NCBI RefSeq assembly: GCF_013201625.1
Contig: NZ_CP053839.1
Location: 2,212,458 to 2,276,457 of the forward strand
Length of the DNA stretch: 64,000 bases
Direction of reading: 5' to 3'
Source: Aliarcobacter lanthieri
GTDB lineage: Bacteria > Campylobacterota > Campylobacteria > Campylobacterales > Arcobacteraceae
In this document: positions 1 through 64,000 of the stretch, piece after piece
Numbering within the stretch: the first letter of the stretch is position 1
How the letters are laid out: every line of letters starts with the position of its first letter
Notes under the pieces: generated by a model
Told to the model about the DNA's origin: nothing
Seen by the model: the letters and a program-made list of their open reading frames with translations, nothing else
Databases searched by the model: none
Program-made: the position numbers and the translations under genes

Positions 1-554
1 TAGTAGATACAAAACTAGAATTTGCACGCCCTGCTCTAGATGAACTAAAAAATTTACAATCAAAATCTGGAACTTATTTTATAGTTGGAAATCATGAATA
101 TTTTCATGGAGTAAAACCTATAATTGATTATGTAAATTCTTTAGGTATTAAAACTTTAGAAAATGAAAATATTTATATTGGAGAAGAAGGTAAAGGATTT
201 TATTTAGCTGGAGTTTACGATAGATTTGGTTTTAAATATGAAGCATATATTCCTGATATCAATAAAGCTTTAGAAAATTGCGAAAATAGCCCAACTATTC
301 TTTTAGCACATCAACCAAAATATTTAAAAGATTTAGAAACTACTCAAAATATAGATCTAGTTCTTTGTGGGCATACTCACGGTGGGCAAATTTTTCCATT
401 TAATTTTCTAGTAAAACTTGAACAACCTTATGTAAAAGGTCTTCATCAACACAATGAATTTACACAAGTTTATGTAAACAAAGGAACTGGATTTTGGGGA
501 CCACCAATGCGACTTGGTGCTAGTAGTGAGATAACCATTTTAAAATTGTCATAA
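1..554 (+). CDS. Metallophosphoesterase, C-terminal part (gene starts before the window)
   Basis: An open frame enters from the left edge (codons begin at base 3) and stops with TAA at 552-554, giving the last 183 residues. It shows the calcineurin-like metallophosphoesterase motifs GNHE near its start, AHQP in the middle and GHTHGGQ towards the end, which supply metal-binding Asn and His residues. The order fits the YkuE-like membrane-associated phosphoesterase family. The N-terminal D-x-H block and any membrane segments lie outside the window. The substrate cannot be told. The next gene is convergent, with a hairpin between them. Confidence 0.85.
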   Translation, partial: VDTKLEFARPALDELKNLQSKSGTYFIVGNHEYFHGVKPIIDYVNSLGIKTLENENIYIGEEGKGFYLAGVYDRFGFKYEAYIPDINKALENCENSPTILLAHQPKYLKDLETTQNIDLVLCGHTHGGQIFPFNFLVKLEQPYVKGLHQHNEFTQVYVNKGTGFWGPPMRLGASSEITILKLS

Positions 555-556
555 AC

Positions 557-583
557 TAATATGAGATTTTAAATCTCATATTA
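557..583. terminator. Convergent hairpin between phosphoesterase and DUF4198 gene
   Basis: Two 13-base arms (557-569 and 571-583) are perfect complements around a single base, so the real loop must be formed by opening the inner A-T pairs. It sits between the ends of two convergent genes. There is no clean T-run, so termination strength is uncertain. Confidence 0.5.
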
Positions 584-588
584 TATAT

Positions 589-1481
589 CTATTCTTTTAC
601 ATTAAAAGTTAAACTTGCTCCATTAAAAAGATACTCTACTTTGCCAAACAAATCTTTTAAAACTCCATCTTTAGTTACAGTATCTTTATGGTTGCATGAA
701 ACTCTCCATTGTCCTGCACTTTGTACTCTAAACTGTGCTTTTCCATTTTCTATATATGACATCAAAGAAAAACCGTCATTTTGACCAAAAGAGTTACTAT
801 TAGCAGTTATAAAATCTATACTAGAAGCACTTATACTTAAAGGTTTTCCTTCAAATAAAACTTCAAATTCTACTAAATCACCAACTTTGATATTTGATAA
901 ATCTGTTTTTGGAATGATTTCAAGTCCTTTATTTGTTGCTTTTTGTTCTTCCCATTTATCAATAGTCAAATAAGATTTTGCAAAAGCTTCAAATTTAACA
1001 GACATTAAAACTTTTTTAATATCATCAATCTTATCTAGAGTTGTTAATTTTAATCTTGTATTACCTTTGATATCTATATATTGAGTATAAAAAGTAGCTT
1101 GTGATTTCGCTTCTATTTTATAAACACCTTTTTGACTATTTTCTTTTAATGCAATTTTTTGCAATCCCATATCTGCATTAAAAATATCAAAATTATTAGC
1201 TTTTTTATTTACTTCTTGATGTTCACTGCTTGGAATATCAAGATTTATAACTTCACCATTTGGTGAAGTTATTTTAAATTCTTCTACAATCACTTTACCA
1301 TTTGGAGAGTTTAAAATATCATCCATCGGCATTGAATGACCCAAGCCAAACCAACTATAATATGACCTGGTTTATGAGAAAATGATTCAAAAGAGTTTAC
1401 CCAGAAATTATGAGCATTTAGATTTACTAATCCTACAGATAATAATGTACTAATAAACACTAATTTTTTTAAATTTTTCAT
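589..1481 (-). pseudogene. DUF4198-type periplasmic protein, frameshifted
   Basis: The intact start is ATG at 1479-1481, with AAGGA just upstream. It begins MKNLKKLVFISTLL and has a hydrophobic signal peptide, then AHNFWVNSFESFSHKPGH, the usual opening of DUF4198 proteins. The frame breaks near 1352-1357: the first frame soon reaches a stop, while the expected continuation (GLGHSMPMDD, then about 240 more residues to the stop at 589) lies in another frame. One missing base, or two extra, would restore it. DUF4198 proteins are periplasmic and often sit beside TonB-dependent receptors for metals such as nickel. The receptor gene 18 bases upstream is broken too. A sequencing error in a homopolymer-rich genome is possible, but three lesions in two adjacent genes favour real decay. 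Confidence 0.75.
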
Positions 1482-1499
1482 TTTTTATCCTTTTTTATT

Positions 1500-3576
1500 T
1501 TAAAATTTATAAATTGCACCAATACCAAATCTTCTTGGTTCATTAAATCCAGCTACATAACCTTCATCTGTAATATTTGTTATATAACTATAAATATCCC
1601 AATCTTTTAATTTATAGCCAATTTTTGCATTAGATATTATTCCACCATCATCTTTTAGCATTTCATGTTTTACAGCATCATAATAATATGTTGTTCCTCT
1701 TGCACTTAAATCAACTCTTCCATAAAGTCCACTATCAGCTAAATAAGATATTCCTAGACTAGCAGTATAGTTTGGAGTATTTTCTACCTTTTCTCCATCA
1801 TATTTTCTAACTCCACCATCATAATCATCATATTTTGCTTGTACTAATCCAACTGCACCTGAAACACTCCAATTATCAGTTAAAAAATAAGTTCCATCAA
1901 TTTCTATACCTTGCGAGTGAGCTTTTTTAGCATTATCTGTTGCATAATTATTTGTAATAGGGTCAATTTTATAAATATGAATATCTTTTATATCCATTCT
2001 AAATATTGCAGTATTAATTGCAAAATTATCTCCTATATATTTTGCTCCAATTTCATAATTTATTGATTTTTGTGCTTCAAAAGTATTATCAGCATCTGAT
2101 GTAGAACTTGGGAAAAAGTTAAATCCACCTGGCATATAATTTTGATATTGAAGCATAAGTTGTAAGATTGTCATTGATTTTATATGAAAGTGCAGCTTTT
2201 GGTAAAAAACTATTCCAAGTTTTTTCATTGCTATAATTAAAATTAGGTAATTGATAATGTAATGTATTTGTAAAAGTTTGTCTTACATCTGCACTTATAT
2301 CTTTTTTTATTTTTTGATATCTTCCACCTAAAGTTAATTCAAAACTTTCTCCTAAAGGAATCATTGTTTGTCCAAAGATAGCATAAGTTTTACTATTTGT
2401 AAGGGAATCGCTATTAGAGTGATATATTCCTGGTACATAAGTTCCTGTTCCATCATTTAAATTATAAAATCTATCTTCACCATAAGGACCTTGGTCTCTT
2501 TCTTCTTTATCAAAATATAATCCAGTTACCCATTTTATATCTTGATTTTTACTTGAAAGCTTTAACTCTTGAGTCCAAGTATCTATGTCTGCATAGTTAT
2601 ATTGTCTTAATCCATCATCATTGTTATTGGCTTTATAATCTGTATCATAATCTCAAATAAAATTTGTTTTTTTATGAGTAGTTACTGATTCTAATTTTAT
2701 TTTTTCAAGTTCATAAGAAAGATTTAAAGCTTGTGATTTTACTTTGATTGTTTCATAAGTTGGAACATCAAAATTTACATTTTTCCCATCTTTTCTTTTT
2801 ATACTAGAAATATCAATATTTGGGTCTGTTATTGTTACAACATCCATAAAATACTTCTTTTTATAGTTATCTGTAACAGTCAATTTTGCTGAAAGTTCAT
2901 CTGTTGGTTTGTATAGTAAAAATCCACTAGTTTTTCTATCATTGTGTTTATTAGCATTTTTATCCATACCAGGATAGTTATTTTCTATCCAACCATCGCT
3001 ATGATCAAATGAACCATTTATCCCTGCAAATAGTTTATTATCAACTATAGCTCCACTTGTATTTAATTTTGTATTAAAAGTATTATCATTTCCATATTCT
3101 GCACCAAGAGTTCCACTCCACTCATTTTTAGGAGCTTTTGTAACTATATTTATAACAGCACCAATTGCATCTTTTCCATATAGTGTTCCTTGAGGTCCTC
3201 TTAAAACTTCAACTTGCTCAACATCTGCTAAACTTGGATTAAAATCAAATCTATCATAGTATGGCACACCATCTACATATACAACAACTGGATTATTATT
3301 ACTAAACCATGAGCTATTTAAACCTCTAAAATTAACATTGTCTCCATTTAGATTATTTACAATCATATTTGGAACTTCTTTTATAATATCATCTATTTTA
3401 TTGATTCCTTTTTGCTCAATATCTTCTTCAGATATTACAGAGATACTTTGAGGAATATCTTGAATATTCTCTTCCATTTTATTTGCACTAACAGTTATCT
3501 CATCTAATTTTGTAGTTTCATTTGCATATAACAGTGAACTTACAAATAGTGATGCAAGTATTAACTTTCTTTCCAT
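1500..3576 (-). pseudogene. TonB-dependent outer-membrane receptor, nonsense and frameshift
   Basis: ATG at 3574-3576 follows AAGGA and is a better start than the GTG five codons earlier. The product begins MERKLILASLFVSSLLYA (signal peptide), then a plug with TLDEITVSANK-like TonB region, VEVLRGPQGTLYGKDAIGAVINIVT, and a long beta-barrel ending in a terminal Phe (IGAIYKF). Two lesions break it: an in-frame TGA at 2653-2655 after the first 307 codons, and a frameshift near 2138-2143 between ASISK and YMPGGF. Both remaining pieces are clearly homologous to one receptor of about 690 residues. It forms a unit with the frameshifted DUF4198 gene and is divergent from an AraC regulator that probably controlled it. 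Ligand unknown; iron chelate or another metal is inferred from the family. Confidence 0.85.
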
Positions 3577-3611
3577 TTTTATTCCTTTCACTCGATTTTA
3601 AATAAGTTTGA

Positions 3612-3619
3612 ATTATAAT
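3612..3619. promoter_or_regulatory. Overlapping back-to-back -10 boxes for receptor and AraC gene
   Basis: Within the 95-bp gap between the receptor start (3576) and the AraC gene start (3672), ATTATAAT contains TATAAT on the plus strand (3614-3619) and TATAAT on the minus strand (3612-3617). Distances to both start codons are suitable. This suggests coupled divergent promoters that one regulator could control. Confidence 0.4.
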
Positions 3620-3671
3620 GATAAACACTATTTGTTTCAAGGAATAGTTTCTTATATAAGGATTAGTTTTT

Positions 3672-4637
3672 ATGGAAAAAGTGCTAAATAGATTTTCATT
3701 TGAAAATATGAATGAGTTTATATCTTCTTCATCATCTGAAAAAAACTTATTTTCATTGCCAAATAATTTAGGATATATGTTTTCAGAAAAAAATATTATC
3801 TCGGAAAATATCTATCTTTTTAAATCTATTTCTAAATTAAATAAAAAATATTCAATTGAAACCAATTCTAAATTTGATAGTTTATTTATAAATGTAATAT
3901 TGCAAGGAAGTATAAAATCTCAAAATAAAAATTCAAAAAAGATAGAAACTGTAAGAGTAAATAGTTCTTATATCAAATATGTAGATGAATGTAATGTAAT
4001 CTCAACTTTCAATGAAAACTCTTCTAAATCAATAGAAATAATGATAAAAAAAGATTTTCTTGAAAAGAACTTCTCTAAACTTCTTGAGATTCACTCAAAA
4101 GATTTTGCTTCACTTCCTAGTATAACTTTAAAAAATCAAACTTCAAAAAATATTCATCTTGCAAATGATTTGTATAATTCACCTTTTGAAGGTGAACTTC
4201 AAAATATATATTTGCAAAGTAAAGTTTTAGAGCTAATTTACAATGAATTTAGTGAAATGTTAAATAAAGAAGAAAATGAAAAATATAAAACAGTTAAATT
4301 AACTCAAGATGATATAGAAGCTCTACATAAGGTGCAAAATTTTATTTTATTAGAAAATGATTTCTCAGATTTGATGACATTTTCAAGAAAAGTGGCTTTA
4401 AATGAATTTAAACTGAAATATGGTTTTAAACAATTGTTTAACACTACAATAGGACAACTAATACTAGAACAAAAAATGACTTATGCAAAATATTTATTAG
4501 AAACTAGCGAATTTTCTATCTCTGAAATTTCTCATTTTGTTGGATACAAACACCAACAAAACTTTAGTTCTGCTTTTAGCCAATTCTTTGGTATCTTACC
4601 AAGAGATATTATGATAAAAAGAAGTTATTACTACTAA
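3672..4637 (+). CDS. AraC-family transcriptional regulator
   Basis: A 321-residue protein. The N-terminal two thirds is a poorly conserved sensor region; the C-terminal ~100 residues carry the two helix-turn-helix units of AraC/PchR proteins, seen in FSRKVALNEFKLKYGFKQLF and ISEISHFVGYKHQQNFSSAF followed by FFGILPRDIM. PchR-type regulators bind ferric siderophores or related ligands and activate adjacent TonB-receptor genes. It is divergent from the broken receptor gene, which it probably controlled, and resembles the second AraC protein at 48302-49246. Its last four bases overlap the end of the convergent SCO1-like gene. Confidence 0.9.
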   Translation: MEKVLNRFSFENMNEFISSSSSEKNLFSLPNNLGYMFSEKNIISENIYLFKSISKLNKKYSIETNSKFDSLFINVILQGSIKSQNKNSKKIETVRVNSSYIKYVDECNVISTFNENSSKSIEIMIKKDFLEKNFSKLLEIHSKDFASLPSITLKNQTSKNIHLANDLYNSPFEGELQNIYLQSKVLELIYNEFSEMLNKEENEKYKTVKLTQDDIEALHKVQNFILLENDFSDLMTFSRKVALNEFKLKYGFKQLFNTTIGQLILEQKMTYAKYLLETSEFSISEISHFVGYKHQQNFSSAFSQFFGILPRDIMIKRSYYY

Positions 4638-5203
4638 AGTAATGTTTGTAAGATATCTTTTATTTTTTCAGGATTTGAAAAATGATCAATTTTTGTTATA
4701 AATTTACCACTTTGATCAAATATATAAATATATGAAGTATGAGCAACAGAATAGTCCATAGCAGAATTTTTTAAATTAACTATTTCATAGTGTGAACCAT
4801 ATCTTTTAACAATATCATCAAGGTTTTCTTTTGTTGAAGTTGCACCAATAAAATTTTTATTAAAATATTTTGCATATTCTTTTAAGTGAAGAAGAGTATC
4901 TCTTTGTGGGTCAACACTCACAAATATACCTACAAAATTATCTATTTTAGAATTGTCAAAACTATTTAATGCTTGAGATAAAGAACTTAAAGATGTAGGG
5001 CAAACATCAGGACAAAAAGTATATCCAAAATATAAAGCTATAACTTTACCTTTAAAATCATCTTTTGTTATTTCTCCATCAGCTGTATCTAAAACAAAAC
5101 TATAGTTTTTTTCATTTTTTAAATCATCTATTAAAGGCTCTAAGAAAAATATGATAGCTATTGAAATTACAAGAACCATCGGTATAGCAATAATATTTCT
5201 CAT
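4634..5203 (-). CDS. SCO1/SenC-family copper chaperone / thiol-disulfide protein
   Basis: A 189-residue protein with one N-terminal membrane anchor (about residues 4-22) and a thioredoxin-like periplasmic domain. The SCO copper site is visible: the Cys pair in FCPDVCP (C-x3-C) and the distal His in VAHTSYIY. SCO proteins deliver copper to the CuA centre of cytochrome oxidase or reduce its cysteines. It is the last gene of a three-gene minus-strand unit (PCuAC, small membrane protein, SCO) with a gap of 2 bp to its neighbour, which supports a role in copper delivery to a respiratory oxidase outside the window. Confidence 0.9.
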   Translation of the reverse strand: MRNIIAIPMVLVISIAIIFFLEPLIDDLKNEKNYSFVLDTADGEITKDDFKGKVIALYFGYTFCPDVCPTSLSSLSQALNSFDNSKIDNFVGIFVSVDPQRDTLLHLKEYAKYFNKNFIGATSTKENLDDIVKRYGSHYEIVNLKNSAMDYSVAHTSYIYIFDQSGKFITKIDHFSNPEKIKDILQTLL

Positions 5204-5205
5204 AT

Positions 5206-5694
5206 TTATATTTCCGTTTCAAAGAAAAATCTTGCACCAATAGTTTCTGTGCTTTTCTCTACTTTTATATCAGCATTCCATTTCATCGTTTCAACTGTAC
5301 AACTAGGAAGAGTTCCTGTTGCTTCATAGTTACCATTACCTAAATTTTTAATATCTAAATAAAATTCTCCCATAAACATAGTTGTTGAGTATATATTTAA
5401 ACTTAGATTTTCTAAATCACTTCTATTGCTTTTTATTGAAAATTTTAAAGGCTTCATCAAAGGAAAATCTTTAGGCTCAATACTTAAAATAAACTCTGTA
5501 CCATCTTGTATTACAATTTTACAAGACTCTTTTCTTAAATCACAAATTTCGTCTTGTACAATATATTTTACCTCTCCTTTTAAAGATTGATAAAATGCAT
5601 TAAAATCTATTGAGAAATAGCCAATAACAATAAATGAAATAGCCAATAAATATAATATTGTACTTTTTATATGACTATTTTCCTTTTTATTCAT
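5206..5694 (-). CDS. Small single-pass membrane protein of the copper-delivery operon
   Basis: A 162-residue protein with an N-terminal membrane helix (about residues 11-30) and a periplasmic beta-rich domain. Three Cys residues occur (two in EICDLRKESCK, one in PSCTVETMKW) and Met residues in TTMFMGEF. The overall pattern, a short anchored domain with conserved Met and Trp near the end, recalls FixH/YtkA-like proteins associated with oxidase copper loading, but I do not recognise it firmly. It lies between the PCuAC and SCO genes, 17 bp after the first and 2 bp before the second, so a role in copper handling is inferred from position. Confidence 0.6.
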   Translation of the reverse strand: MNKKENSHIKSTILYLLAISFIVIGYFSIDFNAFYQSLKGEVKYIVQDEICDLRKESCKIVIQDGTEFILSIEPKDFPLMKPLKFSIKSNRSDLENLSLNIYSTTMFMGEFYLDIKNLGNGNYEATGTLPSCTVETMKWNADIKVEKSTETIGARFFFETEI

Positions 5695-5711
5695 TTTAAC
5701 TCTTTTAATTT

Positions 5712-6158
5712 TTAGTGATGATTATGATGAGATTTCATACCATTCATTACATTTTTAACTTCAACTTGTATATTTTGTTTTTCACCATTTGAAAATTCCA
5801 AAGTCAAATCTACTTTTTCACCCTCTTGCAAAGATTTATTCAAGTCTATAAACATAATATGAAAACCTGATGGTTTTAAAACAGTATTACTATGTGCAAG
5901 AATATCTATTTTTTCAACTTCATACATTGTCATAACACCATCTTTCATATTGTGAGTATGCAATTCTACAAATTTGGCAACATTTGAACTAGCTTTTACT
6001 AAAGATACATCTTTTTCTGTTTTATTTTCAAAAGTCATAAAAGCTGCTGTATTTTTCATATTTGGTGAAGTTGCTCTTATATAAGGTTCTTTTACATCAA
6101 TAACTGAAGCACTTATAAACATAGTCCCAAGAGAAAGTAAAAATATAATTTTTTTCAT
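5712..6158 (-). CDS. Periplasmic copper chaperone PCuAC
   Basis: A 148-residue secreted protein with a signal peptide (MKKIIFLLSLGTMFISAS). It carries the PCuAC Cu(I) site: Met in SPNMKNTAAFM, His in VELHTHNMKDGVMTM, and the later GFHIMF (H-x-M), plus a His-rich tail HHNHH likely to bind additional copper. PCuAC passes copper to the CuA site of cytochrome oxidase, often working with SCO, whose gene is two positions downstream. It is the first gene of this unit; a 66-bp gap separates it from the hemerythrin gene upstream. Confidence 0.92.
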   Translation of the reverse strand: MKKIIFLLSLGTMFISASVIDVKEPYIRATSPNMKNTAAFMTFENKTEKDVSLVKASSNVAKFVELHTHNMKDGVMTMYEVEKIDILAHSNTVLKPSGFHIMFIDLNKSLQEGEKVDLTLEFSNGEKQNIQVEVKNVMNGMKSHHNHH

Positions 6159-6224
6159 AAAACACCCTTTTTTATTAAAATAATACTCAAAGAGTGTTAA
6201 TTTAGTATTAATTTTACTAAAAAT

Positions 6225-6665
6225 TTACATCATAGCACAAGGACTCATACCAGTTTTGAAAAATCTCGCTGTTACAGTATCCATAGACTGAATATGATTT
6301 ATCAACCAATTTATAACATCAAATTCTATATAGTTTTTTAATTCTTCTATATTTTTACTATGCTCAAAACTATCCCAAATGGCTCTTATTTCAGCTAAGT
6401 TATTATCATGTTCACCTTTATGAAAAGGATATGCAAAAAAACCTTTTTTCTGCATCTCTTCTTCTTCAGTTGCAAAGTGATTAACAGTATGATTTACCCA
6501 CTCTTTATATTTTAATTTTAATATCTCAAAGTTTTTATCTGAAGAATCATTTTCAAATTCTTCAATCTTTGCAAAAAGCTCATTCAACAAATCTACATCT
6601 TCAAAATGTGTTTCATTCATAAAATCCATATCAACTAATGGTAAATTATCTTTATTTAATAACAT
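6225..6665 (-). CDS. Bacteriohemerythrin
   Basis: A 146-residue all-helical protein with the hemerythrin diiron ligands: His in MNETHFEDVDLL, HTVNHFATEEEEM (H...H...E), FHKGEHD, and a final His-x4-Asp in NHIQSMDTV. No signal peptide, so cytoplasmic. Bacteriohemerythrins bind O2 reversibly, either storing oxygen or protecting Fe-S enzymes, which suits a microaerophile. The gene is single and followed by the PCuAC unit after 66 bp. Confidence 0.92.
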   Translation of the reverse strand: MLLNKDNLPLVDMDFMNETHFEDVDLLNELFAKIEEFENDSSDKNFEILKLKYKEWVNHTVNHFATEEEEMQKKGFFAYPFHKGEHDNNLAEIRAIWDSFEHSKNIEELKNYIEFDVINWLINHIQSMDTVTARFFKTGMSPCAMM

Positions 6666-6734
6666 TTGTATCTCCCATTTTTTTAAGAGATTTTATTTTA
6701 TTTTTTTATAAATTGAATTGATTAGAATCAACTA

Positions 6735-8996
6735 TTATAAATCTATATCTCTAGCCTTTACGCTATCTTTACCTTCAAAAACTTTACTATCTGCATCTTT
6801 TACTACAAGGTTTGCTATTTCATCAGTAATTTTCGCAATATCATTTGTTTGTGAAGCAACATTTGCATTCTCTTGTGTTTGTTTATCCAAATTATTTACA
6901 ACATCATTTATCTGTTCTATTCCTAAAAGTTGCTCTTTTGAAGAATTCTGAATATCTCCAATTAAATTCATAGTTTGATGTACATTTTCATTCAATTCTT
7001 TATAACCATCAATCATTGTTGTAGCTATATTTTTACCTTCATTGGCTTTTGATGTTGCTTTTTCAACTAACTCTTTAATCTCTTTTGCTGCTTCTGCACT
7101 TCTTGCTGCTAGATTTCTTACTTCTTGTGCTACAACTGCAAATCCTTTTCCTGCTTCTCCTGCTGTTGCTGCTTCTACTGCTGCATTTAAGCTTAGGATA
7201 TTTGTTTGGAATGCTATATTATCTATAACTCCTATTGCTTCATTAATATTTAATACCTGAGCATTTATCTCTTCCATAGCACGTGTTGTCTGATTTGCTA
7301 GTTCTTCACCTTCTTGTACAGATTTGGTAACATTATTTGATAACATCGTCATCTTTGTAATATTTTCTGAAGTATTTCTAACTGTTGATGTAATCTCTTC
7401 TATTGCAGCTGCTGTTTCTTCTAAACTAGCTGCTGCTAAGTTTGAAGAACTATTTAATTTATTTACATTTTTCAATAAGATATTTGAGCTTTTTTCTAAA
7501 GTTAATCCATTTGTTTTATTTCTTACTAACATTCTAGTAATTGACTCTCCCAACTCATTTACACCAGTTGCCAATCTTAATAAATGCTCTTTTACATCTT
7601 TAGTAGGAACTTTTTTCAAGTAATTATAGTGTGTATATTGCTCTAATACCACAAGAACATCTTCAATATTCTCTTCCAAATTTTTTGCCATATTATTTAA
7701 AACATTTTTTAACTGAACTAATGCTGGATTTGATACTTCAATATTTACTCTTTGACATAAATCTCCATCTTCAAATTCACTTAAAACAGTTATTGTTTCT
7801 TGTATTAATCTTCTATCTTCCTCAATACCTATTCTTGTTTTTTCAATATTCTGATTTAATATTTTTGCCATTCTTCCAAATTCATCATTTGTATTTACAT
7901 TTACAAAGTTAACATCCTCTTTTTCTCTATTTAAATAAGCAAAAAATTCATCTAAATCTTTATTTATAGCTAATAATGGTTCATTTACAGTTTTTTTGAT
8001 AATTAGATAACTAATCCCTAATAAAATAATTAAAAGAAGAATTCCACCAAATATAGAGTACGTTCTTAATGTATCATTTAGTTCTAATAACTCATCAAAA
8101 CTTGCACTTGTAACAATAACCATATTCCAATCTTCAAAAGTTGTAAAAGCTGATAATTTTCTAAGTTCTACACCATTTTGCATAAAGTTATAGATTTCTG
8201 TTCCTTGTTTTTGTTTAATCATATTTTTTAAAACATTTTTTGTATTATTATCTAATTCACTGATTTTTTTATTTTTTAATGTAGGATGTAAAATTAAACT
8301 TTCTTCTTTTGAATCTATTACAAAGAGATATCCATGTTCTCCAAATTTTATTCTTTCTAATTTACTCTCCAAAATATTATAAAGCTTATCAAAATTATAT
8401 GCCACAAATAAGATACCTATTACTTCTTTATTTTCAATAATAGGCTCATAAACAGTCATATAGTTTTTACCAAATAATTTTGCTATTCCAATATATTTCT
8501 CTTTATTTATGATTTTTTCAAAAGCTGGACTATCTTTTGTTAAAAAAGTTCCTATAGCTCGTGAACCATCTAATTTCTGTAAAGATGTAGCAACTCTATA
8601 AAAATCATCATTTTGTTTTACAAATACCGTTGCAACAGCTCCAGTTGTTTTTGTAAACTCATCAATCAAGCTATTATTATTGTTTAAAATTAAACCATTT
8701 GATTTTAATATTGGAGTTTGAACACCATTAATTTCAATTTTGTTACTATTGTCAATTTCTATGTTATTAAAATTACTTTTAAATACATTTGAGACAATAA
8801 GTGCTGAATCTTTTATTGAATCATTTAAAACTTCAAATGTAGCTTTTATATCAACAGCTCTATCTTGAAAGTTTGACTTAACATCTAAAGTTATAAAGTT
8901 TTTTACTATTGCATTTATAGCAAAAACTGCTACTATTAATATAATAGTAACAGCCAAAGTTTGGAAAAAAGAAACTTTCTTTATTACAGAATTCAT
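6735..8996 (-). CDS. Methyl-accepting chemotaxis protein with Cache sensor
   Basis: A 753-residue chemoreceptor. Residues about 10-30 form the first membrane helix; about 35-310 a periplasmic Cache-type ligand domain (it contains [14 protein letters not shown] and the [19 protein letters not shown] strand typical of the Cache_3/Cache_2 fusion); about 313-333 the second helix; then HAMP and a long signalling coiled coil. The hairpin tip is clear: [20 protein letters not shown] followed by [15 protein letters not shown]. There is no CheR-binding pentapeptide at the C-terminus. Ligand unknown. It stands alone, with a TATAAT in the 66-bp upstream gap, after cysA. Confidence 0.95.
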
Positions 8997-9062
8997 TTAT
9001 GATAACCCCTAAAGTAAATTTAAAAAATCTGATGATTATAATAAATTAAACTTATATCCTTT

Positions 9063-10088
9063 TTAAATCCCAGCTCCATCTTCAAAACTTCTCATATTTC
9101 TAGCACGAATACCTACAATATCATCTTTTTTTAGTTTCTTATCATTAAAATCGTAATGTGCCATTTCAACTAAAATTGTTCTTTTTTCATCTTTTATATC
9201 AGCTAACTCCACTTTTACAAAAGACCCTGCTAATTGTATATATTTTATTTTTGCTTTTTTGATTAAGTCATTATCATCTTTTGAAACTATTTCAAGTTCA
9301 TGAGGACGAATTAAAAATGTACCTTCACTTCCATCATCTTTTCTTTCATGGAATAGATTTACATTTCCTAAAAAGTTTATTACAAACTCATTTTTAGGAT
9401 TATGGAAAACCTCTTCAGGAGTACCAATTTGTTCAATTCTACCTTTATTTATAACAACTATTCTATTTGCAACTTCTAAAGCCTCTTCTTGATCATGAGT
9501 TACTAAAACAGTTGTAATTCCAAGTTCTTCTTGAAGTTCTTTTAACCATCTTCTTAAATCTGACCTAACTTTTGCATCCAAAGCTCCAAAAGGTTCATCT
9601 AAAAGTAACACTTTTGGCTCAACAGCTAAAGCTCTTGCTAACGCAACTCTTTGTCTCTGGCCTCCTGAAAGTTGCCAAGGAAATCTTGAAGCAAAACCAT
9701 CAAGTTGAATAAGTTTCAAAAGCTTTGTAACTTTTTCTTTTATATCTTTATTTGAAAGTCTCTCTTTTTTAGGTTTTACTCTAAGCCCAAAAGCTATATT
9801 TTCAAAAACTGTCATATGACGAAAAAGTGCATAATGTTGAAATACAAACCCTATATCTCTTTGTCCAATATCTTTTTTTGAAACATCAATATTATTAAAA
9901 AGAATCTCTCCTTTATCACTATTTTCAACTGTTTCAAGTCCAGCAATCATTCTTAAAAGAGTTGTTTTACCACTTCCTGAAGGACCTAAAAGAGCAAGTA
10001 ATTCACCCTCAACTATCTCCAGATTTATATTATTTAAGGCAACAAAATCACCAAAATATTTTGTTAAATTTTTTACTTCTATTTTCAT
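9063..10088 (-). CDS. cysA: Sulfate/thiosulfate ABC transporter ATPase CysA
   Basis: A 341-residue ATPase with Walker [10 protein letters not shown] (about residue 36), Q-loop FQHYALF, signature [15 protein letters not shown], Walker [12 protein letters not shown] and switch VTHDQEEA, followed by a C-terminal TOBE-like regulatory region. It energises the CysT-CysW sulfate channel at the inner membrane. The gene follows cysW by 3 bp and ends the cysTWA unit. Its matching binding-protein gene (sbp) lies 10 kb away in another operon with the same promoter type. Odd: the protein ends DGAGI, the same five residues as CysE in this window and close to the GGLGI of the Rrf2 regulator. Such Gly-x-Gly-Ile tails are known to dock into CysK. 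Confidence 0.95.
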
Positions 10089-10091
10089 TTT

Positions 10092-10952
10092 CTACTCTTC
10101 ATTATCTAATTTTTTAATTTTTCTTTGAACTTTCCACTCTAAAAGATATTTTAGAACTAAAGTAAAAAGTGCTAAAATTGCCAAAAGTGTTGAAACAGCA
10201 AAAGCTGCAACAAAGTTATATTCGTTATATAAAATTTCAACTTGTAATGGCATAGTATTTGTAACTCCTTGAATATGTCCAGATACAACAGAAACTGCTC
10301 CAAATTCACCCATTGCTCTTGCATTACATAAAATTACTCCATAAAGTAATCCCCACTTTATATTTGGTAAAGTAACTTTCCAAAATGTTTGGAATCCACT
10401 AGCACCTAAAAGTAATGCGGCTTGTTCTTCATCATTACCCATCTCTTGCATTAAAGGTATTAACTCTCTTGCAACAAATGGAAAAGTTACAAATATTGTT
10501 GCTAATACAATTCCAGGAACTGCAAAAATAATCTGTACATCATTTGCTATTAACCAAGAACCAAACCATCCTTGAGCTCCAAAAAGTAAAATATATACAA
10601 ATCCCGAAATTACAGGACTTACTGCAAATGGTAAGTCAATTAAAGTTATTAAAAAACTTTTACCAAAAAATGAGTATTTTGCTATTGCCCATGAAGCACA
10701 AACACCAAAAACTAAATTTAATGGAACTGCAATAGCTGCAGTTATAAATGTAAGTTTTATAGCACTTAATACATATTGATCTTCAAAGCTTAAAAAATAA
10801 GCTTCAACTCCTTTTCTAAAAGCTTCTGCAAAGATTGTAATCAAAGGAACAACAAGCATTATCATTAAAAAAGCAAGTGCAGTAAATATCAGAAGATATT
10901 TTACTAATCTTGATTCATTTTGTGAACTTTTTGTATTACTTATAGTTTTCAT
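10092..10952 (-). CDS. cysW: Sulfate ABC transporter permease CysW
   Basis: The start is placed at ATG 10950-10952 because GGAGG lies five bases upstream and because ATGA then overlaps the cysT stop codon by four bases, a sign of translational coupling. The 286-residue product has six membrane helices and the inner-membrane-component signature in [27 protein letters not shown], which contacts CysA, and [16 protein letters not shown] typical of CysW. Together with CysT it forms the sulfate/thiosulfate channel. Confidence 0.95.
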
Positions 10953-11803
10953 ATTGCCTCCATTCCTTTTCTTCTTGAACTCCATCTTTGAAGTATATTA
11001 ATAAGTAGTAACATTACAAAAGAGATTAAAAGCATAACTACTGCTATTGCTGTTGCTCCTGTATAATCATACTGCTCTAATTTTGTGATAATTAAAAGTG
11101 TACTAATCTCTGTTTTAAATGGCATATTTCCAGCAATAAAAACAACAGAACCATATTCACCTAAAGCTCTTGCAAATGAAAGTGCAAAACCAGTTAAAAG
11201 CGCAGGAAATATTGTAGGAAGTATCACTTTATAAAAAGTTTGCCATCTACTTGCACCTAAAGAAGCACTTGCTTCTTCTTGTTCTATTTGTATCTCTTCA
11301 AGTGCTGGTTGTACAGTTCTTACTACAAAAGGAAGACCTATAAAAATCAAAGCTATAGTTATTCCTATTGGTGTAAAAACTATTTTTAAACCTAAAGGCT
11401 CTAAATATTGCCCAAACCATCCTTGGCTTGAATATAAAGTTGTAAGAGCAATCCCTGAAACAGCTGTTGGAAGAGCAAAAGGCAAATCAACTATTGCATC
11501 AAAAACTCTTTTTCCAAAAAATGTATATCTTACTAAACACCAAGCAACAATTAGTCCAAAAACTGTATTTACCAATGCAGCAATAAGTGAAGTTATAAAA
11601 GTTAATTTATAACTTGCTATTACTCTTGAATCTGTAGTTGCTTTAATAAAAGTATCAAATCCCATACTGAAAGCTTCACTAAAAAGAGCAATTAGTGGGA
11701 TAAGTACAATGATACTTAAGTAGAATATTGTATATCCCATTGTCAAACCAAATCCTGGAATTGGAGAATTTGGTCTTTTTAATATTCCAAAATTTAATCT
11801 CAT
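10949..11803 (-). CDS. cysT: Sulfate ABC transporter permease CysT
   Basis: A 284-residue six-helix permease with the EAA-type loop ([21 protein letters not shown]) and the CysT-type block [17 protein letters not shown]. It is the first gene of cysTWA. The 144-bp gap upstream contains a TTGACA/TATAAT promoter with the island's shared operator, a strong hairpin followed by T residues, and a palindrome found before three other genes here, so expression is probably controlled both at initiation and in the leader RNA. Confidence 0.95.
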
Positions 11804-11822
11804 TTAAATCCTTTTACATATA

Positions 11823-11845
11823 ACATACACTAAATTAGTGAATGT
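11823..11845. promoter_or_regulatory. ACACTAAAT palindrome, copy 1 (before cysT)
   Basis: ACATACACTAAATTAGTG followed by AATGT forms a nearly perfect palindrome: ACAT/ATGT outer and CACTA/TAGTG inner arms around AAT. It lies about 20-40 bases before the cysT start codon. Related palindromes precede sbp, one ssuA gene in mid-operon and the other ssuA gene. It may be a second operator or an RNA hairpin. Confidence 0.55.
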
Positions 11846-11862
11846 TTAAAATAGACAAAAAA

Positions 11863-11887
11863 ATAGATGATTAATTTAATCATCTAT
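11863..11887 (-). terminator. Terminator-like hairpin at the start of the cysT leader
   Basis: Read on the minus strand, ATAGATGATTA, loop AAT, TAATCATCTAT is a perfect 11-bp stem directly followed by a run of T. It begins only a few bases after the predicted transcription start of cysTWA and its first arm is half of the shared operator. It could end transcripts of the upstream sulfur operon, attenuate cysTWA, or both. Confidence 0.6.
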
Positions 11888-11927
11888 AAAATTGGTGAAT
11901 TATATCTTTTTCTATTTATTATGTCAA
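11879..11927 (-). promoter_or_regulatory. cysTWA promoter with Rrf2-type operator
   Basis: On the minus strand: TTGACA (11922-11927), 17 bases, TATAAT (11899-11904), directly followed by the operator TCACCAATTTTATAGATGA (about 11880-11898). The same layout occurs at four other promoters in this window. Confidence 0.8.
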
Positions 11928-11947
11928 GAAAAAATTAAAAGCTTAAG

Positions 11948-13159
11948 CTACTTTAATTTTAAATCTTTAACATTTATTGGTTCATCAAACCAATACCCTT
12001 GAAAATAATCAATATTTAATTCTTTACAACTTTCATAAATCTCTTTTGAAGATACAAATTCTGCAACAGTTTTCATTCCTACTTTTTGTGCAAAAAATAC
12101 TATTGCTTCAACTACAGCTTTTGCACTAAGTGATTTATTTATATCTTGTATTATTGAGCCATCTAATTTAATAAAATCTGCTTGAAGTTTAACTAAATAA
12201 GAAAAATTTGAATAACCTGTTCCAAAATCATCTATTGCTATTTTTACTCCTAAGCTTTTAACTATTTTTATAAAAGATACAACCTCTTCAAGATTATCTA
12301 TACCTTCACTTTCTGTTATCTCAATAGTCAATAAATGTCCTATATCAAATTCATAAATTTTTTGAATAATATAATCTACCACATCTTTCTCTAAAATATC
12401 ACTAATTGATAAGTTAATACTAAACTCTATATTTTTATTATCAAAAAATTCGAAAGATTTTTGAACTATTTTTTTTGTAATTTCACTATATAGATTTAAT
12501 TTTTTTGATCTATCAAGAAAAAAGTATGGTGAAACAATTTTTCCTTTTTCATCTTTCATTCGAACTAGAACTTCATATTTTTTTTCTGTTTGATTATTTA
12601 TACTTTGAGCAAAAACTTCAAACTTATCTTTTTTTACAGCTTGAATAATTTGAGATTCCCAATATAGATCTTGTTCTATTATTGAAGATCTTGGATGACA
12701 AATATGATGTTGTTCACTATCATAAATTACTAAATTGTGTTTTAAAACTCTTGTTTGTTTTAAAGCAAACTCTGCACTAAAAATAAGTTCGTCATAATTT
12801 ATAGCAACTCCAGCTCTTAGAGGAATATATACTTTATGTTCATCTAATTCTATTGGAGAATAACCAAAATACCATATTATTGATTTTATAGATTGTATAA
12901 ATCTATCTTTTGATAATTCAAAACTAGAAGCTGCTGCAAAAATATCAGCTCCTAAATAATAGATTTTACTACATATAAATTTTTCCTCTAATCTTAAAGA
13001 TATAAGTTTTAAAATCTTTTCTCCAAAATTATATCCATAATAGTGATTTATATTTCCAAATCCACTTATATCAAATATAACTAACTTATCAAAAATCTTA
13101 CTTTCGATATCTTTTAAAAACTCTTTTCTATTTGCTAATAAAATCTCATTTTCTTCCAT
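11948..13159 (-). CDS. EAL-domain protein with degenerate GGDEF domain
   Basis: A 403-residue cytoplasmic protein. Residues about 20-165 look like a GGDEF fold (FDISGFGNINHYYGYNFGEKIL), but the catalytic motif has become LGADIF, so no cyclase activity is expected. Residues about 175-400 form an EAL domain with EVL in place of EAL, the metal-site DDFGTGYS intact, conserved NLS, EITESE, KLDGS, AEFV and QGYW. It may hydrolyse or sense cyclic-di-GMP. It follows the ThiF-rhodanese gene by 8 bp, so it appears to be the last gene of the sbp-encapsulin operon, an unusual place for a second-messenger protein. Confidence 0.9.
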   Translation of the reverse strand: MEENEILLANRKEFLKDIESKIFDKLVIFDISGFGNINHYYGYNFGEKILKLISLRLEEKFICSKIYYLGADIFAAASSFELSKDRFIQSIKSIIWYFGYSPIELDEHKVYIPLRAGVAINYDELIFSAEFALKQTRVLKHNLVIYDSEQHHICHPRSSIIEQDLYWESQIIQAVKKDKFEVFAQSINNQTEKKYEVLVRMKDEKGKIVSPYFFLDRSKKLNLYSEITKKIVQKSFEFFDNKNIEFSINLSISDILEKDVVDYIIQKIYEFDIGHLLTIEITESEGIDNLEEVVSFIKIVKSLGVKIAIDDFGTGYSNFSYLVKLQADFIKLDGSIIQDINKSLSAKAVVEAIVFFAQKVGMKTVAEFVSSKEIYESCKELNIDYFQGYWFDEPINVKDLKLK

Positions 13160-13167
13160 AAATCCCC

Positions 13168-14304
13168 TTAAATCAAATCATTTACCCAAGAAGTGATTCC
13201 ACCTTTTAAACTATAAAGTTCACCTTTATATCCAGCCTTTTTTAGTTTTGAAATAGCTTGAAGACTTAGAAGTCCTATCTTACAAGTTATAACAGTTTTT
13301 TTACTAATATCAAGTTCTTCAATTCTATCTATTAGAGTTGAAAATGGTATATTTTTTGCATTTTTAATAAGAGCTAAATCATCTTCGATTTTTTCTCTAA
13401 CATCAATTATTTGAATGTCTTGCTTTTTATCAAGTAATTTTTTTAAATCTAAAATTGTTATATCTTCAATAATAAAATTCTCATCAAGATTCTTTAGTCC
13501 ACAAAACTCTTCATAATCTATGAGTTCTTTTATTGTTGGATTTTTCCCACAAACAGGACAATTCTCATCTTTTTGTATTTTATACTCTTTAAATTCCATT
13601 TTTAAAGCATTTAAAGATAAAAGTCTATTTTTTAAACTATCTCCAATTCCTAGTATTAACTTTATAGTTTCATTTGCTTGAATTGTCCCAATAATCCCAG
13701 GTAATACTCCTAAAACTCCAGCTTCTGAACAAGATGGTACTTGTCCAGCTTTTGGTGGAGTTGGAAATATACATCTATAACAAGCACTTTTATTTGAATT
13801 AAATACTGTTGTTTGTCCTTCAAATCTAAAAATAGCACCATAAACAAAAGGTTTATCTAGTATTACACAAGCATCATTTATCAAATATCTTGTTTGAAAG
13901 TTATCTGTTCCATCTACAACAATATCAAAATCCTTTATGATATCTAAAGCATTTTGACTAGTTAGTTTTTCATTTATGGCTATTACATTTATATTTGGAT
14001 TTAGTTCATCAATTTTACTATTTGCTGAAGATACTTTACTTTTTCCTATAAATTTTGTAGAGTGGATAATTTGTCTTTGTAAGTTTGATTCATCAAGAGT
14101 ATCAAAGTCTATAAAACCAATTGTGCCAACTCCAGCTGCACTAAGATATAGTAAAACTGGAGAGCCTAAAGCTCCTGTTCCAACAACTAAAACTTTTGCA
14201 TTTTTTAGTTTTAGTTGTCCTTCAAGTCCTACTTCAGGAAGAATTAGATGTCTACTATATCTAGTTATCTCTTCTTGCGAAAGTCTATTTTGTTTTGACA
14301 TCAT
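13168..14304 (-). CDS. ThiF/MoeB-type activating enzyme with C-terminal rhodanese (second copy)
   Basis: A 378-residue E1-like adenylyltransferase. The nucleotide loop VLVVGTGALGSP, the SNLQRQIIH block, zinc Cys pairs CYRC and CPVC, and a C-terminal rhodanese domain (about 275-378) with catalytic loop CKIGLLS are all present. Such enzymes adenylate the C-terminal Gly of a ubiquitin-like sulfur carrier and load sulfur from the rhodanese persulfide. It is a paralog of the MoeZ-like gene at 18853-20022 in the same operon. AGGAG lies three bases before the first ATG and six before the second, so translation may start one codon later. Perhaps each copy serves a different carrier or sulfur source. 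Confidence 0.92.
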   Translation of the reverse strand: MMSKQNRLSQEEITRYSRHLILPEVGLEGQLKLKNAKVLVVGTGALGSPVLLYLSAAGVGTIGFIDFDTLDESNLQRQIIHSTKFIGKSKVSSANSKIDELNPNINVIAINEKLTSQNALDIIKDFDIVVDGTDNFQTRYLINDACVILDKPFVYGAIFRFEGQTTVFNSNKSACYRCIFPTPPKAGQVPSCSEAGVLGVLPGIIGTIQANETIKLILGIGDSLKNRLLSLNALKMEFKEYKIQKDENCPVCGKNPTIKELIDYEEFCGLKNLDENFIIEDITILDLKKLLDKKQDIQIIDVREKIEDDLALIKNAKNIPFSTLIDRIEELDISKKTVITCKIGLLSLQAISKLKKAGYKGELYSLKGGITSWVNDLI

Positions 14305-14358
14305 ATGCTCCTATTTCAAATTTGAATAGAAGAATATCACAATTGCAGTTAATAATTT

Positions 14359-15696
14359 CTATTCAAAGATATTAGTAGTAATTCCAGCATACCAAGATTT
14401 TGTTGCATCAAAAGTTGATTTTTCTATATCTTCAAAAAACTCTGTTTTTACTTTTACTTTTCCATCCACTTTATCAAAATATGCTTGATGTGTTACATAA
14501 ATACCTGTCTCTTGACTTACAAGTGAATAACACACATTTTGTGGATAAACACTTCCTTCTTTTGGGTCTTCTTTATTCAATCTTCTTGCTATTTGTTCAC
14601 CTACAATAATTCCACAAGAGTGTGCCATTTGTGCACTTTTTGGGAAAGGATACTCACCTACAACATCTCCAACTAAATAGATATTATCATCATTGTAACT
14701 TCTAAATGTTGGTGTTTTTACTCTTCCAAAACCATCACTTGTAAGTTCTAATCCACTATCTTTTAATAGTTTTGAAGCTTTATTACTTGGGATAATATTT
14801 GCATCATCAAAAACTAAAGTTTGATTTGTAATTTCCATCTCTTTTAAATCATTCTTTTCAAAATATATAGTTCTTTTATCTAAATCAATTTTTTTAATAT
14901 TTGCATTTGGGATATACTCTAAATAATCTTTATATAAAGTATCAAATGCTTTTAAAAATCCTTTAGCTTTTGTTGTTGGTTTTTCTCTTGGGTCAATTAT
15001 CACAACTTTTGCATTTAATTTTTTAGATTTAAAATAATCTGCAATTACAGCAGCTCTTTCATAAGGAGCAGGAGGACATCTATAAGAACCTTTTGGTACA
15101 GTTATAACAAAAGTCCCTCCTTTAAAGTTTTCTATTTTTTCTTTTAATGACAGTTGTTCAAAACCTCCACTATAACTAGCAGGGAATTTTGTAAAAGCTT
15201 TTTTTGCATCTTTTTCATCTAAACCAAAAGTTGAATAATCATATTCGATTCCTGTTGCTAAAACTAATAAAGAGTATTCATAGTTACCATTTAAAGTATT
15301 AACTACTTTTTTTGTTCTATCAATAGATACAACTTTGTCATTTATCACTTCATAATCATAAATTGAAGCTGGTTTTAATGGAGAAAAAATCAAATCATTA
15401 TAGTCTACACCTTTTATTCCACCAAACCATAAGTTACTATAAGGGCAAGATGCAAATATATTTTTTGACTCAATCACTATAACTTCTACTTTTTGGTTAT
15501 ATAATCTTATATTTTTTGCGACTGTTAAACCTGCATATCCACCACCAATAATTATTACTCTATCACTATTATTTAACTTTTTTACTTCATTTTTTGAAAT
15601 ATTTGACTCTTCTTTTTTAGTATTTGAACCAAAAACTGATGTTGCAGTAACTGCTGTTGCTAAAGTACCTAATTTTAGTAAATCTCTTCTATTCAT
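14359..15696 (-). CDS. FccB-like sulfide dehydrogenase flavoprotein (Tat-exported)
   Basis: A 445-residue FAD protein with a twin-arginine signal (MNRRDLLKLGTLATAV), a Rossmann FAD motif VIIIGGGYAGLTVA (about 47-60) and a second FAD block YLVGDVVG (about 340). Cysteines lie where flavocytochrome c sulfide dehydrogenases have the FAD-linking Cys (Cys84 in ASCPYSN) and the redox disulfide (Cys207 in YRCPPAPYERA, Cys389 in QNVCYSLV). The C-terminal ~70 residues match the FCSD flavin-binding end. It should oxidise sulfide to sulfur or polysulfide in the periplasm. No cytochrome subunit gene (fccA) is adjacent. It lies 27 bp after cysE in the encapsulin operon. Confidence 0.85.
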   Translation of the reverse strand: MNRRDLLKLGTLATAVTATSVFGSNTKKEESNISKNEVKKLNNSDRVIIIGGGYAGLTVAKNIRLYNQKVEVIVIESKNIFASCPYSNLWFGGIKGVDYNDLIFSPLKPASIYDYEVINDKVVSIDRTKKVVNTLNGNYEYSLLVLATGIEYDYSTFGLDEKDAKKAFTKFPASYSGGFEQLSLKEKIENFKGGTFVITVPKGSYRCPPAPYERAAVIADYFKSKKLNAKVVIIDPREKPTTKAKGFLKAFDTLYKDYLEYIPNANIKKIDLDKRTIYFEKNDLKEMEITNQTLVFDDANIIPSNKASKLLKDSGLELTSDGFGRVKTPTFRSYNDDNIYLVGDVVGEYPFPKSAQMAHSCGIIVGEQIARRLNKEDPKEGSVYPQNVCYSLVSQETGIYVTHQAYFDKVDGKVKVKTEFFEDIEKSTFDATKSWYAGITTNIFE

Positions 15697-15723
15697 CTAT
15701 TCTCCTTTTTAATTAATTTAATT

Positions 15724-16461
15724 TTAAATTCCTGCACCATCAACTAAATAATCGTCCAATAATTCAAATTTTTTATTTAGTTCTTGAATACTCTCATTAT
15801 TTAAAATCTCTTTTTCTCTAAGTATATTTTCCAATAATTCAATTCTTTTATTTAAATACCTAAAAGCTTCTTTATCTATATCAGGTAAATCACTATGAGT
15901 AAATTTTCCTTCTTTATCATACCTTTTTACGATATTTGCAGGTATTCCAACAGCCGTTGAATAACTTGGAACATCATTTATTACAACTGAATTTGCTCCA
16001 ATTTTACTACTTGTACCAATAGTAATATCTCCTAGCACTTTTGCTCCACTCCCGATAACACTATTAGCTCTAACAGTAGGATGTCTTTTACCTTTGTTTA
16101 GGCTAACTCCACCTAAAGTAACACCCTGATAAATTAAAACATCATCTTCAACAATAGTAGTTTCACCAATAACAACACCGATTCCATGGTCAATAAATAC
16201 CCTTCTCCCAATAGTTGCAGCTGGGTGAATATCTGTATTTGTTAAAAATTGGCTAATTCCACTATAAACTCTTGCTAATCTTTTAAATCCTTTTAAATAC
16301 AATCTATTTGCTACTCTATAATTAATAATAGCCCAAACACCAGGATAATTAAAGAATATTTCTATTTTTGAATGTAATGCAGGATCATTACTTTTTGGAA
16401 GATTAAAATCTTCTCTTATTTGATCAAAAAGATTTAATTTTGCACTTCTACTCTTTTGCAT
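15724..16461 (-). CDS. cysE: Serine O-acetyltransferase CysE
   Basis: A 245-residue left-handed beta-helix acetyltransferase: hexapeptide repeats from about residue 75 (IHPAATIGRRVFIDHGIGVVIG), catalytic His in FIDHG and the TLGG and RHPTV blocks of the SATase family. It makes O-acetylserine from serine and acetyl-CoA. After a Lys/Glu-rich C-terminal helix it ends VDGAGI; a C-terminal Ile is the part of CysE that enters the CysK active site. It lies 9 bp downstream of the desulfurase cargo gene, an order (shell, desulfurase, SATase) characteristic of Family 2A encapsulin operons. Confidence 0.95.
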   Translation of the reverse strand: MQKSRSAKLNLFDQIREDFNLPKSNDPALHSKIEIFFNYPGVWAIINYRVANRLYLKGFKRLARVYSGISQFLTNTDIHPAATIGRRVFIDHGIGVVIGETTIVEDDVLIYQGVTLGGVSLNKGKRHPTVRANSVIGSGAKVLGDITIGTSSKIGANSVVINDVPSYSTAVGIPANIVKRYDKEGKFTHSDLPDIDKEAFRYLNKRIELLENILREKEILNNESIQELNKKFELLDDYLVDGAGI

Positions 16462-16470
16462 TAAAAATCC

Positions 16471-17907
16471 TTAACTATTTTTAAACTCTTTAATAGTTTT
16501 AACTAAAAAATCTATCTCTTCTTTTGTATTGTAAAAAGCGATAGATGGACGAACAGTTGTCTCAACTCCAAATCTTCTTAAAATCGGTTGTGCACAATGG
16601 TGTCCAAATCTTAAAGCTATTCCTTTACTTGTAAGATACTCTCCAACTTTTGTTGTATCATATCCATCAATAACAAATGATAAAACACTTGTTTTCTCTT
16701 TTGCTGTTCCTATAAATCTAAGCCCTGTAATCTCATTCATTTTAGCTATTGCATAATCTAAAAGTTTATGTTCATAATTGTAAATATTTTCTATTCCAAT
16801 TTTATTAACATAATCAATTGCTGCACCAAATCCTACAGCATCTGCAATATTTCCAGTTCCTGCTTCAAATTTATTTGGTGCAGCTTGATAAACTGTCTTT
16901 TCAAAAGTAACATCAGCTATCATATTTCCACCACTTTGATATGGTTGCATAATATCTAAAAGCTCTTTTTTAGCATATATCGCACCAATTCCTGTTGGAG
17001 CAAATACTTTATGTCCTGAAAAAATATAAAAATCACAATCAAGCTCTTGAACATCAACTTTTATATGTGATATTGCTTGAGCACCATCTATTAAAACTTT
17101 TACTCCATATCTGTGAGCAATTTCTACTACTTGTTTTATTGGAACAATTGTTCCTAAAGCATTTGATACATGAGCAATTGATACAATTTTTGTTCTAGGA
17201 GTTATTAATCTTTCAAACTCATTTAGTAAAATTTGTCCATCATTATCAACAGGAATTACCTTGATTTTTGCATCTACTTCTTGACTTAATATTTGCCAAG
17301 GAACAATATTTGCATGATGCTCTAAATTTGAAACTATTATCTCATCATCTTTTTGCAAATTAAATTTACCAAAACTATGTACAATCAAATTTATAGCTTC
17401 TGTTGCACCTCTTACAAAAATAATGTTATTTTCACTAGATGCATTTATAAATTTTGCTACTTTTTTTCTAGCCTCTTCATAAGCGTCAGTTGCTCTTGCT
17501 GCTAATGCGTGAGCACCTCGATGAATATTTGAATTTTCATGTTCATAAAAGTAACTAATTCTATCTATTACACTTTTTGGTTTTTGCGTTGTTGCAGCAT
17601 TATCTAACCAAATTAGTGAGTAACCACCATTTACTTTTTGATTTAAAACTGGAAAATCTTTTCTTATAGCTTCTACATCAAATATCTCATAAGAGTTATT
17701 TTGTGGAACTATTTGAATATTTGAAAAAGTTTCAAAATTTGACACATCTTTATTCTCATAAAAATTTGTTTGAATCACTTTTTCATAGTCAAAATCTTCG
17801 CCAAATCCATTTTTATTAAATTCAGGAAATGCTTGATTTGCCAAAATTTCTATTTGATTTTTATAAAACTCTTCATCAAAATTTGGTAAATTATTGTGCG
17901 TAATCAT
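16471..17907 (-). CDS. sufS: SufS-type cysteine desulfurase, predicted encapsulin cargo
   Basis: A 478-residue PLP enzyme. Residues about 75-478 match class II (SufS) desulfurases: DNAATTQKP, HHANIVPW, IDGAQAISH, PLP Lys300 in FSGHK and catalytic Cys438 in FGHHCAQP. It converts cysteine to alanine and enzyme persulfide. Residues 1-74 are an extra acidic, Asn/Phe-rich, low-complexity segment absent from ordinary SufS, as expected for the cargo-loading domain of Family 2A encapsulin desulfurases, though shorter than the one I recall from Synechococcus. Its start overlaps the end of the shell gene by 17 bp, which argues for tight coupling with the shell. Confidence 0.93.
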   Translation of the reverse strand: MITHNNLPNFDEEFYKNQIEILANQAFPEFNKNGFGEDFDYEKVIQTNFYENKDVSNFETFSNIQIVPQNNSYEIFDVEAIRKDFPVLNQKVNGGYSLIWLDNAATTQKPKSVIDRISYFYEHENSNIHRGAHALAARATDAYEEARKKVAKFINASSENNIIFVRGATEAINLIVHSFGKFNLQKDDEIIVSNLEHHANIVPWQILSQEVDAKIKVIPVDNDGQILLNEFERLITPRTKIVSIAHVSNALGTIVPIKQVVEIAHRYGVKVLIDGAQAISHIKVDVQELDCDFYIFSGHKVFAPTGIGAIYAKKELLDIMQPYQSGGNMIADVTFEKTVYQAAPNKFEAGTGNIADAVGFGAAIDYVNKIGIENIYNYEHKLLDYAIAKMNEITGLRFIGTAKEKTSVLSFVIDGYDTTKVGEYLTSKGIALRFGHHCAQPILRRFGVETTVRPSIAFYNTKEEIDFLVKTIKEFKNS

Positions 17908-18835
17908 AGTAGTTTCCTACATCTACATCTTCTAAAACTGCTATTGCATCTTTTGATAAAATTACTGCTGAACAATATAGTGATAAAAGGTATGAACCAA
18001 CTCCATTACTATCTATTCCTCTAAATTTTACAGATAATCCTCGTGATTGTTCATTTGGTAAATTATTTTGGAATAATCCAACAACCCCTTGTTTTTCATA
18101 ACCTGTTCTAACTAATAAAATATTAGTTTTTCCAGCTTTTGATTTTGGCTCTTTTAATCCATCAACAAATAATTTATTTGTAGGAATAATAGGAACTCCT
18201 CTCCAAGTTAAAAATGATGTTCCAAATAAGCTTATAGTTGCTGGAGGAACTCCTCTTCTTGTAGCTTCTCTTCCAAATGCAGCTATTGCTTTTGGGTGTG
18301 CTAAAAAAAATGATGGCTCTTTCCAAACTTTTGTTAATAACTCATCTAAATCATCAGGAGTTGGACTTCCTGTTCGGCTTTGAACTCTTTGAGAATCATC
18401 AATATTATTTAATAATCCATAATCATCATTATTAAATAATTCACTTTCTTGTCTCTCTTTTAAACTCTCAATTGCAAGTCTTAGTTGCTCTTGAATTTGT
18501 TGTGTTGGAGAGCTATATAAATCAGATACTTTTGTATTTACATTTATAATTGTTTGAATTGAGTTTAATTGATATTCTCTAGGATTTTCTTCATAATCCA
18601 CGAACCCTTCTGGAATTTTATTATGAATTTTTTGTGAACATAAAGTATCAAGTGGAGTATCTCCCTCTTTTACTTTATTTAATCTAAAAATACCACTATC
18701 CAAAGATTTCCAATCAAGTAATCTTGTAACCCATCTTGGAGTTAATGAATCAAAAACTGGTGTTGTTTTTACAACATCTGCCAAATTATAAGCTGCTTTT
18801 GCACTTAAACTTACTACTTTATTTTCCTCTGCCAT
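17891..18835 (-). CDS. Family 2A encapsulin shell protein (SrpI-like)
   Basis: A 314-residue protein matching the Family 2A encapsulin (SrpI) pattern: N-terminal LSAKAAYNLADVVKTTP and LTPRWVTRLLDWK, then RTGSPTPDDLDELLTKVWK, FFLAHPKAIAAFGREATRRG, FLTWRGVPIIPTNKL, and the C-terminal GLFQ...LSVKFRGID and AVLEDVDVGNYYDY. Family 2A proteins adopt the HK97 phage capsid fold and assemble into closed shells that enclose a cysteine desulfurase; in Acinetobacter such shells were reported to store elemental sulfur. There is no inserted cyclic-nucleotide domain, which separates it from Family 2B. The cargo gene overlaps its 3' end. It is in mid-operon among cysteine-synthesis genes, so shells probably form when the operon is on. 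Confidence 0.95.
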   Translation of the reverse strand: MAEENKVVSLSAKAAYNLADVVKTTPVFDSLTPRWVTRLLDWKSLDSGIFRLNKVKEGDTPLDTLCSQKIHNKIPEGFVDYEENPREYQLNSIQTIINVNTKVSDLYSSPTQQIQEQLRLAIESLKERQESELFNNDDYGLLNNIDDSQRVQSRTGSPTPDDLDELLTKVWKEPSFFLAHPKAIAAFGREATRRGVPPATISLFGTSFLTWRGVPIIPTNKLFVDGLKEPKSKAGKTNILLVRTGYEKQGVVGLFQNNLPNEQSRGLSVKFRGIDSNGVGSYLLSLYCSAVILSKDAIAVLEDVDVGNYYDYAQ

Positions 18836-18852
18836 TTTATTTCCCTTTTTTA

Positions 18853-20022
18853 TTAATATCTAGCCATTGTGTAATCTATATCATTTGCCCAAGAAGTTAT
18901 TCCACCTTTTAGACTATAGATTTCACCCTCATATCCAGCTTCTTTTAATTGTCTGATCACTTCAGCACTTAAAAGCCCTATTTTACATATTACTACTACT
19001 TTTTTACTACTATCGAGTTCATCTTTTTTTCTAACTAATTGACCAAAGGGAATACCTTTTGAACCTTCAATCTTTCCTATTTGTAACTCATGTGGTTGCC
19101 TAATATCTATTAGTTGAACAGGTCTTTTTTCATTTATTAGATTTTTTAAATCTATTGCACTGATCTCTTCTACCTCAACTCTATCATCAGGACCTTTTAA
19201 TCCACAAAATTCTTCATAATCTATAAGTTCTGTTACTGTTGGATTTTCCCCACAAACTGGGCAATTGTTATCTTTTCTCACTTTTAATTCTTTAAATTGC
19301 ATTTTTAGTGCATCAAAAATCAAAAGTCTTCCACTTAAAACTTCACCTATTCCTAAGATTAATTTTATTGTCTCATTTGCTTGAATTGTTCCAATAACTC
19401 CTGGTAAAACTCCTATAACTCCACCTTCAGCACAAGAAGGAACTAGTCCAACTGGAGGTGGTTCTGGATATAGACATCTATAACAAGCTTTATTATTTTC
19501 ATTAAAAACACTTACTTGACCTTCAAATCTAAAAATAGAACCATAAACAAATGGTTTATTTAAAAGTACGCTAGAGTCATTTATCAAATATCTTGTCTGA
19601 AAGTTATCTGTTCCATCTACAACAATATCAAAATTCTTAATAATATCTAAAGAGTTTTTACTTGTTAATTTATCATTATATGAGATAACTTTAACATTTG
19701 GATTTATCCCTTTTATTCTATCAGTTGCTGAAGATATTTTCGGTCTACCTATATCTTTTGTTGTATGAATAATTTGCCTTTGCAAATTTGATTCATCAAC
19801 TGTATCAAAATCTATAAGCCCAATAGTACCAACTCCAGCAGCTGCAAGATATAAAATAACAGGAGCTCCAAGCCCACCAGTTCCTACAACTAAAACTTTT
19901 GCATTTTTTATTTTTAATTGTCCTTCAAGACCAACTTCAGGTAAAATCAAGTGTCTACTATATCTACTTATTTCCTCTGAAGATAGTTTTTCCTGCTTAT
20001 CACTCTTATCATCTTTTCCCAT
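18853..20022 (-). CDS. MoeZ-like carrier-activating enzyme (ThiF/MoeB plus rhodanese)
   Basis: The start is placed at ATG 20020-20022, just after the carrier gene's stop, with AGGTGGA upstream; an earlier ATG six codons before overlaps that gene. The 389-residue product has the ATP loop VLVVGTGGLGAP, SNLQRQIIH, zinc pairs CYRC and CPVC, and a C-terminal rhodanese domain with active loop CKIGLLS. This architecture equals mycobacterial MoeZ, which adenylates and thiocarboxylates the carrier CysO. Adjacent genes encode the carrier, a JAMM protease and a CysM-like synthase, so it is the expected activator of that pathway. Confidence 0.93.
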   Translation of the reverse strand: MGKDDKSDKQEKLSSEEISRYSRHLILPEVGLEGQLKIKNAKVLVVGTGGLGAPVILYLAAAGVGTIGLIDFDTVDESNLQRQIIHTTKDIGRPKISSATDRIKGINPNVKVISYNDKLTSKNSLDIIKNFDIVVDGTDNFQTRYLINDSSVLLNKPFVYGSIFRFEGQVSVFNENNKACYRCLYPEPPPVGLVPSCAEGGVIGVLPGVIGTIQANETIKLILGIGEVLSGRLLIFDALKMQFKELKVRKDNNCPVCGENPTVTELIDYEEFCGLKGPDDRVEVEEISAIDLKNLINEKRPVQLIDIRQPHELQIGKIEGSKGIPFGQLVRKKDELDSSKKVVVICKIGLLSAEVIRQLKEAGYEGEIYSLKGGITSWANDIDYTMARY

Positions 20023-20023
20023 T

Positions 20024-20299
20024 TTATAATCCACCTGCAATAGATGGAACTAAAATAATCTTGTCATCATCATAAACTTTTGTATCTAAGTTATCTAAAC
20101 CTCTAATATCTTCTTCATTTAGATATATATTTACAAAACTTCTCAATTTTCCATCTGTAGAAAATAGATGATTTTTTAAATCTTGATGTGTATTTACTAA
20201 ATTTCCTACAATATCTTTTATATTTTCACCTTCTAAAGCTATTTCAAACTCTCCGTTTGTAAATAGTCTTAAAGCTGTTGGTATATAAACTTTTGCCAT
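20024..20299 (-). CDS. ThiS/MoaD/CysO-like sulfur-carrier protein
   Basis: A 91-residue beta-grasp protein. It shows the MoaD/CysO pattern: VYIPTALRLFTNG at the N-terminus, RSFVNIYLNEEDIRGLDNLDTKVYDDD and IILVPSIAGGL at the end. The carrier Gly-Gly is followed by one extra Leu, so the last residue probably must be removed before the Gly can be adenylated, as HcyD does for the Wolinella carrier HcyS. The thiocarboxylated form would donate sulfur to the CysM-like enzyme. It lies between the JAMM gene (1 bp) and the MoeZ-like gene. Confidence 0.93.
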   Translation of the reverse strand: MAKVYIPTALRLFTNGEFEIALEGENIKDIVGNLVNTHQDLKNHLFSTDGKLRSFVNIYLNEEDIRGLDNLDTKVYDDDKIILVPSIAGGL

Positions 20300-20300
20300 T

Positions 20301-20723
20301 TTAAACTCCTTTTATCTCTTCTTTTTCAAAATTTAATCTATCATTTGAAAGTACTGAAACGGTATAATCAACCGCTTTTTTATCATAAACAGAAACTATC
20401 AAATATGTATAAACAGGAAGTGCATGGTCTATATCAAATTGAGATGGTGTTGCACTATGATTTGGATGTGAGTGGTAAAATCCAACTATATCCAAACCAT
20501 TTTTTATAGCATAAAGTTCTGTTTCTAATACCTTTTTTGATGGTATTAAATACCTATTATGCTTATTCTCATCTTCTCTTTCATTTGATATTTCTATCAC
20601 TTCACTAACAGTTTTCTTACCCTCATTAAACTTACCTAAAAGTATTCCACAACACTCGTATGGATAATCATTTTGGGCATGTTCATTTATTTTTTCCATA
20701 AGATTTTTACTAATTTCTATCAT
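20301..20723 (-). CDS. JAMM metalloprotease, Mec/HcyD-like
   Basis: The start is ATG 20721-20723, which overlaps the cysM stop (ATGA); a start five codons earlier is possible but less likely. The 140-residue protein has the zinc JAMM motif: Glu in YPYECCGILLG, then H-x-H-x10-D in FYHSHPNHSATPSQFD. Mec of Mycobacterium cuts cysteine off the CysO-cysteine adduct; HcyD of Wolinella trims the carrier's tail. Here both tasks are plausible because the carrier ends GGL. Confidence 0.92.
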   Translation of the reverse strand: MIEISKNLMEKINEHAQNDYPYECCGILLGKFNEGKKTVSEVIEISNEREDENKHNRYLIPSKKVLETELYAIKNGLDIVGFYHSHPNHSATPSQFDIDHALPVYTYLIVSVYDKKAVDYTVSVLSNDRLNFEKEEIKGV

Positions 20724-21631
20724 AAATCTTCTTCCCATAAGCTATCACTTAAATATTTAAAACCACTATCACATAAAATGGTTACTATAACACTTCCTTT
20801 TGGTAGTGTTTTTGCTAATTCTAAACTAGCATATACATTAGCACCTGAAGAAATTCCTACAAAAAGTCCCTCTTTTCTAATTAGTTCTAATGTCATTTTT
20901 CTAGCATCCTCTGTATCAATTTCAATAGTTTCATCAATCAATGAACTATCATAAATTTCAGGAACTATTGTTGTTGCCATATGTTTCATACCTTCAAGTC
21001 CATGAAATGGTGAAGATGGTTGCATAGCAATAGTTTTAATCTCTTTATTTAACTCTTTTAATCTTCTTGATGTTCCTACAAAAGTTCCAGAAGTTCCCAT
21101 TCCTGCTACGAAATGTGTAACCTTATTTTCACTTTGTTTCCAAATTTCTAAAGCAGTTGAATTATAATGAGCTTTCCAGTTCTCTTCATTGTTATACTGA
21201 TTTGTATAGTAATAAAGTTCTGGATACTCTTTTGCCAACTCTTTTGCTTTGATTAAAGCTCCATCTGAACTTAAAAGAGGATCTGTTTCAATTATAGTTG
21301 CACCAAAAGCTTTTAAAATTCTTTTTCTCTCAAAATTTGCATTTTTAGGTAAAGTTACACTAACTTTATAACCCAAATGTGCACCAAGCATTGCATAAGC
21401 AATTCCTGTATTTCCACTCGTACTATCTAGTATAATTTTTTCTTGTGTGAGTTTTCCACTATTTATTGCTTCTAAAATAATCCCCTTTGCAGCTCTATCT
21501 TTTACAGAGCCACTAGGGTTTAAATATTCAGCTTTTGCATAAATGCTTATGCCATCTAAATCTTTTGTTAAAGAATTTAGTTTTATTAGTGGCGTATTTC
21601 CAACTAGATCTAAAATAGTATTATTTGCCAC
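20720..21631 (-). CDS. cysM: CysM-like cysteine synthase (thiocarboxylate-dependent type)
   Basis: A 303-residue fold-type II PLP enzyme. The PLP Lys is in GSVKDRAA, the substrate loop is TSGNTGIA, and the phosphate site THFVAGMGTSGTFVG. The blocks THFVAG, VPEIYD, GLFVGISSGA and SGFKYLS resemble mycobacterial CysM, which uses O-phosphoserine and a protein thiocarboxylate, more than sulfide-using CysK. Its product, cysteine on the carrier, is released by the JAMM protease encoded next. Which serine ester it uses is not clear; cysE in the same operon supplies O-acetylserine. Confidence 0.88.
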   Translation of the reverse strand: MANNTILDLVGNTPLIKLNSLTKDLDGISIYAKAEYLNPSGSVKDRAAKGIILEAINSGKLTQEKIILDSTSGNTGIAYAMLGAHLGYKVSVTLPKNANFERKRILKAFGATIIETDPLLSSDGALIKAKELAKEYPELYYYTNQYNNEENWKAHYNSTALEIWKQSENKVTHFVAGMGTSGTFVGTSRRLKELNKEIKTIAMQPSSPFHGLEGMKHMATTIVPEIYDSSLIDETIEIDTEDARKMTLELIRKEGLFVGISSGANVYASLELAKTLPKGSVIVTILCDSGFKYLSDSLWEEDL

Positions 21632-21648
21632 TTTTCTATACCTTTAAT

Positions 21649-22734
21649 TTATTTACTATAAATTAAATCAAATGTTCCACCATCATCAAAATGTGTTTTT
21701 TGTGCAATTGCCCAACTTCCAAAAACATCATCAATTTTAAATAACTCTAATTTTGGAAAAGTTTCTAAATATTTTGCATCAACTAGCTCTGGAATACTTG
21801 GTCTATAGTAATGTTTAGCTGCTAATGTTTGACCTTCTTTTGAATATAAATATTTTAAATATTGTGTTGAAACATTTAATGTTCCTAGTTGTTTAGCATT
21901 TTGTTCAACTACAGTTACAGGTGGTTCAGCTAAAATTGAAACCGAAGGTACAACTATTTCAAATTCATCTTTTCCAAGTTCATTTATTGCTAAAAATGCT
22001 TCATTTTCCCATGCAAGTAAAACATCTCCTATCTTTCTTTGTACAAATGTATTAGTTGCTCCTCTAGCACCTGAGTCAAGAACAGGAACATGTTTTAAAA
22101 GTTTTGAAACATACTCTTTTGCTTTTTCTTCTGCTTTTTTATATTTATCTGAATTAAAATCTATTTTTTCTAAATTCCCTAACTCTTGTTTTAGACCATA
22201 AGCATAAGCTGCAAGATAGTTCCATCTAGCTCCACCTGATGTTTTTGGATTTGGAGTTATCACTTCAACACCATCTTTTACTAAATCATCCCAATCTTTA
22301 ATACCTTTTGGATTACCTTTTCTAACTAAAAATACAATAGTTGAAGTATAAGGAGATGAGTTAAACTCTAGTTTTTTTTGCCAATCTTTTGGAAATAATT
22401 TTGCTTTTTCACTAATTGCATCTATATCATAAGCTAATGCTAAAGTTACAACATCTGCTTTTAATCCATCAATTACACCTCTTGCTTGTTTACCACTTCC
22501 ACCATGTGATTGTTTTATTTTTACAGTTTGTCCTGTTGTTTCTTTCCAATAATTTACAAAATTCTTATTGTACTCTTCATAAAACTCTCTTGTTGGATCA
22601 TACGATACATTTAAAATCTCTAAAGATTTTTTTGCCTTCTCTGCTTCATAATTATAATCATCTGCAAAACTTGTTGTTGAAATTAGCAATGTTGCTAAAG
22701 CTATATTTCTTAAATTTTCTTTTATTCTTCTCAT
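21649..22734 (-). CDS. sbp: Periplasmic sulfate-binding protein
   Basis: A 361-residue secreted protein with signal peptide ending ...STTSFA. It matches Sbp/CysP throughout: [65 protein letters not shown] and [24 protein letters not shown], all of which surround the bound sulfate. It hands sulfate to CysTWA, encoded in a separate unit at 9063-11803. It is the first gene of the eleven-gene sulfur operon and is preceded by a 347-bp gap with a promoter, operator and Cys-containing leader peptide. Confidence 0.95.
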
Positions 22735-22752
22735 TTTATTCTCTCTTTATCT

Positions 22753-22776
22753 AATACACACTAAATGTGTGATAAT
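22753..22776. promoter_or_regulatory. ACACTAAAT palindrome, copy 2 (before sbp)
   Basis: AATACACACTAAATGTGTGA holds arms ACACA (22756-22760) and TGTGT (22766-22770) around CTAAA. Compared with the copies at 28988 and 33513, one base pair has changed on both sides (C-G for T-A), so the symmetry is kept. It ends about 20 bases before the sbp start codon. Confidence 0.55.
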
Positions 22777-22799
22777 TTAGAGATTTAAAAAAATCTCAC

Positions 22800-22844
22800 C
22801 TATTTTCTCTTTCCATATTTTTTCTTACACATGTCGCACATCAT
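22800..22844 (-). CDS. Leader peptide MMCDMCKKKYGKRK
   Basis: A 14-codon open frame between the sbp promoter and sbp. It starts ATGATG at 22844 with AAGGA six bases upstream and ends TAG at 22800-22802. The peptide has a C-x2-C pair followed by a basic tail. A second leader at 33567-33614 begins with the same six residues, with a silent Asp codon change (GAC/GAT) between them, and the downstream RNA differs widely; this pattern argues for selection on the peptide or its codons. Cys codons at positions 3 and 6 suggest ribosome stalling when cysteinyl-tRNA is scarce. A metal- or persulfide-binding peptide is an alternative. Confidence 0.75.
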   Translation of the reverse strand: MMCDMCKKKYGKRK

Positions 22845-22862
22845 TTTAAATCCTTCATATTA

Positions 22863-22895
22863 AGGTGATTTTAAATCTCTCTTTATCTATCACCT
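22863..22895 (-). promoter_or_regulatory. Possible 5' leader stem upstream of the MMCDMC frame
   Basis: On the minus strand AGGTGA (right half of the operator) and TCACCT, 21 bases later, can pair. In the 33-kb leader the corresponding bases are AGATGA and TCATCT, 19 bases apart, so a pair has changed on both sides. The second arm sits just before the leader peptide's ribosome binding site. It could equally be an extra DNA half-site. Confidence 0.45.
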
Positions 22896-22938
22896 ACTAA
22901 ACTGGTGAAATTATAGTAATAAAATTTTTATTTGTCAA
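22889..22938 (-). promoter_or_regulatory. sbp operon promoter with Rrf2-type operator
   Basis: On the minus strand: TTGACA (22933-22938), 17 bases, TATAAT (22910-22915), one base, then TCACCAGTTTAGTAGGTGA (22890-22908). The operator is an inverted repeat with arms TCACC and GGTGA and covers the expected transcription start. Confidence 0.8.
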
Positions 22939-23010
22939 GAGTTTTTTTGAAAAAATTTAAAAAATTTCTTCAAACATAGATAGAAGCATACTTTTTATCA
23001 ATAGGTAAAG

Positions 23011-23030
23011 AAAAAAAGGTTACTTTTTTA
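23011..23030 (-). terminator. Weak terminator after the organosulfur operon
   Basis: In the 140 bases after the thrC-like gene, before the sbp promoter, AAAAAAG and CTTTTTT can pair around four bases on the minus strand. It is built of A-T pairs only and is a weak candidate. The rest of this stretch shows nothing else. Confidence 0.3.
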
Positions 23031-23081
23031 TCTTTTTTTCTCCTATTTCTAGATATTTTAACTTTACTAAAAAATATTTTT

Positions 23082-24299
23082 CTAAAAAAAAGTTTCAATA
23101 CTTATCTCATCATTTGGATTTAATATTGTTGGATTTGATATTATTGTATTTGGATATTTTAATCCACTTCCAGTATTTAATAATACTACTTTTTCATCTT
23201 CTTTTATCCAACCTTTTTTGTATAATTCTTCTATTGCAGCTAGAGTTGATGCACCTTCTGGACAAATAAATAATCCCTCTTCTTTCGCTATTAATTCTTG
23301 ATATTTTAAAATATCTTCATCTTTAATAGCAATTGCGCAACCACCTGTTTTATAAATAGCTTCAAGTACTAAAAAATCTCCTATTGCTTTTGGTACATTA
23401 ATTCCAAATGCTACTGTATTTGAATTTTTCCAAAAAATAGACTCTTGTTGCTTTCTCTCATAAGCTTTTACAATTGGTGCACAATTTGAAGCTTGAACAG
23501 CTACTAACCTTGGTAGTTTCCCTTTTACAAAACCTATTTCTTGTAACTCTTTTAATGCTTTAAAAATTCCTATTAATCCTACTCCACCACCAGTTGGATA
23601 TAAAATAATATCAGGTAATTCCCAATCAAATTGTTCAGCTATTTCAAAAGCCATAGTTTTTTTACCTTCAATTCTATAAGGTTCTTTTAGAGTTGAAGCA
23701 TCCATAAACTTATATTTATCTATTGATTTTGCTACAATTTTTCCTGCATCACTAATCAAGCCATCAACTAAAAATAGATTTGCTCCAGAAACAATACATT
23801 CATTTCTTGTTATAGTTGGTGCATTTATTGGCATTACAATATAAGCTTTTATATCTGCACGTGCTGCATAAATAGACCAAGCTGCACCAGCATTTCCATT
23901 TGTAGGCATAGCAAAAGACTTTACATTTAGCTCTTTTGCTTTTGAAATCCCAACTGCTGCACCTCTTGATTTGAAGCTCCCACCAGGGTTAAAACCTTCA
24001 TCTTTTAAATATAAGTTTTTTAAACCTAATTTTTTTTCTAATTTTTCTAATTTTATCAAAGGTGTTATAACTTCACCTAAAGAGATAATATTTTTTTCAT
24101 CTTCTATTGGTAAAAGTTCTTTATATCTCCATAAATTAAAATTTCTTGAAGCTAAACTCTCTTTTTTAAAATTCTCTTTTACTGCTTTTAAATCATATAT
24201 CACTAAAAGTGGAGATTTGCAAGAAGTGCATAATTGATTTAACTCTTTATGATTAAATTCTTTATTACATTTTGGGCATTCTAAGTGACTAACATACAT
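23082..24299 (-). CDS. thrC: Threonine synthase or threonine-synthase-like PLP enzyme
   Basis: A 405-residue fold-type II PLP enzyme. It starts with a zinc-ribbon-like segment (CPKCNKEF and CTSCKSP, about residues 8-33), then the PLP Lys in GGSFKSRGAA, TNGNAGAAW, the phosphate loop PTGGGVGL and a final NTGSGLKYP. These fit threonine synthase. The position, last gene of an operon for alkanesulfonate use, is odd for threonine synthesis and leaves open a sulfur role such as the cysteate synthase described as a threonine synthase paralog in methanogens. The gap to the permease gene is 12 bp, so it is probably cotranscribed. Confidence 0.8.
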   Translation of the reverse strand: MYVSHLECPKCNKEFNHKELNQLCTSCKSPLLVIYDLKAVKENFKKESLASRNFNLWRYKELLPIEDEKNIISLGEVITPLIKLEKLEKKLGLKNLYLKDEGFNPGGSFKSRGAAVGISKAKELNVKSFAMPTNGNAGAAWSIYAARADIKAYIVMPINAPTITRNECIVSGANLFLVDGLISDAGKIVAKSIDKYKFMDASTLKEPYRIEGKKTMAFEIAEQFDWELPDIILYPTGGGVGLIGIFKALKELQEIGFVKGKLPRLVAVQASNCAPIVKAYERKQQESIFWKNSNTVAFGINVPKAIGDFLVLEAIYKTGGCAIAIKDEDILKYQELIAKEEGLFICPEGASTLAAIEELYKKGWIKEDEKVVLLNTGSGLKYPNTIISNPTILNPNDEISIETFF

Positions 24300-24311
24300 A
24301 CTATATCCTTT

Positions 24312-25094
24312 TTATTTTGTTTTCATTCCCCATTTAACTATAGTTCTTTTTTCAATATATTCAAAAATTACATCTGTAATAATTCCTATTAGAATAATTG
24401 TTAATAAACCTGCAAAAACTAAATTTATATCTAGTTGATTTTTTTTCTCATAAATAAACCAACCAATTCCACCATTTCCTGAACTTACACCAAAAACTAA
24501 CTCTGAAGCAATAAGTGTACGCCAAGAAAATGCCCAACCAACTCTAAGCCCTGTTAATATACTTGGAAAAGCTGCTGGAATTGCAATTTTAAAGATATAT
24601 TCAAAAGTTGATAACTCATAGTTTTTTGATACCATTTTTAAAGTATTACTAACACCTTGGAATCCACTATATATATTTATTGCAATTGGCCAAAGAACAG
24701 CATGAACAATTACAAAAACTATACTTCCATAACCAAGTCCAAACCATAATAAGGCTAAAGGTAATAAAGCAATAGGAGGTAAAGGATTAAAAACTGCAGT
24801 TAATAACTCTAATAAATATGCTCCAAATCTAGTTGATATTGCAAATATAGTTAAAATAAGCGCTAAAAAACCACCTATAACATACCCCATAACTTGAACT
24901 TTTAATGATGATAAAATTCTACTTACCAACTCACCATTTTGAATAACTTCAAAAAAACCTTTTATTGTTTCACTAAATGTTGGAAACATTAAAGGATTAT
25001 CAAGTCTTATTGCATAAATTTCCCAAAGTAGTATTAAACTTGCGAAAAGAAAACTTTTAATAATTATTGATTTACTTTTTTTACTTATTTTCAT
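24312..25094 (-). CDS. SsuC/TauC-like ABC transporter permease
   Basis: A 260-residue inner-membrane protein with about six helices and the BPD-type motif (GLRVGWAFSWRTLIASELVFG) of the SsuC/TauC/nitrate permease family. It forms a third organosulfur-type importer with the ATPase gene 9 bp upstream and the binding-protein gene before that. The substrate is unknown; a sulfonate or sulfate ester is inferred from the operon. Confidence 0.88.
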   Translation of the reverse strand: MKISKKSKSIIIKSFLFASLILLWEIYAIRLDNPLMFPTFSETIKGFFEVIQNGELVSRILSSLKVQVMGYVIGGFLALILTIFAISTRFGAYLLELLTAVFNPLPPIALLPLALLWFGLGYGSIVFVIVHAVLWPIAINIYSGFQGVSNTLKMVSKNYELSTFEYIFKIAIPAAFPSILTGLRVGWAFSWRTLIASELVFGVSSGNGGIGWFIYEKKNQLDINLVFAGLLTIILIGIITDVIFEYIEKRTIVKWGMKTK

Positions 25095-25103
25095 CTTCTT
25101 TCC

Positions 25104-25865
25104 TTAAATAAAATACTCTGTTTGATTTTTATGCATTATGCTTGAGATTTCATCTTTTGATGTAAACGCATTTACATCTATTTGTTTTAGTATTTGACTA
25201 GGATTTGTACCAAAAATGATAATTTTAGAGCCAAGTTTTATAGCTTCATCAATAGAATGTGTTACAAAAAGCATTGTAAAATTTGTATCTTCCCAAAGTT
25301 CAAGTAAATCATCTTGCATTTTTTTTCTAGTAATTGCATCTAAAGAAGCAAAAGGTTCATCCATCAAAATAACTTCAGAACCTAAAGCTAAACATCTAGC
25401 AATAGCAACTCTCATCTTCATTCCACCAGAAAGCTGATGAGGATAGTTATTTTCAAATGAACTTAAATTTACTTTTTTTAAAAACTCTTTTGCTTTTATA
25501 GTTGCATCTTTTTTATCTATCTTTTTTGTAGCACTTAAAGCGAATAAAACATTTTCTAATACTGTTTTCCAAGCCAAAAGCTGATCAAACTCTTGAAATA
25601 CAAAAGCTCTATCTAATCCTGGTTTTGAAATAATTTTTTGTCCTAACTTTATACTTCCATAACTTGGTTTTATAAATCCACCAATTGCTTTTAATAAAGA
25701 AGACTTTCCACAACCAGATGGTCCTAAAAGAACTAATCTTTCAAACTGTTTTATCTCAAAATCAACATTTTCAATAGCCTTATAACTCTTTTTCTCATCA
25801 ATCTCATAAGAGATTGATACGTCTTTTAGTGATAAAAAGGTGTCTTCTTTATTTAACTGCGTCAA
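25104..25865 (-). CDS. SsuB/TauB-like ABC transporter ATPase
   Basis: The likely start is TTG at 25863-25865, because AAGGAG lies seven bases before it; the earlier GTG at 25907 has no comparable site and would overlap the preceding gene by 59 bp. The 253-residue product has Walker [10 protein letters not shown], signature LSGGMKMRVAIARCL (Met-Lys replaces the usual Gln-Arg), Walker B VILMDEPFASLD and VTHSIDEA. It powers the adjacent permease. Confidence 0.9.
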   Translation of the reverse strand: MTQLNKEDTFLSLKDVSISYEIDEKKSYKAIENVDFEIKQFERLVLLGPSGCGKSSLLKAIGGFIKPSYGSIKLGQKIISKPGLDRAFVFQEFDQLLAWKTVLENVLFALSATKKIDKKDATIKAKEFLKKVNLSSFENNYPHQLSGGMKMRVAIARCLALGSEVILMDEPFASLDAITRKKMQDDLLELWEDTNFTMLFVTHSIDEAIKLGSKIIIFGTNPSQILKQIDVNAFTSKDEISSIMHKNQTEYFI

Positions 25866-26823
25866 AAAACAACTCCTTCCAATCTTTTGGTTTTTGTTTA
25901 ATTGCACCTATATCATAAAGAAAATCTGAGAATTGAGTAATATTTGCCTTTGGTTTTGTATCATAAACTGTTGTATTTTTTAATACTTTAGCGATTATCT
26001 CTGGTGACTCATTTGACTTAGTTGTTGATAAATATAATTTGATAACCTCATCTTCATTTTCTTTAATAAATTTATTTGCTTCATTTAATGCTTCAACTAT
26101 TATTTTTGATAATTTTGGATTGTTTTTATAGAAATCTTCACTTGTCCAAATTAAGTTTGTAGTATGAGCTCCACCTAAAACATCAAATGAATTAAAAACT
26201 TGGTGTACATTTGAATTTTCTAACTCTAATGTACTAAAAGGCTCTAATCCAATATGCCCATTTACTTCTGTACTTCCAGTAGTTACAGCTAAATAAGCAT
26301 CTGGATGTTTTAATGAAACTGTTAAATTATCAAATTTATCATACTCTTTTATACCAAACTCTTTTGCAACTGCCATTTGTAATACTAACGATTGTACAGA
26401 TACTTTAACTGAAGGAACTGCTATTTTATCTTTTGATGTTAAATCTTTTACAGTTTTTACATCAGGATTATTTGATACAAATACTATTGGTGATTCATTT
26501 ATTGCTGAAAGAGCTTTAACTTTACCATTTGTTTTATCCCAAAGTCTTAAAAATGGACCATTTCCTCCAGCAACTAAATGAGCATTTCCTGATAATAAAG
26601 CATCATTTGCAACTGATCCTCCTCCAAAAGTAGCCCAATTAACTTTTACATCACCTAAACCTTGTTTTTTTGCATGTTTTTCAATTAATTTTTGTTCTTC
26701 TAAAATTATTAAAGGTAAATATGATATTCCATATTGTTTACTTATAACAACCTCTTTTACTTCTGCGAATGCACTTGAAGCCAAAAGTAACAAAATTGAT
26801 GTTAATTTACTAATTCTTTTCAT
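25849..26823 (-). CDS. SsuA/TauA-like periplasmic substrate-binding protein
   Basis: A 324-residue protein with signal peptide ending LLASSAFA. It matches the NMT1/TauA/SsuA fold: KQYGISYLPLIILEEQKLIE, GGGSVANDALLSGNAHLVAGG, PDAYLAVTTGSTEVNGHI. It is more distant from E. coli SsuA than the two SsuA proteins upstream, so its ligand may differ. The ATPase and permease genes follow, making a complete importer. Confidence 0.85.
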   Translation of the reverse strand: MKRISKLTSILLLLASSAFAEVKEVVISKQYGISYLPLIILEEQKLIEKHAKKQGLGDVKVNWATFGGGSVANDALLSGNAHLVAGGNGPFLRLWDKTNGKVKALSAINESPIVFVSNNPDVKTVKDLTSKDKIAVPSVKVSVQSLVLQMAVAKEFGIKEYDKFDNLTVSLKHPDAYLAVTTGSTEVNGHIGLEPFSTLELENSNVHQVFNSFDVLGGAHTTNLIWTSEDFYKNNPKLSKIIVEALNEANKFIKENEDEVIKLYLSTTKSNESPEIIAKVLKNTTVYDTKPKANITQFSDFLYDIGAIKQKPKDWKELFFDAVK

Positions 26824-26844
26824 TTCTTCTTTCCTTTTTAATAA

Positions 26845-28011
26845 CTATTTTTCTTTTATTTTATGTGTATCTTCACTTGTTATACCACCAAATGGTCCAG
26901 ATTGTACAAGTCCAGATAATTTTTCTTTTGTTTTATTTGGTAATAGTGGAAATACAAGTTCAGAAAATCTAAAAGACTCTTCAAGATGGGGATAACCAGA
27001 AAATACAAAAGTATCTATTCCTAAATCTACATATTCTTGTATTCTTTGAGCTACAATTTCAGCACTTCCAACAAGTGCAGTTGCACAACCACCACGAACT
27101 AGACCAATTCCAGCCCATAAATTTGGGCTAATTTCAAGTTCTTCTCTTGTTCTTGCTTTTCCACCATTAGTTAAAGCTGTCATCAATCTTTGCCCTTCAG
27201 AATCTAGTTTTTGTAAAGCATTTTGGGAAGCATTGATTTGTTCATCATCAAGTTTACTTATTAGTTTTTCAGCATCATTCCAAGCTTCTTCTTCTGTATC
27301 TCTTACTATTACATGAAGTCTAATTCCAAATTTTATACTTCTTCCATACTTTGAAGCTTTATCTCTTACATCTTCAATTTTTGCTTTAACTGCTTTTAGA
27401 GTTTCACCCCAAGTTATATATAAATCAACTTTTTGAGCAGCTAACTCATGAGCTTTTTGTGAACTTCCACCAAAAAATAGTGGAGGATGTGGTCTTTGAA
27501 CTGGTGGATATAAAAGTTTTGAATTTTTTGTTTTATAATGTTTCCCATTAAAATTCACAAATCCTTTTTCATAACTTGCTTTTAAAATCTCTTTCCATAA
27601 ATCTACAAATTCAGATGCTGTTTCGTATCTCTCATCTGAATCTTGAAATAATCCATCACCTTCAAGTTCATCTTTATCACCACCAGCAACAAGATTGAAA
27701 GCAACTCTTCCATTTGAAAATCTATCTAATGTCGAAGCTATTCTTGCAGCTAAAGCTGGTTGTAAAAGTCCTGGTCTAAGTGCTACTAAAAACTTTAAAT
27801 TTTGTGTAACACTTATCAAACTTGAAGCTACTACAAAAGGGTCTTCACAAGACCTTCCTGTAGGAATTAAAACTCCATCATATCCCAAAGTATCAGCTGC
27901 AACTGCAACTTGTTTTACATAATCAAAGTCAGATACTCTTGATTGGTCTTTTGAACCTAAGTATCTGTTATCTCCAAATGTTGGTATAAACCAAAATATA
28001 TTTAGTGCCAT
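26845..28011 (-). CDS. ssuD: FMNH2-dependent alkanesulfonate monooxygenase (copy 2)
   Basis: The start is ATG 28009-28011 ([14 protein letters not shown]), one base after the ssuA stop and with AAGGA upstream; a start 13 codons earlier overlaps ssuA. The 388-residue product matches Ssu[90 protein letters not shown]. It cleaves alkanesulfonates to aldehyde and sulfite using reduced FMN. A paralog lies 4 kb upstream. No gene for the FMN reductase SsuE is seen in the window. Confidence 0.92.
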
Positions 28012-28012
28012 T

Positions 28013-28966
28013 TTAGTTTCCTTTTTTAGTTTCAGGAATCCAAACAACACTTTTTATATCTAGTTTTTTTGGGATTAATTTTAAATCATAAAATGTATCT
28101 GCAATTTTTTGTTGCTCTTTTATAACCTCATCATTTAAGTAATTTATTCCATAACTAGCTCTTACTATTGCTTTTTCTAAAGTAAGTAAATCTAATCCAG
28201 TAAGTGGAGATAAAGCAGCTGCTACTTCACTTGGTTTTGAAATAGCCCAATCATTTACTTTTTTTAATTCATCAAAAATAATTGCAACAACATCTGGTCT
28301 TCTTGCTGCATAACTTTCTTCTGCTAGATAAAATTGATGATTATTTACTGTATTTGTTCCATCTTGTACAAGTTTTGCATCTAAAGTTGTTTGAGCTGCT
28401 GCATAAAATGGATCCCAAATTACCCAAGCGTCAACACTTCCTTTTTCAAAAGCTGCTCTTGCATCTGCAGGAGCTAAAAATACTGTTTCTATATCACTAT
28501 ATTTTAATCCTGCATTTTCTAAGGCTCTAACTAATAAATAATGTACATTTGAGCCTTTATTTAAAACAACTTTTTTACCCTTTAAATCTGCAACTGTATT
28601 GATAGCTGAATTTTTTGGCACAATAATAGCTTCACCTTTTGGAGCAGGAGGTTCATATCCTATATATTTAATTTTAGCATTTGCTGCTTGTGCAAAAATA
28701 GGTGGTGTTTCTCCAACTGTTCCAAAATCAATACTTCCAACATTTAATCCCTCAAGTAATTGAGGACCTGCTACAAACTCATTCCAAGTTACTTTTACAC
28801 CAAGTGGTTCTAATCTTTTTTCTAAATTGCCACTTGCTTTTAATAAAATCAAAGTTCCATATTTTTGAAAACCAATTCTTAAAATATCTTCTTTTTTATC
28901 TAAACTAAACCCTAAAATAGGGATAATTACCAATAACACTAAAACTTTTTTAACTAAATTTTTCAT
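28013..28966 (-). CDS. ssuA: Alkanesulfonate-binding protein SsuA (copy 2)
   Basis: A 317-residue periplasmic protein with an N-terminal signal segment. SsuA blocks are clear: [95 protein letters not shown]. It shares its C-terminal ~20 residues almost exactly with the SsuA at 32545-33489, a sign of duplication. It starts the second half of the operon after a 41-bp gap that holds copy 3 of the ACACTAAAT palindrome. Confidence 0.92.
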
Positions 28967-28985
28967 TTCTTCTCCTTAAAATAAA

Positions 28986-29004
28986 ATATACACTAAATGT
29001 ATGA
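28986..29004. promoter_or_regulatory. ACACTAAAT palindrome, copy 3 (mid-operon, before ssuA copy 2)
   Basis: ATACACTAAATGTAT at 28988-29002 has arms ATACA and TGTAT around CTAAA. It lies in the only sizeable gap within the operon and about 22 bases before the ssuA start. No TTGACA/TATAAT promoter accompanies it, which suggests an RNA-level role or an independent operator. Confidence 0.5.
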
Positions 29005-29007
29005 ATA

Positions 29008-29862
29008 TTAAAAACTTAAAACTCTTTTGGCATTTTTATGAAATAAATTATCCAAAATTTCATCTTTAAAACCTAATTCTAAAAAATCCTCTATTGTTTG
29101 CTTCATAGGTCTAAATGGATATGAAGTACCAAATAATAATTGGTCTTTAAAGAACCCATTTGCTGCTTCTACAAAAAGTTTACTCCCTGCTTGAAATAAA
29201 TACATGTCAGGTACTACAAAAACATTCTCATATCTAAATGCAACACCTATCATCTCATTTACATAAGGGTAACAACCATGACAAACAACTATTTTCAAAT
29301 TTGGAAACTCTCTTGCAACTCTTCCAATTGCTGCTGGATTTGTATGTTCGAGATTTGGAGTAGTTGGTCCTGACATAATAAATAAAGGTATATTCAAACT
29401 TTGACACAAATCATATACTGGTAAAAAATCTTTATCATCAAAATAAACTGCTGGTTTACCAAATGTGGGTTCAACATTTATACCTTTTAAGCCTAATATA
29501 TTTGTTGCTCTATAAATCTCTTCAAAAGTTTGTGCTATACCTTTTGTTTGTGGATCAACAGATGCAATTCCAATAAGTTCTTTGTATGGAGCCGTTATAT
29601 CTTTTATAACATCATTTGATATAGATAAATCAGGAGTATCTCTTCCAATTACTACTGCTTTTGATATTCCACTATCTCTAATCTCTTTTATATAACCATC
29701 TAAAGTAAAAGATTTTACAAAATGCTCATCATCTTTTGAACCAACTCTTCTATTTAACCACTTGGCAGTTTCATAACCTTTTGTATTTGGTGTTGAACCA
29801 TAAAATTCACCTAAAAGTGCAGGTCTACTCCTAAAATCTATAATTTCTCCACTATAACTCAT
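29008..29862 (-). CDS. Amidohydrolase-2 family metal-dependent hydrolase
   Basis: A 284-residue TIM-barrel protein of the amidohydrolase-related (Amidohydro_2) type: GLKGINVEPTFGKPAVYFDD, PLFIMSG, LKIVVCHGCYPYVNEMIG with its metal-site His, and LLFGTSYPFRP near the end. The usual N-terminal H-x-H is replaced by IIDFRSRP, so the metal site is partial. It lies 12 bp after the ssuB gene. It may process an organosulfur compound or a product of the monooxygenases; the reaction is not known. Confidence 0.8.
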   Translation of the reverse strand: MSYSGEIIDFRSRPALLGEFYGSTPNTKGYETAKWLNRRVGSKDDEHFVKSFTLDGYIKEIRDSGISKAVVIGRDTPDLSISNDVIKDITAPYKELIGIASVDPQTKGIAQTFEEIYRATNILGLKGINVEPTFGKPAVYFDDKDFLPVYDLCQSLNIPLFIMSGPTTPNLEHTNPAAIGRVAREFPNLKIVVCHGCYPYVNEMIGVAFRYENVFVVPDMYLFQAGSKLFVEAANGFFKDQLLFGTSYPFRPMKQTIEDFLELGFKDEILDNLFHKNAKRVLSF

Positions 29863-29874
29863 TTTTTTCCTTTT

Positions 29875-30612
29875 TTAAATATAGTACATAGTACCAAGAA
29901 CTCGTGATAAGATATCTGCTTCTAATCTAGCAAATTCTTGTGTTCCTCGCTCTCGCTGTCTTGGTAAATCTATTTTTAAATCAAGTGTAATTTTTCCATC
30001 TTCAATTAAAACAACTCTATCACCTAAAATAACAGCTTCACTCACATCATGAGTTACAAGTAGTACTGTAAACTCATGTTCTTGCCAAATTCTTTCTATT
30101 AATGCTTGCATCTCAATTCTTGTTAGTGCATCTAAAGCTCCCAAAGGCTCATCAAGAAGTAATAACTTTGGTTTATGTACCAATGCACGTGCTAAAGCAA
30201 CTCTTTGTTTTTGTCCACCTGATAAATTTGCTGGCCAATCATTTGCTCTTGCATGAAGCCCAACCTCATCTAAAGCATCAAGCGCTAGCTGATAAGACTC
30301 TTTTGGCAGTCCTAAAGCTACATTTTCTATAACTGTTTTCCAAGGTAACAATCTTGAATCTTGAAACATTATTCTTGTATTTGAATTTATACCTAAAGAT
30401 TCAACTCCATCTAAAAGAAGCTTTCCTGAACTTAATTTTTCAAGTCCACCAACTAATCTTAAAAATGTACTTTTCCCACAACCACTTTTTCCAACAATAC
30501 ATATAAATTCACCTTTATTTATATGTAAATCAAAATCACTCAAAACTACTCTATTACCAAAACTTTTTGTTAATCTAGTAGTTTTTATTTCTATACCACT
30601 TAATTCACTCAT
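29875..30612 (-). CDS. ssuB: Alkanesulfonate ABC transporter ATPase SsuB
   Basis: A 245-residue ATPase with Walker [11 protein letters not shown]-loop [10 protein letters not shown] typical of the SsuB/TauB group, signature [15 protein letters not shown], Walker [12 protein letters not shown] and VTHDVSEAV. Its start overlaps the ssuC stop by four bases. It energises SsuC import of alkanesulfonates. Confidence 0.93.
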
Positions 30613-31394
30613 TTTTGATATCCTTTATGCCATTTTAAATATTTTTTCTCTAATATAGAAGCTAAAACATCAGAAATCTTTCCTAAGAATGCATATAATA
30701 AAATCCCTAAAACCATTACATCTGTTTGTAAAAATTCTCTTGCATTCATTGTCATATAACCTATTCCAGCATTTGAAGCTATTGTTTCTGCTACAATCAA
30801 ATAAAGCCACATAAAACCTAACGACATTCTAAGCCCAACTAAAATAGATGGCATTGCTCCTGGTAATATAACATTTTTAAACAATCCATAAGGAGTTAAT
30901 CCATAAACTCTTCCCATTTCTATTAAATCTTTATCTACACTTCTTAAGCCGTGAAAAGTATTTAAATATATTGGAAAAAAGACTGCTAATGCTAGTAAAA
31001 ATATCTTACTAAATTCTCCAATTCCAAACCATAAAATAACTAAAGGAACTAAAGCCAAAAGAGGTATAGTTCTAATCATTTGAATAGTTGAATCAAGTAA
31101 ATCTTCTGCTAATCTTGATAATCCAGTAATAAACCCTAAAAGAAATCCAATACTTCCACCAATCAATAATCCTAATAATGCTCTTTGTAAACTAACTAAA
31201 AAATGGTGAATTAACTCACCATTTGCTGTAAGAACAACTCCTGCTTTTATAACATCAAGAGGAGCTGGCATAACTCTTGAAGAAAGTAATCCACTTTGAA
31301 CTACTATTTGCCAAATAACTAAAATTAAAACTGGAATTAACCAAACTATAAAATTATCAATCAAACCTTTTTTTATTCTATTTATGAGTTTCAT
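30609..31394 (-). CDS. ssuC: Alkanesulfonate ABC transporter permease SsuC
   Basis: A 261-residue permease with about six helices, [17 protein letters not shown] SsuC opening (here [19 protein letters not shown]), the loop [20 protein letters not shown] and the [15 protein letters not shown] coupling helix region ([15 protein letters not shown]). Its first 17 bases overlap the end of ssuD and its last four overlap ssuB, so translation is coupled. Confidence 0.93.
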
Positions 31395-32532
31395 AATTTA
31401 AAACTCCTCCAAAGGTTTCAGCCTTTGCAAGTCCTACTAATTTTTCTCTTGTTTTACTTGGTAATAATGGAAATACAAGTTCTGCAAATTTATATGCTTC
31501 TTCAAGATGAGGATAGCCAGAGAATACAAAAGTATCAACTCCCATATTTGCATATTCAGTTATTCTTTCAACTATAATTTCAGGACTTCCAACAAGTGCT
31601 GTTGCACAACCTTCTCTAGCAAGCCCAATCCCAGCCCATAAATTTGGACTAATTTCAAGTTCTTCTCTAGTTCTTGATTTTCCACCATTTGTTAAAATAG
31701 TCATTCTCTTTTGCCCAATAGACTCTCTTTTCTCTAATACTTTGTGATGTTGTTCTATTGTTTCATCATCAAGTTTACTTATCAATTTATCAGCTACACT
31801 CCATGCTTCTTCTTCTGTTTCTCGTACAATTACATGAAGCCTTACGCCAAATCTCAAAGTTCTTCCATACTTTGAAGCTCTTCTTTTAAGGTCTTCAATT
31901 TTTTCTTTAACATCTTGTGGTTTTTCACCCCAAGTTATATATAAATCAACCTTTTGTGCAGCTAATTCTCTTGCTTCTTCTGATGAGCCTCCAAAAAATA
32001 AAGGTGGAGTTGGGTTTTGAACAGGAGGATATAAAAGTTTTGCATTTGTTGTTTTATAAAATTTTCCATTAAAATTAACAACTTTCTTTTCATAACTTGA
32101 TTTTAAAATATCTCTCCATAAATCAACAAATTCAGCTGCAGCTTGATATCGTTCTTCTGGTTTTTGATATAAACCATCTCCTTCAAGTTCTGTTTTATCA
32201 CCACCAGCAACAAGATTTAAAGCTACTCTTCCATTTGAAAATCTATCAAGAGTTGCTGTCATTCTTGCTGCTAAAGCTGGTTGTAAAAGTCCAGGTCTAA
32301 GTGCTACTAAAAATTTCAAATTTTGTGTAGCACCTATTAGACTTGAAGCAATAACCCAAGGATCTTCACATAGCCTTCCTGTTGGAATTAAAACTCCATC
32401 AAATCCTAAATTATCAGCTGCAACTGCTATTTGTTTTGAGTAATTAAAATCTATTGCTCTTGCACCAGTTTTACCACCGATATATTGACTATCTCCAAAT
32501 GTAGGTATAAACCAAAATATATTTAAAGCCAT
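31378..32532 (-). CDS. ssuD: FMNH2-dependent alkanesulfonate monooxygenase SsuD (copy 1)
   Basis: A 384-residue luciferase-fold enzyme that matches E. coli SsuD along its length: [31 protein letters not shown] with the conserved Cys, [56 protein letters not shown] and [15 protein letters not shown]. It frees sulfite from alkanesulfonates. The copy at 26845-28011 is closely related, differing for example at Leu/Ser in GR(L/S)CEDP, so the pair may have split substrates. Confidence 0.93.
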   Translation of the reverse strand: MALNIFWFIPTFGDSQYIGGKTGARAIDFNYSKQIAVAADNLGFDGVLIPTGRLCEDPWVIASSLIGATQNLKFLVALRPGLLQPALAARMTATLDRFSNGRVALNLVAGGDKTELEGDGLYQKPEERYQAAAEFVDLWRDILKSSYEKKVVNFNGKFYKTTNAKLLYPPVQNPTPPLFFGGSSEEARELAAQKVDLYITWGEKPQDVKEKIEDLKRRASKYGRTLRFGVRLHVIVRETEEEAWSVADKLISKLDDETIEQHHKVLEKRESIGQKRMTILTNGGKSRTREELEISPNLWAGIGLAREGCATALVGSPEIIVERITEYANMGVDTFVFSGYPHLEEAYKFAELVFPLLPSKTREKLVGLAKAETFGGVLNYETHK

Positions 32533-32544
32533 TGTTCTTTCTCC

Positions 32545-33489
32545 TTATTTATTGTTCTCAGGTATCCAAACAACACTTTTGATATCTAATTTTTTTGGAA
32601 TAAGTTTTAAATCATAAAAAGTATCTGCTATATCTTGTTGATCATTAATAACTTTTGGTGTTAAATATTGTGTTTGAAATACTGCTCTTTTATGTGATAG
32701 TTCTAATGCCTCAACTTCTAATCCATTTACTTTAGAAAGAATTTCAGCTGTTTTAAGAGGTTCTTTAGTTAAATAATCATCAACTGTTTTTATTTCATCA
32801 AAAACAATATCTAATACTTCTTTATTCTTAGTGTAACTTTCTTCAACTAAATAAAATTGGTAGTTGTTTACTAATCCCTCACCATCTCTTAACTTTTTAG
32901 CGCCAATTTTTAACTCTGCAGCAGCATAAAATGGATCCCAAATTACCCAAGCATCAACACTACCTTTTTCAAAAGCTGCTCTTGCATCTGCTGGAGGTAA
33001 AAATGTTGGTATTATGTCACTATATTTTAAACCCGCTTCTTCTAAAGCTTTTACTAATAAATAGTGGACATTTGAACCCTTATTTAATGCAACTTTTTTA
33101 CCTTTTAAATCTGCTACTGTTTTAATAGGTGAACTTTCTTGTACTATAATAGCTTCAGATTTTGGGAAAGCTGTCTTATAAGCTATATACTTTATTTTTG
33201 CATTTGCAGCTTGTGCAAATATTGGAGGAGTTTCCCCAACTGTTCCTAAATCTATACTTCCGACATTTAATCCTTCGAGTAATTGGGGACCTGCTGGAAA
33301 TTCTATCCAAGTTACTTTTACACCAATTTTTTCTAATCTTTTCTCTAATTTTCCAGAATCTTTTATTAGGACAAAGCCTGGATCTGATTTTTGATATCCT
33401 ATTCGTAATTGTTCAGTTTTTGATGCTCCAAAACCCAATATAGGGATAATTGAAACTATTGTTATAAAACTTCTAAATATTCTTTTCAT
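32545..33489 (-). CDS. ssuA: Alkanesulfonate-binding protein SsuA (copy 1)
   Basis: A 314-residue secreted protein, first gene of the organosulfur operon. It follows E. coli SsuA closely: [75 protein letters not shown]. The 295-bp gap upstream carries the shared promoter and operator, the second MMCDMC leader frame and copy 4 of the ACACTAAAT palindrome. Confidence 0.93.
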   Translation of the reverse strand: MKRIFRSFITIVSIIPILGFGASKTEQLRIGYQKSDPGFVLIKDSGKLEKRLEKIGVKVTWIEFPAGPQLLEGLNVGSIDLGTVGETPPIFAQAANAKIKYIAYKTAFPKSEAIIVQESSPIKTVADLKGKKVALNKGSNVHYLLVKALEEAGLKYSDIIPTFLPPADARAAFEKGSVDAWVIWDPFYAAAELKIGAKKLRDGEGLVNNYQFYLVEESYTKNKEVLDIVFDEIKTVDDYLTKEPLKTAEILSKVNGLEVEALELSHKRAVFQTQYLTPKVINDQQDIADTFYDLKLIPKKLDIKSVVWIPENNK

Positions 33490-33510
33490 AAATTTTTCCT
33501 CTTATAAATA

Positions 33511-33533
33511 ATATACACTAAATGTATGATAAT
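33511..33533. promoter_or_regulatory. ACACTAAAT palindrome, copy 4 (before ssuA copy 1)
   Basis: ATACACTAAATGTAT at 33513-33527 has arms ATACA and TGTAT around CTAAA and continues GATAAT as in the sbp copy. It ends about 22 bases before the ssuA start codon. Confidence 0.55.
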
Positions 33534-33566
33534 TAAAGATCCTTTTAAAATCTCACCAATAACTCA

Positions 33567-33614
33567 TTAAAATATTTTTACTTTTTTAAAATATCTACAC
33601 ATATCGCACATCAT
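33567..33614 (-). CDS. Leader peptide MMCDMCRYFKKVKIF
   Basis: A 15-codon open frame in the leader of the organosulfur operon, starting ATGATG at 33614 with AAAGGA upstream and ending TAA at 33567-33569. Its first six residues equal those of the leader before sbp (22800-22844); the rest differs but stays basic. In both leaders the stop codon is followed within about 10 bases by GGTGAGATTTT, which may belong to a hairpin that responds to ribosome position. The shared Cys codons at positions 3 and 6 point to cysteine-dependent control. Confidence 0.75.
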   Translation of the reverse strand: MMCDMCRYFKKVKIF

Positions 33615-33632
33615 TTTTTATCCTTTCTACTA

Positions 33633-33663
33633 AGATGAATAAATAGTTTTATATCTATCATCT
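33633..33663 (-). promoter_or_regulatory. Possible 5' leader stem (second copy)
   Basis: AGATGA and TCATCT on the minus strand, 19 bases apart, can pair at the start of the transcript. The sbp leader has AGGTGA and TCACCT at the same place, and the cysT leader has AGATGA and TCATCT in its hairpin. Confidence 0.45.
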
Positions 33664-33706
33664 ATTAAATTGGTGAAATAATACTACTAAAAATACTTTT
33701 TGTCAA
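33657..33706 (-). promoter_or_regulatory. Organosulfur (ssu) operon promoter with Rrf2-type operator
   Basis: On the minus strand: TTGACA (33701-33706), 17 bases, TATTAT (33678-33683), one base, then TCACCAATTTAATAGATGA (33658-33676). Confidence 0.8.
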
Positions 33707-33784
33707 TAGTTTGTAAAATATTTTTTACTATATTTCTATAATTTCTTTAAAACAAGAGCTTCAACTCTTATTTTAAAAAGAATT

Positions 33785-34525
33785 TTAATCTTCAAATTGA
33801 AAAATATTTAAAAACTCTTTTGCTCTTTGTGTTTTTGGATTTGTAAAAAAATCTTTTGGGTGAGATTCTTCACAAATTTTTCCACCATCTAAAAATACTA
33901 TTCTATTTGCAACTGATTTTGCAAATCCCATTTCATGAGTAACTATAAACATAGTCATACCTGATTTTGCTAAATTCAAAATTACATCTAAAACTTCTCT
34001 TACCATTTCAGGGTCTAAAGAAGCTGTAACTTCATCAAAAAGCATAACTTCAGGGTTCATACATAAAGCTCTAACAATTGCAATTCTTTGTTTTTGCCCA
34101 CCTGATAACTCTCTTGGATATGCAAATTTTCTATCTTCTAGTCCAACTTTTTTTAAAAGTTCTTCTGCTTGAAGCATCACTTCTTCTTTAACTCTTTTTT
34201 GAACTTTTAAAGGTGCTAATAAAATATTATCAATTACATTTAAGTGTGGAAATAGTTCATAATTTTGGAACACCATACCTATTTTTTGTCTTATCTTCAT
34301 CCAATCAGAATTTTTATCATGTATATTCTTACCTTGAAAGATTATTTCTCCACCTTGTATATTTTCAAGTCCATTTATTGTTCTTAAAAGGGTACTCTTA
34401 CCACAGCCAGAAGGTCCTAAAAGTACGACAACTTCACCTTTCTTTATAGATAAATCAATTCCATTTATAACTGTTTTATCGCCATATTTTTTTATAAGGT
34501 TCTTTATATCAATTAAATTATCCAT
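33785..34525 (-). CDS. Polar amino acid (cysteine) ABC transporter ATPase
   Basis: A 246-residue ATPase of the GlnQ/HisP class: Walker [25 protein letters not shown], signature [15 protein letters not shown], Walker [24 protein letters not shown]. The usual DEPTSALD reads DEVTASLD. It is the last gene of a four-gene unit with two permeases and a CjaA-like binding protein, under the sulfur-island operator, so cysteine or cystine is the likely cargo. Confidence 0.92.
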
Positions 34526-34532
34526 ACTTTTC

Positions 34533-35210
34533 CTATTTATTCCATCTATTTTCTAAAACTTTTGCAAATTTTGACATTGGATAACAAATGATAAAATATA
34601 TAACAAATATAAATCCATATATCCAAAATGCTGCATCTGGTACTCTTAAAACATTACTTTCTATTATTTGTTGTCCTACTTTTATAACATCAACAACACC
34701 TATCATTATAACCAAAGAAGTTGTTTTTATCATTCTTGTTGTTAGATTTATAACTCCAGGTATAACTCTTTTAAATGATAGTGGAATTAAAATATAAATA
34801 TAAACTTGCAATTTATTAAATCCCAATGCTAAAGCTACATCACTATTATGTTTAGGAATTGATTCCATAGCCCCTCTTGTTATATCACCAATTTCAGCTA
34901 TTCCCCATAAAACAAATACATAAATAGCTACAAATTCTCCACTTATATCAATATCAAATAAGCTGGGAACTACAAAATAAAATACAAATAATAATACTAA
35001 AATAGGAATAATTCTGAAAACTTCTAAATAAAATCTACAAAAAAATCTTACTATCTTGTTTCTTGAAGTATATATTATTCCAAAAATAACTCCAAATATT
35101 AAACTTAATAATATAGAAATAAATGCAATTTGAATAGTATTTAAAGTACCTTCTAAGATTCTTAGTAGATTATTGCCTTCAAATATCAGATCAATTCCCG
35201 TGCTCTGCAT
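34533..35210 (-). CDS. Amino acid ABC transporter permease
   Basis: A 225-residue permease of the His/Glu/Gln/Arg family: [23 protein letters not shown] at the N-terminus, the [17 protein letters not shown] segment and the coupling loop [27 protein letters not shown]. It overlaps the end of the preceding permease by 20 bp and pairs with it to form the channel. Confidence 0.9.
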
Positions 35211-35850
35211 ATCGCATCTTCCTTTCTATATAAGATAAAACTATTGAAAGTGGTAGAAGAATTATCAAATAAAATACTACTAACATAAACATAATCTCAT
35301 AAGTCATATAATAAACACCAATTAATGTTTTACTCAAACTCACTAACTCTTTTACAGCTATTATTCCAACAACAGAAGTTTCTTTTACTAAGAAAATAGC
35401 ATTTGCAGCAATTAAAGGGATAGATACACTGAGTGCTTGTGGTAATATAACAAACCTAAAAAGTTGAACATTGTTCATTCCTAAACTCAAACCTGATTCT
35501 ATTTGATTTTTATGTACAGCCTCTATTCCTGCTCTTAAAGCCTCACTCATATAACTTCCACCAAGAAAACTCAAACCAATAATTGCACAAACTTGTTCAT
35601 CAAGCTTAATTCCAAATTTTGGTAAACCATAATATAAGAAGAATAGTTGAATAAGTAAAGGGGTATTTCTTGATAATTCAATATAAGCATTGACTAAAGA
35701 GTTTAAGAAAACATTCTCTTTAGCCAATATCAAGTTACAGACTAATCCTATGATTAAGGAAAAGAATATACCTATAAATGCAAGTTTTATAGTAACTAAT
35801 AAAGCTTTTTGGAATAGAGGTGAAACCTCTATAATAAAATTTATATCCAT
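35191..35850 (-). CDS. Amino acid ABC transporter permease
   Basis: A 219-residue permease of the same family: ALLVTIKLAFIGIFFSLIIGL, ELSRNTPLLIQLFFLYYGLP, and coupling loop SGLSLGMNNVQLFRFVILPQAL. It follows the binding-protein gene by 6 bp and is the partner of the permease at 34533-35210. Confidence 0.92.
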   Translation of the reverse strand: MDINFIIEVSPLFQKALLVTIKLAFIGIFFSLIIGLVCNLILAKENVFLNSLVNAYIELSRNTPLLIQLFFLYYGLPKFGIKLDEQVCAIIGLSFLGGSYMSEALRAGIEAVHKNQIESGLSLGMNNVQLFRFVILPQALSVSIPLIAANAIFLVKETSVVGIIAVKELVSLSKTLIGVYYMTYEIMFMLVVFYLIILLPLSIVLSYIERKMRYAEHGN

Positions 35851-35856
35851 ATTAGC

Positions 35857-36699
35857 TTATTTTTTTCCACCTTCGATTATAACTGATTCAATATTTACAG
35901 AATCACCATATATAGGTTTTAAAGTTTCATTATATGCTTTTTCAATAAATTTTTCTTCACCAAGTTTTGCTAAAGTTTCATTAATCCAATTTAGTAAAAT
36001 TGTATTTCCTTTTTTTACTGCTGGTGCAATAGTATCTTGTGGTCCTAAAGCATCAATTCCTACTGTAAATCCTTCATTTTGCTTTGCCCATGCAAAAAGT
36101 AAAGTATTATCGTGAGTAAGTGCAACACCTCTACCATCTTTTAAAGCAGCAAATGATTCTGAATTATGATCAAAACTTAATACATCAATTTCTGGATGAT
36201 TTTTTGTAAAATATACATCTGCTGTTGTACCTTTTGTGATTATAAGTTTTTTACCTTTTAAATCTTCAACTGTTTTAATAGGATTTTTATCTGATGATGC
36301 AACACCAATAGCTACTTTCATATATGGATTTGCAAAATCAACTTTTTTTTGTCTTTCTGGTGTTACAGTAAAGTTTGCTAATACGATATCAACTTTATTT
36401 GTAACTAAATACTCAACTCTATTTGCTGCTTCTAAATTAATAAATTCAACTTTATTTTCATCACCTAAAAGTTCTTTTGTTAATCTTTTAGCAATAACAA
36501 TATCAAATCCTTGATGTTTTCCATTACTATCAAGGTAACCAAATGGAGCTTTATCACTAAATACTCCTATTCTTATTTTTCCTTTTTCTTTGATAATATC
36601 AATAGAATTTTTATCTTTTGCACTTGCTGTTAGTGCTAAAGCAGGAATAATAGCTAGTGAAATCACTATCTTTTTTAGTGTTTGAACTATGTTTTTCAT
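35857..36699 (-). CDS. CjaA-like cysteine-binding periplasmic protein
   Basis: A 280-residue secreted protein with signal ending LALTASA. It resembles Campylobacter CjaA, a known cysteine-binding protein: GKIRIGVFSDKAPFGYLD, VEFINLEAANRVEYLVTNKV, DIVLANFTVTPERQKKVDF, ITKGTTADVYFTKN, ALTHDNTLLFAW, and terminal VIIEGGKK. It leads the cysteine importer operon, which starts from a promoter with the island's shared operator 36 bases upstream. Confidence 0.9.
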   Translation of the reverse strand: MKNIVQTLKKIVISLAIIPALALTASAKDKNSIDIIKEKGKIRIGVFSDKAPFGYLDSNGKHQGFDIVIAKRLTKELLGDENKVEFINLEAANRVEYLVTNKVDIVLANFTVTPERQKKVDFANPYMKVAIGVASSDKNPIKTVEDLKGKKLIITKGTTADVYFTKNHPEIDVLSFDHNSESFAALKDGRGVALTHDNTLLFAWAKQNEGFTVGIDALGPQDTIAPAVKKGNTILLNWINETLAKLGEEKFIEKAYNETLKPIYGDSVNIESVIIEGGKK

Positions 36700-36734
36700 T
36701 TTTTTCCTTTTTTGACAATTTTATCATAGATTTA

Positions 36735-36783
36735 TCATCTATTAAATTGGTGATATTATATAAATAAAAAATATCTTTGTCAA
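36735..36783 (-). promoter_or_regulatory. Cysteine importer promoter with Rrf2-type operator
   Basis: On the minus strand: TTGACA (36778-36783), 17 bases, TATAAT (36755-36760), one base, then TCACCAATTTAATAGATGA (36735-36753), identical to the operator of the ssu operon. No MMCDMC leader follows. Confidence 0.8.
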
Positions 36784-36826
36784 TAGTTTTTTACTTAAAT
36801 ATTTAAAAAAGTCTTTTGAGACCCTT

Positions 36827-37285
36827 TTAAATCCCCAATCCACCAACAAACTCCTCTTTTAAAACATCTTCTTTTGTAACTGGCGCTTGATTTAAACAAG
36901 AAGCAATTGTAGTCTTGTCCAAAATCTGTGCTGTTAAATTTCTAATATTTAAAAATACTCTTCTAAAATAACATTTTCCTTCTTGACTACATGGTTCATA
37001 GTTAGAAACTGAAACACAAGATATCATAGCTATCATACCTTCAAAATATCTTATAACTTCTCCCATTGTTATTTCATCTGCACCTTTTGCTAAAACATAT
37101 CCACCATATCGTCCAGGAATACTTTTTACCCAACCTGCTCTATTCATCTCAAGCATAATATTTTCTAAAAATCTTCTTGGAACGTCAACTGATTCTGATA
37201 ATTCTCTAATTGAAATTAGATTATCAGCTTCTGCTATTGCAAATAATGCTCTTAAAGCATAATCTGTCTTTTTTGATACTTTCAT
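36827..37285 (-). CDS. Rrf2-family transcriptional regulator, candidate sulfur-island repressor
   Basis: The start is placed at ATG 37283-37285 (MKVSKKTDYALRALFAIAEA, the usual Rrf2 opening); a GTG three codons earlier is less likely. The 152-residue protein has a winged helix (ISIRELSESVDVPRRFLENIM, then WVKSIPGRYGGYVLA) and a Cys cluster Cys90, Cys99, Cys105 (C-x8-C-x5-C), like the Fe-S ligands of IscR and RirA. It ends GGLGI. It lies between its own operator-bearing promoter and that of the cysteine importer. The matching operators make it the prime candidate for a cysteine or Fe-S responsive repressor, comparable in role to CymR. Confidence 0.9.
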   Translation of the reverse strand: MKVSKKTDYALRALFAIAEADNLISIRELSESVDVPRRFLENIMLEMNRAGWVKSIPGRYGGYVLAKGADEITMGEVIRYFEGMIAMISCVSVSNYEPCSQEGKCYFRRVFLNIRNLTAQILDKTTIASCLNQAPVTKEDVLKEEFVGGLGI

Positions 37286-37289
37286 ATTT

Positions 37290-37338
37290 ATCACCTACCT
37301 AATAGATAAATTATAATTAATTTTCAATTTTGTGTCAA
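37290..37338 (-). promoter_or_regulatory. Rrf2 regulator gene's own promoter and operator
   Basis: On the minus strand: TTGACA (37333-37338), 17 bases, TATAAT (37310-37315), then TTATCTATTAGGTAGGTGA (37291-37309). The GGTGA half lies just before the ATG and probably doubles as its ribosome binding site. This predicts autorepression. Confidence 0.75.
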
Positions 37339-37343
37339 GATAG

Positions 37344-37377
37344 AAAAAGGGAAGAAACAAAAGTTTCTTCCCTTTTT
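37344..37377. terminator. Strong two-way terminator after typA
   Basis: AAAAAGGGAAGAAAC (37344-37358) and GTTTCTTCCCTTTTT (37363-37377) pair perfectly around AAAA, with T-runs on both sides. It ends typA transcription just before the Rrf2 promoter. Confidence 0.9.
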
Positions 37378-37409
37378 TATATATCTTCTATAATTTTATT
37401 TATAAAAAA

Positions 37410-39224
37410 TCAAGCATTTTTCTCTTTTTTTGCTGTTCTTTTTCTAACAGTTGGGTCAAGTTCTCTTTTTCTAATTCTAATAGAAACAGGAGTAACTTCA
37501 ACAGCTTCATCTTCTTCAATCCACTCTAATGCATTTTCCAAAGACATAATTTTTGGTGGTACAAGTCTAATAGCTTCATCTGCTCCACTAGATCTAACAT
37601 TTGATTGTTGTTTTCCTTTAATAGGATTTACATCTAAATCATTATCTTTTGCATGTTGTCCAACTACCATTCCAATATATACTTTATCTTGAGGTTTTAC
37701 AAACATAATTCCTCTATCTTGTAAGTTAAATATAGAATAAGCTAATGCTTCTCCATTTTCCATAGATACTAAAGCACCATATTTTCTACTTTCAACTGTT
37801 CCAGAATATGGTCTAAACTCTAAGAATGAGTGATTCATAACCCCTTCTCCCCTAGTTTCAGTTAAAAATTCTGTTCTAATACCAATAAGCCCTCTTGCTG
37901 GAATTTCAAATTCTAATCTTGTAAATCCAATTCCCATAGGAATCATATTTGTCATTACAGCTTTTCTTTTACCAAGTTTTTCAATGATAGCTCCACTAAA
38001 TTCATCTGGCGTATCAATTACTAAGTGCTCAAATGGTTCCATTTTAATACCATTTTCTTCTCTAATAATAACTTCTGGTCTTCCTATACAGAACTCAAAA
38101 CCTTCTCTTCTCATATTTTCAGCTAAAATAGTAATTTGAAGTTCACCTCTTCCATTTACTTTAAATTTACCTTCACCAATTTGCTCATATCCCATAGCAA
38201 TATTTGTGTTCATCTCAGCTTTTAGTCTCTCATCAATTTTATTTGAAGTTACATATTTTCCTTCTGTTCCAGCTAGTGGAGAATCATTTACAGAGAATGT
38301 TACACTTAAAGTTGGTTCTTCTATATGCATTGGATCTAATGGCATTGGATTATTTGGATCACATAAGCTATCTCCAACATCAATAGTTTCAAATCCTGCA
38401 ACTGCAACTATATCACCAGCTCCAGCAGTTTTTATATCAACTCTATCAAGTCCTTTAAACCCAATAAGTTTAGATACTCTACCTTTTACTTTAGAACCAT
38501 CTGCTTTACAAAGCATAACTGTTTCACCTTGAGAAATTGTACCATTGAAAATTCTAGCTATCCCTATTTTTCCAATAAAATTATCATAATCTAGAGTAAA
38601 TACTTGAAGTTGTAGACCATTTTCATCAGTTCCTTTTGGTTTTGGAACTTCTTTTAAAATAGTTTCATATAGTGGTTTAAAATCCATATTATCATCAGTT
38701 GGATTATATCTTGCAAATCCACTTCTTGCAGCTGCATAAATAACTGGGAAATCTAATTGTTCTTCTGTTGCATCCATTTGTGCAAAAAGGTCAAAAACTT
38801 CATCAACAACTCTATCAGGTTCAGCTGCTGGTTTATCTATCTTATTTACTACGACTATTGGTCTATGTCCTAAAGATAGTGCTTTTTTAACAACAAATTT
38901 TGTTTGAGGCATAACTCCTTCTTGGGCATCAACAAGAAGTAAAACGCTATCAACCATTTTTAGAACCCTCTCAACTTCTCCACCAAAATCAGCGTGTCCT
39001 GGAGTGTCAATAATGTTGATTCTTACACCTTCATAATCAATAGCTGTATTTTTTGAAAGAATAGTAATCCCTCTTTCTTTTTCAATAGCATTACTATCCA
39101 TAACTCTTTCATCTACATTTTGATGAGCTGAGAAAGTACCTGATTGTTTTAAAAGTTCATCAACTGTTGTTGTTTTTCCATGGTCTACGTGTGCAATAAC
39201 TGCAATATTTCTAATATCTCTCAT
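37410..39224 (-). CDS. typA: Ribosome-binding GTPase TypA/BipA
   Basis: A 604-residue translational GTPase. G motifs: AHVDHGKTT (G1), ERGITI (G2), [12 protein letters not shown] (G3), NKIDKP (G4). The C-terminal half contains TypA-specific blocks [36 protein letters not shown] sequence (key residues MIPMGIG and PARGLIG) and GVMNHSF. TypA acts in ribosome assembly and stress adaptation. It is monocistronic, with a terminator after it and an unusual 343-bp gap before it. Confidence 0.97.
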
Positions 39225-39326
39225 ACATCTTCTTTATATAAAATTTTTGCGGATTATATCTAAAAAAAACTTAAGTTCTTATAATAGCTTAAAATATGGT
39301 TAAATAAAAAAATTTAAACAATAAAC

Positions 39327-39435
39327 TTAAGTATGAGTTACAAAGTAAAAAGGAATCTATGAAAATCTATCTATTATCAAAAAACTTCGAAATTTTAATA
39401 AAAACTAAATAAACTACCTTGCAACTCATACTTAA
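39327..39435. repeat. Inverted repeat flanking a micro-frame
   Basis: TTAAGTATGAGTT at 39327-39339 is the reverse complement of AACTCATACTTAA at 39423-39435. Similarity continues inward with mismatches (ACAAAGTA against GCAAGGTA). The 83-base interior contains a small open frame. No second copy was found in this window. Confidence 0.55.
39359..39412 (+). CDS. Micro-frame of 17 codons, uncertain
   Basis: ATG at 39359 with AAGGA six bases before it opens a 17-residue frame, MKIYLLSKNFEILIKTK, ended by TAA at 39410-39412. It lies inside the inverted repeat and upstream of a terminator. No family is recognised. A chance frame is possible in such AT-rich DNA. Confidence 0.3.
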   Translation: MKIYLLSKNFEILIKTK

Positions 39436-39469
39436 ATCTTTTAAATTATTTATAAAAAAAATGTATAAT

Positions 39470-39513
39470 AAATCCTATCACAACTATAACAGCTTGATAG
39501 GATTTTATTTTTT
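39470..39513 (+). terminator. Rho-independent terminator
   Basis: ATCCTATCA and TGATAGGAT form a stem followed by TTTTATTTTTT on the plus strand. No annotated plus-strand gene lies upstream, which supports a small plus-strand transcript in this gap. Confidence 0.65.
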
Positions 39514-39567
39514 AATATTGAAGAATCTATGTTTCAATAAACTTTATTAATCCATATAAAAATAGAC

Positions 39568-40485
39568 TTATTTAGCCTTATTTTCTTCTTCTGTTTCATA
39601 AATATAAACAATATCAGATTTATTTGTATTTATTTTCAAATCTTGTTCTTTATCTATTTTTTCATTTGAAATAGAGATAAATGGAAGATTACTCAATCTT
39701 GAAAATCTCAAAGGAATTCCTAAATTTTGTTCTATATGCATAGCTCCTGCAAAAACTAAAAGCTTATCTTTTGGGCTTTTTATAACATCTTTTGCAATTT
39801 TTGCTACATTTTCTCCCATATATGTATCCCAAGTAACTTGAACTCTATATGTTCTTTCTAAACAAGGTTCTTTACTTGTAGATGGCATTTTATCACAATG
39901 TTGTAGGTATGGATATACAAGCTGCTGATGAGCAGTTACTCCTAAATCTAGGTTATTATAAAAATCTTTCTCTTCTTGACTCATTTTATCAAATTGTTTT
40001 AAAGAGATTTTTGCTCTATCCTCTTTTGATATATTCATACCATAAAGTCTTCCACCACTATTTTTTATAGCTTCATATAGAAGTGATACATACTCCCATT
40101 TATATTTTGAGAATTTATCCCACTCTATTTTTTCTTTAAATGTAGTAGTATCAAATTTATTATCTGTATATTCTTTTAATAACTCATCTTGTGCCGGAGT
40201 AAACCACTCATTTGCTAGACTTAAGTTATAACCTTTTTTATTTAATTCATTTATAAAATCTGCAAAAAACTTATGTGTCTTTTGAGTATTATGGTGGTCA
40301 CCTACAAAAATAATAGGATAATGTTCTATCTCATTTACAAGCTCTTGTATAGAAATACTTTTTGCTTGTTTTATAGAATAAATATCCTCTTTTTTCTCTA
40401 AGTTATGAGTTAAAAGTACAGATTTATCTGCACAACCAGTAAATAAAAAAATTGTAGCTATAAAAACTATTGAAATTCTTAACAT
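39568..40485 (-). CDS. ChaN-family iron-regulated lipoprotein
   Basis: A 305-residue lipoprotein with lipobox LFTGC (Cys18). The ChaN (heme-binding lipoprotein) pattern is visible: PIIFVGDHHNTQKTHKFFADFI near residue 55, LANEWFTPAQDELL, and LLVFAGAMHIEQNLGIP near the end, with His residues suited to heme or metal binding. It is third in a unit with a TonB receptor and a small membrane protein, as in Campylobacter, where a ChaN gene (Cj0177) adjoins a TonB receptor gene. Confidence 0.9.
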   Translation of the reverse strand: MLRISIVFIATIFLFTGCADKSVLLTHNLEKKEDIYSIKQAKSISIQELVNEIEHYPIIFVGDHHNTQKTHKFFADFINELNKKGYNLSLANEWFTPAQDELLKEYTDNKFDTTTFKEKIEWDKFSKYKWEYVSLLYEAIKNSGGRLYGMNISKEDRAKISLKQFDKMSQEEKDFYNNLDLGVTAHQQLVYPYLQHCDKMPSTSKEPCLERTYRVQVTWDTYMGENVAKIAKDVIKSPKDKLLVFAGAMHIEQNLGIPLRFSRLSNLPFISISNEKIDKEQDLKINTNKSDIVYIYETEEENKAK

Positions 40486-40494
40486 TTTTTTCCC

Positions 40495-40800
40495 TTATAA
40501 AATATAATAAATTGCATTTATTAAAATAATAAGTGCAACTATCAATAATGGTATTTTTATTGATACATTTTCTTTTGTATCTATAACTTTTTTTGTTAAA
40601 TACATTAGATATATAAAATATAATATAACAAAAATCATTTCATTAGAAGAAAATTCATTGTTTATATTATCACTATACATAAAATATGCATGTGTAAAAA
40701 ATCCTGCTAAAACAAAAAAAGTATGATACGACCTAACTCTATTTATATTAACTATAATATAAAGTTCAAGAAATCCGAGTATTAGATGCAAAATTAACAT
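40495..40800 (-). CDS. Small membrane protein, unknown
   Basis: A 101-residue protein with three or four hydrophobic helices (about residues 1-18, 24-42, 51-66, 82-101) and little else. It lies 12 bp after the TonB-receptor gene and 9 bp before chaN, so it is probably cotranscribed and may serve iron or heme uptake. No family is recognised. Confidence 0.7.
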   Translation of the reverse strand: MLILHLILGFLELYIIVNINRVRSYHTFFVLAGFFTHAYFMYSDNINNEFSSNEMIFVILYFIYLMYLTKKVIDTKENVSIKIPLLIVALIILINAIYYIL

Positions 40801-40812
40801 TTTATTTATTAA

Positions 40813-42732
40813 CTAAAATTTATAATTTAACCCAACATAAGCAAATCTTCTTTTTAGATAATCTGCATTATCTATTGTTTCATCAAAATGCTTATCAAAA
40901 ATATTATCTACACCTACTCTTACACTTAAATCATTTGTTAATTTCTTAGAGATTTGTGCATTTGCTATTGTATATGCCTTTATTTTCTCACTATTATCTG
41001 CATTTTTATATTGTGTTCCTATATAATTCGCACTTAAATATGAAGATATCCCATAATCAAAGTCTGAACTTAAACCAACATTAATTGTGTTTTTTGGTCT
41101 ATATTGTATATCTTTACCTTGATTTGTACCAGATTTATTTTCTGTTTTAAGTAAAGTATAGTTTGCATTTAACATATGATTATCAGTAATGTAGTATTCA
41201 ACTTCTGCTTCCAAACCTTTAATATCAGCTTTATCAACATTTCTCCATTGATGTTGATTTCCTGGCATAACTCTTTGTTCAATAACAAACATATTATTTA
41301 TTTTATTTTGAAATAAAGCTGTTTTAAATAGAGTATTCTCACCATAAAACTCATAAGCTAATTCATAAGATTTTGAAGTTTCAGGCTTTAAATTATCATT
41401 TCCCCAAGTTGTATTTGCAAAATATGAGCTACTTCCTATTTTAACATCAGGGGCTTTAAACCCTTCACCATAACTAGCTTTTAATCTTTGATTATCATCT
41501 ATTTTATATACAACTCCAATATTTGGAGATAATTCAGTACCATATTTTTCATTATCATCAAGAACTGTTCCTAAAGTAAAAATAAAATCTCCCAATTCTA
41601 TCTCATCTTGAATATAGTAAGAATTTGCTCTTATTTCAAATCGTTGATCAGTTATATTTGTTGTTGGTCTATATCTTGAATATTTCTCTTTTGCTGTTTC
41701 TGCACCTATTACAATATAATTATTTTTTAATGCAGATATTTTTGCTTCACCTTTTAAATAATCATTTTTAAGTTCATGAGTTTGATTTGCGAATAATCCA
41801 TCTTTAATTTTTGCATCTGTTTTTGCATTTGTATAATCCAAATTCAAAGATACTTTTTCAAAATTCTTCTCATAACCAACACTCCAAACATCTCTATCAG
41901 CACTATAATAATCTTCATTAGCTTTTTGTTTGATATCTTCTTTTCCTTTTAAATAAGAAGCATAAATATTTTGAGTATCATCGATATTATATTTTAGTTT
42001 TAGATTTCCATTTGTACTTTCTCTACCATCTATATATGTAGCATCATCTACTTTAGGTTTAGAAAATCCAACCCATCTATATCCTTCTCCATAAGTTTCG
42101 TCTCTATTAAATTTATTTACACCCAACATAAATGAAAATTTATCTGAAATATTACCTCCTATATTAGCACTCAAGTTTTGTTCATCTCCACCATTCTTAG
42201 CCGAAGATACTCCTGCTTGTAAATCTATATCACCCCAGATTGTTTTAGAATAGTCTTTTTTTGTAATAATATTTACAACTCCCCCCATTGCATCAGAACC
42301 ATAAATAGAACTCTTTGGTCCTTTTATAATCTCTATTCTTTCAATCATACTAATAGGAACTTGTGAATATTCAAAATCAGCAGCAGTTGCATAAGTACCA
42401 GTACGATTAGTTTTTTTACCATCAACTAAAATAAGTGCATCAACTGGTCTTGTTCCTCTTATTGAAACTCTTTTGATTCCATTTGAACCACCAACTTCAA
42501 CTATACCAGCAGTTTTTACTAAAATATCTTTAAGATTTGTTGCATTTATTTTTGCTATATCTTCAGCACTTATAACAGTAATTGCTCCACTTGTATCTTT
42601 TATAGATTTATTTGATTTTGCAGTTATAACAATATCATCGAGCTTTTTAGTTTCTTCTATATTTTCATTTGCAAATGATGTAGTTGAAAGTATCATAATT
42701 GCTAAGCTTGCGAATAAACTTTGTTTATACAT
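40813..42732 (-). CDS. TonB-dependent receptor (heme/iron type), copy 2
   Basis: A 639-residue outer-membrane receptor: signal peptide MYKQSLFASLAIMILSTTSFA, TonB box region ETKKLDDIVITAK, plug motifs VSIRGTRPVDALILVDG and IEIIKGPKSSIYGSDAMGGV, and a 22-strand barrel ending in Phe (FAYVGLNYKF). It is a paralog of the receptor at 42920-44863 and shares its signal peptide start and promoter. With chaN downstream and a heme importer upstream, an iron chelate or heme is the likely ligand. Confidence 0.92.
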   Translation of the reverse strand: MYKQSLFASLAIMILSTTSFANENIEETKKLDDIVITAKSNKSIKDTSGAITVISAEDIAKINATNLKDILVKTAGIVEVGGSNGIKRVSIRGTRPVDALILVDGKKTNRTGTYATAADFEYSQVPISMIERIEIIKGPKSSIYGSDAMGGVVNIITKKDYSKTIWGDIDLQAGVSSAKNGGDEQNLSANIGGNISDKFSFMLGVNKFNRDETYGEGYRWVGFSKPKVDDATYIDGRESTNGNLKLKYNIDDTQNIYASYLKGKEDIKQKANEDYYSADRDVWSVGYEKNFEKVSLNLDYTNAKTDAKIKDGLFANQTHELKNDYLKGEAKISALKNNYIVIGAETAKEKYSRYRPTTNITDQRFEIRANSYYIQDEIELGDFIFTLGTVLDDNEKYGTELSPNIGVVYKIDDNQRLKASYGEGFKAPDVKIGSSSYFANTTWGNDNLKPETSKSYELAYEFYGENTLFKTALFQNKINNMFVIEQRVMPGNQHQWRNVDKADIKGLEAEVEYYITDNHMLNANYTLLKTENKSGTNQGKDIQYRPKNTINVGLSSDFDYGISSYLSANYIGTQYKNADNSEKIKAYTIANAQISKKLTNDLSVRVGVDNIFDKHFDETIDNADYLKRRFAYVGLNYKF

Positions 42733-42758
42733 AATATTTCCTTTTTAAATTTTCTTGG

Positions 42759-42829
42759 ATTATATCCATAGCAATAGTAAATATCAATACTATATTTTAT
42801 AATTCAGAACTCTTTTTTTATAAATTGGA
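42759..42829 (-). promoter_or_regulatory. 71-bp promoter block, copy A
   Basis: This block differs from 44890-44960 at only four of 71 positions. On the minus strand it contains TATAAT (in GGATATAATC) and, upstream, TATTGATATTTACTATTG, which may be a Fur or AraC-regulator site. It precedes the receptor gene at 40813-42732. Confidence 0.65.
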
Positions 42830-42919
42830 ATTTTTATTTTTAAATGATTTTTTAGTAGTAAAAGTTGAGTATTTTATATTGAAACTATTGCAAGATTGTC
42901 TTACAATAGTTTCATAAAA

Positions 42920-44863
42920 TTAGAATCTGTAATTCAATCCTACATATGCAAATCTTCTTTCAAGGTAATAAGGTTCACCATCATCAAATTTTTTATCACC
43001 TATATTATTAACACCTATTCTTGCAGTTAAATCATTTGTGATTTTTTTAGAAATTTGTGCATTGAAGATTGCATATCCTGAAGATTTATTTGTTGTATTA
43101 TTTGAATCAGTATAGTATTGTGTTCCTATATAATTCGCACTTAAATAAGAAGATATACCCCAAGCAAAATCTGAACTCAATCCTAAATTAAAAGTGTGTT
43201 TTGGTCTATACTCTAATTCCTCATTTGTACTTTCATCTTCTGTTTTAAGGAATGTATAGTTTGCATTTATAGTATGGCTTTCATTAAAGTCATATTTGAA
43301 ATCTGTCTCAAAACCTCTTATATTTGCTTTTTCAATATTTTGGTATTGATTTGTACTTACAATAGATACTTTAGGTGGAAATCCAGGTATCATTGTTGTT
43401 TTAGTACTAATATTTCTTGTTTCTATCATATCTTTTAGGTCTGTTCTAAATATAGCTGCTTTAAATGTAGTATCTTCTCCATAAAACTCATAAGCTAATT
43501 CATAAGATTTTGAAGTTTCAGGTTTTAAATCATCATTCCCTAAAATAATAACATTCATTATAGGAATAGGTCTTTCATTAAATACATAACCTCCATCTCC
43601 TTGTTTTAAAGTAGGTGCTTTAAATCCTTCACTATAATTTATTTTCAGTCTTTGTTTATCATCTAATTTATAAACAGCACCAGCATTTGGTGACCATTCT
43701 GTACCATACTTGTCATTATTATCAAGATTTGTACCAAGAGTAAATATAAAATCTCCAACTTCTATCTCATCTTGAATATAGTAGTTATATGTTTTTCTAT
43801 CAAAATTTTGACTAAGATTCATACCATTTCGTGAATACTCTTCTTTTGTAGCTTCAGCTCCTAAAACTATATAGTTATAATCTATTGCAGATAATTTCAC
43901 TTCCCCTTTAAAAGTATCTGTTTCAAGATCATGTGTTCCATTAAATACACTAGAGCTAACTTTTGTATCCGTTTTTGCTTTTGTATAATCTAATCCAATA
44001 CCTACTTTATCAAAAATCTTTTCATATCCAATATTGTAGATATCTCTTTCTATTTTATAAGTTTGTGGTCCTTTATAATCTTCCCTTTTATCAACACCTT
44101 TTATATATGAAGCATAAATATTTTGTGTATCATCAATATCATATTTTAACTTTGCAATACCACTTGTAGAGTCTAAGCCTTCAAGAAATGTACCATTATT
44201 ATCTCCTGTTGCATCTCTATTTGTTTTATTTACATCTAAAAACATATATAACTTTTCAGAAATATTACCACCAATATTAGCACTATAACTTTGTTTATTT
44301 CCGCCATTATCAGCTGAAGAAACTCCAGCTTTTACATCAATAGAACCATATAATGCTCTTTTATCTTTTTTAGTAATAATATTTACAACTCCACCCATTG
44401 CATCAGAACCATAAATAGAACTTTTTGCTCCTTTTATAACTTCTATTCTTTCAATAGCATCTAAGGGAACCATATTGTATTGGAAGTTGCTTGATTCTAT
44501 ATATCCAGCTGTATTATTAGCCCTTTTTCCATCAATTAAGAAAAGAGTATCTGTTTCTCTTGTTCCTCTTATTGATACAAAAGTTCCACCATTTCCTCTT
44601 GCTCCACCTATTTCTACTATACCAACTGATTTAAGTAAAACATCTTTAATATCTGTAGCATTTATTTTTGCTATATCTTCTGCTGTTATTACAGTAACTG
44701 AAGCTGATATATCTTCTTGCGTTTTATCTGTTTTTGTACTTACAAATATTTCATCTAATCTTTTTGTTTCATTATTCTGTTCAGCTGATAAATTTATTTC
44801 AGCAAAAGCAGTTGATGACATCATTATTAAAGCTAAACTTGCAAACAAACTTTGCTTATACAT
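42920..44863 (-). CDS. TonB-dependent receptor (heme/iron type), copy 1
   Basis: A 647-residue receptor with signal peptide MYKQSLFASLALIMMSSTAFA, TonB region ETKRLDEIFVSTK, plug motifs FVSIRGTRETDTLFLIDGKR and VIKGAKSSIYGSDAMGGVVN, and a barrel ending FAYVGLNYRF. It is a paralog of the next receptor. It lies between the heme ABC genes and the second receptor. Ligand inferred as heme or ferric siderophore; the heme-receptor FRAP/NPNL signature was not seen. Confidence 0.92.
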   Translation of the reverse strand: MYKQSLFASLALIMMSSTAFAEINLSAEQNNETKRLDEIFVSTKTDKTQEDISASVTVITAEDIAKINATDIKDVLLKSVGIVEIGGARGNGGTFVSIRGTRETDTLFLIDGKRANNTAGYIESSNFQYNMVPLDAIERIEVIKGAKSSIYGSDAMGGVVNIITKKDKRALYGSIDVKAGVSSADNGGNKQSYSANIGGNISEKLYMFLDVNKTNRDATGDNNGTFLEGLDSTSGIAKLKYDIDDTQNIYASYIKGVDKREDYKGPQTYKIERDIYNIGYEKIFDKVGIGLDYTKAKTDTKVSSSVFNGTHDLETDTFKGEVKLSAIDYNYIVLGAEATKEEYSRNGMNLSQNFDRKTYNYYIQDEIEVGDFIFTLGTNLDNNDKYGTEWSPNAGAVYKLDDKQRLKINYSEGFKAPTLKQGDGGYVFNERPIPIMNVIILGNDDLKPETSKSYELAYEFYGEDTTFKAAIFRTDLKDMIETRNISTKTTMIPGFPPKVSIVSTNQYQNIEKANIRGFETDFKYDFNESHTINANYTFLKTEDESTNEELEYRPKHTFNLGLSSDFAWGISSYLSANYIGTQYYTDSNNTTNKSSGYAIFNAQISKKITNDLTARIGVNNIGDKKFDDGEPYYLERRFAYVGLNYRF

Positions 44864-44889
44864 AATATTTCCTTTTAAAAATTTTAGTA

Positions 44890-44960
44890 GATTATATCCA
44901 TAGTAATAGTAAATATCAATACTGTATTTTATAATTTAGAACTCTTTTTTCATAAATTGG
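44890..44960 (-). promoter_or_regulatory. 71-bp promoter block, copy B
   Basis: Nearly identical to 42759-42829 (67 of 71 bases). On the minus strand its TATAAT is 27-33 bases before the receptor start codon. A more diverged copy lies before hugZ (48242 onward), so the three genes probably answer to the same regulator. Confidence 0.65.
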
Positions 44961-45007
44961 TTTTTTATTATTATAAAGTTTAGCACTAAAGATATAGTGC
45001 TAAAATA

Positions 45008-45784
45008 TTAAATAGTTGTTATAAGAATATCTCTTTGTAATTTTTTTGAATATACAAATTCACTCTCTACTTTAAAAATATCATAAATATTTTCATATGT
45101 TAAAATATCATCTGTTTTTCCAAAGTATTTTATATTCCCCTCTTTCATCATCACAATTTCATCAGAATATAAATATGCTTGATTTATATCGTGTAATACT
45201 GCACAAACTCCTATTTTCAAGTCTTTTTGAAGTTCTTTTGTTAAATCCAATATTTTATATTGGTAAAAAATATCTAAATTTAAAGTAGGCTCATCTAAAA
45301 AAAGATATTTTTCTTTTTCACGACTAGCATAAAGTTGTACAATAACTCTTGCAAATTGGATTTTTTGTTTTTCACCACCTGATAAATTTGAATAATTCTT
45401 ATCTTTTAAAGATTCCAGATTAAGTTTAGAAACTATATATTCTAAAATCTCATTCTTCTCTTTTGTATGTAATTCATAAGCATAAAGCCCCATTTCTACA
45501 ATCTCAATAGCTCTAAAATTATATGGGAAAAAGAAAGCTTGATTTAAAACTGAACGTTTTAAAGCTAGTTCTTTATCACTAAAATCTTCAATATTTTTAT
45601 CATTTAATGTGATAGTTCCACTTTGAATATCTAAATTTCTATTTATAGTCTTTATTAATGTAGATTTTCCACAACCGTTTGGTCCAACAATAGATAAAAA
45701 GGTATTTGTTTTTATCTCAATATTTATATTATTTAATATATCTTTTTTTTGAATTGAGAAATTAAGATCTTTTATTTTATACAC
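45008..45784 (-). CDS. Heme/iron-chelate ABC transporter ATPase (HmuV/FecE-like)
   Basis: A 258-residue ATPase: Walker A GPNGCGKST, signature LSGGEKQKIQFARVI, Walker B YLFLDEPTLNLD, VLHDINQAYLYSDEI, all typical of the FecE/HmuV group. It follows the FecCD permease gene by 10 bp and completes a HmuTUV-type heme importer. Confidence 0.92.
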   Translation of the reverse strand: MYKIKDLNFSIQKKDILNNINIEIKTNTFLSIVGPNGCGKSTLIKTINRNLDIQSGTITLNDKNIEDFSDKELALKRSVLNQAFFFPYNFRAIEIVEMGLYAYELHTKEKNEILEYIVSKLNLESLKDKNYSNLSGGEKQKIQFARVIVQLYASREKEKYLFLDEPTLNLDIFYQYKILDLTKELQKDLKIGVCAVLHDINQAYLYSDEIVMMKEGNIKYFGKTDDILTYENIYDIFKVESEFVYSKKLQRDILITTI

Positions 45785-45794
45785 TTTGTATCCT

Positions 45795-46823
45795 TTAACT
45801 CATTGTACTTTGTCTATTTTTTATTAATAGCCATAAGAAAAATGGGGCTCCTAAAAGTGCAGTTATAATTCCTATTGGAAGTTCAGCAGGAGAAATTATC
45901 ATTCTAGCTAAACTATCTGCCCATAAAAGTATAAATGCTCCCAAAATAGCACTAAGAGGTAAATAATATTTATGATTTGAACCAACTAAAATTCTTGCGA
46001 TATGTGGTACAACAAGCCCTATAAATCCAATAATTCCACAAAAGGCTACACTTACACCAATAGCTAAAGATACAAAAAGGATAATTAATTTTTTTAGTAA
46101 TTCAGAGTTTACTCCAGAATTTTTAGCCTCATCTTCACCTAAAAGCATAAGATTTAATTCTGTTTTTTTACTTACTGCAAATAAAAATGTGATTATTACT
46201 ACAGGAAGTAGTGTTAAGATAACTTTCATATCCCCATTTGCTAAACTTCCCATAGTCCAGAAAGTAAAACTTTTTAACTCTTCTTCAGTACTAACATAAG
46301 TAAAAAGTCCAACCAATGCCCCAAGCATAGCATTTATAGCTATTCCAGCTAAAAGCATAACTGTAATAGCTACTTTATTGTAAATAGTTGCTAGTTTATA
46401 AATAGCTAAAATAGTAATAACAGCACCTAAAAAAGCACTAAGAGGAAGTGAAAGGTAAGATAAAACACCAGTAGTTAATGCAAAAGGTAAATAACTACCC
46501 ATTAACATAAAAATAACAACCCCAGCACTAGCTCCTGCTGATACTCCAATAAGCGATGGATCAGCAAGAGGATTTTTAAAAAGTGTTTGCATCATAGCAC
46601 CAGATATACCAAAAGCAATCCCTATTAAAATAGCTAATAGAATTCTTGGCAATCTAATATCTACTAAAACTTGATAAAATATAGTATTTTCTGATGGATT
46701 TAGTATAGTGTTTAGTATCTCTTTAAATGAGATACTAAATGCTCCTAATGTTGTGTTTATAGCCATAGATAAAAAAGTTAAAACTATAAAAACCCAAATA
46801 ATTGTTTTTTTATAAGTAAACAT
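45795..46823 (-). CDS. FecCD-family permease of heme importer (HmuU-like)
   Basis: A 342-residue permease with about ten helices. Family motifs: LPRILLAILIGIAFGISGAMMQTLFKNPLADPSLIGVSAGAS near the start (key GxSGA and NPLADP), GxIGFIGLVVPHIARILVG late, and ELPIGIITALLGAPFFLWLL at the end. It carries heme or a chelate across the inner membrane, fed by the binding protein encoded 2 bp upstream. Confidence 0.93.
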   Translation of the reverse strand: MFTYKKTIIWVFIVLTFLSMAINTTLGAFSISFKEILNTILNPSENTIFYQVLVDIRLPRILLAILIGIAFGISGAMMQTLFKNPLADPSLIGVSAGASAGVVIFMLMGSYLPFALTTGVLSYLSLPLSAFLGAVITILAIYKLATIYNKVAITVMLLAGIAINAMLGALVGLFTYVSTEEELKSFTFWTMGSLANGDMKVILTLLPVVIITFLFAVSKKTELNLMLLGEDEAKNSGVNSELLKKLIILFVSLAIGVSVAFCGIIGFIGLVVPHIARILVGSNHKYYLPLSAILGAFILLWADSLARMIISPAELPIGIITALLGAPFFLWLLIKNRQSTMS

Positions 46824-46825
46824 TT

Positions 46826-47656
46826 TTATTTACTACAATATGATAAATTATTATTGTTAAACATACAAGAAAGTTCTTGTAATGCACTATCTACTCTTAC
46901 AGTAAATCCAGATATTAAAAGCATATCCATAGTATAGATTTGATTATTTTTTCCAGCATTTGTAGAAGCAACAATACTATTATCTAAACCTGTTTCTCCA
47001 GTATGATTTGAGGTAATAATAACATCTGGATTCATCTTTAAAATAGATTCTGATGATATTTGTGTATATTGTTTAAAATCAATTACATTCTCTCCACCCG
47101 CAATATTTATCATATATCCTGCTTTCGTTTCACTTCCAGCAGCCATTATAGTACCTTCACCTCTTGAAAATAAAAATAAAACTTTTGGTTTTTTCTTATC
47201 TTTTAACTCTTCATTCATTTTCGAAACATTGCTTTCAATTCTTGAAATAATTTCTGAAGCTTTTTTCTCTTCACCTAGAATCTCACCAATTTGTCTTATC
47301 TTATTTTTTGCAGATTCTATTGTAGGATTATCCTCTATAATATAGGTTTTTATTCCATATTTTGGAAGACTATCTATTAATTTTTTTGGTCCAGCTTGAC
47401 TACTTACAATAACTACTTCTGGCTTTAAAGATAAAATTCCTTCTTGTGGAAGGTTTAACCAATATCCAACATTAGGAAGTTTTGAAGTAACATCTTTAGG
47501 ATATGCACTTGATAAATCAACTCCAATTAATTTATCTGAATGCCCTAATTCTACAATAGTCTCTGTAATACTCCCTCCTATACTTACAATTTTTGAAGCA
47601 TAAGAGTAAGTTGCAGTTAAGGCAAGTACTAAAGATAGTTTTATTATTTTACGCAT
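46826..47656 (-). CDS. Heme-binding periplasmic protein (HmuT/ChuD-like)
   Basis: A 276-residue secreted protein of the helical-backbone (FepB/BtuF) type: VSIGGSITETIVELGHSDKLIGVD, TSKLPNVGYWLNLPQEGILSLKPEVVI, LFLFSRGEGTIMAAGSETKAG, with the AGG motif and Tyr residues suited to heme. These blocks match heme-binding HmuT proteins. It overlaps the hugZ end by 8 bp. Confidence 0.92.
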   Translation of the reverse strand: MRKIIKLSLVLALTATYSYASKIVSIGGSITETIVELGHSDKLIGVDLSSAYPKDVTSKLPNVGYWLNLPQEGILSLKPEVVIVSSQAGPKKLIDSLPKYGIKTYIIEDNPTIESAKNKIRQIGEILGEEKKASEIISRIESNVSKMNEELKDKKKPKVLFLFSRGEGTIMAAGSETKAGYMINIAGGENVIDFKQYTQISSESILKMNPDVIITSNHTGETGLDNSIVASTNAGKNNQIYTMDMLLISGFTVRVDSALQELSCMFNNNNLSYCSK

Positions 47657-48206
47657 CTTTTTTTAAACCTAACTCATGAGTTTCACCATGAGCTATTCCA
47701 TTCATAGTATTAAGTTCTTTAACTTTTTTATTTGTATCATCAAGTTTATATGCTGCTCCAAATCCAATAACAAAATTTCCATCATAAGGATATAATTTAT
47801 AAAATCTTGATGCTGGCATATTTCTAACTAAAGATGCTTGTTTTCCAAATCTTTTTTCAAAAAGTTGTGCTATTTTTTCAGTTCTTTCATCATTTTCGTC
47901 AAATTTTTCTGCATTTGCTCTAAAATATAATCTTCTTCTAGCATAAATATGTTTTGTATCACTTTCATCTTCTATAAAAAGTAAATGAGCTTTTCCTGTA
48001 TTGTACATATTATGTGAGTGTTGAACAGATGTACTAATAAATACATAAAAATTACCATCTTCATCTTGTACATAAGGTGAATAACTAGCAAATGGTTCTC
48101 CATCTGAACTCACAGTTGATAATACAACTGTTTTTATATTGTCTAAAAAAACATCTAATTTTTCTTGAGCTTTTTCTAAACTTGTTGTTTGTGTCATATT
48201 TTCCAT
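47649..48206 (-). CDS. hugZ: HugZ-family heme oxygenase
   Basis: The start is set at ATG 48204-48206 (MENMTQTTS) because AAAGGA lies just upstream; a TTG five codons earlier coincides with that site. The 185-residue product has the split-barrel FMN-binding fold of HugZ/ChuZ: VVLSTVSSDGEPFASYSPYV, HLLFIEDESDTKHIYARRRL, FYKLYP and a C-terminal GIAHGETHELG with His residues for heme. It degrades heme to release iron. It leads the heme importer unit and is preceded by a diverged copy of the 71-bp promoter block. Confidence 0.92.
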   Translation of the reverse strand: MENMTQTTSLEKAQEKLDVFLDNIKTVVLSTVSSDGEPFASYSPYVQDEDGNFYVFISTSVQHSHNMYNTGKAHLLFIEDESDTKHIYARRRLYFRANAEKFDENDERTEKIAQLFEKRFGKQASLVRNMPASRFYKLYPYDGNFVIGFGAAYKLDDTNKKVKELNTMNGIAHGETHELGLKKDA

Positions 48207-48241
48207 AAAAATCCTTTTCAAATAAATTAAAATTTCAAAAG

Positions 48242-48301
48242 GATTATATTCGAACTAGGAATAAATATCAATATTGTATTGTAGAAATTAGAACATTTTT
48301 T
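48242..48301 (-). promoter_or_regulatory. Diverged third copy of the receptor promoter block (hugZ)
   Basis: The sequence follows the 71-bp blocks at 42759 and 44890 over about 60 bases (shared GATTATAT, AAATATCAATA and TTAGAAC) with scattered changes. It fills the gap between the AraC gene and hugZ. Confidence 0.5.
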
Positions 48302-49246
48302 TTACAAATCAGATTTTTTTAAAACATCTTTTGGTTTAGTATTATATTGACTAGAAAAAGCATATGAAAAACTTGCTTGATTTGTATAGCCACACATCAA
48401 AGAAACTTCCCTTACAGAGTACTTGTTTTCCTTTAAATATGTTACAGCTTTTTCTAATCTATAATCTCTTAAAAATTCTCCAACAGTTTTTCCAAAAAGT
48501 TCTTTAAAACCTTTCTTTAATTTAGTAGTATTTAAAGCCACTTTTTTAGATAAAAGGGGAATAGTAATATTTTCATAAAAATAGTCTTCAATATATAATT
48601 TTGCTTTTTTTACTCTTTTTATATCCTCTTCATTTAGCATTTCTATTTTTATTTCATCTTTTTTTAACTCTTCAAATACATAAAAAATTATTTCCATAGT
48701 TTTGTTTTTTAGATATATTTTATCTAGTCCACTAGAATACTCTCTATTAAAAACTTCTAAAAACTTATTTTTTAAATTTGGTTCATAAAATTTTTTACTA
48801 AAGTTATCTTTGAACATATCACTAATATAACTATTTTCACTCAAATAATGTTCATTTAAAGTTATGCAAATATATTTTATATGTTCTCCTTGTTTATTTA
48901 ACAAAGACTCTTCTATATCTTTTTTATATTCTACACTTATCTCATTTTCATTATAAATTATTTTTTCATTTGAAAATTGATCAAGTTTTTCAAGTTTACC
49001 TTGAAGAATCAATCTAATTTGTAATTGTTCATTTTTTTTACTTCTTAGTTTTTGAATATGAGATTGTTTTACAACATTATCAACAATATTTAAATAAATA
49101 TTATCTTCAATCATTGCATTTACAATATTTAGATTTATATATTGATTATTTACTCTAGCAACCTGTTTGACAAAAGATTTACTCCGTTCTTCTTTTAGTA
49201 AAACCTTTCCTACTTCATAAAGTTTTGATCTTGATAAATTAGTCAT
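48302..49246 (-). CDS. AraC-family regulator of the heme/iron locus
   Basis: A 314-residue regulator with a divergent N-terminal sensing region and a C-terminal double helix-turn-helix: IPLLSKKVALNTTKLKKGFKELF and SVREVSLMCGYTNQASFSYAF, ending YNTKPKDVLKKSDL. It is PchR-like and similar to the AraC protein at 3672-4637. It lies directly upstream of hugZ and the heme genes, in the same direction, and is the likely ligand-responsive activator of the promoters sharing the 71-bp block. Confidence 0.9.
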   Translation of the reverse strand: MTNLSRSKLYEVGKVLLKEERSKSFVKQVARVNNQYINLNIVNAMIEDNIYLNIVDNVVKQSHIQKLRSKKNEQLQIRLILQGKLEKLDQFSNEKIIYNENEISVEYKKDIEESLLNKQGEHIKYICITLNEHYLSENSYISDMFKDNFSKKFYEPNLKNKFLEVFNREYSSGLDKIYLKNKTMEIIFYVFEELKKDEIKIEMLNEEDIKRVKKAKLYIEDYFYENITIPLLSKKVALNTTKLKKGFKELFGKTVGEFLRDYRLEKAVTYLKENKYSVREVSLMCGYTNQASFSYAFSSQYNTKPKDVLKKSDL

Positions 49247-49474
49247 TATCTTTCCTTAATAACAATTATTAAAACAAATTGTATTTGGATTGTAATTTAT
49301 ATATTTTTAAAAGTTGATTATTTATTGAAGAAAAGATAAATTTTTCTTATGTTTTTTCTCAAATTTAGCTTAAAAATAGTTTAAAATCTATTTATTTACA
49401 ATTTTACAACTTTTATTTTCACTTTGAATAAATTATCTTTATATTAAAATCTCACAAAACTTAACAGGATTTTT

Positions 49475-51238
49475 ATGAATAGAATTGATTTAAAATATAT
49501 TTGGAACCTACTTTTAGAAAAGAAAAAGCTACTTGTTTTTGGGCAGATAGTAACAATTGTTGCAATAATAATAAGTGTACCTATCCCTTTAATGCTTCCA
49601 GCATTAGTTGATGAAGTACTTTTAGATAAACCAAACTTTTTTGTAGAAAATATCAACAATCTTTTTGGAACTCAGAATGCTTTTAAATATATCCTTATTG
49701 TAACTTTAGCAGTAGTTATTTTACGAGCTTTACACTATATTTTTTCTGTTATTATCACTAAGATATTTACAAACATAGCAAAATTTGTAACATTTAAAGT
49801 TAGAGAAAAAACATTAAAACACTTAAAAGACGTATCAATGAACGAATATGAAAGTCTTGGTAGTGGTACTGTAAGTGCAAATTTAATAACAGATGTAAAT
49901 ACTTTAGATAATTTTATAATGTCGATTGCAAGTAAACTTGTGACATCAATTTTAACTTTAATAGCTGTTGGTGCAGTAATTATAGCTATTCACCCAATTT
50001 TAGGAATTTTAATTATAGTTATTCAACCACTCATTATGTTTTTATCAAGAAATATTGCAAAAAAAACTGGTATTTTAAAAAAAGAAGAGAATGAGGCTAT
50101 TTCAGATTTTCAAAATAATATAGGAGAATCATTAGATCTATTTTCTCAAATAAAAGCTAGTAATAAAGAGGAATATTTTTTTGATAATGCAATAAAAAAA
50201 GCAAAAAATATTCAAACTACTTCAAATAATTTCAACTATAAAAGTGTAGCTTATGAAAGATTTTCATTTACACTATTTTTAATAGTTTTTGAAATATTAA
50301 GAGCAGCTGGTCTTGTAATGGTTGCTTATAGTGACTTATCTATTGGTATGATGTTTGCTATGTTTGGATATATTTGGTTTATTATGACTCCGGTACAAGA
50401 TATACTATCAATACAATATTCATATATGACAGCAATGGCTGCAATAAACAGAATAAATAAAGTTTTAGATCTGCAAAAAGAACCAAATGGTAATAAATCT
50501 TTTGAAAAAAAAGGTGTAGATATTGAACTAAAAAATGTATATTTTTCATACAATAAGAGTAAAGAGATTTTAAAAGATATCTCATTTAATATAAAATATG
50601 GTGAAAAAATAGCATTAATAGGTGCTAGTGGAAGTGGAAAAACAACTTTAGCACAAATAATTGCTGGGTTTTATACAAAAACAAATGGTGAAATAGCTTA
50701 TAACAATATAAGAATTGAAGATTTAGATAAAAAAAGTCTAAGAGATGAAATATTTTTAGTTTTACAAATGCCAATGTTATTTAATAATACTTTACGATTT
50801 AATATAACTATGGGTGATGAAAATATTAAAGACGAAGATATTTGCAAAGCTCTTGAGATAGCACAATTATCAGATGTTGTTTACAACTTAGAAAATAAAC
50901 TTGATACAATCGTAGGAAAAAATGGTGTAAGACTTAGTGGTGGTCAACGACAAAGATTATCTATTGCAAGAATGATTATAGCAAATCCAAGTATTATAAT
51001 ATTTGATGAATCAACTTCTGCTTTAGATGTTCAAACAGAAACTAAATTATTTTGTGGTTTAGAAGAGATTTTAAAAGATAAAACAGTTATCACAATAGCA
51101 CACAGATTAAGTACAGTTAAAAATGCAAATAAAATATATGTTCTTGATGAAGGCAAAATCGTTCAAAGTGGAAATCATGATGAATTAGAACAACAAGAAG
51201 GACACTATCTTGAATTTGTTAAAAATCAATTAATTTAA
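49475..51238 (+). CDS. ABC exporter, membrane and ATPase domains fused
   Basis: A 587-residue half-transporter. Six helices in residues about 18-300, then the ATPase: Walker A GASGSGKTT, Q-loop VLQMPMLFNNTLR, signature [15 protein letters not shown], Walker B IIIFDESTSALD, ITIAHRLST. It would act as a homodimer, exporting or importing a small molecule. The HutX-like gene follows after 10 bp, and it is divergent from the AraC gene of the heme locus, so a heme- or siderophore-related cargo is plausible but not shown. Confidence 0.9.
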   Translation: MNRIDLKYIWNLLLEKKKLLVFGQIVTIVAIIISVPIPLMLPALVDEVLLDKPNFFVENINNLFGTQNAFKYILIVTLAVVILRALHYIFSVIITKIFTNIAKFVTFKVREKTLKHLKDVSMNEYESLGSGTVSANLITDVNTLDNFIMSIASKLVTSILTLIAVGAVIIAIHPILGILIIVIQPLIMFLSRNIAKKTGILKKEENEAISDFQNNIGESLDLFSQIKASNKEEYFFDNAIKKAKNIQTTSNNFNYKSVAYERFSFTLFLIVFEILRAAGLVMVAYSDLSIGMMFAMFGYIWFIMTPVQDILSIQYSYMTAMAAINRINKVLDLQKEPNGNKSFEKKGVDIELKNVYFSYNKSKEILKDISFNIKYGEKIALIGASGSGKTTLAQIIAGFYTKTNGEIAYNNIRIEDLDKKSLRDEIFLVLQMPMLFNNTLRFNITMGDENIKDEDICKALEIAQLSDVVYNLENKLDTIVGKNGVRLSGGQRQRLSIARMIIANPSIIIFDESTSALDVQTETKLFCGLEEILKDKTVITIAHRLSTVKNANKIYVLDEGKIVQSGNHDELEQQEGHYLEFVKNQLI

Positions 51239-51248
51239 AGGAGTACAA

Positions 51249-51626
51249 ATGGAAATAATAAAAGAGGTAGAATCTACTAAATTTGATGAAATAATAGAGG
51301 ATATTTCAACTTGGGGAAAAATCTTAATGATAAAAATCACACCATCTTTTGTAATAGAGATAAAAGATAATATTCCAACAGGAACTTATGGACATGGTTA
51401 CTATAATTTTAATTCAAAAAATAGTTCTATTTCAGGACATTTAAAAGTAAGTGATATTGAAACTATATCTTTTGTATCAAAAATACTTAGAGGTAAATTA
51501 TCTCATAGTATAGTTTTTAGTAAAAAAGATGAAGATATCTTCAAAATATTTGTAACAAGAGATGAAAATGGTGAACTTTTAAAAGACCAAGTTCAAAAAT
51601 TTGAAAGTCTACGAGATAGTCTTTAA
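51249..51626 (+). CDS. HutX/ChuX-like cytosolic heme-utilisation protein
   Basis: A 125-residue protein. Its pattern fits the HutX/ChuX family, shorter at the N-terminus: TYGHGYYNFNSKNSSISGHLK (the GxGxYN and GHL blocks), SHSIVFSKKDEDIFKIFVTRDENGELLKDQVQKFESLRDSL-type ending (key residues FKIFV-RDE and F--LRD). These proteins bind heme in the cytoplasm. It is the second gene of the plus-strand unit and followed by a terminator. Confidence 0.75.
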   Translation: MEIIKEVESTKFDEIIEDISTWGKILMIKITPSFVIEIKDNIPTGTYGHGYYNFNSKNSSISGHLKVSDIETISFVSKILRGKLSHSIVFSKKDEDIFKIFVTRDENGELLKDQVQKFESLRDSL

Positions 51627-51640
51627 ACTATAATAAAGTA

Positions 51641-51668
51641 AAAAAGGTAAAAATACTTTACCTTTTTT
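51641..51668 (+). terminator. Rho-independent terminator after the HutX-like gene
   Basis: AAAAAGGTAAA (51641-51651) and TTTACCTTTTT (51657-51667) pair around AATAC and end in T residues, 15 bases after the gene's stop codon. Confidence 0.85.
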
Positions 51669-51713
51669 AGCCTATATTAATCTTTCATTTATTACAATCT
51701 ACCTTTATTTTAG

Positions 51714-51728
51714 GTTTGCGGTGCAAAC
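51714..51728 (+). promoter_or_regulatory. Short GC-rich hairpin in the yedE leader
   Basis: GTTTGC-GGT-GCAAAC forms a 6-bp stem in a 138-bp gap of otherwise AT-rich DNA, 79 bases before the yedE start. It may be part of a leader RNA or a protein-binding palindrome. No known riboswitch is recognised. Confidence 0.35.
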
Positions 51729-51806
51729 TGACATCTTGATTTATACTTCGATTTACTTTCAAGCACTGTCTTTTCTTAATCTTATTTTTTATTGTTAGGA
51801 GCGAAA

Positions 51807-53000
51807 ATGGAATTTTTGCAAAGTTTAAAAGCTTCACTTTCAAGATTCTGGTCACCAATTCCTGCTGTTATAGCTTTAGGAGTTTTGAGTGCATACTATT
51901 TTGGAATTACTGGAACTTATTGGGCTGTTACAGGAGAGTTTACTAGATGGGGTGGACATTTTCTACAACTATTTGGAATTGATGTTTCAACTTGGGGTTA
52001 TTATCAACTTATGAAAATAGATGGAAATATATTCACAAGAATTGATGGTGTTATGATTATTGGTATGTTTGCAGGTTGTATTGCAGCTGCATTTTGGGGA
52101 AATAATGTAAAATTTAGATTACCTTTAAACAGTATAAGAATATGGCAAGCATTAATAGGTGGTATCATAGCAGGATTTGGTGCAAGACTTGGTATGGGTT
52201 GTAACTTAGCAAGTTTTTTTACTGGTATCCCTCAGTTTTCATTTCATGCTTGGGTATTTACAGCATTTATGATTGTAGGAGTATATTTTGGAGTAAAAGT
52301 TGCACTTCATCCATTTTTTCAATCAAAAATTAAAATGCAAAAAGTATCTTGTGCAAAACCACTTGAACATAATGAAGAAAAAGTTAAAAAATTCTTTACA
52401 TTTGGTACTTTTGTATTTATAGCTATAATTATTTGGGCTTTATATCTAATATTTGTAGCAAATAGTGCAAAACTTGGTATGGCAATGCTATTTGGAGCTT
52501 CTTTTGGACTTATAATTGCAAAAGCTCAAATATGTTTTACATCTGCATTTAGAGATATTTTCACAACAGGAAGAAGTGAATTAGCAAAAGCAATTATTAT
52601 AGGTATGGCTGTAGCAACTTTAGGTGTGTTTGCATTTATTATGATGGGGCAACCTGCAAAAATATTCTGGACTGGTCCAAATGTAGTTATAGGTGGATTA
52701 CTTTTTGGATTTGGTATTGTTCTTGCTGGTGGTTGTGAATGTGGTTGGATGTATAGAGCTGTTGAAGGACAAGTACACTTTTGGATAGTGGGTATTGGTA
52801 ATATCATAGGAGCTACACTTTTAGCCTTTGTTTGGGATGATATAAGTCCAGCATTAGCAACTTCTTGGCCAAAAATAAACCTACTTGAGAGTTTTGGAAA
52901 CTATGGAGGATTAATAGCAAACTATGGATTGCTATTACTATTTTTTATTCTAATTTTAGTTTTAGAAAAAAGATATTTAAGAAAATCAAGAAATAGATAA
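51807..53000 (+). CDS. yedE: YedE/YeeE-family sulfur or selenium transporter
   Basis: Start at ATG 51807 with AGGAG upstream; a TTG five codons earlier is less likely. The 397-residue membrane protein has about ten helices and the family's Cys-bearing channel motifs GARLGMGCNLASFFTG and LAGGCECGWMYRAVEGQ, and KAQICFTSAFRD. Relatives import thiosulfate (TsuA), or work with YedF in selenium use; FdhT/FdhU of Campylobacter are needed for formate dehydrogenase. The TusA-like gene follows by 10 bp. Confidence 0.9.
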   Translation: MEFLQSLKASLSRFWSPIPAVIALGVLSAYYFGITGTYWAVTGEFTRWGGHFLQLFGIDVSTWGYYQLMKIDGNIFTRIDGVMIIGMFAGCIAAAFWGNNVKFRLPLNSIRIWQALIGGIIAGFGARLGMGCNLASFFTGIPQFSFHAWVFTAFMIVGVYFGVKVALHPFFQSKIKMQKVSCAKPLEHNEEKVKKFFTFGTFVFIAIIIWALYLIFVANSAKLGMAMLFGASFGLIIAKAQICFTSAFRDIFTTGRSELAKAIIIGMAVATLGVFAFIMMGQPAKIFWTGPNVVIGGLLFGFGIVLAGGCECGWMYRAVEGQVHFWIVGIGNIIGATLLAFVWDDISPALATSWPKINLLESFGNYGGLIANYGLLLLFFILILVLEKRYLRKSRNR

Positions 53001-53010
53001 AGGAAAAATT

Positions 53011-53250
53011 ATGGAAAATAAAGAAATAGTTCCTGATTATAGAATAGATATGCAAGGTGAGCCTTGCCCATATCCAGCAATAAATACTCTTGAAGCTATG
53101 AAAGAGTTAAAAGATGGAGAAATTTTAGAAGTTATTAGTGATTGTCCACAAAGTATAAATAATATCCCAGCTGATGCTAAAAATCATGGATATAAACTAC
53201 TTTTAGTTGATAGTGATGGTCCTACTATAAGATATATCATTCAAAAATAA
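53011..53250 (+). CDS. yedF: TusA-family protein, YedF/FdhU-like
   Basis: A 79-residue alpha/beta protein with the TusA active site Cys-Pro-x-Pro in MQGEPCPYPAINTLEAM and a second Cys in VISDCPQSINNIP, the pattern of YedF/FdhU partners of YedE. It is expected to receive sulfur or selenium from the membrane partner and pass it to cytoplasmic acceptors. It lies 10 bp after yedE, with a terminator directly after its stop. Confidence 0.9.
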   Translation: MENKEIVPDYRIDMQGEPCPYPAINTLEAMKELKDGEILEVISDCPQSINNIPADAKNHGYKLLLVDSDGPTIRYIIQK

Positions 53251-53252
53251 TA

Positions 53253-53282
53253 AATAAAGAGAGATGATATTCTCTCTTTATT
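53253..53282. terminator. Two-way terminator between yedF and fecA
   Basis: AATAAAGAGAGA (53253-53264) and TCTCTCTTTATT (53271-53282) form a perfect 12-bp stem around TGATAT, between two convergent genes. Confidence 0.85.
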
Positions 53283-53284
53283 CT

Positions 53285-55633
53285 TTAAAACTCCATTTTC
53301 ATAGAAAATGCTAGATTTGTTGGCTCTCCAAAAGATGTAGAAGTTCTCCAATATTTTTTATTTGTTACATTTGTTGCATTAACTAAGAAAGTTGTTGGAA
53401 ATTTATCAATCTTTGTTTTATATCTAAGTCCTGCATCATAAATTGTATAAGAAGGAATAATATCTGTATTTATATTATTTCTATAAGACTTTCCTGTATA
53501 ATAAGCTCCTCCAGTTAAAGTTAGACCTTGTAAAAATGGTAGATTATATTCTGCATATAGTTTTGCCATTTTTGAAGCGGCATGAATTGGCTTTTTACCT
53601 TTTATAGCTGGATTTGCAGTTTTATCTACTTCTATATTCATAATTGTTCCACCACCAACAATTGTTAAGTTATTAGTTATTTTTCCAGTTGTTGTTAGCT
53701 CTAACCCCTCATGAATTTCTAAACCATCTTGTGTTACTTCTTTCATATTATTTGGAAGTTCTCTATCATATCTAAGTGCTTTTTCTATTCTAAATAATGC
53801 TGAACTTAAAAGTAAATTTTCTGATATAGAATATTTTGCTCCAACTTCATACTGTTTACTTAGATATGGATCTAAGACTTCTCCATTATTAGTACAATCT
53901 GCACAATTCACTTTTAATCCATTTTCTAAAGATTCCATATATGTTATATAAGTTGTTAAATCTTCAAAAGGTTTATAGATTAAAGACATACTAGGAGTTA
54001 TTTCATCAGCATCATAACCTCCTGTTTTTAAGCCACCTTTATTATAATTTTTGTTTTCTATTTTTACATAATTAAGTCCAAGTAATGCTCCCCAATTATC
54101 ATTAAATTTAATATCATCACCTATCATAAAATTAATTTTTTCTTGATTACTTGATAAATATAATGGATTATTAGGATTCCCAGCATAAATTGGCTTTAGT
54201 GGTTTACTATTTAATTCCTCTAAAGTAAAATTTCCTAAACTTATAAATTCTTGAGGATTCATTTCATAAATTTTTTTCTTACTTCCAGAAGCACCAACAG
54301 TTAAAGTATGTTGGATACCAAAAGTATCAAAATCAAAATCTGTATAAGCATAAGCACCTTGATTTTTAACTTCATCTGGAAATAATTTATAATTTTTTGA
54401 TTCATATGTTCCATCATAATTATCATATATCCAAGGTTGTGATAAACCATTACTCTCTTTTTTAAGATATAAATATCCTGTTCTTAATTTTATATTATCA
54501 TTTATGTACCATAAAGATTTAAATCCTAATCTATCTTGAGTAGTATCTGAATAAGTCCAATCTGGTGAATAACCTTGTTTTGGATCTAATTTTCCAATAG
54601 AATCATTACTTCTAAAGGCTGCTGTTAATTTATCTGTTCTACTTTTTTTATGTGAAGCATCAAAAGATAAAATCAGATTATCAGTAACTCTCCAATCTAA
54701 AGCTCCACTAATTAATGTATTATCAACCTTTTGATCTTTTATAGAAGTTTCACCATCTTGTTTAAAAGCATTTAATCTATAAGAGAATTTACCCTTTTCA
54801 TCTATCTTTCCACCTAAATCTGCATGTGCATAAAAAGCTTGATTACCAGTACTTCCTACAATCAGATTTGTAAGTCTTTCTTGAGTTGGTCTTTTTGATA
54901 CATAGTTTACTACTCCACCAACATTTCCTGGTCCATATAGAAATCCAGATAATCCATTTAAAATTTCAATTCTTTCCAAATCTTGACTCATAGAAGTATA
55001 AGCATCAGAAAAAGAAATCCCATCAATAAGAATATTACTTACAACAGAAAATCCTCTTATATACATTCCTATAGCATTCCAACTATCTCCTGTTACTGAA
55101 GTATAATTTAATTGAACTGTTGGATTCATCTTAAAAACCTGAGGTATACCACTTGCAGAATTTTCTATTAAATCTTGTGATATTACACTCATTTGATAAG
55201 GAGTATCTTGTAAACTTCTTTTATCCCAAAGCCCTACTCCACTTATTTCTTTTGATACATAACCATTTTGAGAACTTCCATATCCTCCACTATTTACTGA
55301 AACCTCATCTAATATATAAGTTCCATTAACTACGGTTACAGAAGATACTTTTTTTATAACTATTGTATTTTCTTCTATAGTTGCTTCAAGGTCTGTACCT
55401 TTTAGTAGTTCATTTAAAGCATTTTGTACACCTTCAATATTTTTAATATTTGGTGCTTTTTTCCCTTCTAAAATTCTACTATCAACCATATATGTCATAT
55501 TTGATTGTTTGCTTATCTCTTTAATCGCATCTTCTAGTGAACCTCCACCAGCAGAAAAGTTTTGAGCAAATAACTGGCTACTTAGTAAAATAGATAAAGT
55601 TGTCGATAATACAACTTTTCTTGATAAATTCAT
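53285..55633 (-). CDS. fecA: FecA-like TonB receptor with N-terminal signalling domain
   Basis: A 782-residue siderophore receptor. After the signal peptide (ending SSQLFAQ), residues about 30-95 form the STN signalling domain (LEDAIKEISKQSNMTYMVD, LLKGTDLEATIEENTIVI), then a plug from about 140 (DTPYQMSVISQDLIE, MYIRGFSVVSNILIDG, IEILNGLSGFLYGPGNVGGVVNYV) and a barrel ending in Phe. The STN domain passes ligand binding to the anti-sigma factor FecR. It lies downstream of fecR and fecI and has a FecI-type promoter candidate. Ligand unknown; a ferric chelate by family. Confidence 0.95.
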   Translation of the reverse strand: MNLSRKVVLSTTLSILLSSQLFAQNFSAGGGSLEDAIKEISKQSNMTYMVDSRILEGKKAPNIKNIEGVQNALNELLKGTDLEATIEENTIVIKKVSSVTVVNGTYILDEVSVNSGGYGSSQNGYVSKEISGVGLWDKRSLQDTPYQMSVISQDLIENSASGIPQVFKMNPTVQLNYTSVTGDSWNAIGMYIRGFSVVSNILIDGISFSDAYTSMSQDLERIEILNGLSGFLYGPGNVGGVVNYVSKRPTQERLTNLIVGSTGNQAFYAHADLGGKIDEKGKFSYRLNAFKQDGETSIKDQKVDNTLISGALDWRVTDNLILSFDASHKKSRTDKLTAAFRSNDSIGKLDPKQGYSPDWTYSDTTQDRLGFKSLWYINDNIKLRTGYLYLKKESNGLSQPWIYDNYDGTYESKNYKLFPDEVKNQGAYAYTDFDFDTFGIQHTLTVGASGSKKKIYEMNPQEFISLGNFTLEELNSKPLKPIYAGNPNNPLYLSSNQEKINFMIGDDIKFNDNWGALLGLNYVKIENKNYNKGGLKTGGYDADEITPSMSLIYKPFEDLTTYITYMESLENGLKVNCADCTNNGEVLDPYLSKQYEVGAKYSISENLLLSSALFRIEKALRYDRELPNNMKEVTQDGLEIHEGLELTTTGKITNNLTIVGGGTIMNIEVDKTANPAIKGKKPIHAASKMAKLYAEYNLPFLQGLTLTGGAYYTGKSYRNNINTDIIPSYTIYDAGLRYKTKIDKFPTTFLVNATNVTNKKYWRTSTSFGEPTNLAFSMKMEF

Positions 55634-55679
55634 ATTTTCTCCCTTATTTTAAATTATCAATATGAGAATTAATCTCTAT

Positions 55680-55707
55680 AAGGGAAGTCTTAAAAATTTA
55701 AATTTCC
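55680..55707 (-). promoter_or_regulatory. Candidate FecI-type ECF promoter of fecA
   Basis: On the minus strand GGAAAT (55702-55707), 16 bases, TCCCTT (55680-55685), about 47 bases before the fecA start. The boxes resemble the GGAAAT / TCCTTT elements recognised by FecI in E. coli. Confidence 0.4.
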
Positions 55708-55786
55708 TGACAATATTTTGTAAGAAATTTAAAAATTTATGATAAATTGTTTTAAAACCTTGATTTTATAGTTATTTTATATATAA

Positions 55787-56734
55787 TTAATTTTTAAAAA
55801 GAACCTTTTTTTCACCAATATATTCTACTTTTATAGGATAAATCATAGGTAAAAGTTTTGTAAATTTATCAAATTCATCTATTTTAAACTCTCCAGTTAT
55901 TAAAAAATCATCATTTTTTGATACTACAAGTTTTATCCTCTTATCAATATATCTTTGAAACTCATTTAATACTTCTATTAAAGGAGTTTTTTCAAATATC
56001 AATTTACCTTCTTTCCAAGAAGCAAGATTTTCAATTGGTAAGTTTTTTAAACTTAGTATCTCACCATTATTAAAAACTTCTAAACTATCACCCTTTTTTA
56101 ATTCTGATATTTTTAAATCTTTATAATTTATATCTACAATTCCATCTAAAACTGCAATATTTACACTATTCTTTTTCTGATTCACTTCAAATTTTGTTCC
56201 TACAACTTTTACTGAAATATCATTACTTTGCACATAAAAAGGTCTTTCTTTATTTGCACTTACTTCAAAAATAGCTTTCCCATATTTTAAAAAAACTTCT
56301 CTTTTATTTTTTGTATATTCAACTTCTATATTTGATTTTACATCAAGAGTTATTTTTGAATCATCTGGCATCATAATATCTTGCATTATAATATTTTGTG
56401 AATAAATATTTTGACTATAATTGTCTTTAAAATAAAAAACATATACAAAACTAATTACTAAAAAACAGGCAGCTATTGCTGTTGATTTCTTGATTTTATT
56501 TAAAAATCTCTCTCTTTTTAATTCTTGCTGTACTTGTTGTGATAATTTTGAACTATGTTGTCTTGGTATATTTACAAACAACTGTCTAAATGACTTTTCT
56601 TCTTCAAATACTTCTTTATTTTCTTTTATATTTATCCAAATTAAAAATCCTTGGTTAGAATATATATCTTTCCCTTCTTGTTCACAACTTAAATAATATC
56701 TTGCTTTTTCTACAATAGTATCTTTATTTGTCAT
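55787..56734 (-). CDS. fecR: FecR-like anti-sigma / sigma regulator
   Basis: A 315-residue inner-membrane protein. Residues 1-90 are cytoplasmic (contact with FecI), 95-112 the single membrane helix (TAIAACFLVISFVYVFYF), then the periplasmic FecR domain ([55 protein letters not shown]) and a C-terminal STN-like region (LIFEKTPLIEVLNEFQRYI) that meets the receptor. It starts 11 bp inside the end of fecI. Confidence 0.93.
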   Translation of the reverse strand: MTNKDTIVEKARYYLSCEQEGKDIYSNQGFLIWINIKENKEVFEEEKSFRQLFVNIPRQHSSKLSQQVQQELKRERFLNKIKKSTAIAACFLVISFVYVFYFKDNYSQNIYSQNIIMQDIMMPDDSKITLDVKSNIEVEYTKNKREVFLKYGKAIFEVSANKERPFYVQSNDISVKVVGTKFEVNQKKNSVNIAVLDGIVDINYKDLKISELKKGDSLEVFNNGEILSLKNLPIENLASWKEGKLIFEKTPLIEVLNEFQRYIDKRIKLVVSKNDDFLITGEFKIDEFDKFTKLLPMIYPIKVEYIGEKKVLFKN

Positions 56735-57206
56735 TATTATTCTCTTTTTTACTCAAATTCTCTTTTATCTGATTACTTGCTCTACTTATATGTTTTTCTA
56801 CTGCATTTATAGTTATATTCATCATTGAAGCAACTTCATCTCTTGAGTAACCATCAATAATATGTAAAGTAAAGGCTTGTCTTCTTTTTGTAGGTAATTT
56901 TTCTACTTCTTGTAGTAAAAGTATTGTTTGTTCATCTTCTATCAATATTGTTTCTATGCTATCACTCTCATTTATATGATAATCTTCTTCAAAACTTATT
57001 TTATCAATTTTATATTTTTCTTTATATAAATCAAACATAACATTTTTAGCGATTCTATAAAGTAATGCTCGTTCATTTTCTATTACATTTCTATCTGCAC
57101 TTTTTATAGCTCTAGTAAATGTTTCTTGAGTAATATCTTGTGCTGTTTGTTTATCAAAAACATTTTTCTTAACATACTGAAAAATTTCATTGTAGTGTAT
57201 AGTCAT
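56724..57206 (-). CDS. fecI: FecI-like ECF sigma factor
   Basis: A 160-residue ECF sigma factor: region 2 with DITQETFTRAI and RALLYRIAKNVMFDLYKEK, region 4 with LPTKRRQAFTLHIIDGYSRDEVASMMNITINAVEKHI. It should drive fecA when the receptor is occupied. A 17-bp perfect palindrome resembling a Fur site lies 26 bases before its start. Confidence 0.93.
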   Translation of the reverse strand: MTIHYNEIFQYVKKNVFDKQTAQDITQETFTRAIKSADRNVIENERALLYRIAKNVMFDLYKEKYKIDKISFEEDYHINESDSIETILIEDEQTILLLQEVEKLPTKRRQAFTLHIIDGYSRDEVASMMNITINAVEKHISRASNQIKENLSKKENNNDK

Positions 57207-57231
57207 TTTTTACTTTATTCCTTAACCTATA

Positions 57232-57248
57232 ACAATTATTATAATTGT
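57232..57248. promoter_or_regulatory. Fur-box-like palindrome before fecI
   Basis: ACAATTATTATAATTGT is a perfect 8-1-8 palindrome with the AT-rich character of Fur sites, placed where it would block the fecI promoter. Iron-dependent control of a fecIR operon by Fur is well known, so this is the natural reading. Confidence 0.5.
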
Positions 57249-57344
57249 ACAATTTAAAATCCTAACTTATTTTTGCTAATTGTTTTATTATTAACTATTA
57301 ATTTTGTATAATCACAGTTAATTTTTTACAAAAGGAATAAAGCG

Positions 57345-58166
57345 ATGATAGATTTGATAAATAAAAAAGAGAATATTTTTGGAGATAGTATTGCTTTTGT
57401 AGAAAATTGGGATTTTTCAAAAGCAAATTTAAATGAAGAAAATAGAATTTTAGCTATAACTCAAGTAGCATCTATTTGTTACCAAAATCCAAAAGCATTA
57501 GGAAGTGAAAGTCTTTATAATAGACTTATGGCTGAAAGTATGGGATTACCAAGTTCAAGTTTTGAGTTTGTACCAGTTTTACTTGATTATGAAAATCCTA
57601 AGCATCAAGAGATTTTAAAATTGGAATATTCAAACTCTAAAAGATTTGGTGAGATTTTAGATGATAGATATTTACTTACAAATTATAGAGCTTTAGTTTA
57701 TGATTTTGAAAATGACAAAGATAAATTTAGCTTTGATATACGAACTATTTTTAATACAAAAGAAGAGTGTGAAATAATAAAAGAATATTTCAAAGTATTT
57801 TTATTTAAAGTAGATTTCCCAACAAGAAGTCAAATGGTAAGACATAGAGTTTGTTGGCAAGAGCTTTCAAGAAGATATGTAAGTGGTAAAAAAGTACCAT
57901 TTGAATTCTATATTAGTGAAAAACTAAAAGCAAATGAAAAAGTACAAAACTTCATAAAAGAGAGTGAAGAATTGTATTTTGAACTACTTGAGCAAGGTGT
58001 AAAACCACAAGAGGCTAGAAGAGTAATACCACAAATGGGATACACTCAAATTTGGGGAGCATTCCAACCAAAACAATTAGATAATTATTTTAAATTAAGA
58101 CTTGATAATCATGCCCAATGGGAGATTAGACAAACTGCACTTGCTATGCAAGAGCTTTTAGGATGA
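57345..58166 (+). CDS. thyX: Flavin-dependent thymidylate synthase ThyX
   Basis: A 273-residue enzyme that methylates dUMP with FAD and methylene-tetrahydrofolate. The ThyX signature is present as RHRVCWQELSRRY, with six residues between RHR and the Ser, where the consensus RHRx7S has seven. Other family blocks: FPTRSQMVRHR, RRVIPQMGYTQIWGAFQPKQLDNYFKLRL-type region (key RRVIPQ and the R-L near the end) and HAQWEIR. AAAGGA precedes the ATG. It overlaps the TRIC gene by four bases. Confidence 0.92.
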   Translation: MIDLINKKENIFGDSIAFVENWDFSKANLNEENRILAITQVASICYQNPKALGSESLYNRLMAESMGLPSSSFEFVPVLLDYENPKHQEILKLEYSNSKRFGEILDDRYLLTNYRALVYDFENDKDKFSFDIRTIFNTKEECEIIKEYFKVFLFKVDFPTRSQMVRHRVCWQELSRRYVSGKKVPFEFYISEKLKANEKVQNFIKESEELYFELLEQGVKPQEARRVIPQMGYTQIWGAFQPKQLDNYFKLRLDNHAQWEIRQTALAMQELLG

Positions 58167-58774
58167 GTGCACTAGAAATTGCTGATATTATAGGAATAAT
58201 ATCTTTTGCATTAAGTGGATTTTTAATAGCAGTCCACTGTAAACTTGATATATTAGGAGTTTTTATCTCTGCATTTTTAACTGCTTTTGGTGGTGGAATG
58301 ACAAGAGATGTTTTAGTGGATAGAACTCCTTATGTCTTTACTTCAAATCTTCCACTTAGTCTTGTGATTGCAACAGTTTTAATTGCAATGCTTTTTAAAC
58401 TTCATAAAATTACAAATTTAGAGGGGAAATGGGCATTTATAGTTTCAGATGCTATTGGTTTATCATCTTTTGCAATAACTGGTTCAATTATTGCCATAGA
58501 AAGTGGCTTTAACTTTTTAAGTGTTATAGTCTTAGCATTTATAACAGCTGTTGGTGGTGGAACAATCAGAGATGTTCTAATCAATAGAATGCCTTTTATA
58601 TTAGTTTCAGAGTTTTATGCAACAGTTGCTTTAATTATTGGCTCTATGGTTTATATTCTAGAGATGTTTGATATGAGAAATCTTATGACTCTTATTATAG
58701 TCTTTATTTTTGGAGTACTTTTAAGAGTTTATGCAGTTTATAAAAAATGGAATTTACCTACTTTATCAAAATAA
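58163..58774 (+). CDS. TRIC-family cation channel (UPF0126)
   Basis: A 203-residue membrane protein of about seven helices made from two similar halves, each with the glycine motif: GGGMTRDVLVDRTP (about residue 43) and GGGTIRDVLINRMP (about residue 130). This duplicated pattern is diagnostic of the TRIC/UPF0126 family, reported as trimeric potassium channels. It overlaps thyX by ATGA, so it is coupled to that gene. Confidence 0.92.
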   Translation: MSALEIADIIGIISFALSGFLIAVHCKLDILGVFISAFLTAFGGGMTRDVLVDRTPYVFTSNLPLSLVIATVLIAMLFKLHKITNLEGKWAFIVSDAIGLSSFAITGSIIAIESGFNFLSVIVLAFITAVGGGTIRDVLINRMPFILVSEFYATVALIIGSMVYILEMFDMRNLMTLIIVFIFGVLLRVYAVYKKWNLPTLSK

Positions 58775-58785
58775 AAGGAGTTATT

Positions 58786-59826
58786 ATGGCAAATAGTTTA
58801 ACAGTGGTAGAAAAAGAATTAGTTGAAAAATCATTTAAAGAAGTAAAAGATTTTAGACAATTAGGTGAACAAATAACTGCTCCAATAGATTCAATCATAG
58901 ATGAAACAGCAAAAATTATAGAAAACGATCCAATAATGGATGTATCAAAAGTTTTAGAATCTATGAATAAAGAGATGACAGTTGTTTATGATGAGATTAT
59001 AGACAATGATAGTGGTGTTATGAAGTTTTTTAAAGCAATTCCAGTTATTGGAAATGTTGCAAAATATCTTGATGAAAAATGGGATGAACAAAGTTTTAAT
59101 ATCCAATCAATAAATGGAAAAATTTCAACAATCTTTAGTGGTTTTGACCAAGCTTACACTTCTTTAAATACTTCTATTGATATGCAAAACAATTTTTTAG
59201 AAGGAATTGAACAAAATCTAGGAAAAGTTATCGACTATAAAAAGTATTTAGATGTAAAACTTGTTGAGTTTAAACAAAACTTACAAGTAAATCAAGATGA
59301 TGATAAAACTCAACTTTTTGTAAAAAGTATAGAGTTTTTTCAAACAAATCTAGTAGTTTTAATAGGTAATTTAGAAATGGCAAAAAAAAGACTTCTTGTA
59401 AGACTTGATTCTGCTAGAAAACTATCTTTATCAATGAATGCTTCAAAGCCAATATTTAAAACACTTTTATCAACAGCAATTATTGAAATTTCAGGACAAA
59501 AAGCAATAGATGCTTCAATGGCAACTATTGAAGCTATGAGCAAAACAATAGATAAAATGTCTTCAACTTTAACTGATGAAGCTATAAAAAGCAATAAAAA
59601 GGCAGAAGAGTTATCTTCAAAACCTATTTTATCTTTAAATGTTTTTGTAGAAAATGTAAGTAAATTAAAAACTCATTTTGAAGAGATTGAAGATTATAGA
59701 GCTCAAGTTGCTATCGAAGCTAAAAAAGAGCAAGAAAACTTTGATAACGCAAGAAAAAGTTTAGCTAGTATAAAACTACTTACTAAACAACAAAGTGATG
59801 AATTAGAACATATTTTAAATAAATAA
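58786..59826 (+). CDS. TelA-like helical protein (toxic-anion-resistance family), tentative
   Basis: Start at ATG 58786 with AAAGGAG upstream; an earlier ATG 13 codons before lies inside the TRIC gene. The 346-residue product is almost entirely helical and soluble. The spacing of features resembles TelA/KlaA proteins: an early FFKAIPVIGNVAKYLDEKWDEQSFNIQSINGKI segment (compare the P--G--KY-----Q--I of the family), and a central ARKLSLSMNASKPIFKTLLSTAIIEI helix. TelA is linked to tellurite or membrane stress, but the true role is unknown. It is followed 5 bp later by the first of two paralogous membrane proteins. Confidence 0.6.
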   Translation: MANSLTVVEKELVEKSFKEVKDFRQLGEQITAPIDSIIDETAKIIENDPIMDVSKVLESMNKEMTVVYDEIIDNDSGVMKFFKAIPVIGNVAKYLDEKWDEQSFNIQSINGKISTIFSGFDQAYTSLNTSIDMQNNFLEGIEQNLGKVIDYKKYLDVKLVEFKQNLQVNQDDDKTQLFVKSIEFFQTNLVVLIGNLEMAKKRLLVRLDSARKLSLSMNASKPIFKTLLSTAIIEISGQKAIDASMATIEAMSKTIDKMSSTLTDEAIKSNKKAEELSSKPILSLNVFVENVSKLKTHFEEIEDYRAQVAIEAKKEQENFDNARKSLASIKLLTKQQSDELEHILNK

Positions 59827-59831
59827 TCTAA

Positions 59832-60971
59832 ATGTACCAAAAAGATTATCTAAATAAAGAAATAAGAGAAGAAATAGAAAAAAAGGGATTTAGTATATAT
59901 AACTATATCTCTTTGAAAGAGTTACTTCTTACTGTAAATAAGGATTATTTAAAAGCTATTACAACTTTAAATATTGCTTTTATGTTTATTTTTATGGCTG
60001 TTGGATTTTTATCTTATTTTTCAGAAAATTATGAATATTTTATATACATGTTTATCTCTATTTATAGTTTAATTTTTATTTATTTAATAGGAAGATTATC
60101 TTTTAGAACTTACAAATTTTCACAAATTACAAATATTCTTTATACAAGAAAGGGGTTGATAATAGGAGAAGATATTTTTCATTATGAAACAGATGAGAAA
60201 CTAAGAAATTTACTTTTAGATTATGAAAAACTATTTGATGAATATCTATCAAAACCATCAAAACTATCTCAAAATATTATATCTTTAAGAAAAAAATTAT
60301 CAAATAATTTAAAAGAAAATTATTCATCTTTGGGAAGAAGTAATGATATACGAGGTGTTGCTGTTGGTTTTATATTAGTAACTATTTATAATATAAGTGT
60401 CTTTATATTCTACTATTTAGGAATAGTTTTGGGATTTATATTATTTTTTATATTATCTTTTTTCATAAATTTATATTTTAAAATAAATAAATCAACAGAG
60501 CTAAAAATTAAAGAAAATATGGAATTTATTGATAAGAAAATCAAAAAATTAGATGAAATTTATCTTTTACTAAATAAGCAAATAGGCACTTTTCAAGATG
60601 GAGAAATATCTAATTTAAGCAATAAAATAGATAAAGACATGAATCTTTTTTATGAAAATATAAACAATATTTTAATTCAACAAGATACACTAAAAACTAT
60701 TATTGAGCAATCTATTTATAAAGATTTTATAGATTTTGAGTATTTAGCTTTTTATATTCAAATACAGTTTAATAGACCTTTAACAGATGTTATAAATCTT
60801 ATGAGTAATTACAAATCAAAAGTCGATAATCAAATAGATGAAATAGAAGATTATCTAAAAAACAGCAGTGAAAAAGAGAACTATCAAGTAGAGCAAAAAC
60901 TGATAAATCTTCAAACTATTCAAAAAAATATCAATCTATATTTGGATAAATTAGAGTTAAGTTTACAGTAA
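59832..60971 (+). CDS. Unknown membrane and coiled-coil protein, tandem copy 1
   Basis: A 379-residue protein, not recognised. It begins with a soluble segment (EIEKKGFSIYNYISLKELLLTVNKD), has two helices at about 42-86, a middle soluble part with LLLDYEKLFDEYLSKPSKLS, another long hydrophobic stretch at about 176-220, then a helical, Lys/Glu-rich C-terminal half with predicted coiled coils and KDFIDFEYLAFYIQIQFNRPLTDVI. It follows the TelA-like gene by 5 bp, so the two may work together. Copy 2 is at 61047-62174. Confidence 0.75.
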   Translation: MYQKDYLNKEIREEIEKKGFSIYNYISLKELLLTVNKDYLKAITTLNIAFMFIFMAVGFLSYFSENYEYFIYMFISIYSLIFIYLIGRLSFRTYKFSQITNILYTRKGLIIGEDIFHYETDEKLRNLLLDYEKLFDEYLSKPSKLSQNIISLRKKLSNNLKENYSSLGRSNDIRGVAVGFILVTIYNISVFIFYYLGIVLGFILFFILSFFINLYFKINKSTELKIKENMEFIDKKIKKLDEIYLLLNKQIGTFQDGEISNLSNKIDKDMNLFYENINNILIQQDTLKTIIEQSIYKDFIDFEYLAFYIQIQFNRPLTDVINLMSNYKSKVDNQIDEIEDYLKNSSEKENYQVEQKLINLQTIQKNINLYLDKLELSLQ

Positions 60972-60994
60972 TAAAAATATTTTAAGGGGAAAAT

Positions 60995-61042
60995 ATGATA
61001 AAAAAACAAAGTTTTGTATTAAAACATATTTGGAATAAATAA
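60995..61042 (+). CDS. Micro-frame of 15 codons between the tandem copies, uncertain
   Basis: ATG at 60995 with AAGGGG before it opens MIKKQSFVLKHIWNK, ended by TAA at 61040-61042, 5 bp before copy 2. The good ribosome site suggests translation, perhaps to couple copy 2, or a remnant of the gene that preceded copy 2 before duplication. No family is recognised. Confidence 0.35.
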   Translation: MIKKQSFVLKHIWNK

Positions 61043-61046
61043 TTCT

Positions 61047-62174
61047 ATGCACACAAAAGATTATCTAAATAATGAAATAAAAGAAGAGATAGAAAAAAAG
61101 GGATTTAGTATCTATAACTATATATCTTTAAAAGAGTTACTTCTTACAGTAAATAAGGATTTCTTAGCATTTGTTACTTCGGAAAATTATACTCATATAC
61201 TTATAGCACTTAGTATGATATTTATATTACCTTTAGCATTTGTTATACATTTATTTGTAACCCAAAGTAAATTAGGTTTATTACTAACTATGCTTATATT
61301 TTATACTTTTGTTTATATTGCAATTTTTATCTATTTAATAATTAAACTTTTATTTAGAACTTATAAATTTTCAAAAATTACAAATATTCTTTATACAAAA
61401 AAAGGTTTGATAATTGACAATAAAATTTTTAACTATGAAGAAGATAGTAAACTAAAAAATTTACTTTTAGATTATGAAAAACTATTTGATGAATACTTAT
61501 CGAAACCATCAAAACTCTCTGAAAATATTAATACTTTAAAAAAGAATATTTCAGATAACCATAAGAATTCAAAAGAAAAAGATTGGTTTTCATATACTTT
61601 TATATTTATATTCTACTATTTAGGAATAATTTTAGGTTTTTTCTTCTTTTTTATATTCTTCTTTTTTATCAGTTTATATTTTAAAATAAATAAATCAGTA
61701 GAATTAAAAATAAAATATAATATGACAATTATTGATAATAAAATAAAGAAATTAGATGATATATATCATTTATTAAATAATCAAATATCTACTTTTAAAG
61801 ATGGGAAAATATCAAACCTATCAAAAAAAATAGATAAGGATATGAATAAATTTTATGAAAATATAAATACTGTTTTATCTCAAAAAATTAAACTTAAAGA
61901 GATTATAGAAAGCTCTATTTATAAAGATTTTATAGATTTTGAATATTTAGCTTTCTATATAAAAACACAATTTAATAAGCCTTTAACTGATGTTATAAAA
62001 CTTATGAATGAATATAAATCAAAAGTAGATAATCAAATAGATGAAATAGAAAATTATCTAAAAAATAGTAATGAAAAAGAGAACTATCAAGTAGAACAAA
62101 AACTGATAAATCTTCAAACTATTCAAAAAAATATCAATCTATATTTAGATAAATTAAATATGAGTTTACAATAA
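61047..62174 (+). CDS. Unknown membrane and coiled-coil protein, tandem copy 2
   Basis: A 375-residue paralog of the gene at 59832-60971 with the same layout. The first ~33 residues and the last ~50 are nearly identical in protein and DNA, whereas the membrane segments differ, which points to a recent duplication or gene conversion at the ends. The middle lacks the short SSLGRSNDIRG segment of copy 1. Function unknown; linked by position to a TelA-like protein. Confidence 0.75.
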   Translation: MHTKDYLNNEIKEEIEKKGFSIYNYISLKELLLTVNKDFLAFVTSENYTHILIALSMIFILPLAFVIHLFVTQSKLGLLLTMLIFYTFVYIAIFIYLIIKLLFRTYKFSKITNILYTKKGLIIDNKIFNYEEDSKLKNLLLDYEKLFDEYLSKPSKLSENINTLKKNISDNHKNSKEKDWFSYTFIFIFYYLGIILGFFFFFIFFFFISLYFKINKSVELKIKYNMTIIDNKIKKLDDIYHLLNNQISTFKDGKISNLSKKIDKDMNKFYENINTVLSQKIKLKEIIESSIYKDFIDFEYLAFYIKTQFNKPLTDVIKLMNEYKSKVDNQIDEIENYLKNSNEKENYQVEQKLINLQTIQKNINLYLDKLNMSLQ

Positions 62175-62245
62175 CCATACTCATATTTAACTTTTCATTT
62201 ACTTTTAAAAGATACAATCCAACAAAATTTTTTTAAGGAAAAAAT

Positions 62246-62707
62246 ATGATAAGAAAACTACTTTTAGCTACATTTTTAGCTCTTGGATTAAATGCTGCTC
62301 CATTAGCAGTTGATAGTGTTATTGAAAATATAAAAATCAAAGACCAAAACGAAGTTGAAAAAACTATTGATGCAAATGTAAAAACTATACTTTTTGCAAG
62401 TGATAAAGGAACAAGTGATTTATTAAGAGATTATCTTTTACCATTAAGTGAAAAAGAGAATATCTTAGAAAAAAATTCTGCTGTTTATGTTGCTGATATT
62501 TCAGGAATGCCAAGTCTGATTTCAAAATTTATAGCACTTCCTAAAATGAAAAAATACCCTTTTTCAGTTTTACTTTTAGATGATACAAATAAAGATAATT
62601 TTACTAAAGAAGATGGAAAAATAATCGTTTATAGTTTAGAAGATGGAAAAGTTACTGAAATAAGAAAAATTTCTACTACTGAAGAGTTATCAGAAATTAT
62701 AAAATAA
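62246..62707 (+). CDS. Secreted small protein with thioredoxin-like character, unknown
   Basis: A 153-residue protein with a signal peptide (MIRKLLLATFLALGLNAAP). The mature part reads as an alpha/beta fold with strands KTILFASDK, AVYVADISG and FSVLLLDD and a helix SDLLRDYLLPLSEK, similar to YtfJ-like thioredoxin-fold proteins but without a Cys pair. AAGGA precedes the ATG. Role unknown. Confidence 0.7.
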   Translation: MIRKLLLATFLALGLNAAPLAVDSVIENIKIKDQNEVEKTIDANVKTILFASDKGTSDLLRDYLLPLSEKENILEKNSAVYVADISGMPSLISKFIALPKMKKYPFSVLLLDDTNKDNFTKEDGKIIVYSLEDGKVTEIRKISTTEELSEIIK

Positions 62708-62708
62708 G

Positions 62709-62737
62709 AAGTTTTAGCTTTATGCTAAAACTTTTTT
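62709..62737 (+). terminator. Terminator shared with the end of purN
   Basis: AAGTTTTAGC (62709-62718) and GCTAAAACTT (62724-62733) pair around TTTAT and run into T residues. The purN stop codon falls in the loop, so the last codons of purN are part of the plus-strand terminator. Confidence 0.8.
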
Positions 62738-63298
62738 AAATGCCTCAACTATTGCAATCTTTTCTAAATCTTTTATTTTAGTTTCTAAAGTTTCAGCTGT
62801 TTCATTTTCACTTAATTCTAACTCTTTTATTAGTATTTTTTCACCTTCATCGTAATTCTCATTTACATAGTGTATTGTAACACCTGATTTTTTCTCACCA
62901 TTTTTTACAACTGCTTCATGAACAAAATGTCCATACATACCTTTTCCACCATAAATTGATGGTAAAATTGCTGGATGAGTATTTATAATTTTATTTGGAA
63001 AAGTTTTAAGTAAATTGTCTTCTATTTTTTTCATATATCCAGATAAAAATATATAATCACAACCAAACTCTTTTAATGTTTGAGCTATTTTTAAATCTAA
63101 ATTTTCATTTGGAAACAGTTTTGAATTTATAACAAAACTTTTTATCCCATATTTTTTAGCTTTTTCCAATACTCCTGCATCACTATTATTTGTTATTATT
63201 ACTTCTACTTTTGCATTTAAAATACCATCTTCTATTGCTTTTTGTATTGTTTCAAATCCACTTCCATTATACGAAGCTAATATTCCTAATTTTTTCAA
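62720..63298 (-). CDS. purN: Phosphoribosylglycinamide formyltransferase PurN
   Basis: A 192-residue purine-synthesis enzyme that formylates GAR with 10-formyl-tetrahydrofolate. Motifs: GILASYNGSGFETIQKAIEDG at the substrate site, VEVIITNNSDAG, FLSGYMKKI, the catalytic block NTHPAILPSIYGGKGMYG (Asn, His) and SGVTIHYVNENYDEG with the catalytic Asp. It lies 13 bp after ruvC in the same direction. Confidence 0.95.
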   Translation of the reverse strand: MKKLGILASYNGSGFETIQKAIEDGILNAKVEVIITNNSDAGVLEKAKKYGIKSFVINSKLFPNENLDLKIAQTLKEFGCDYIFLSGYMKKIEDNLLKTFPNKIINTHPAILPSIYGGKGMYGHFVHEAVVKNGEKKSGVTIHYVNENYDEGEKILIKELELSENETAETLETKIKDLEKIAIVEAFKKVLA

Positions 63299-63311
63299 TT
63301 CTTATCCTTTA

Positions 63312-63776
63312 TTATATTCTTTGTGCATGAGTTAACGCTATTGCAATTGCATCTGTAATATCAAGTGGTTTTATCTCTTTTTTTATTCCAAGAAGTCTTT
63401 TAACCATAAATGATACTTGTTCTTTTGTAGCTTTTCCATTTCCTGTTACAGCTTGTTTTACTTGTAATGGAGTATATTCTTTAAAATTTCCAAAAACTTG
63501 AAGTATTTTTAAAGAGATTGCTCCTCTAAATTGAGCTAATTTTATAACAGTTTTTGGATTAAAAGCATAGAACATATCTTCTATTGAAACTTCATCTATT
63601 TTATGAGCTTTAAATATCAAATCAAACCCCTCAGTTACCTCAACAATTTGTTCTTGTAAAATGGTAGTTTTGATTTTTATAAGTCCTGCTTCTATAAGCT
63701 TTAAATCTCTTCCAGATTTTTCTATTATAGCATATCCACAATTTCTAGTTCCTGGGTCTATTCCTAATATTTTCAA
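63312..63776 (-). CDS. ruvC: Holliday-junction resolvase RuvC
   Basis: A 154-residue endonuclease starting with TTG (63774-63776), preceded by GGTGA. Catalytic acids are visible: Asp7 in [14 protein letters not shown], Glu in [15 protein letters not shown], and the C-terminal pair in [16 protein letters not shown]. It resolves Holliday junctions with RuvAB. In several Campylobacterota ruvC adjoins dnaA across the origin, which matches the boxes just upstream. Confidence 0.95.
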
Positions 63777-63970
63777 CTATTCACCATATTTTATAATTTT
63801 TATTCACTTATTAAAAAAATACCATTATATCGTATTTTTAAAATATATTTTCACTCAATAGAAAAAAATTATTCACAACTTATTCACTATGTGTAAAAAT
63901 AAAATATTTTGTAATTTTATTCTCTTTTTCCTTTCTTGAAGCTATTTTATAAATTTTTTCGATATAATAA
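63777..63970. other. Probable oriC segment: cluster of TTCAC DnaA boxes
   Basis: Five nine-base boxes with core TTCAC lie on the plus strand: CTATTCACC (63777), TTATTCACT (63800), ATTTTCACT (63847), TTATTCACA (63869) and TTATTCACT (63880). TTCAC is the DnaA-box core described for this phylum, and the Helicobacter origin lies between ruvC and dnaA. A very AT-rich stretch follows, then TATAAT at 63963-63968. dnaA itself would start beyond the window. Confidence 0.65.
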
Positions 63971-64000
63971 ACACCTATTACAATTAATTTTTAGGTTTAT

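Follow-up and report, generated by a model that had tools for sequence, protein, structure and literature searches.

A Family 2A desulfurase encapsulin in one predicted transcript with a complete protein-thiocarboxylate gene set for cysteine in Aliarcobacter lanthieri

In a 64,000-nucleotide stretch of contig NZ_CP053839.1 of Aliarcobacter lanthieri (hereafter the window), genes for an encapsulated cysteine desulfurase lie next to a gene set for cysteine synthesis on a carrier protein, which raises the question whether the two halves belong together and whether the second could return sulfur held by the first. We know of no account of how cells recover sulfur from desulfurase shells. In work by Benisch of 2024, a related shell is reported to store elemental sulfur. 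Such a role is cited as 'sulfur storage' in PMC12407261.

All ten genes of the cluster are located on the minus strand, from position 22734 to 13168 of the window, in the order Sbp, CysM-like synthase, JAMM protease, CysO-like carrier, E1-rhodanese, Family 2A encapsulin, desulfurase cargo, CysE, FccB-like flavoprotein and second E1-rhodanese (Table 1). The preliminary description had placed genes of these families in one operon, and both its coordinates and, in the Pfam and NCBIfam profile searches, its families held. The intergenic gaps from sbp through the second E1 range from -17 to 54 nt. Only one promoter matching all 12 consensus positions was found ahead of the cluster (22938-22910), the next being that ahead of cysT (11927-11899). 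Terminator-like sites between these two promoters numbered two, with a mean of 2.4 in shuffles, which is not above chance. The tight co-directional genes and the single 12/12 promoter agree with the transcript proposed earlier for both halves, and the sequence supports a single predicted transcript for the desulfurase encapsulin together with a complete gene set for cysteine by the protein-thiocarboxylate route. The gene for an EAL-type phosphodiesterase-like protein is the final one ahead of the second promoter. Neighbours of the cluster include operons for the uptake of sulfate and sulfonates and a transporter for amino acids, perhaps cystine; cysW was assigned from its position and the Pfam family BPD_transp_1.

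Table 1. Features of the cluster and its surroundings, with positions in the window.
Feature	Position	Strand	Evidence or remark
Sigma-70 promoter TTGACA-17-TATAAT	22910..22938	-	consensus positions 12/12
Inverted-repeat element E1 CACCAGTTTAGTAGGTGA	22890..22907	-	at expected transcription start
Leader ORF MMCDMCKKKYGKRK with AAGGA ribosome site	22800..22844	-	N-terminus conserved in relatives
Conserved block GGTGAGATTTTTTT...TCACACATTTAGTGTGTATTA ahead of sbp	22735..22800	-	columns nearly invariant, 27 leaders
sbp, sulfate-binding protein	21649..22734	-	TIGR00971 438.8 bits, cut-off 155.5
CysM-like PLP cysteine synthase	20720..21631	-	PF00291; TIGR01138 343.1 bits, below 394.2 cut-off
JAMM/JAB metalloprotease (Mec-like)	20301..20723	-	PF14464 78.9 bits, cut-off 25; start = ATG 20723
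CysO-like sulfur carrier, C-terminus AGGL	20024..20299	-	PF02597 (ThiS family); best PDB matches 4n6e, 3dwg
E1-rhodanese 1 (ThiF + rhodanese, two CXXC)	18853..20022	-	PF00899 287.7, PF00581 56.6 bits
Family 2A encapsulin shell protein	17891..18835	-	NF041162 498.9 bits, cut-off 380; PDB 6x8m, 8t6r
Cysteine desulfurase cargo, short N-terminal extension	16471..17907	-	NF041166 808.1 bits, cut-off 800
CysE, serine O-acetyltransferase	15724..16461	-	TIGR01172 229.6 bits, cut-off 210.65
FccB-like sulfide dehydrogenase flavoprotein, accessory	14359..15696	-	PF21706 94.3 bits
E1-rhodanese 2	13168..14304	-	PF00899 + PF00581 (ThiF + rhodanese)
EAL-type c-di-GMP phosphodiesterase-like protein	11948..13159	-	phosphodiesterase model matches, all below cut-off
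cysT, cysW, cysA sulfate transporter	9063..11803	-	own promoter 11927-11899

The 314-residue shell protein has the SrpI-type HK97 shell family PF19307 (326.5 bits, cut-off 22.8) as its sole Pfam family and is without a cyclic-nucleotide-binding domain, as in Family 2A and not 2B; on the 2B model NF041163 it reached 381.3 of 400 bits, below the cut-off. The match of the cargo to NF041166 covers profile positions 194-622 only, so the N-terminal extension is short. An extension of 74 residues had been described; it is present, and the SufS model, whose match spans residues 80-476, puts its length at about 79. The cargo has a LANQAFPEF motif, and 100 residues precede its LDNAATT motif compared with a family median of 176, the median and the alignment being based on the 52 of 74 rows with a recognisable LDNAATT or enzyme-domain start. 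The FccB-like protein, which begins with a twin-arginine start, is present in the operon as first described, but falls outside the conserved core: its gene was found in two of the five Aliarcobacter shell loci (the present one and G012, the stretches of G013 and G030 ending at a contig end near CysE) and, by a single-sequence search, in none of 80 related loci, and as a core member it was dropped.

For the other half, the likeness to the CysO/Mec/CysM/MoeZ set proposed earlier was borne out by the families of the carrier, E1-rhodanese, JAMM protease and CysM-like synthase, but not by the carrier end or the type of E1. At its C-terminus the carrier has GGL in place of GG, and it aligns with the carrier chain of its second-best PDB match, 3dwg, up to the final GG of that chain; 3dwg is a CysM-CysO complex, its carrier chain being CysO. 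Each E1 has two CXXC motifs, at residues 186 and 260 in the first (numbered from the listed TTG start, in place of which the start was set at ATG 20022) and 175 and 249 in the second. Two such motifs mark MoeBR, MoeZR being mostly without them (PMC3227635), and by this feature neither E1 is of the MoeZR type. The rhodanese loop in E1 reads CKIGLLS, and the moeZ model NF005902 gave 495.5 of 647 bits. The protease, of the Prok-JAB family, has the metal-binding motif HSHPNHSATPSQFD, read off the sequence, and resembles desampylase (67.5 of 130 bits), as the carrier resembles SAMP1 (52.7 of 60), both below the cut-off. The synthase is of the CysM family, yet remains below the cysM equivalog cut-off (Table 1). 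As none of the synthase, protease and E1s reaches its equivalog cut-off (cysM, desampylase and moeZ, respectively), the assignment of their substrates rests on gene context.

Ahead of sbp, a leader ORF and the block following it are conserved. The ORF usually starts with Met-Met-Cys-Asp-Met-Cys. An exact-pattern search, allowing up to two mismatches in the genome of A. lanthieri only, can find synonymous changes alone, save Asp/Asn at codon 4; among 22 leaders collected from the Sbp side, six differ in their amino acids (of 23 genomes, G006 being unreadable as its protein was missed by the search pattern). A candidate mechanism, in which a ribosome at the leader stop leads an anti-Shine-Dalgarno strand to cover the main ribosome site, was not supported: in the folding test the mean accessibility of the main site was 0.65 starved and 0.73 replete, and by a margin of over 0.05 the site was more accessible in the starved setting in two of the 27 leaders and in the replete setting in 15. 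None of the 13 pairs that RNAalifold predicted for the leaders shows a compensatory change, and the claim is therefore limited to a conserved leader ORF and block, with no structure. Rfam gave no matches at gathering scores within the window. Elements related to the inverted repeat precede also other sulfur genes of the window, with five matches against 0.67 expected, the pattern having been built on the leaders themselves.

The combination of the two halves had been taken as new and local, and a search for the shell-E1/rhodanese-carrier order in relatives had been suggested. The protein search, scoring the best 8000 candidates, listed at least 120 matches; for the wider scan the best 80 of 480 relatives from the contig search were kept, and upstream genes were judged in the 70 loci with at least 1.5 kb of upstream DNA. 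In 58 of these 70 loci, from records of nine bacterial phyla, an E1-rhodanese gene immediately precedes that of the shell, and each of the 58 includes a carrier domain, L023 having just a 65-residue piece of it. The combination is thus widespread, and the view that it is unique to this window was abandoned; in the searchable literature no description of a shell combined with the carrier route was found. The other 12 loci lack an E1 in the upstream position, L053 having it downstream, and L050 has the JAMM protease and CysM with no E1 match. Where upstream DNA reached 3.8 kb or more (54 loci), E1 was present in 45, the JAMM protease in 32 and CysM in 26 (a cysteine synthase no farther than 4.2 kb ahead of the shell), all three together in only 22. 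CysE occurred on one side of the shell in 34 of the 42 loci covered on both sides. Four loci in which the cargo gene overlaps the shell ORF were counted as cargo-less in this 80-locus scan. In the shell tree, with nine shells of less than 1.5 kb upstream DNA labelled 'short', the E1-upstream label clusters, requiring six changes where shuffles gave 21.9. A 100/99 branch sets apart five classical shells that have no E1. In a published survey, Family 2A desulfurase shells had serine acetyltransferase and 'rhodaneses' as their enriched partners (PMC8346489). For 58 of the 70 judged loci, a rhodanese domain encoded ahead of the shell forms the C-terminal portion of the carrier-activating E1.

The carrier is fused to E1 in 39 loci and bears a tail in 19. 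A GG end was found in no carrier of the related loci, including none of the 20 stand-alone carriers of the wider scan. Since no carrier, fused or tailed, ends in GG, the JAMM protease is probably needed to cut the carrier free and expose GG.

Within Aliarcobacter, GG is kept in the carrier in all five shell-bearing genomes, also on the plasmid pACIB. Of 19 shell-less genomes with sbp, 12 show no carrier within reach of it, and in the seven that have one GG is gone, in at least two lineages. The Sbp tree, from which two of the 23 genomes were left out (G006, its protein missed by the search pattern, and G027, with an in-frame stop), requires at least three changes of the GG/shell label among ten labelled rows; a further genome, G005, gave no Sbp match. 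Six of the seven relatives with a GG-less carrier have a gene like E1-rhodanese 2 at the sbp locus. In G005, shell, cargo, E1 and carrier are present; neither JAMM protease nor Sbp was found at the locus, and the sole synthase there is CysK-like. That the carriers never end in GG, and that GG is retained in shell-bearing genomes but gone from the carriers of shell-less ones, are both new results.

Together, the neighbourhoods of the 80 loci and the pattern of GG loss support a tie between the shell half and the carrier half. The alternative that survives best treats them as co-regulated neighbours, i.e. independent responses to a lack of sulfur, expressed from a common promoter but with no sulfur passing between them. 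It would suit a cluster placed amid sulfur uptake operons with shared promoter-proximal elements, and classical Family 2A loci function without E1, carrier or protease; the position of E1 next to the shell across many phyla and the retention of GG only with the shell speak against it, and we regard it as possible but doubtful.

The shell half has close known counterparts. The Family 2A desulfurase encapsulins of Synechococcus elongatus (SrpI) and Acinetobacter (PDB 8t6r) belong to the same shell family and have the cargo directly downstream, and the classical loci of Synechococcus, Azospirillum and Variovorax have CysE nearby, as here. In contrast, five classical loci (7 kb on each side) include no E1, carrier or JAMM protease and at most stand-alone rhodaneses, CysK and CysE; their shells branch apart from the present subtype, and the Aliarcobacter cargo differs in its short N-terminus. 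The mycobacterial CysO/Mec/CysM/MoeZ route likewise consists of carrier, E1-rhodanese, JAMM protease and CysM-type synthase, but here the carrier is tailed or E1-fused, the E1 has two MoeBR-type CXXC motifs, and the genes come together with those for CysE, a shell and a desulfurase. Tailed carriers from which a JAMM protease removes the residues after GG before thiolation are known from QbsE/QbsD and HcyS/HcyD; these are alike in trimming but serve quinolobactin and methionine synthesis, with no shell. Neighbourhood 4c of Iyer et al. 2006 has the same four genes (ThiS/MoaD, E1-rhodanese, JAB and cysteine synthase) and is called an uncharacterised operon, and the main text of that paper names no encapsulin or desulfurase with it (PMC1779556).

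The reading that we prefer, at roughly even confidence, is that the operon represents a widespread Family 2A subtype in which the shell would bank cysteine sulfur and the carrier route would rebuild cysteine. Families, gene order, recurrence and GG loss were observed directly; each chemical step is predicted. By analogy with characterised relatives, the desulfurase, held in the shell by its N-terminal extension, would convert cysteine to alanine and sulfane sulfur, which would collect inside. The tails borne by the carriers suggest that the C-terminal Gly-Gly, which E1 would then adenylate, is exposed when the JAMM protease cuts back the tailed or E1-fused carrier. The rhodanese domain, loaded by sulfur leaving the shell as a low-molecular persulfide, would form the carrier thiocarboxylate; CysE would supply O-acetylserine, the CysM-like enzyme would couple it to the sulfur of the carrier, and the same protease would set cysteine free. 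We infer that the operon provides for both storage and return of sulfur. The S. elongatus shell has a narrow pore of 3.7 Angstrom (PMC8049743), through which a rhodanese cannot reach the cargo inside, so that a diffusible form of sulfur must be assumed. Draining and then rebuilding cysteine would be a futile cycle unless the two arms operate at different times. The genome encodes also CysD, CysN, CysH and CysK, and the carrier route need therefore not be the sole way to cysteine.

A relay without storage, in which the encapsulated desulfurase would feed persulfide to the rhodanese for thiolation of the carrier and other thio-cofactors with none banked, appears unlikely. A desulfurase can serve an E1-linked rhodanese (human MOCS3 is cited), which is proposed also for MoeZR (PMC3227635), and docking of rhodanese on the shell exterior has been proposed (PMC8346489). 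Against this it may be argued that cysteine supply gains nothing when cysteine is made in real time from cysteine sulfur, and that a shell, being sealed, would be poorly suited to passing sulfur to a protein outside it. Very unlikely, finally, is a ubiquitin-like tag that E1 attaches to shell or cargo and the JAMM protease removes, controlling the shell and making no cysteine: the sub-threshold likeness to SAMP1 and desampylase would fit it, as would the trimming of tailed precursors, by which tags can also mature, but not the recurrent cysteine synthase and CysE or the likeness of the carrier to that in 3dwg.

On the preferred reading of storage and return, the subtype places a complete candidate sulfur-return route in the shell operon, with a matching loss pattern in relatives. 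Many 'rhodanese' partners of these shells also gain a specific identity, being in the examined loci mostly parts of a carrier-E1-rhodanese machine. Tentatively, and with clearly less than even confidence, this large subtype may be a rechargeable sulfur bank whose tailed carrier returns cysteine without free sulfide, the Met and Cys codons of the Aliarcobacter leader reading the supply of sulfur amino acids; the leader ORF, if confirmed, would be a new sulfur-sensing element.

The operon observation of the preliminary description proved correct in its main points when genes, order and strand were checked. The genome consists of one contig of 2,276,457 bases, and the operon is a run of ten consecutive genes: sbp, a cysM-like gene, a JAMM protease, a CysO-like carrier, a first E1-rhodanese (ThiF plus rhodanese), the Family 2A shell, its desulfurase cargo, cysE, an FccB-like flavoprotein and a second E1-rhodanese. 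A gene for an EAL-type protein follows after a gap of 8 nt. Upstream of sbp lies a sigma-70 consensus promoter matching at 12/12 positions. Since the gaps within the run are only -17 to 54 nt and the next 12/12 promoter is found only at cysT, the predicted layout makes a single transcript of the ten genes likely. The window comes from an Aliarcobacter genome: A. vitoriensis has a shell protein with 98% identity to this one. In a shell-less genome of the genus (G019, locus L123) an FccB-like gene lies immediately 3' of sbp; the enzyme can thus enter this locus independently of the shell.

Features of the operon and of the promoter regions near sulfur genes, in window positions
Feature	Position	Strand	Remark
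Ten-gene run, sbp to second E1-rhodanese	22734-13168	minus	
Sigma-70 promoter, 12/12	11927-11899		before cysT
Inverted-repeat element	11826-11841	minus	
Inverted-repeat element	22757-22772	minus	
Inverted-repeat element	22890-22907	minus	
Inverted-repeat element	28989-29004	minus	
Inverted-repeat element	33514-33529	minus	
Inverted-repeat element	33658-33675	minus	
Inverted-repeat element	36735-36752	minus	
Hairpin AGATGATTAAATTAATCATCT, then T run	11857-11885	minus	before cysT, downstream of the perfect promoter
Second leader ORF MMCDMCRYFKKVKIF	33614		ahead of the sulfonate operon

A search of related genomes, which the preliminary description had proposed, found the combination of shell and thiocarboxylate genes to be widespread. 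The shell-protein search of genome contigs kept the best 80 of 480 relatives, and these loci were searched with profiles grown from the window's own proteins. Upstream sequence of 1.5 kb or more was available for 70 loci, and in 58 of these an E1-rhodanese adjoined the shell on its upstream side; this share does not carry over to Family 2A systems in general, because the 80 loci are those most closely related to the window. All 58 also had the carrier domain, though in L023 this was just a fragment of 65 residues. Among the remaining 12 loci, L053 carries the E1 downstream instead, and in L050 JAMM and CysM were found but no E1. For 54 loci the upstream sequence reached 3.8 kb or more; E1 was found in 45 of them, the JAMM protease in 32, CysM in 26 and all three in 22. 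The desulfurase was located 3' of the shell in 71 of the 76 loci with enough room, and in four of the five misses the cargo gene is in fact there, overlapping the shell ORF. CysE was present on one side in 34 of the 42 loci with both flanks covered. In one Lentisphaerae bin (L003:8348-10200) a tandem pair of shell genes precedes the desulfurase.

In the tree, the records with E1-linked shells span nine phyla (Campylobacterota, Lentisphaerota, Bacillota, Planctomycetota, Pseudomonadota, Myxococcota, Fibrobacterota, Synergistota and Spirochaetota), and many of these records are metagenome bins. Two bins of one sample series, L006 and L007, have identical shell proteins under different phylum labels, a sign of mis-binning, and the bin labels therefore need caution. 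The E1-linked records not marked as bins still cover three phyla, with Aliarcobacter, Paenibacillus, Ruminococcus flavefaciens, Klebsiella michiganensis and Enterobacter.

The classical comparison set was formed by five shells from plasmid-collection records (Synechococcus, Azospirillum, Variovorax, Methylosinus and Acinetobacter), and in the tree of 86 shells a branch of 100/99 separated them from the other 81. Neither E1, carrier nor JAMM protease was found within 7 kb of these five, using profiles for all and annotation for four, as the Acinetobacter stretch carries none. Some classical loci have CysE, CysK or stand-alone rhodaneses next to the shell. The label of a nearby E1 requires six changes on the tree versus 21.9 in shuffles. 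E1 linkage is therefore clustered on the tree, with a few gains or losses, and does not form one clean clade.

The claim that the combination had not been described also held in the titles and abstract openings searched, and the combination may be recorded elsewhere. No paper in the literature searched joined 'encapsulin' with 'thiocarboxyl'. The main text of PMC8346489 includes no ThiF, thiocarboxyl, CysO or sulfur carrier, and rhodanese, ThiF, MoeZ and CysM are absent from the text of PMC8049743. A four-gene thiocarboxylate neighbourhood lacking a shell was described in 2006 (PMC1779556), whereas the set of the window is joined to one.

In 39 loci the carrier forms the N-terminal part of a fusion with the E1-rhodanese, its Gly-Gly (GG) being internal to the chain, and in 20 it is a stand-alone protein. 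None of the 20 ends in GG: 19 have residues beyond it, and the L023 piece lacks it. Among the best 8000 candidates scored in the fusion-protein search, at least 120 proteins had ThiS, ThiF and rhodanese domains, all three being carried by 120 of the 120 matches listed. The window carrier ends in GGL and extends past the point where the chain of PDB 3dwg, which we take to be mycobacterial CysO, stops at the aligned GG. With GG tailed or internal, a protease cut after it is needed before any thiocarboxylate, and we infer that the first job of the JAMM protease is trimming the carrier after GG, besides releasing cysteine. Similar trimming of the carrier occurs in the QbsE and HcyS systems.

Within the family, the shell was present in five of 104 genomes, all of the window's own genus, and in all five the carrier has a GGL or GGI end, as it also does on the A. 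cibarius plasmid pACIB. This 237 kb mobilizable plasmid (L152, NZ_CP043858.1) has the same operon, with insertion sequences breaking into the region around the carrier and E1 genes. The Sbp search found sbp in 23 of the 31 genomes of the genus, 19 of them shell-less. Directly after sbp, seven of the 19 (G003, G007, G008, G009, G024, G027 and G028) have a carrier gene, the absence of a shell being less sure in G024 because its completeness is only 87%; in the other 12, the roughly 1.5 kb around sbp contain no carrier. GG is gone from all seven carriers (loci L117-L120 and L125-L127), which end in ITD, QAS, KAM or QAI, and in six of these genomes the locus includes an E1 like the second E1-rhodanese of the window. 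In the Sbp tree, ten rows bear the carrier/shell label, which must have changed three times or more; G003 is placed as sister to shell-bearing G013 (99/100) and G007-G009 with shell-bearing G030 (95/95). If Gly-Gly is ancestral, as assumed because the wider family has it, and with the Sbp tree as a proxy for the locus, loss of the shell module and loss of the carrier's reactive end coincided in at least two lineages.

The stretch from the promoter to sbp contains an ORF of 14 codons, MMCDMCKKKYGKRK, which has a good ribosome site. An exact-pattern search detected 21 such leader sites in 17 of the 104 family genomes, of which 16 precede sbp and five ssuA, and outside the family one site, in another family and before sbp; the reversed control pattern gave none. 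A sequence model of the leader matched 16 of 397 phylum genomes: 13 in the genus, one full-length elsewhere (G290), and two partial and weak. The Sbp-based approach (31 genus genomes, 23 with the gene, 22 readable upstream regions) found the ORF in all 22. It starts with MMCDMC in 16, the others being MMCDMY, MMSDMC, MMSSMC, MMCDMI, MMYDMC and MMCPMS, and each of these 22 retains all three Met codons together with one or more Cys codons. Conservation is almost complete in the first codons and in the block GGTGAGATTTTTT...CACATTTAGTGT, and the remaining ORF varies freely. In the pACIB leader, codon six encodes Arg. The Met and Cys codons of the leader suggest that it senses sulfur amino acids. 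Folding of one proposed mechanism, in which a ribosome at the leader stop codon frees an anti-Shine-Dalgarno strand to cover the main ribosome site, gave a negative result, and the literature searched on cysteine leader peptides (Campylobacter) and cysteine-codon leader ORFs (sulfur) yielded nothing relevant.

An inverted-repeat element of about CACNNATTTAGTNNGTGA is present at promoters or just 5' of the start codons of sbp, two ssuA genes, cysT and an amino-acid transporter. Two element patterns, drawn from sites already seen, gave four and five matches versus 0.56 and 0.67 expected; the element is perhaps a regulator binding site. The hairpin before cysT (-7.7 kcal/mol, z -4.5) looks attenuator-like; the terminator scan, which requires more G-C pairs, did not include it.

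Elemental sulfur is reportedly stored by a related shell, as Benisch is said to have found in 2024. In the proposed cycle the desulfurase, loaded via its N-terminal extension, would put cysteine sulfur into the shell. The JAMM protease would trim the carrier, the E1-rhodanese would charge it, and the charged carrier would hand sulfur to the CysM-like enzyme, with O-acetylserine supplied by CysE, after which the protease would free cysteine. Individual steps have published support in relatives: the N-terminal domain of a relative's cargo does the loading and, by modelling, cysteine fits through a 3.7 Angstrom pore (PMC8049743), the E1-linked rhodanese of human MOCS3 is said to be loaded by a desulfurase (PMC3227635), and 'sulfur storage' is cited (PMC12407261). 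The window cargo has a short N-terminal extension and keeps the LAN-x-x-FP motif; LAN-x-x-[FY]P, present in 33 of 52 aligned cargo N-termini, may be a cargo-loading signal.

An ORF immediately 5' of the cysK and cysHDN genes (L181:9160-9573), presumably Rrf2/CymR-like, matched no NCBIfam model under the strict limit applied and could be a sulfur regulator. In the same genome CysD, CysN, CysH and CysK genes lie 6 to 10 kb before the window, in a stretch that gave no sulfite reductase match at the limit applied, and there is a further strong Aminotran_5-family enzyme (419.5 bits). With these genes and this further enzyme present, the operon looks like an addition to normal sulfate assimilation, not a replacement of it.
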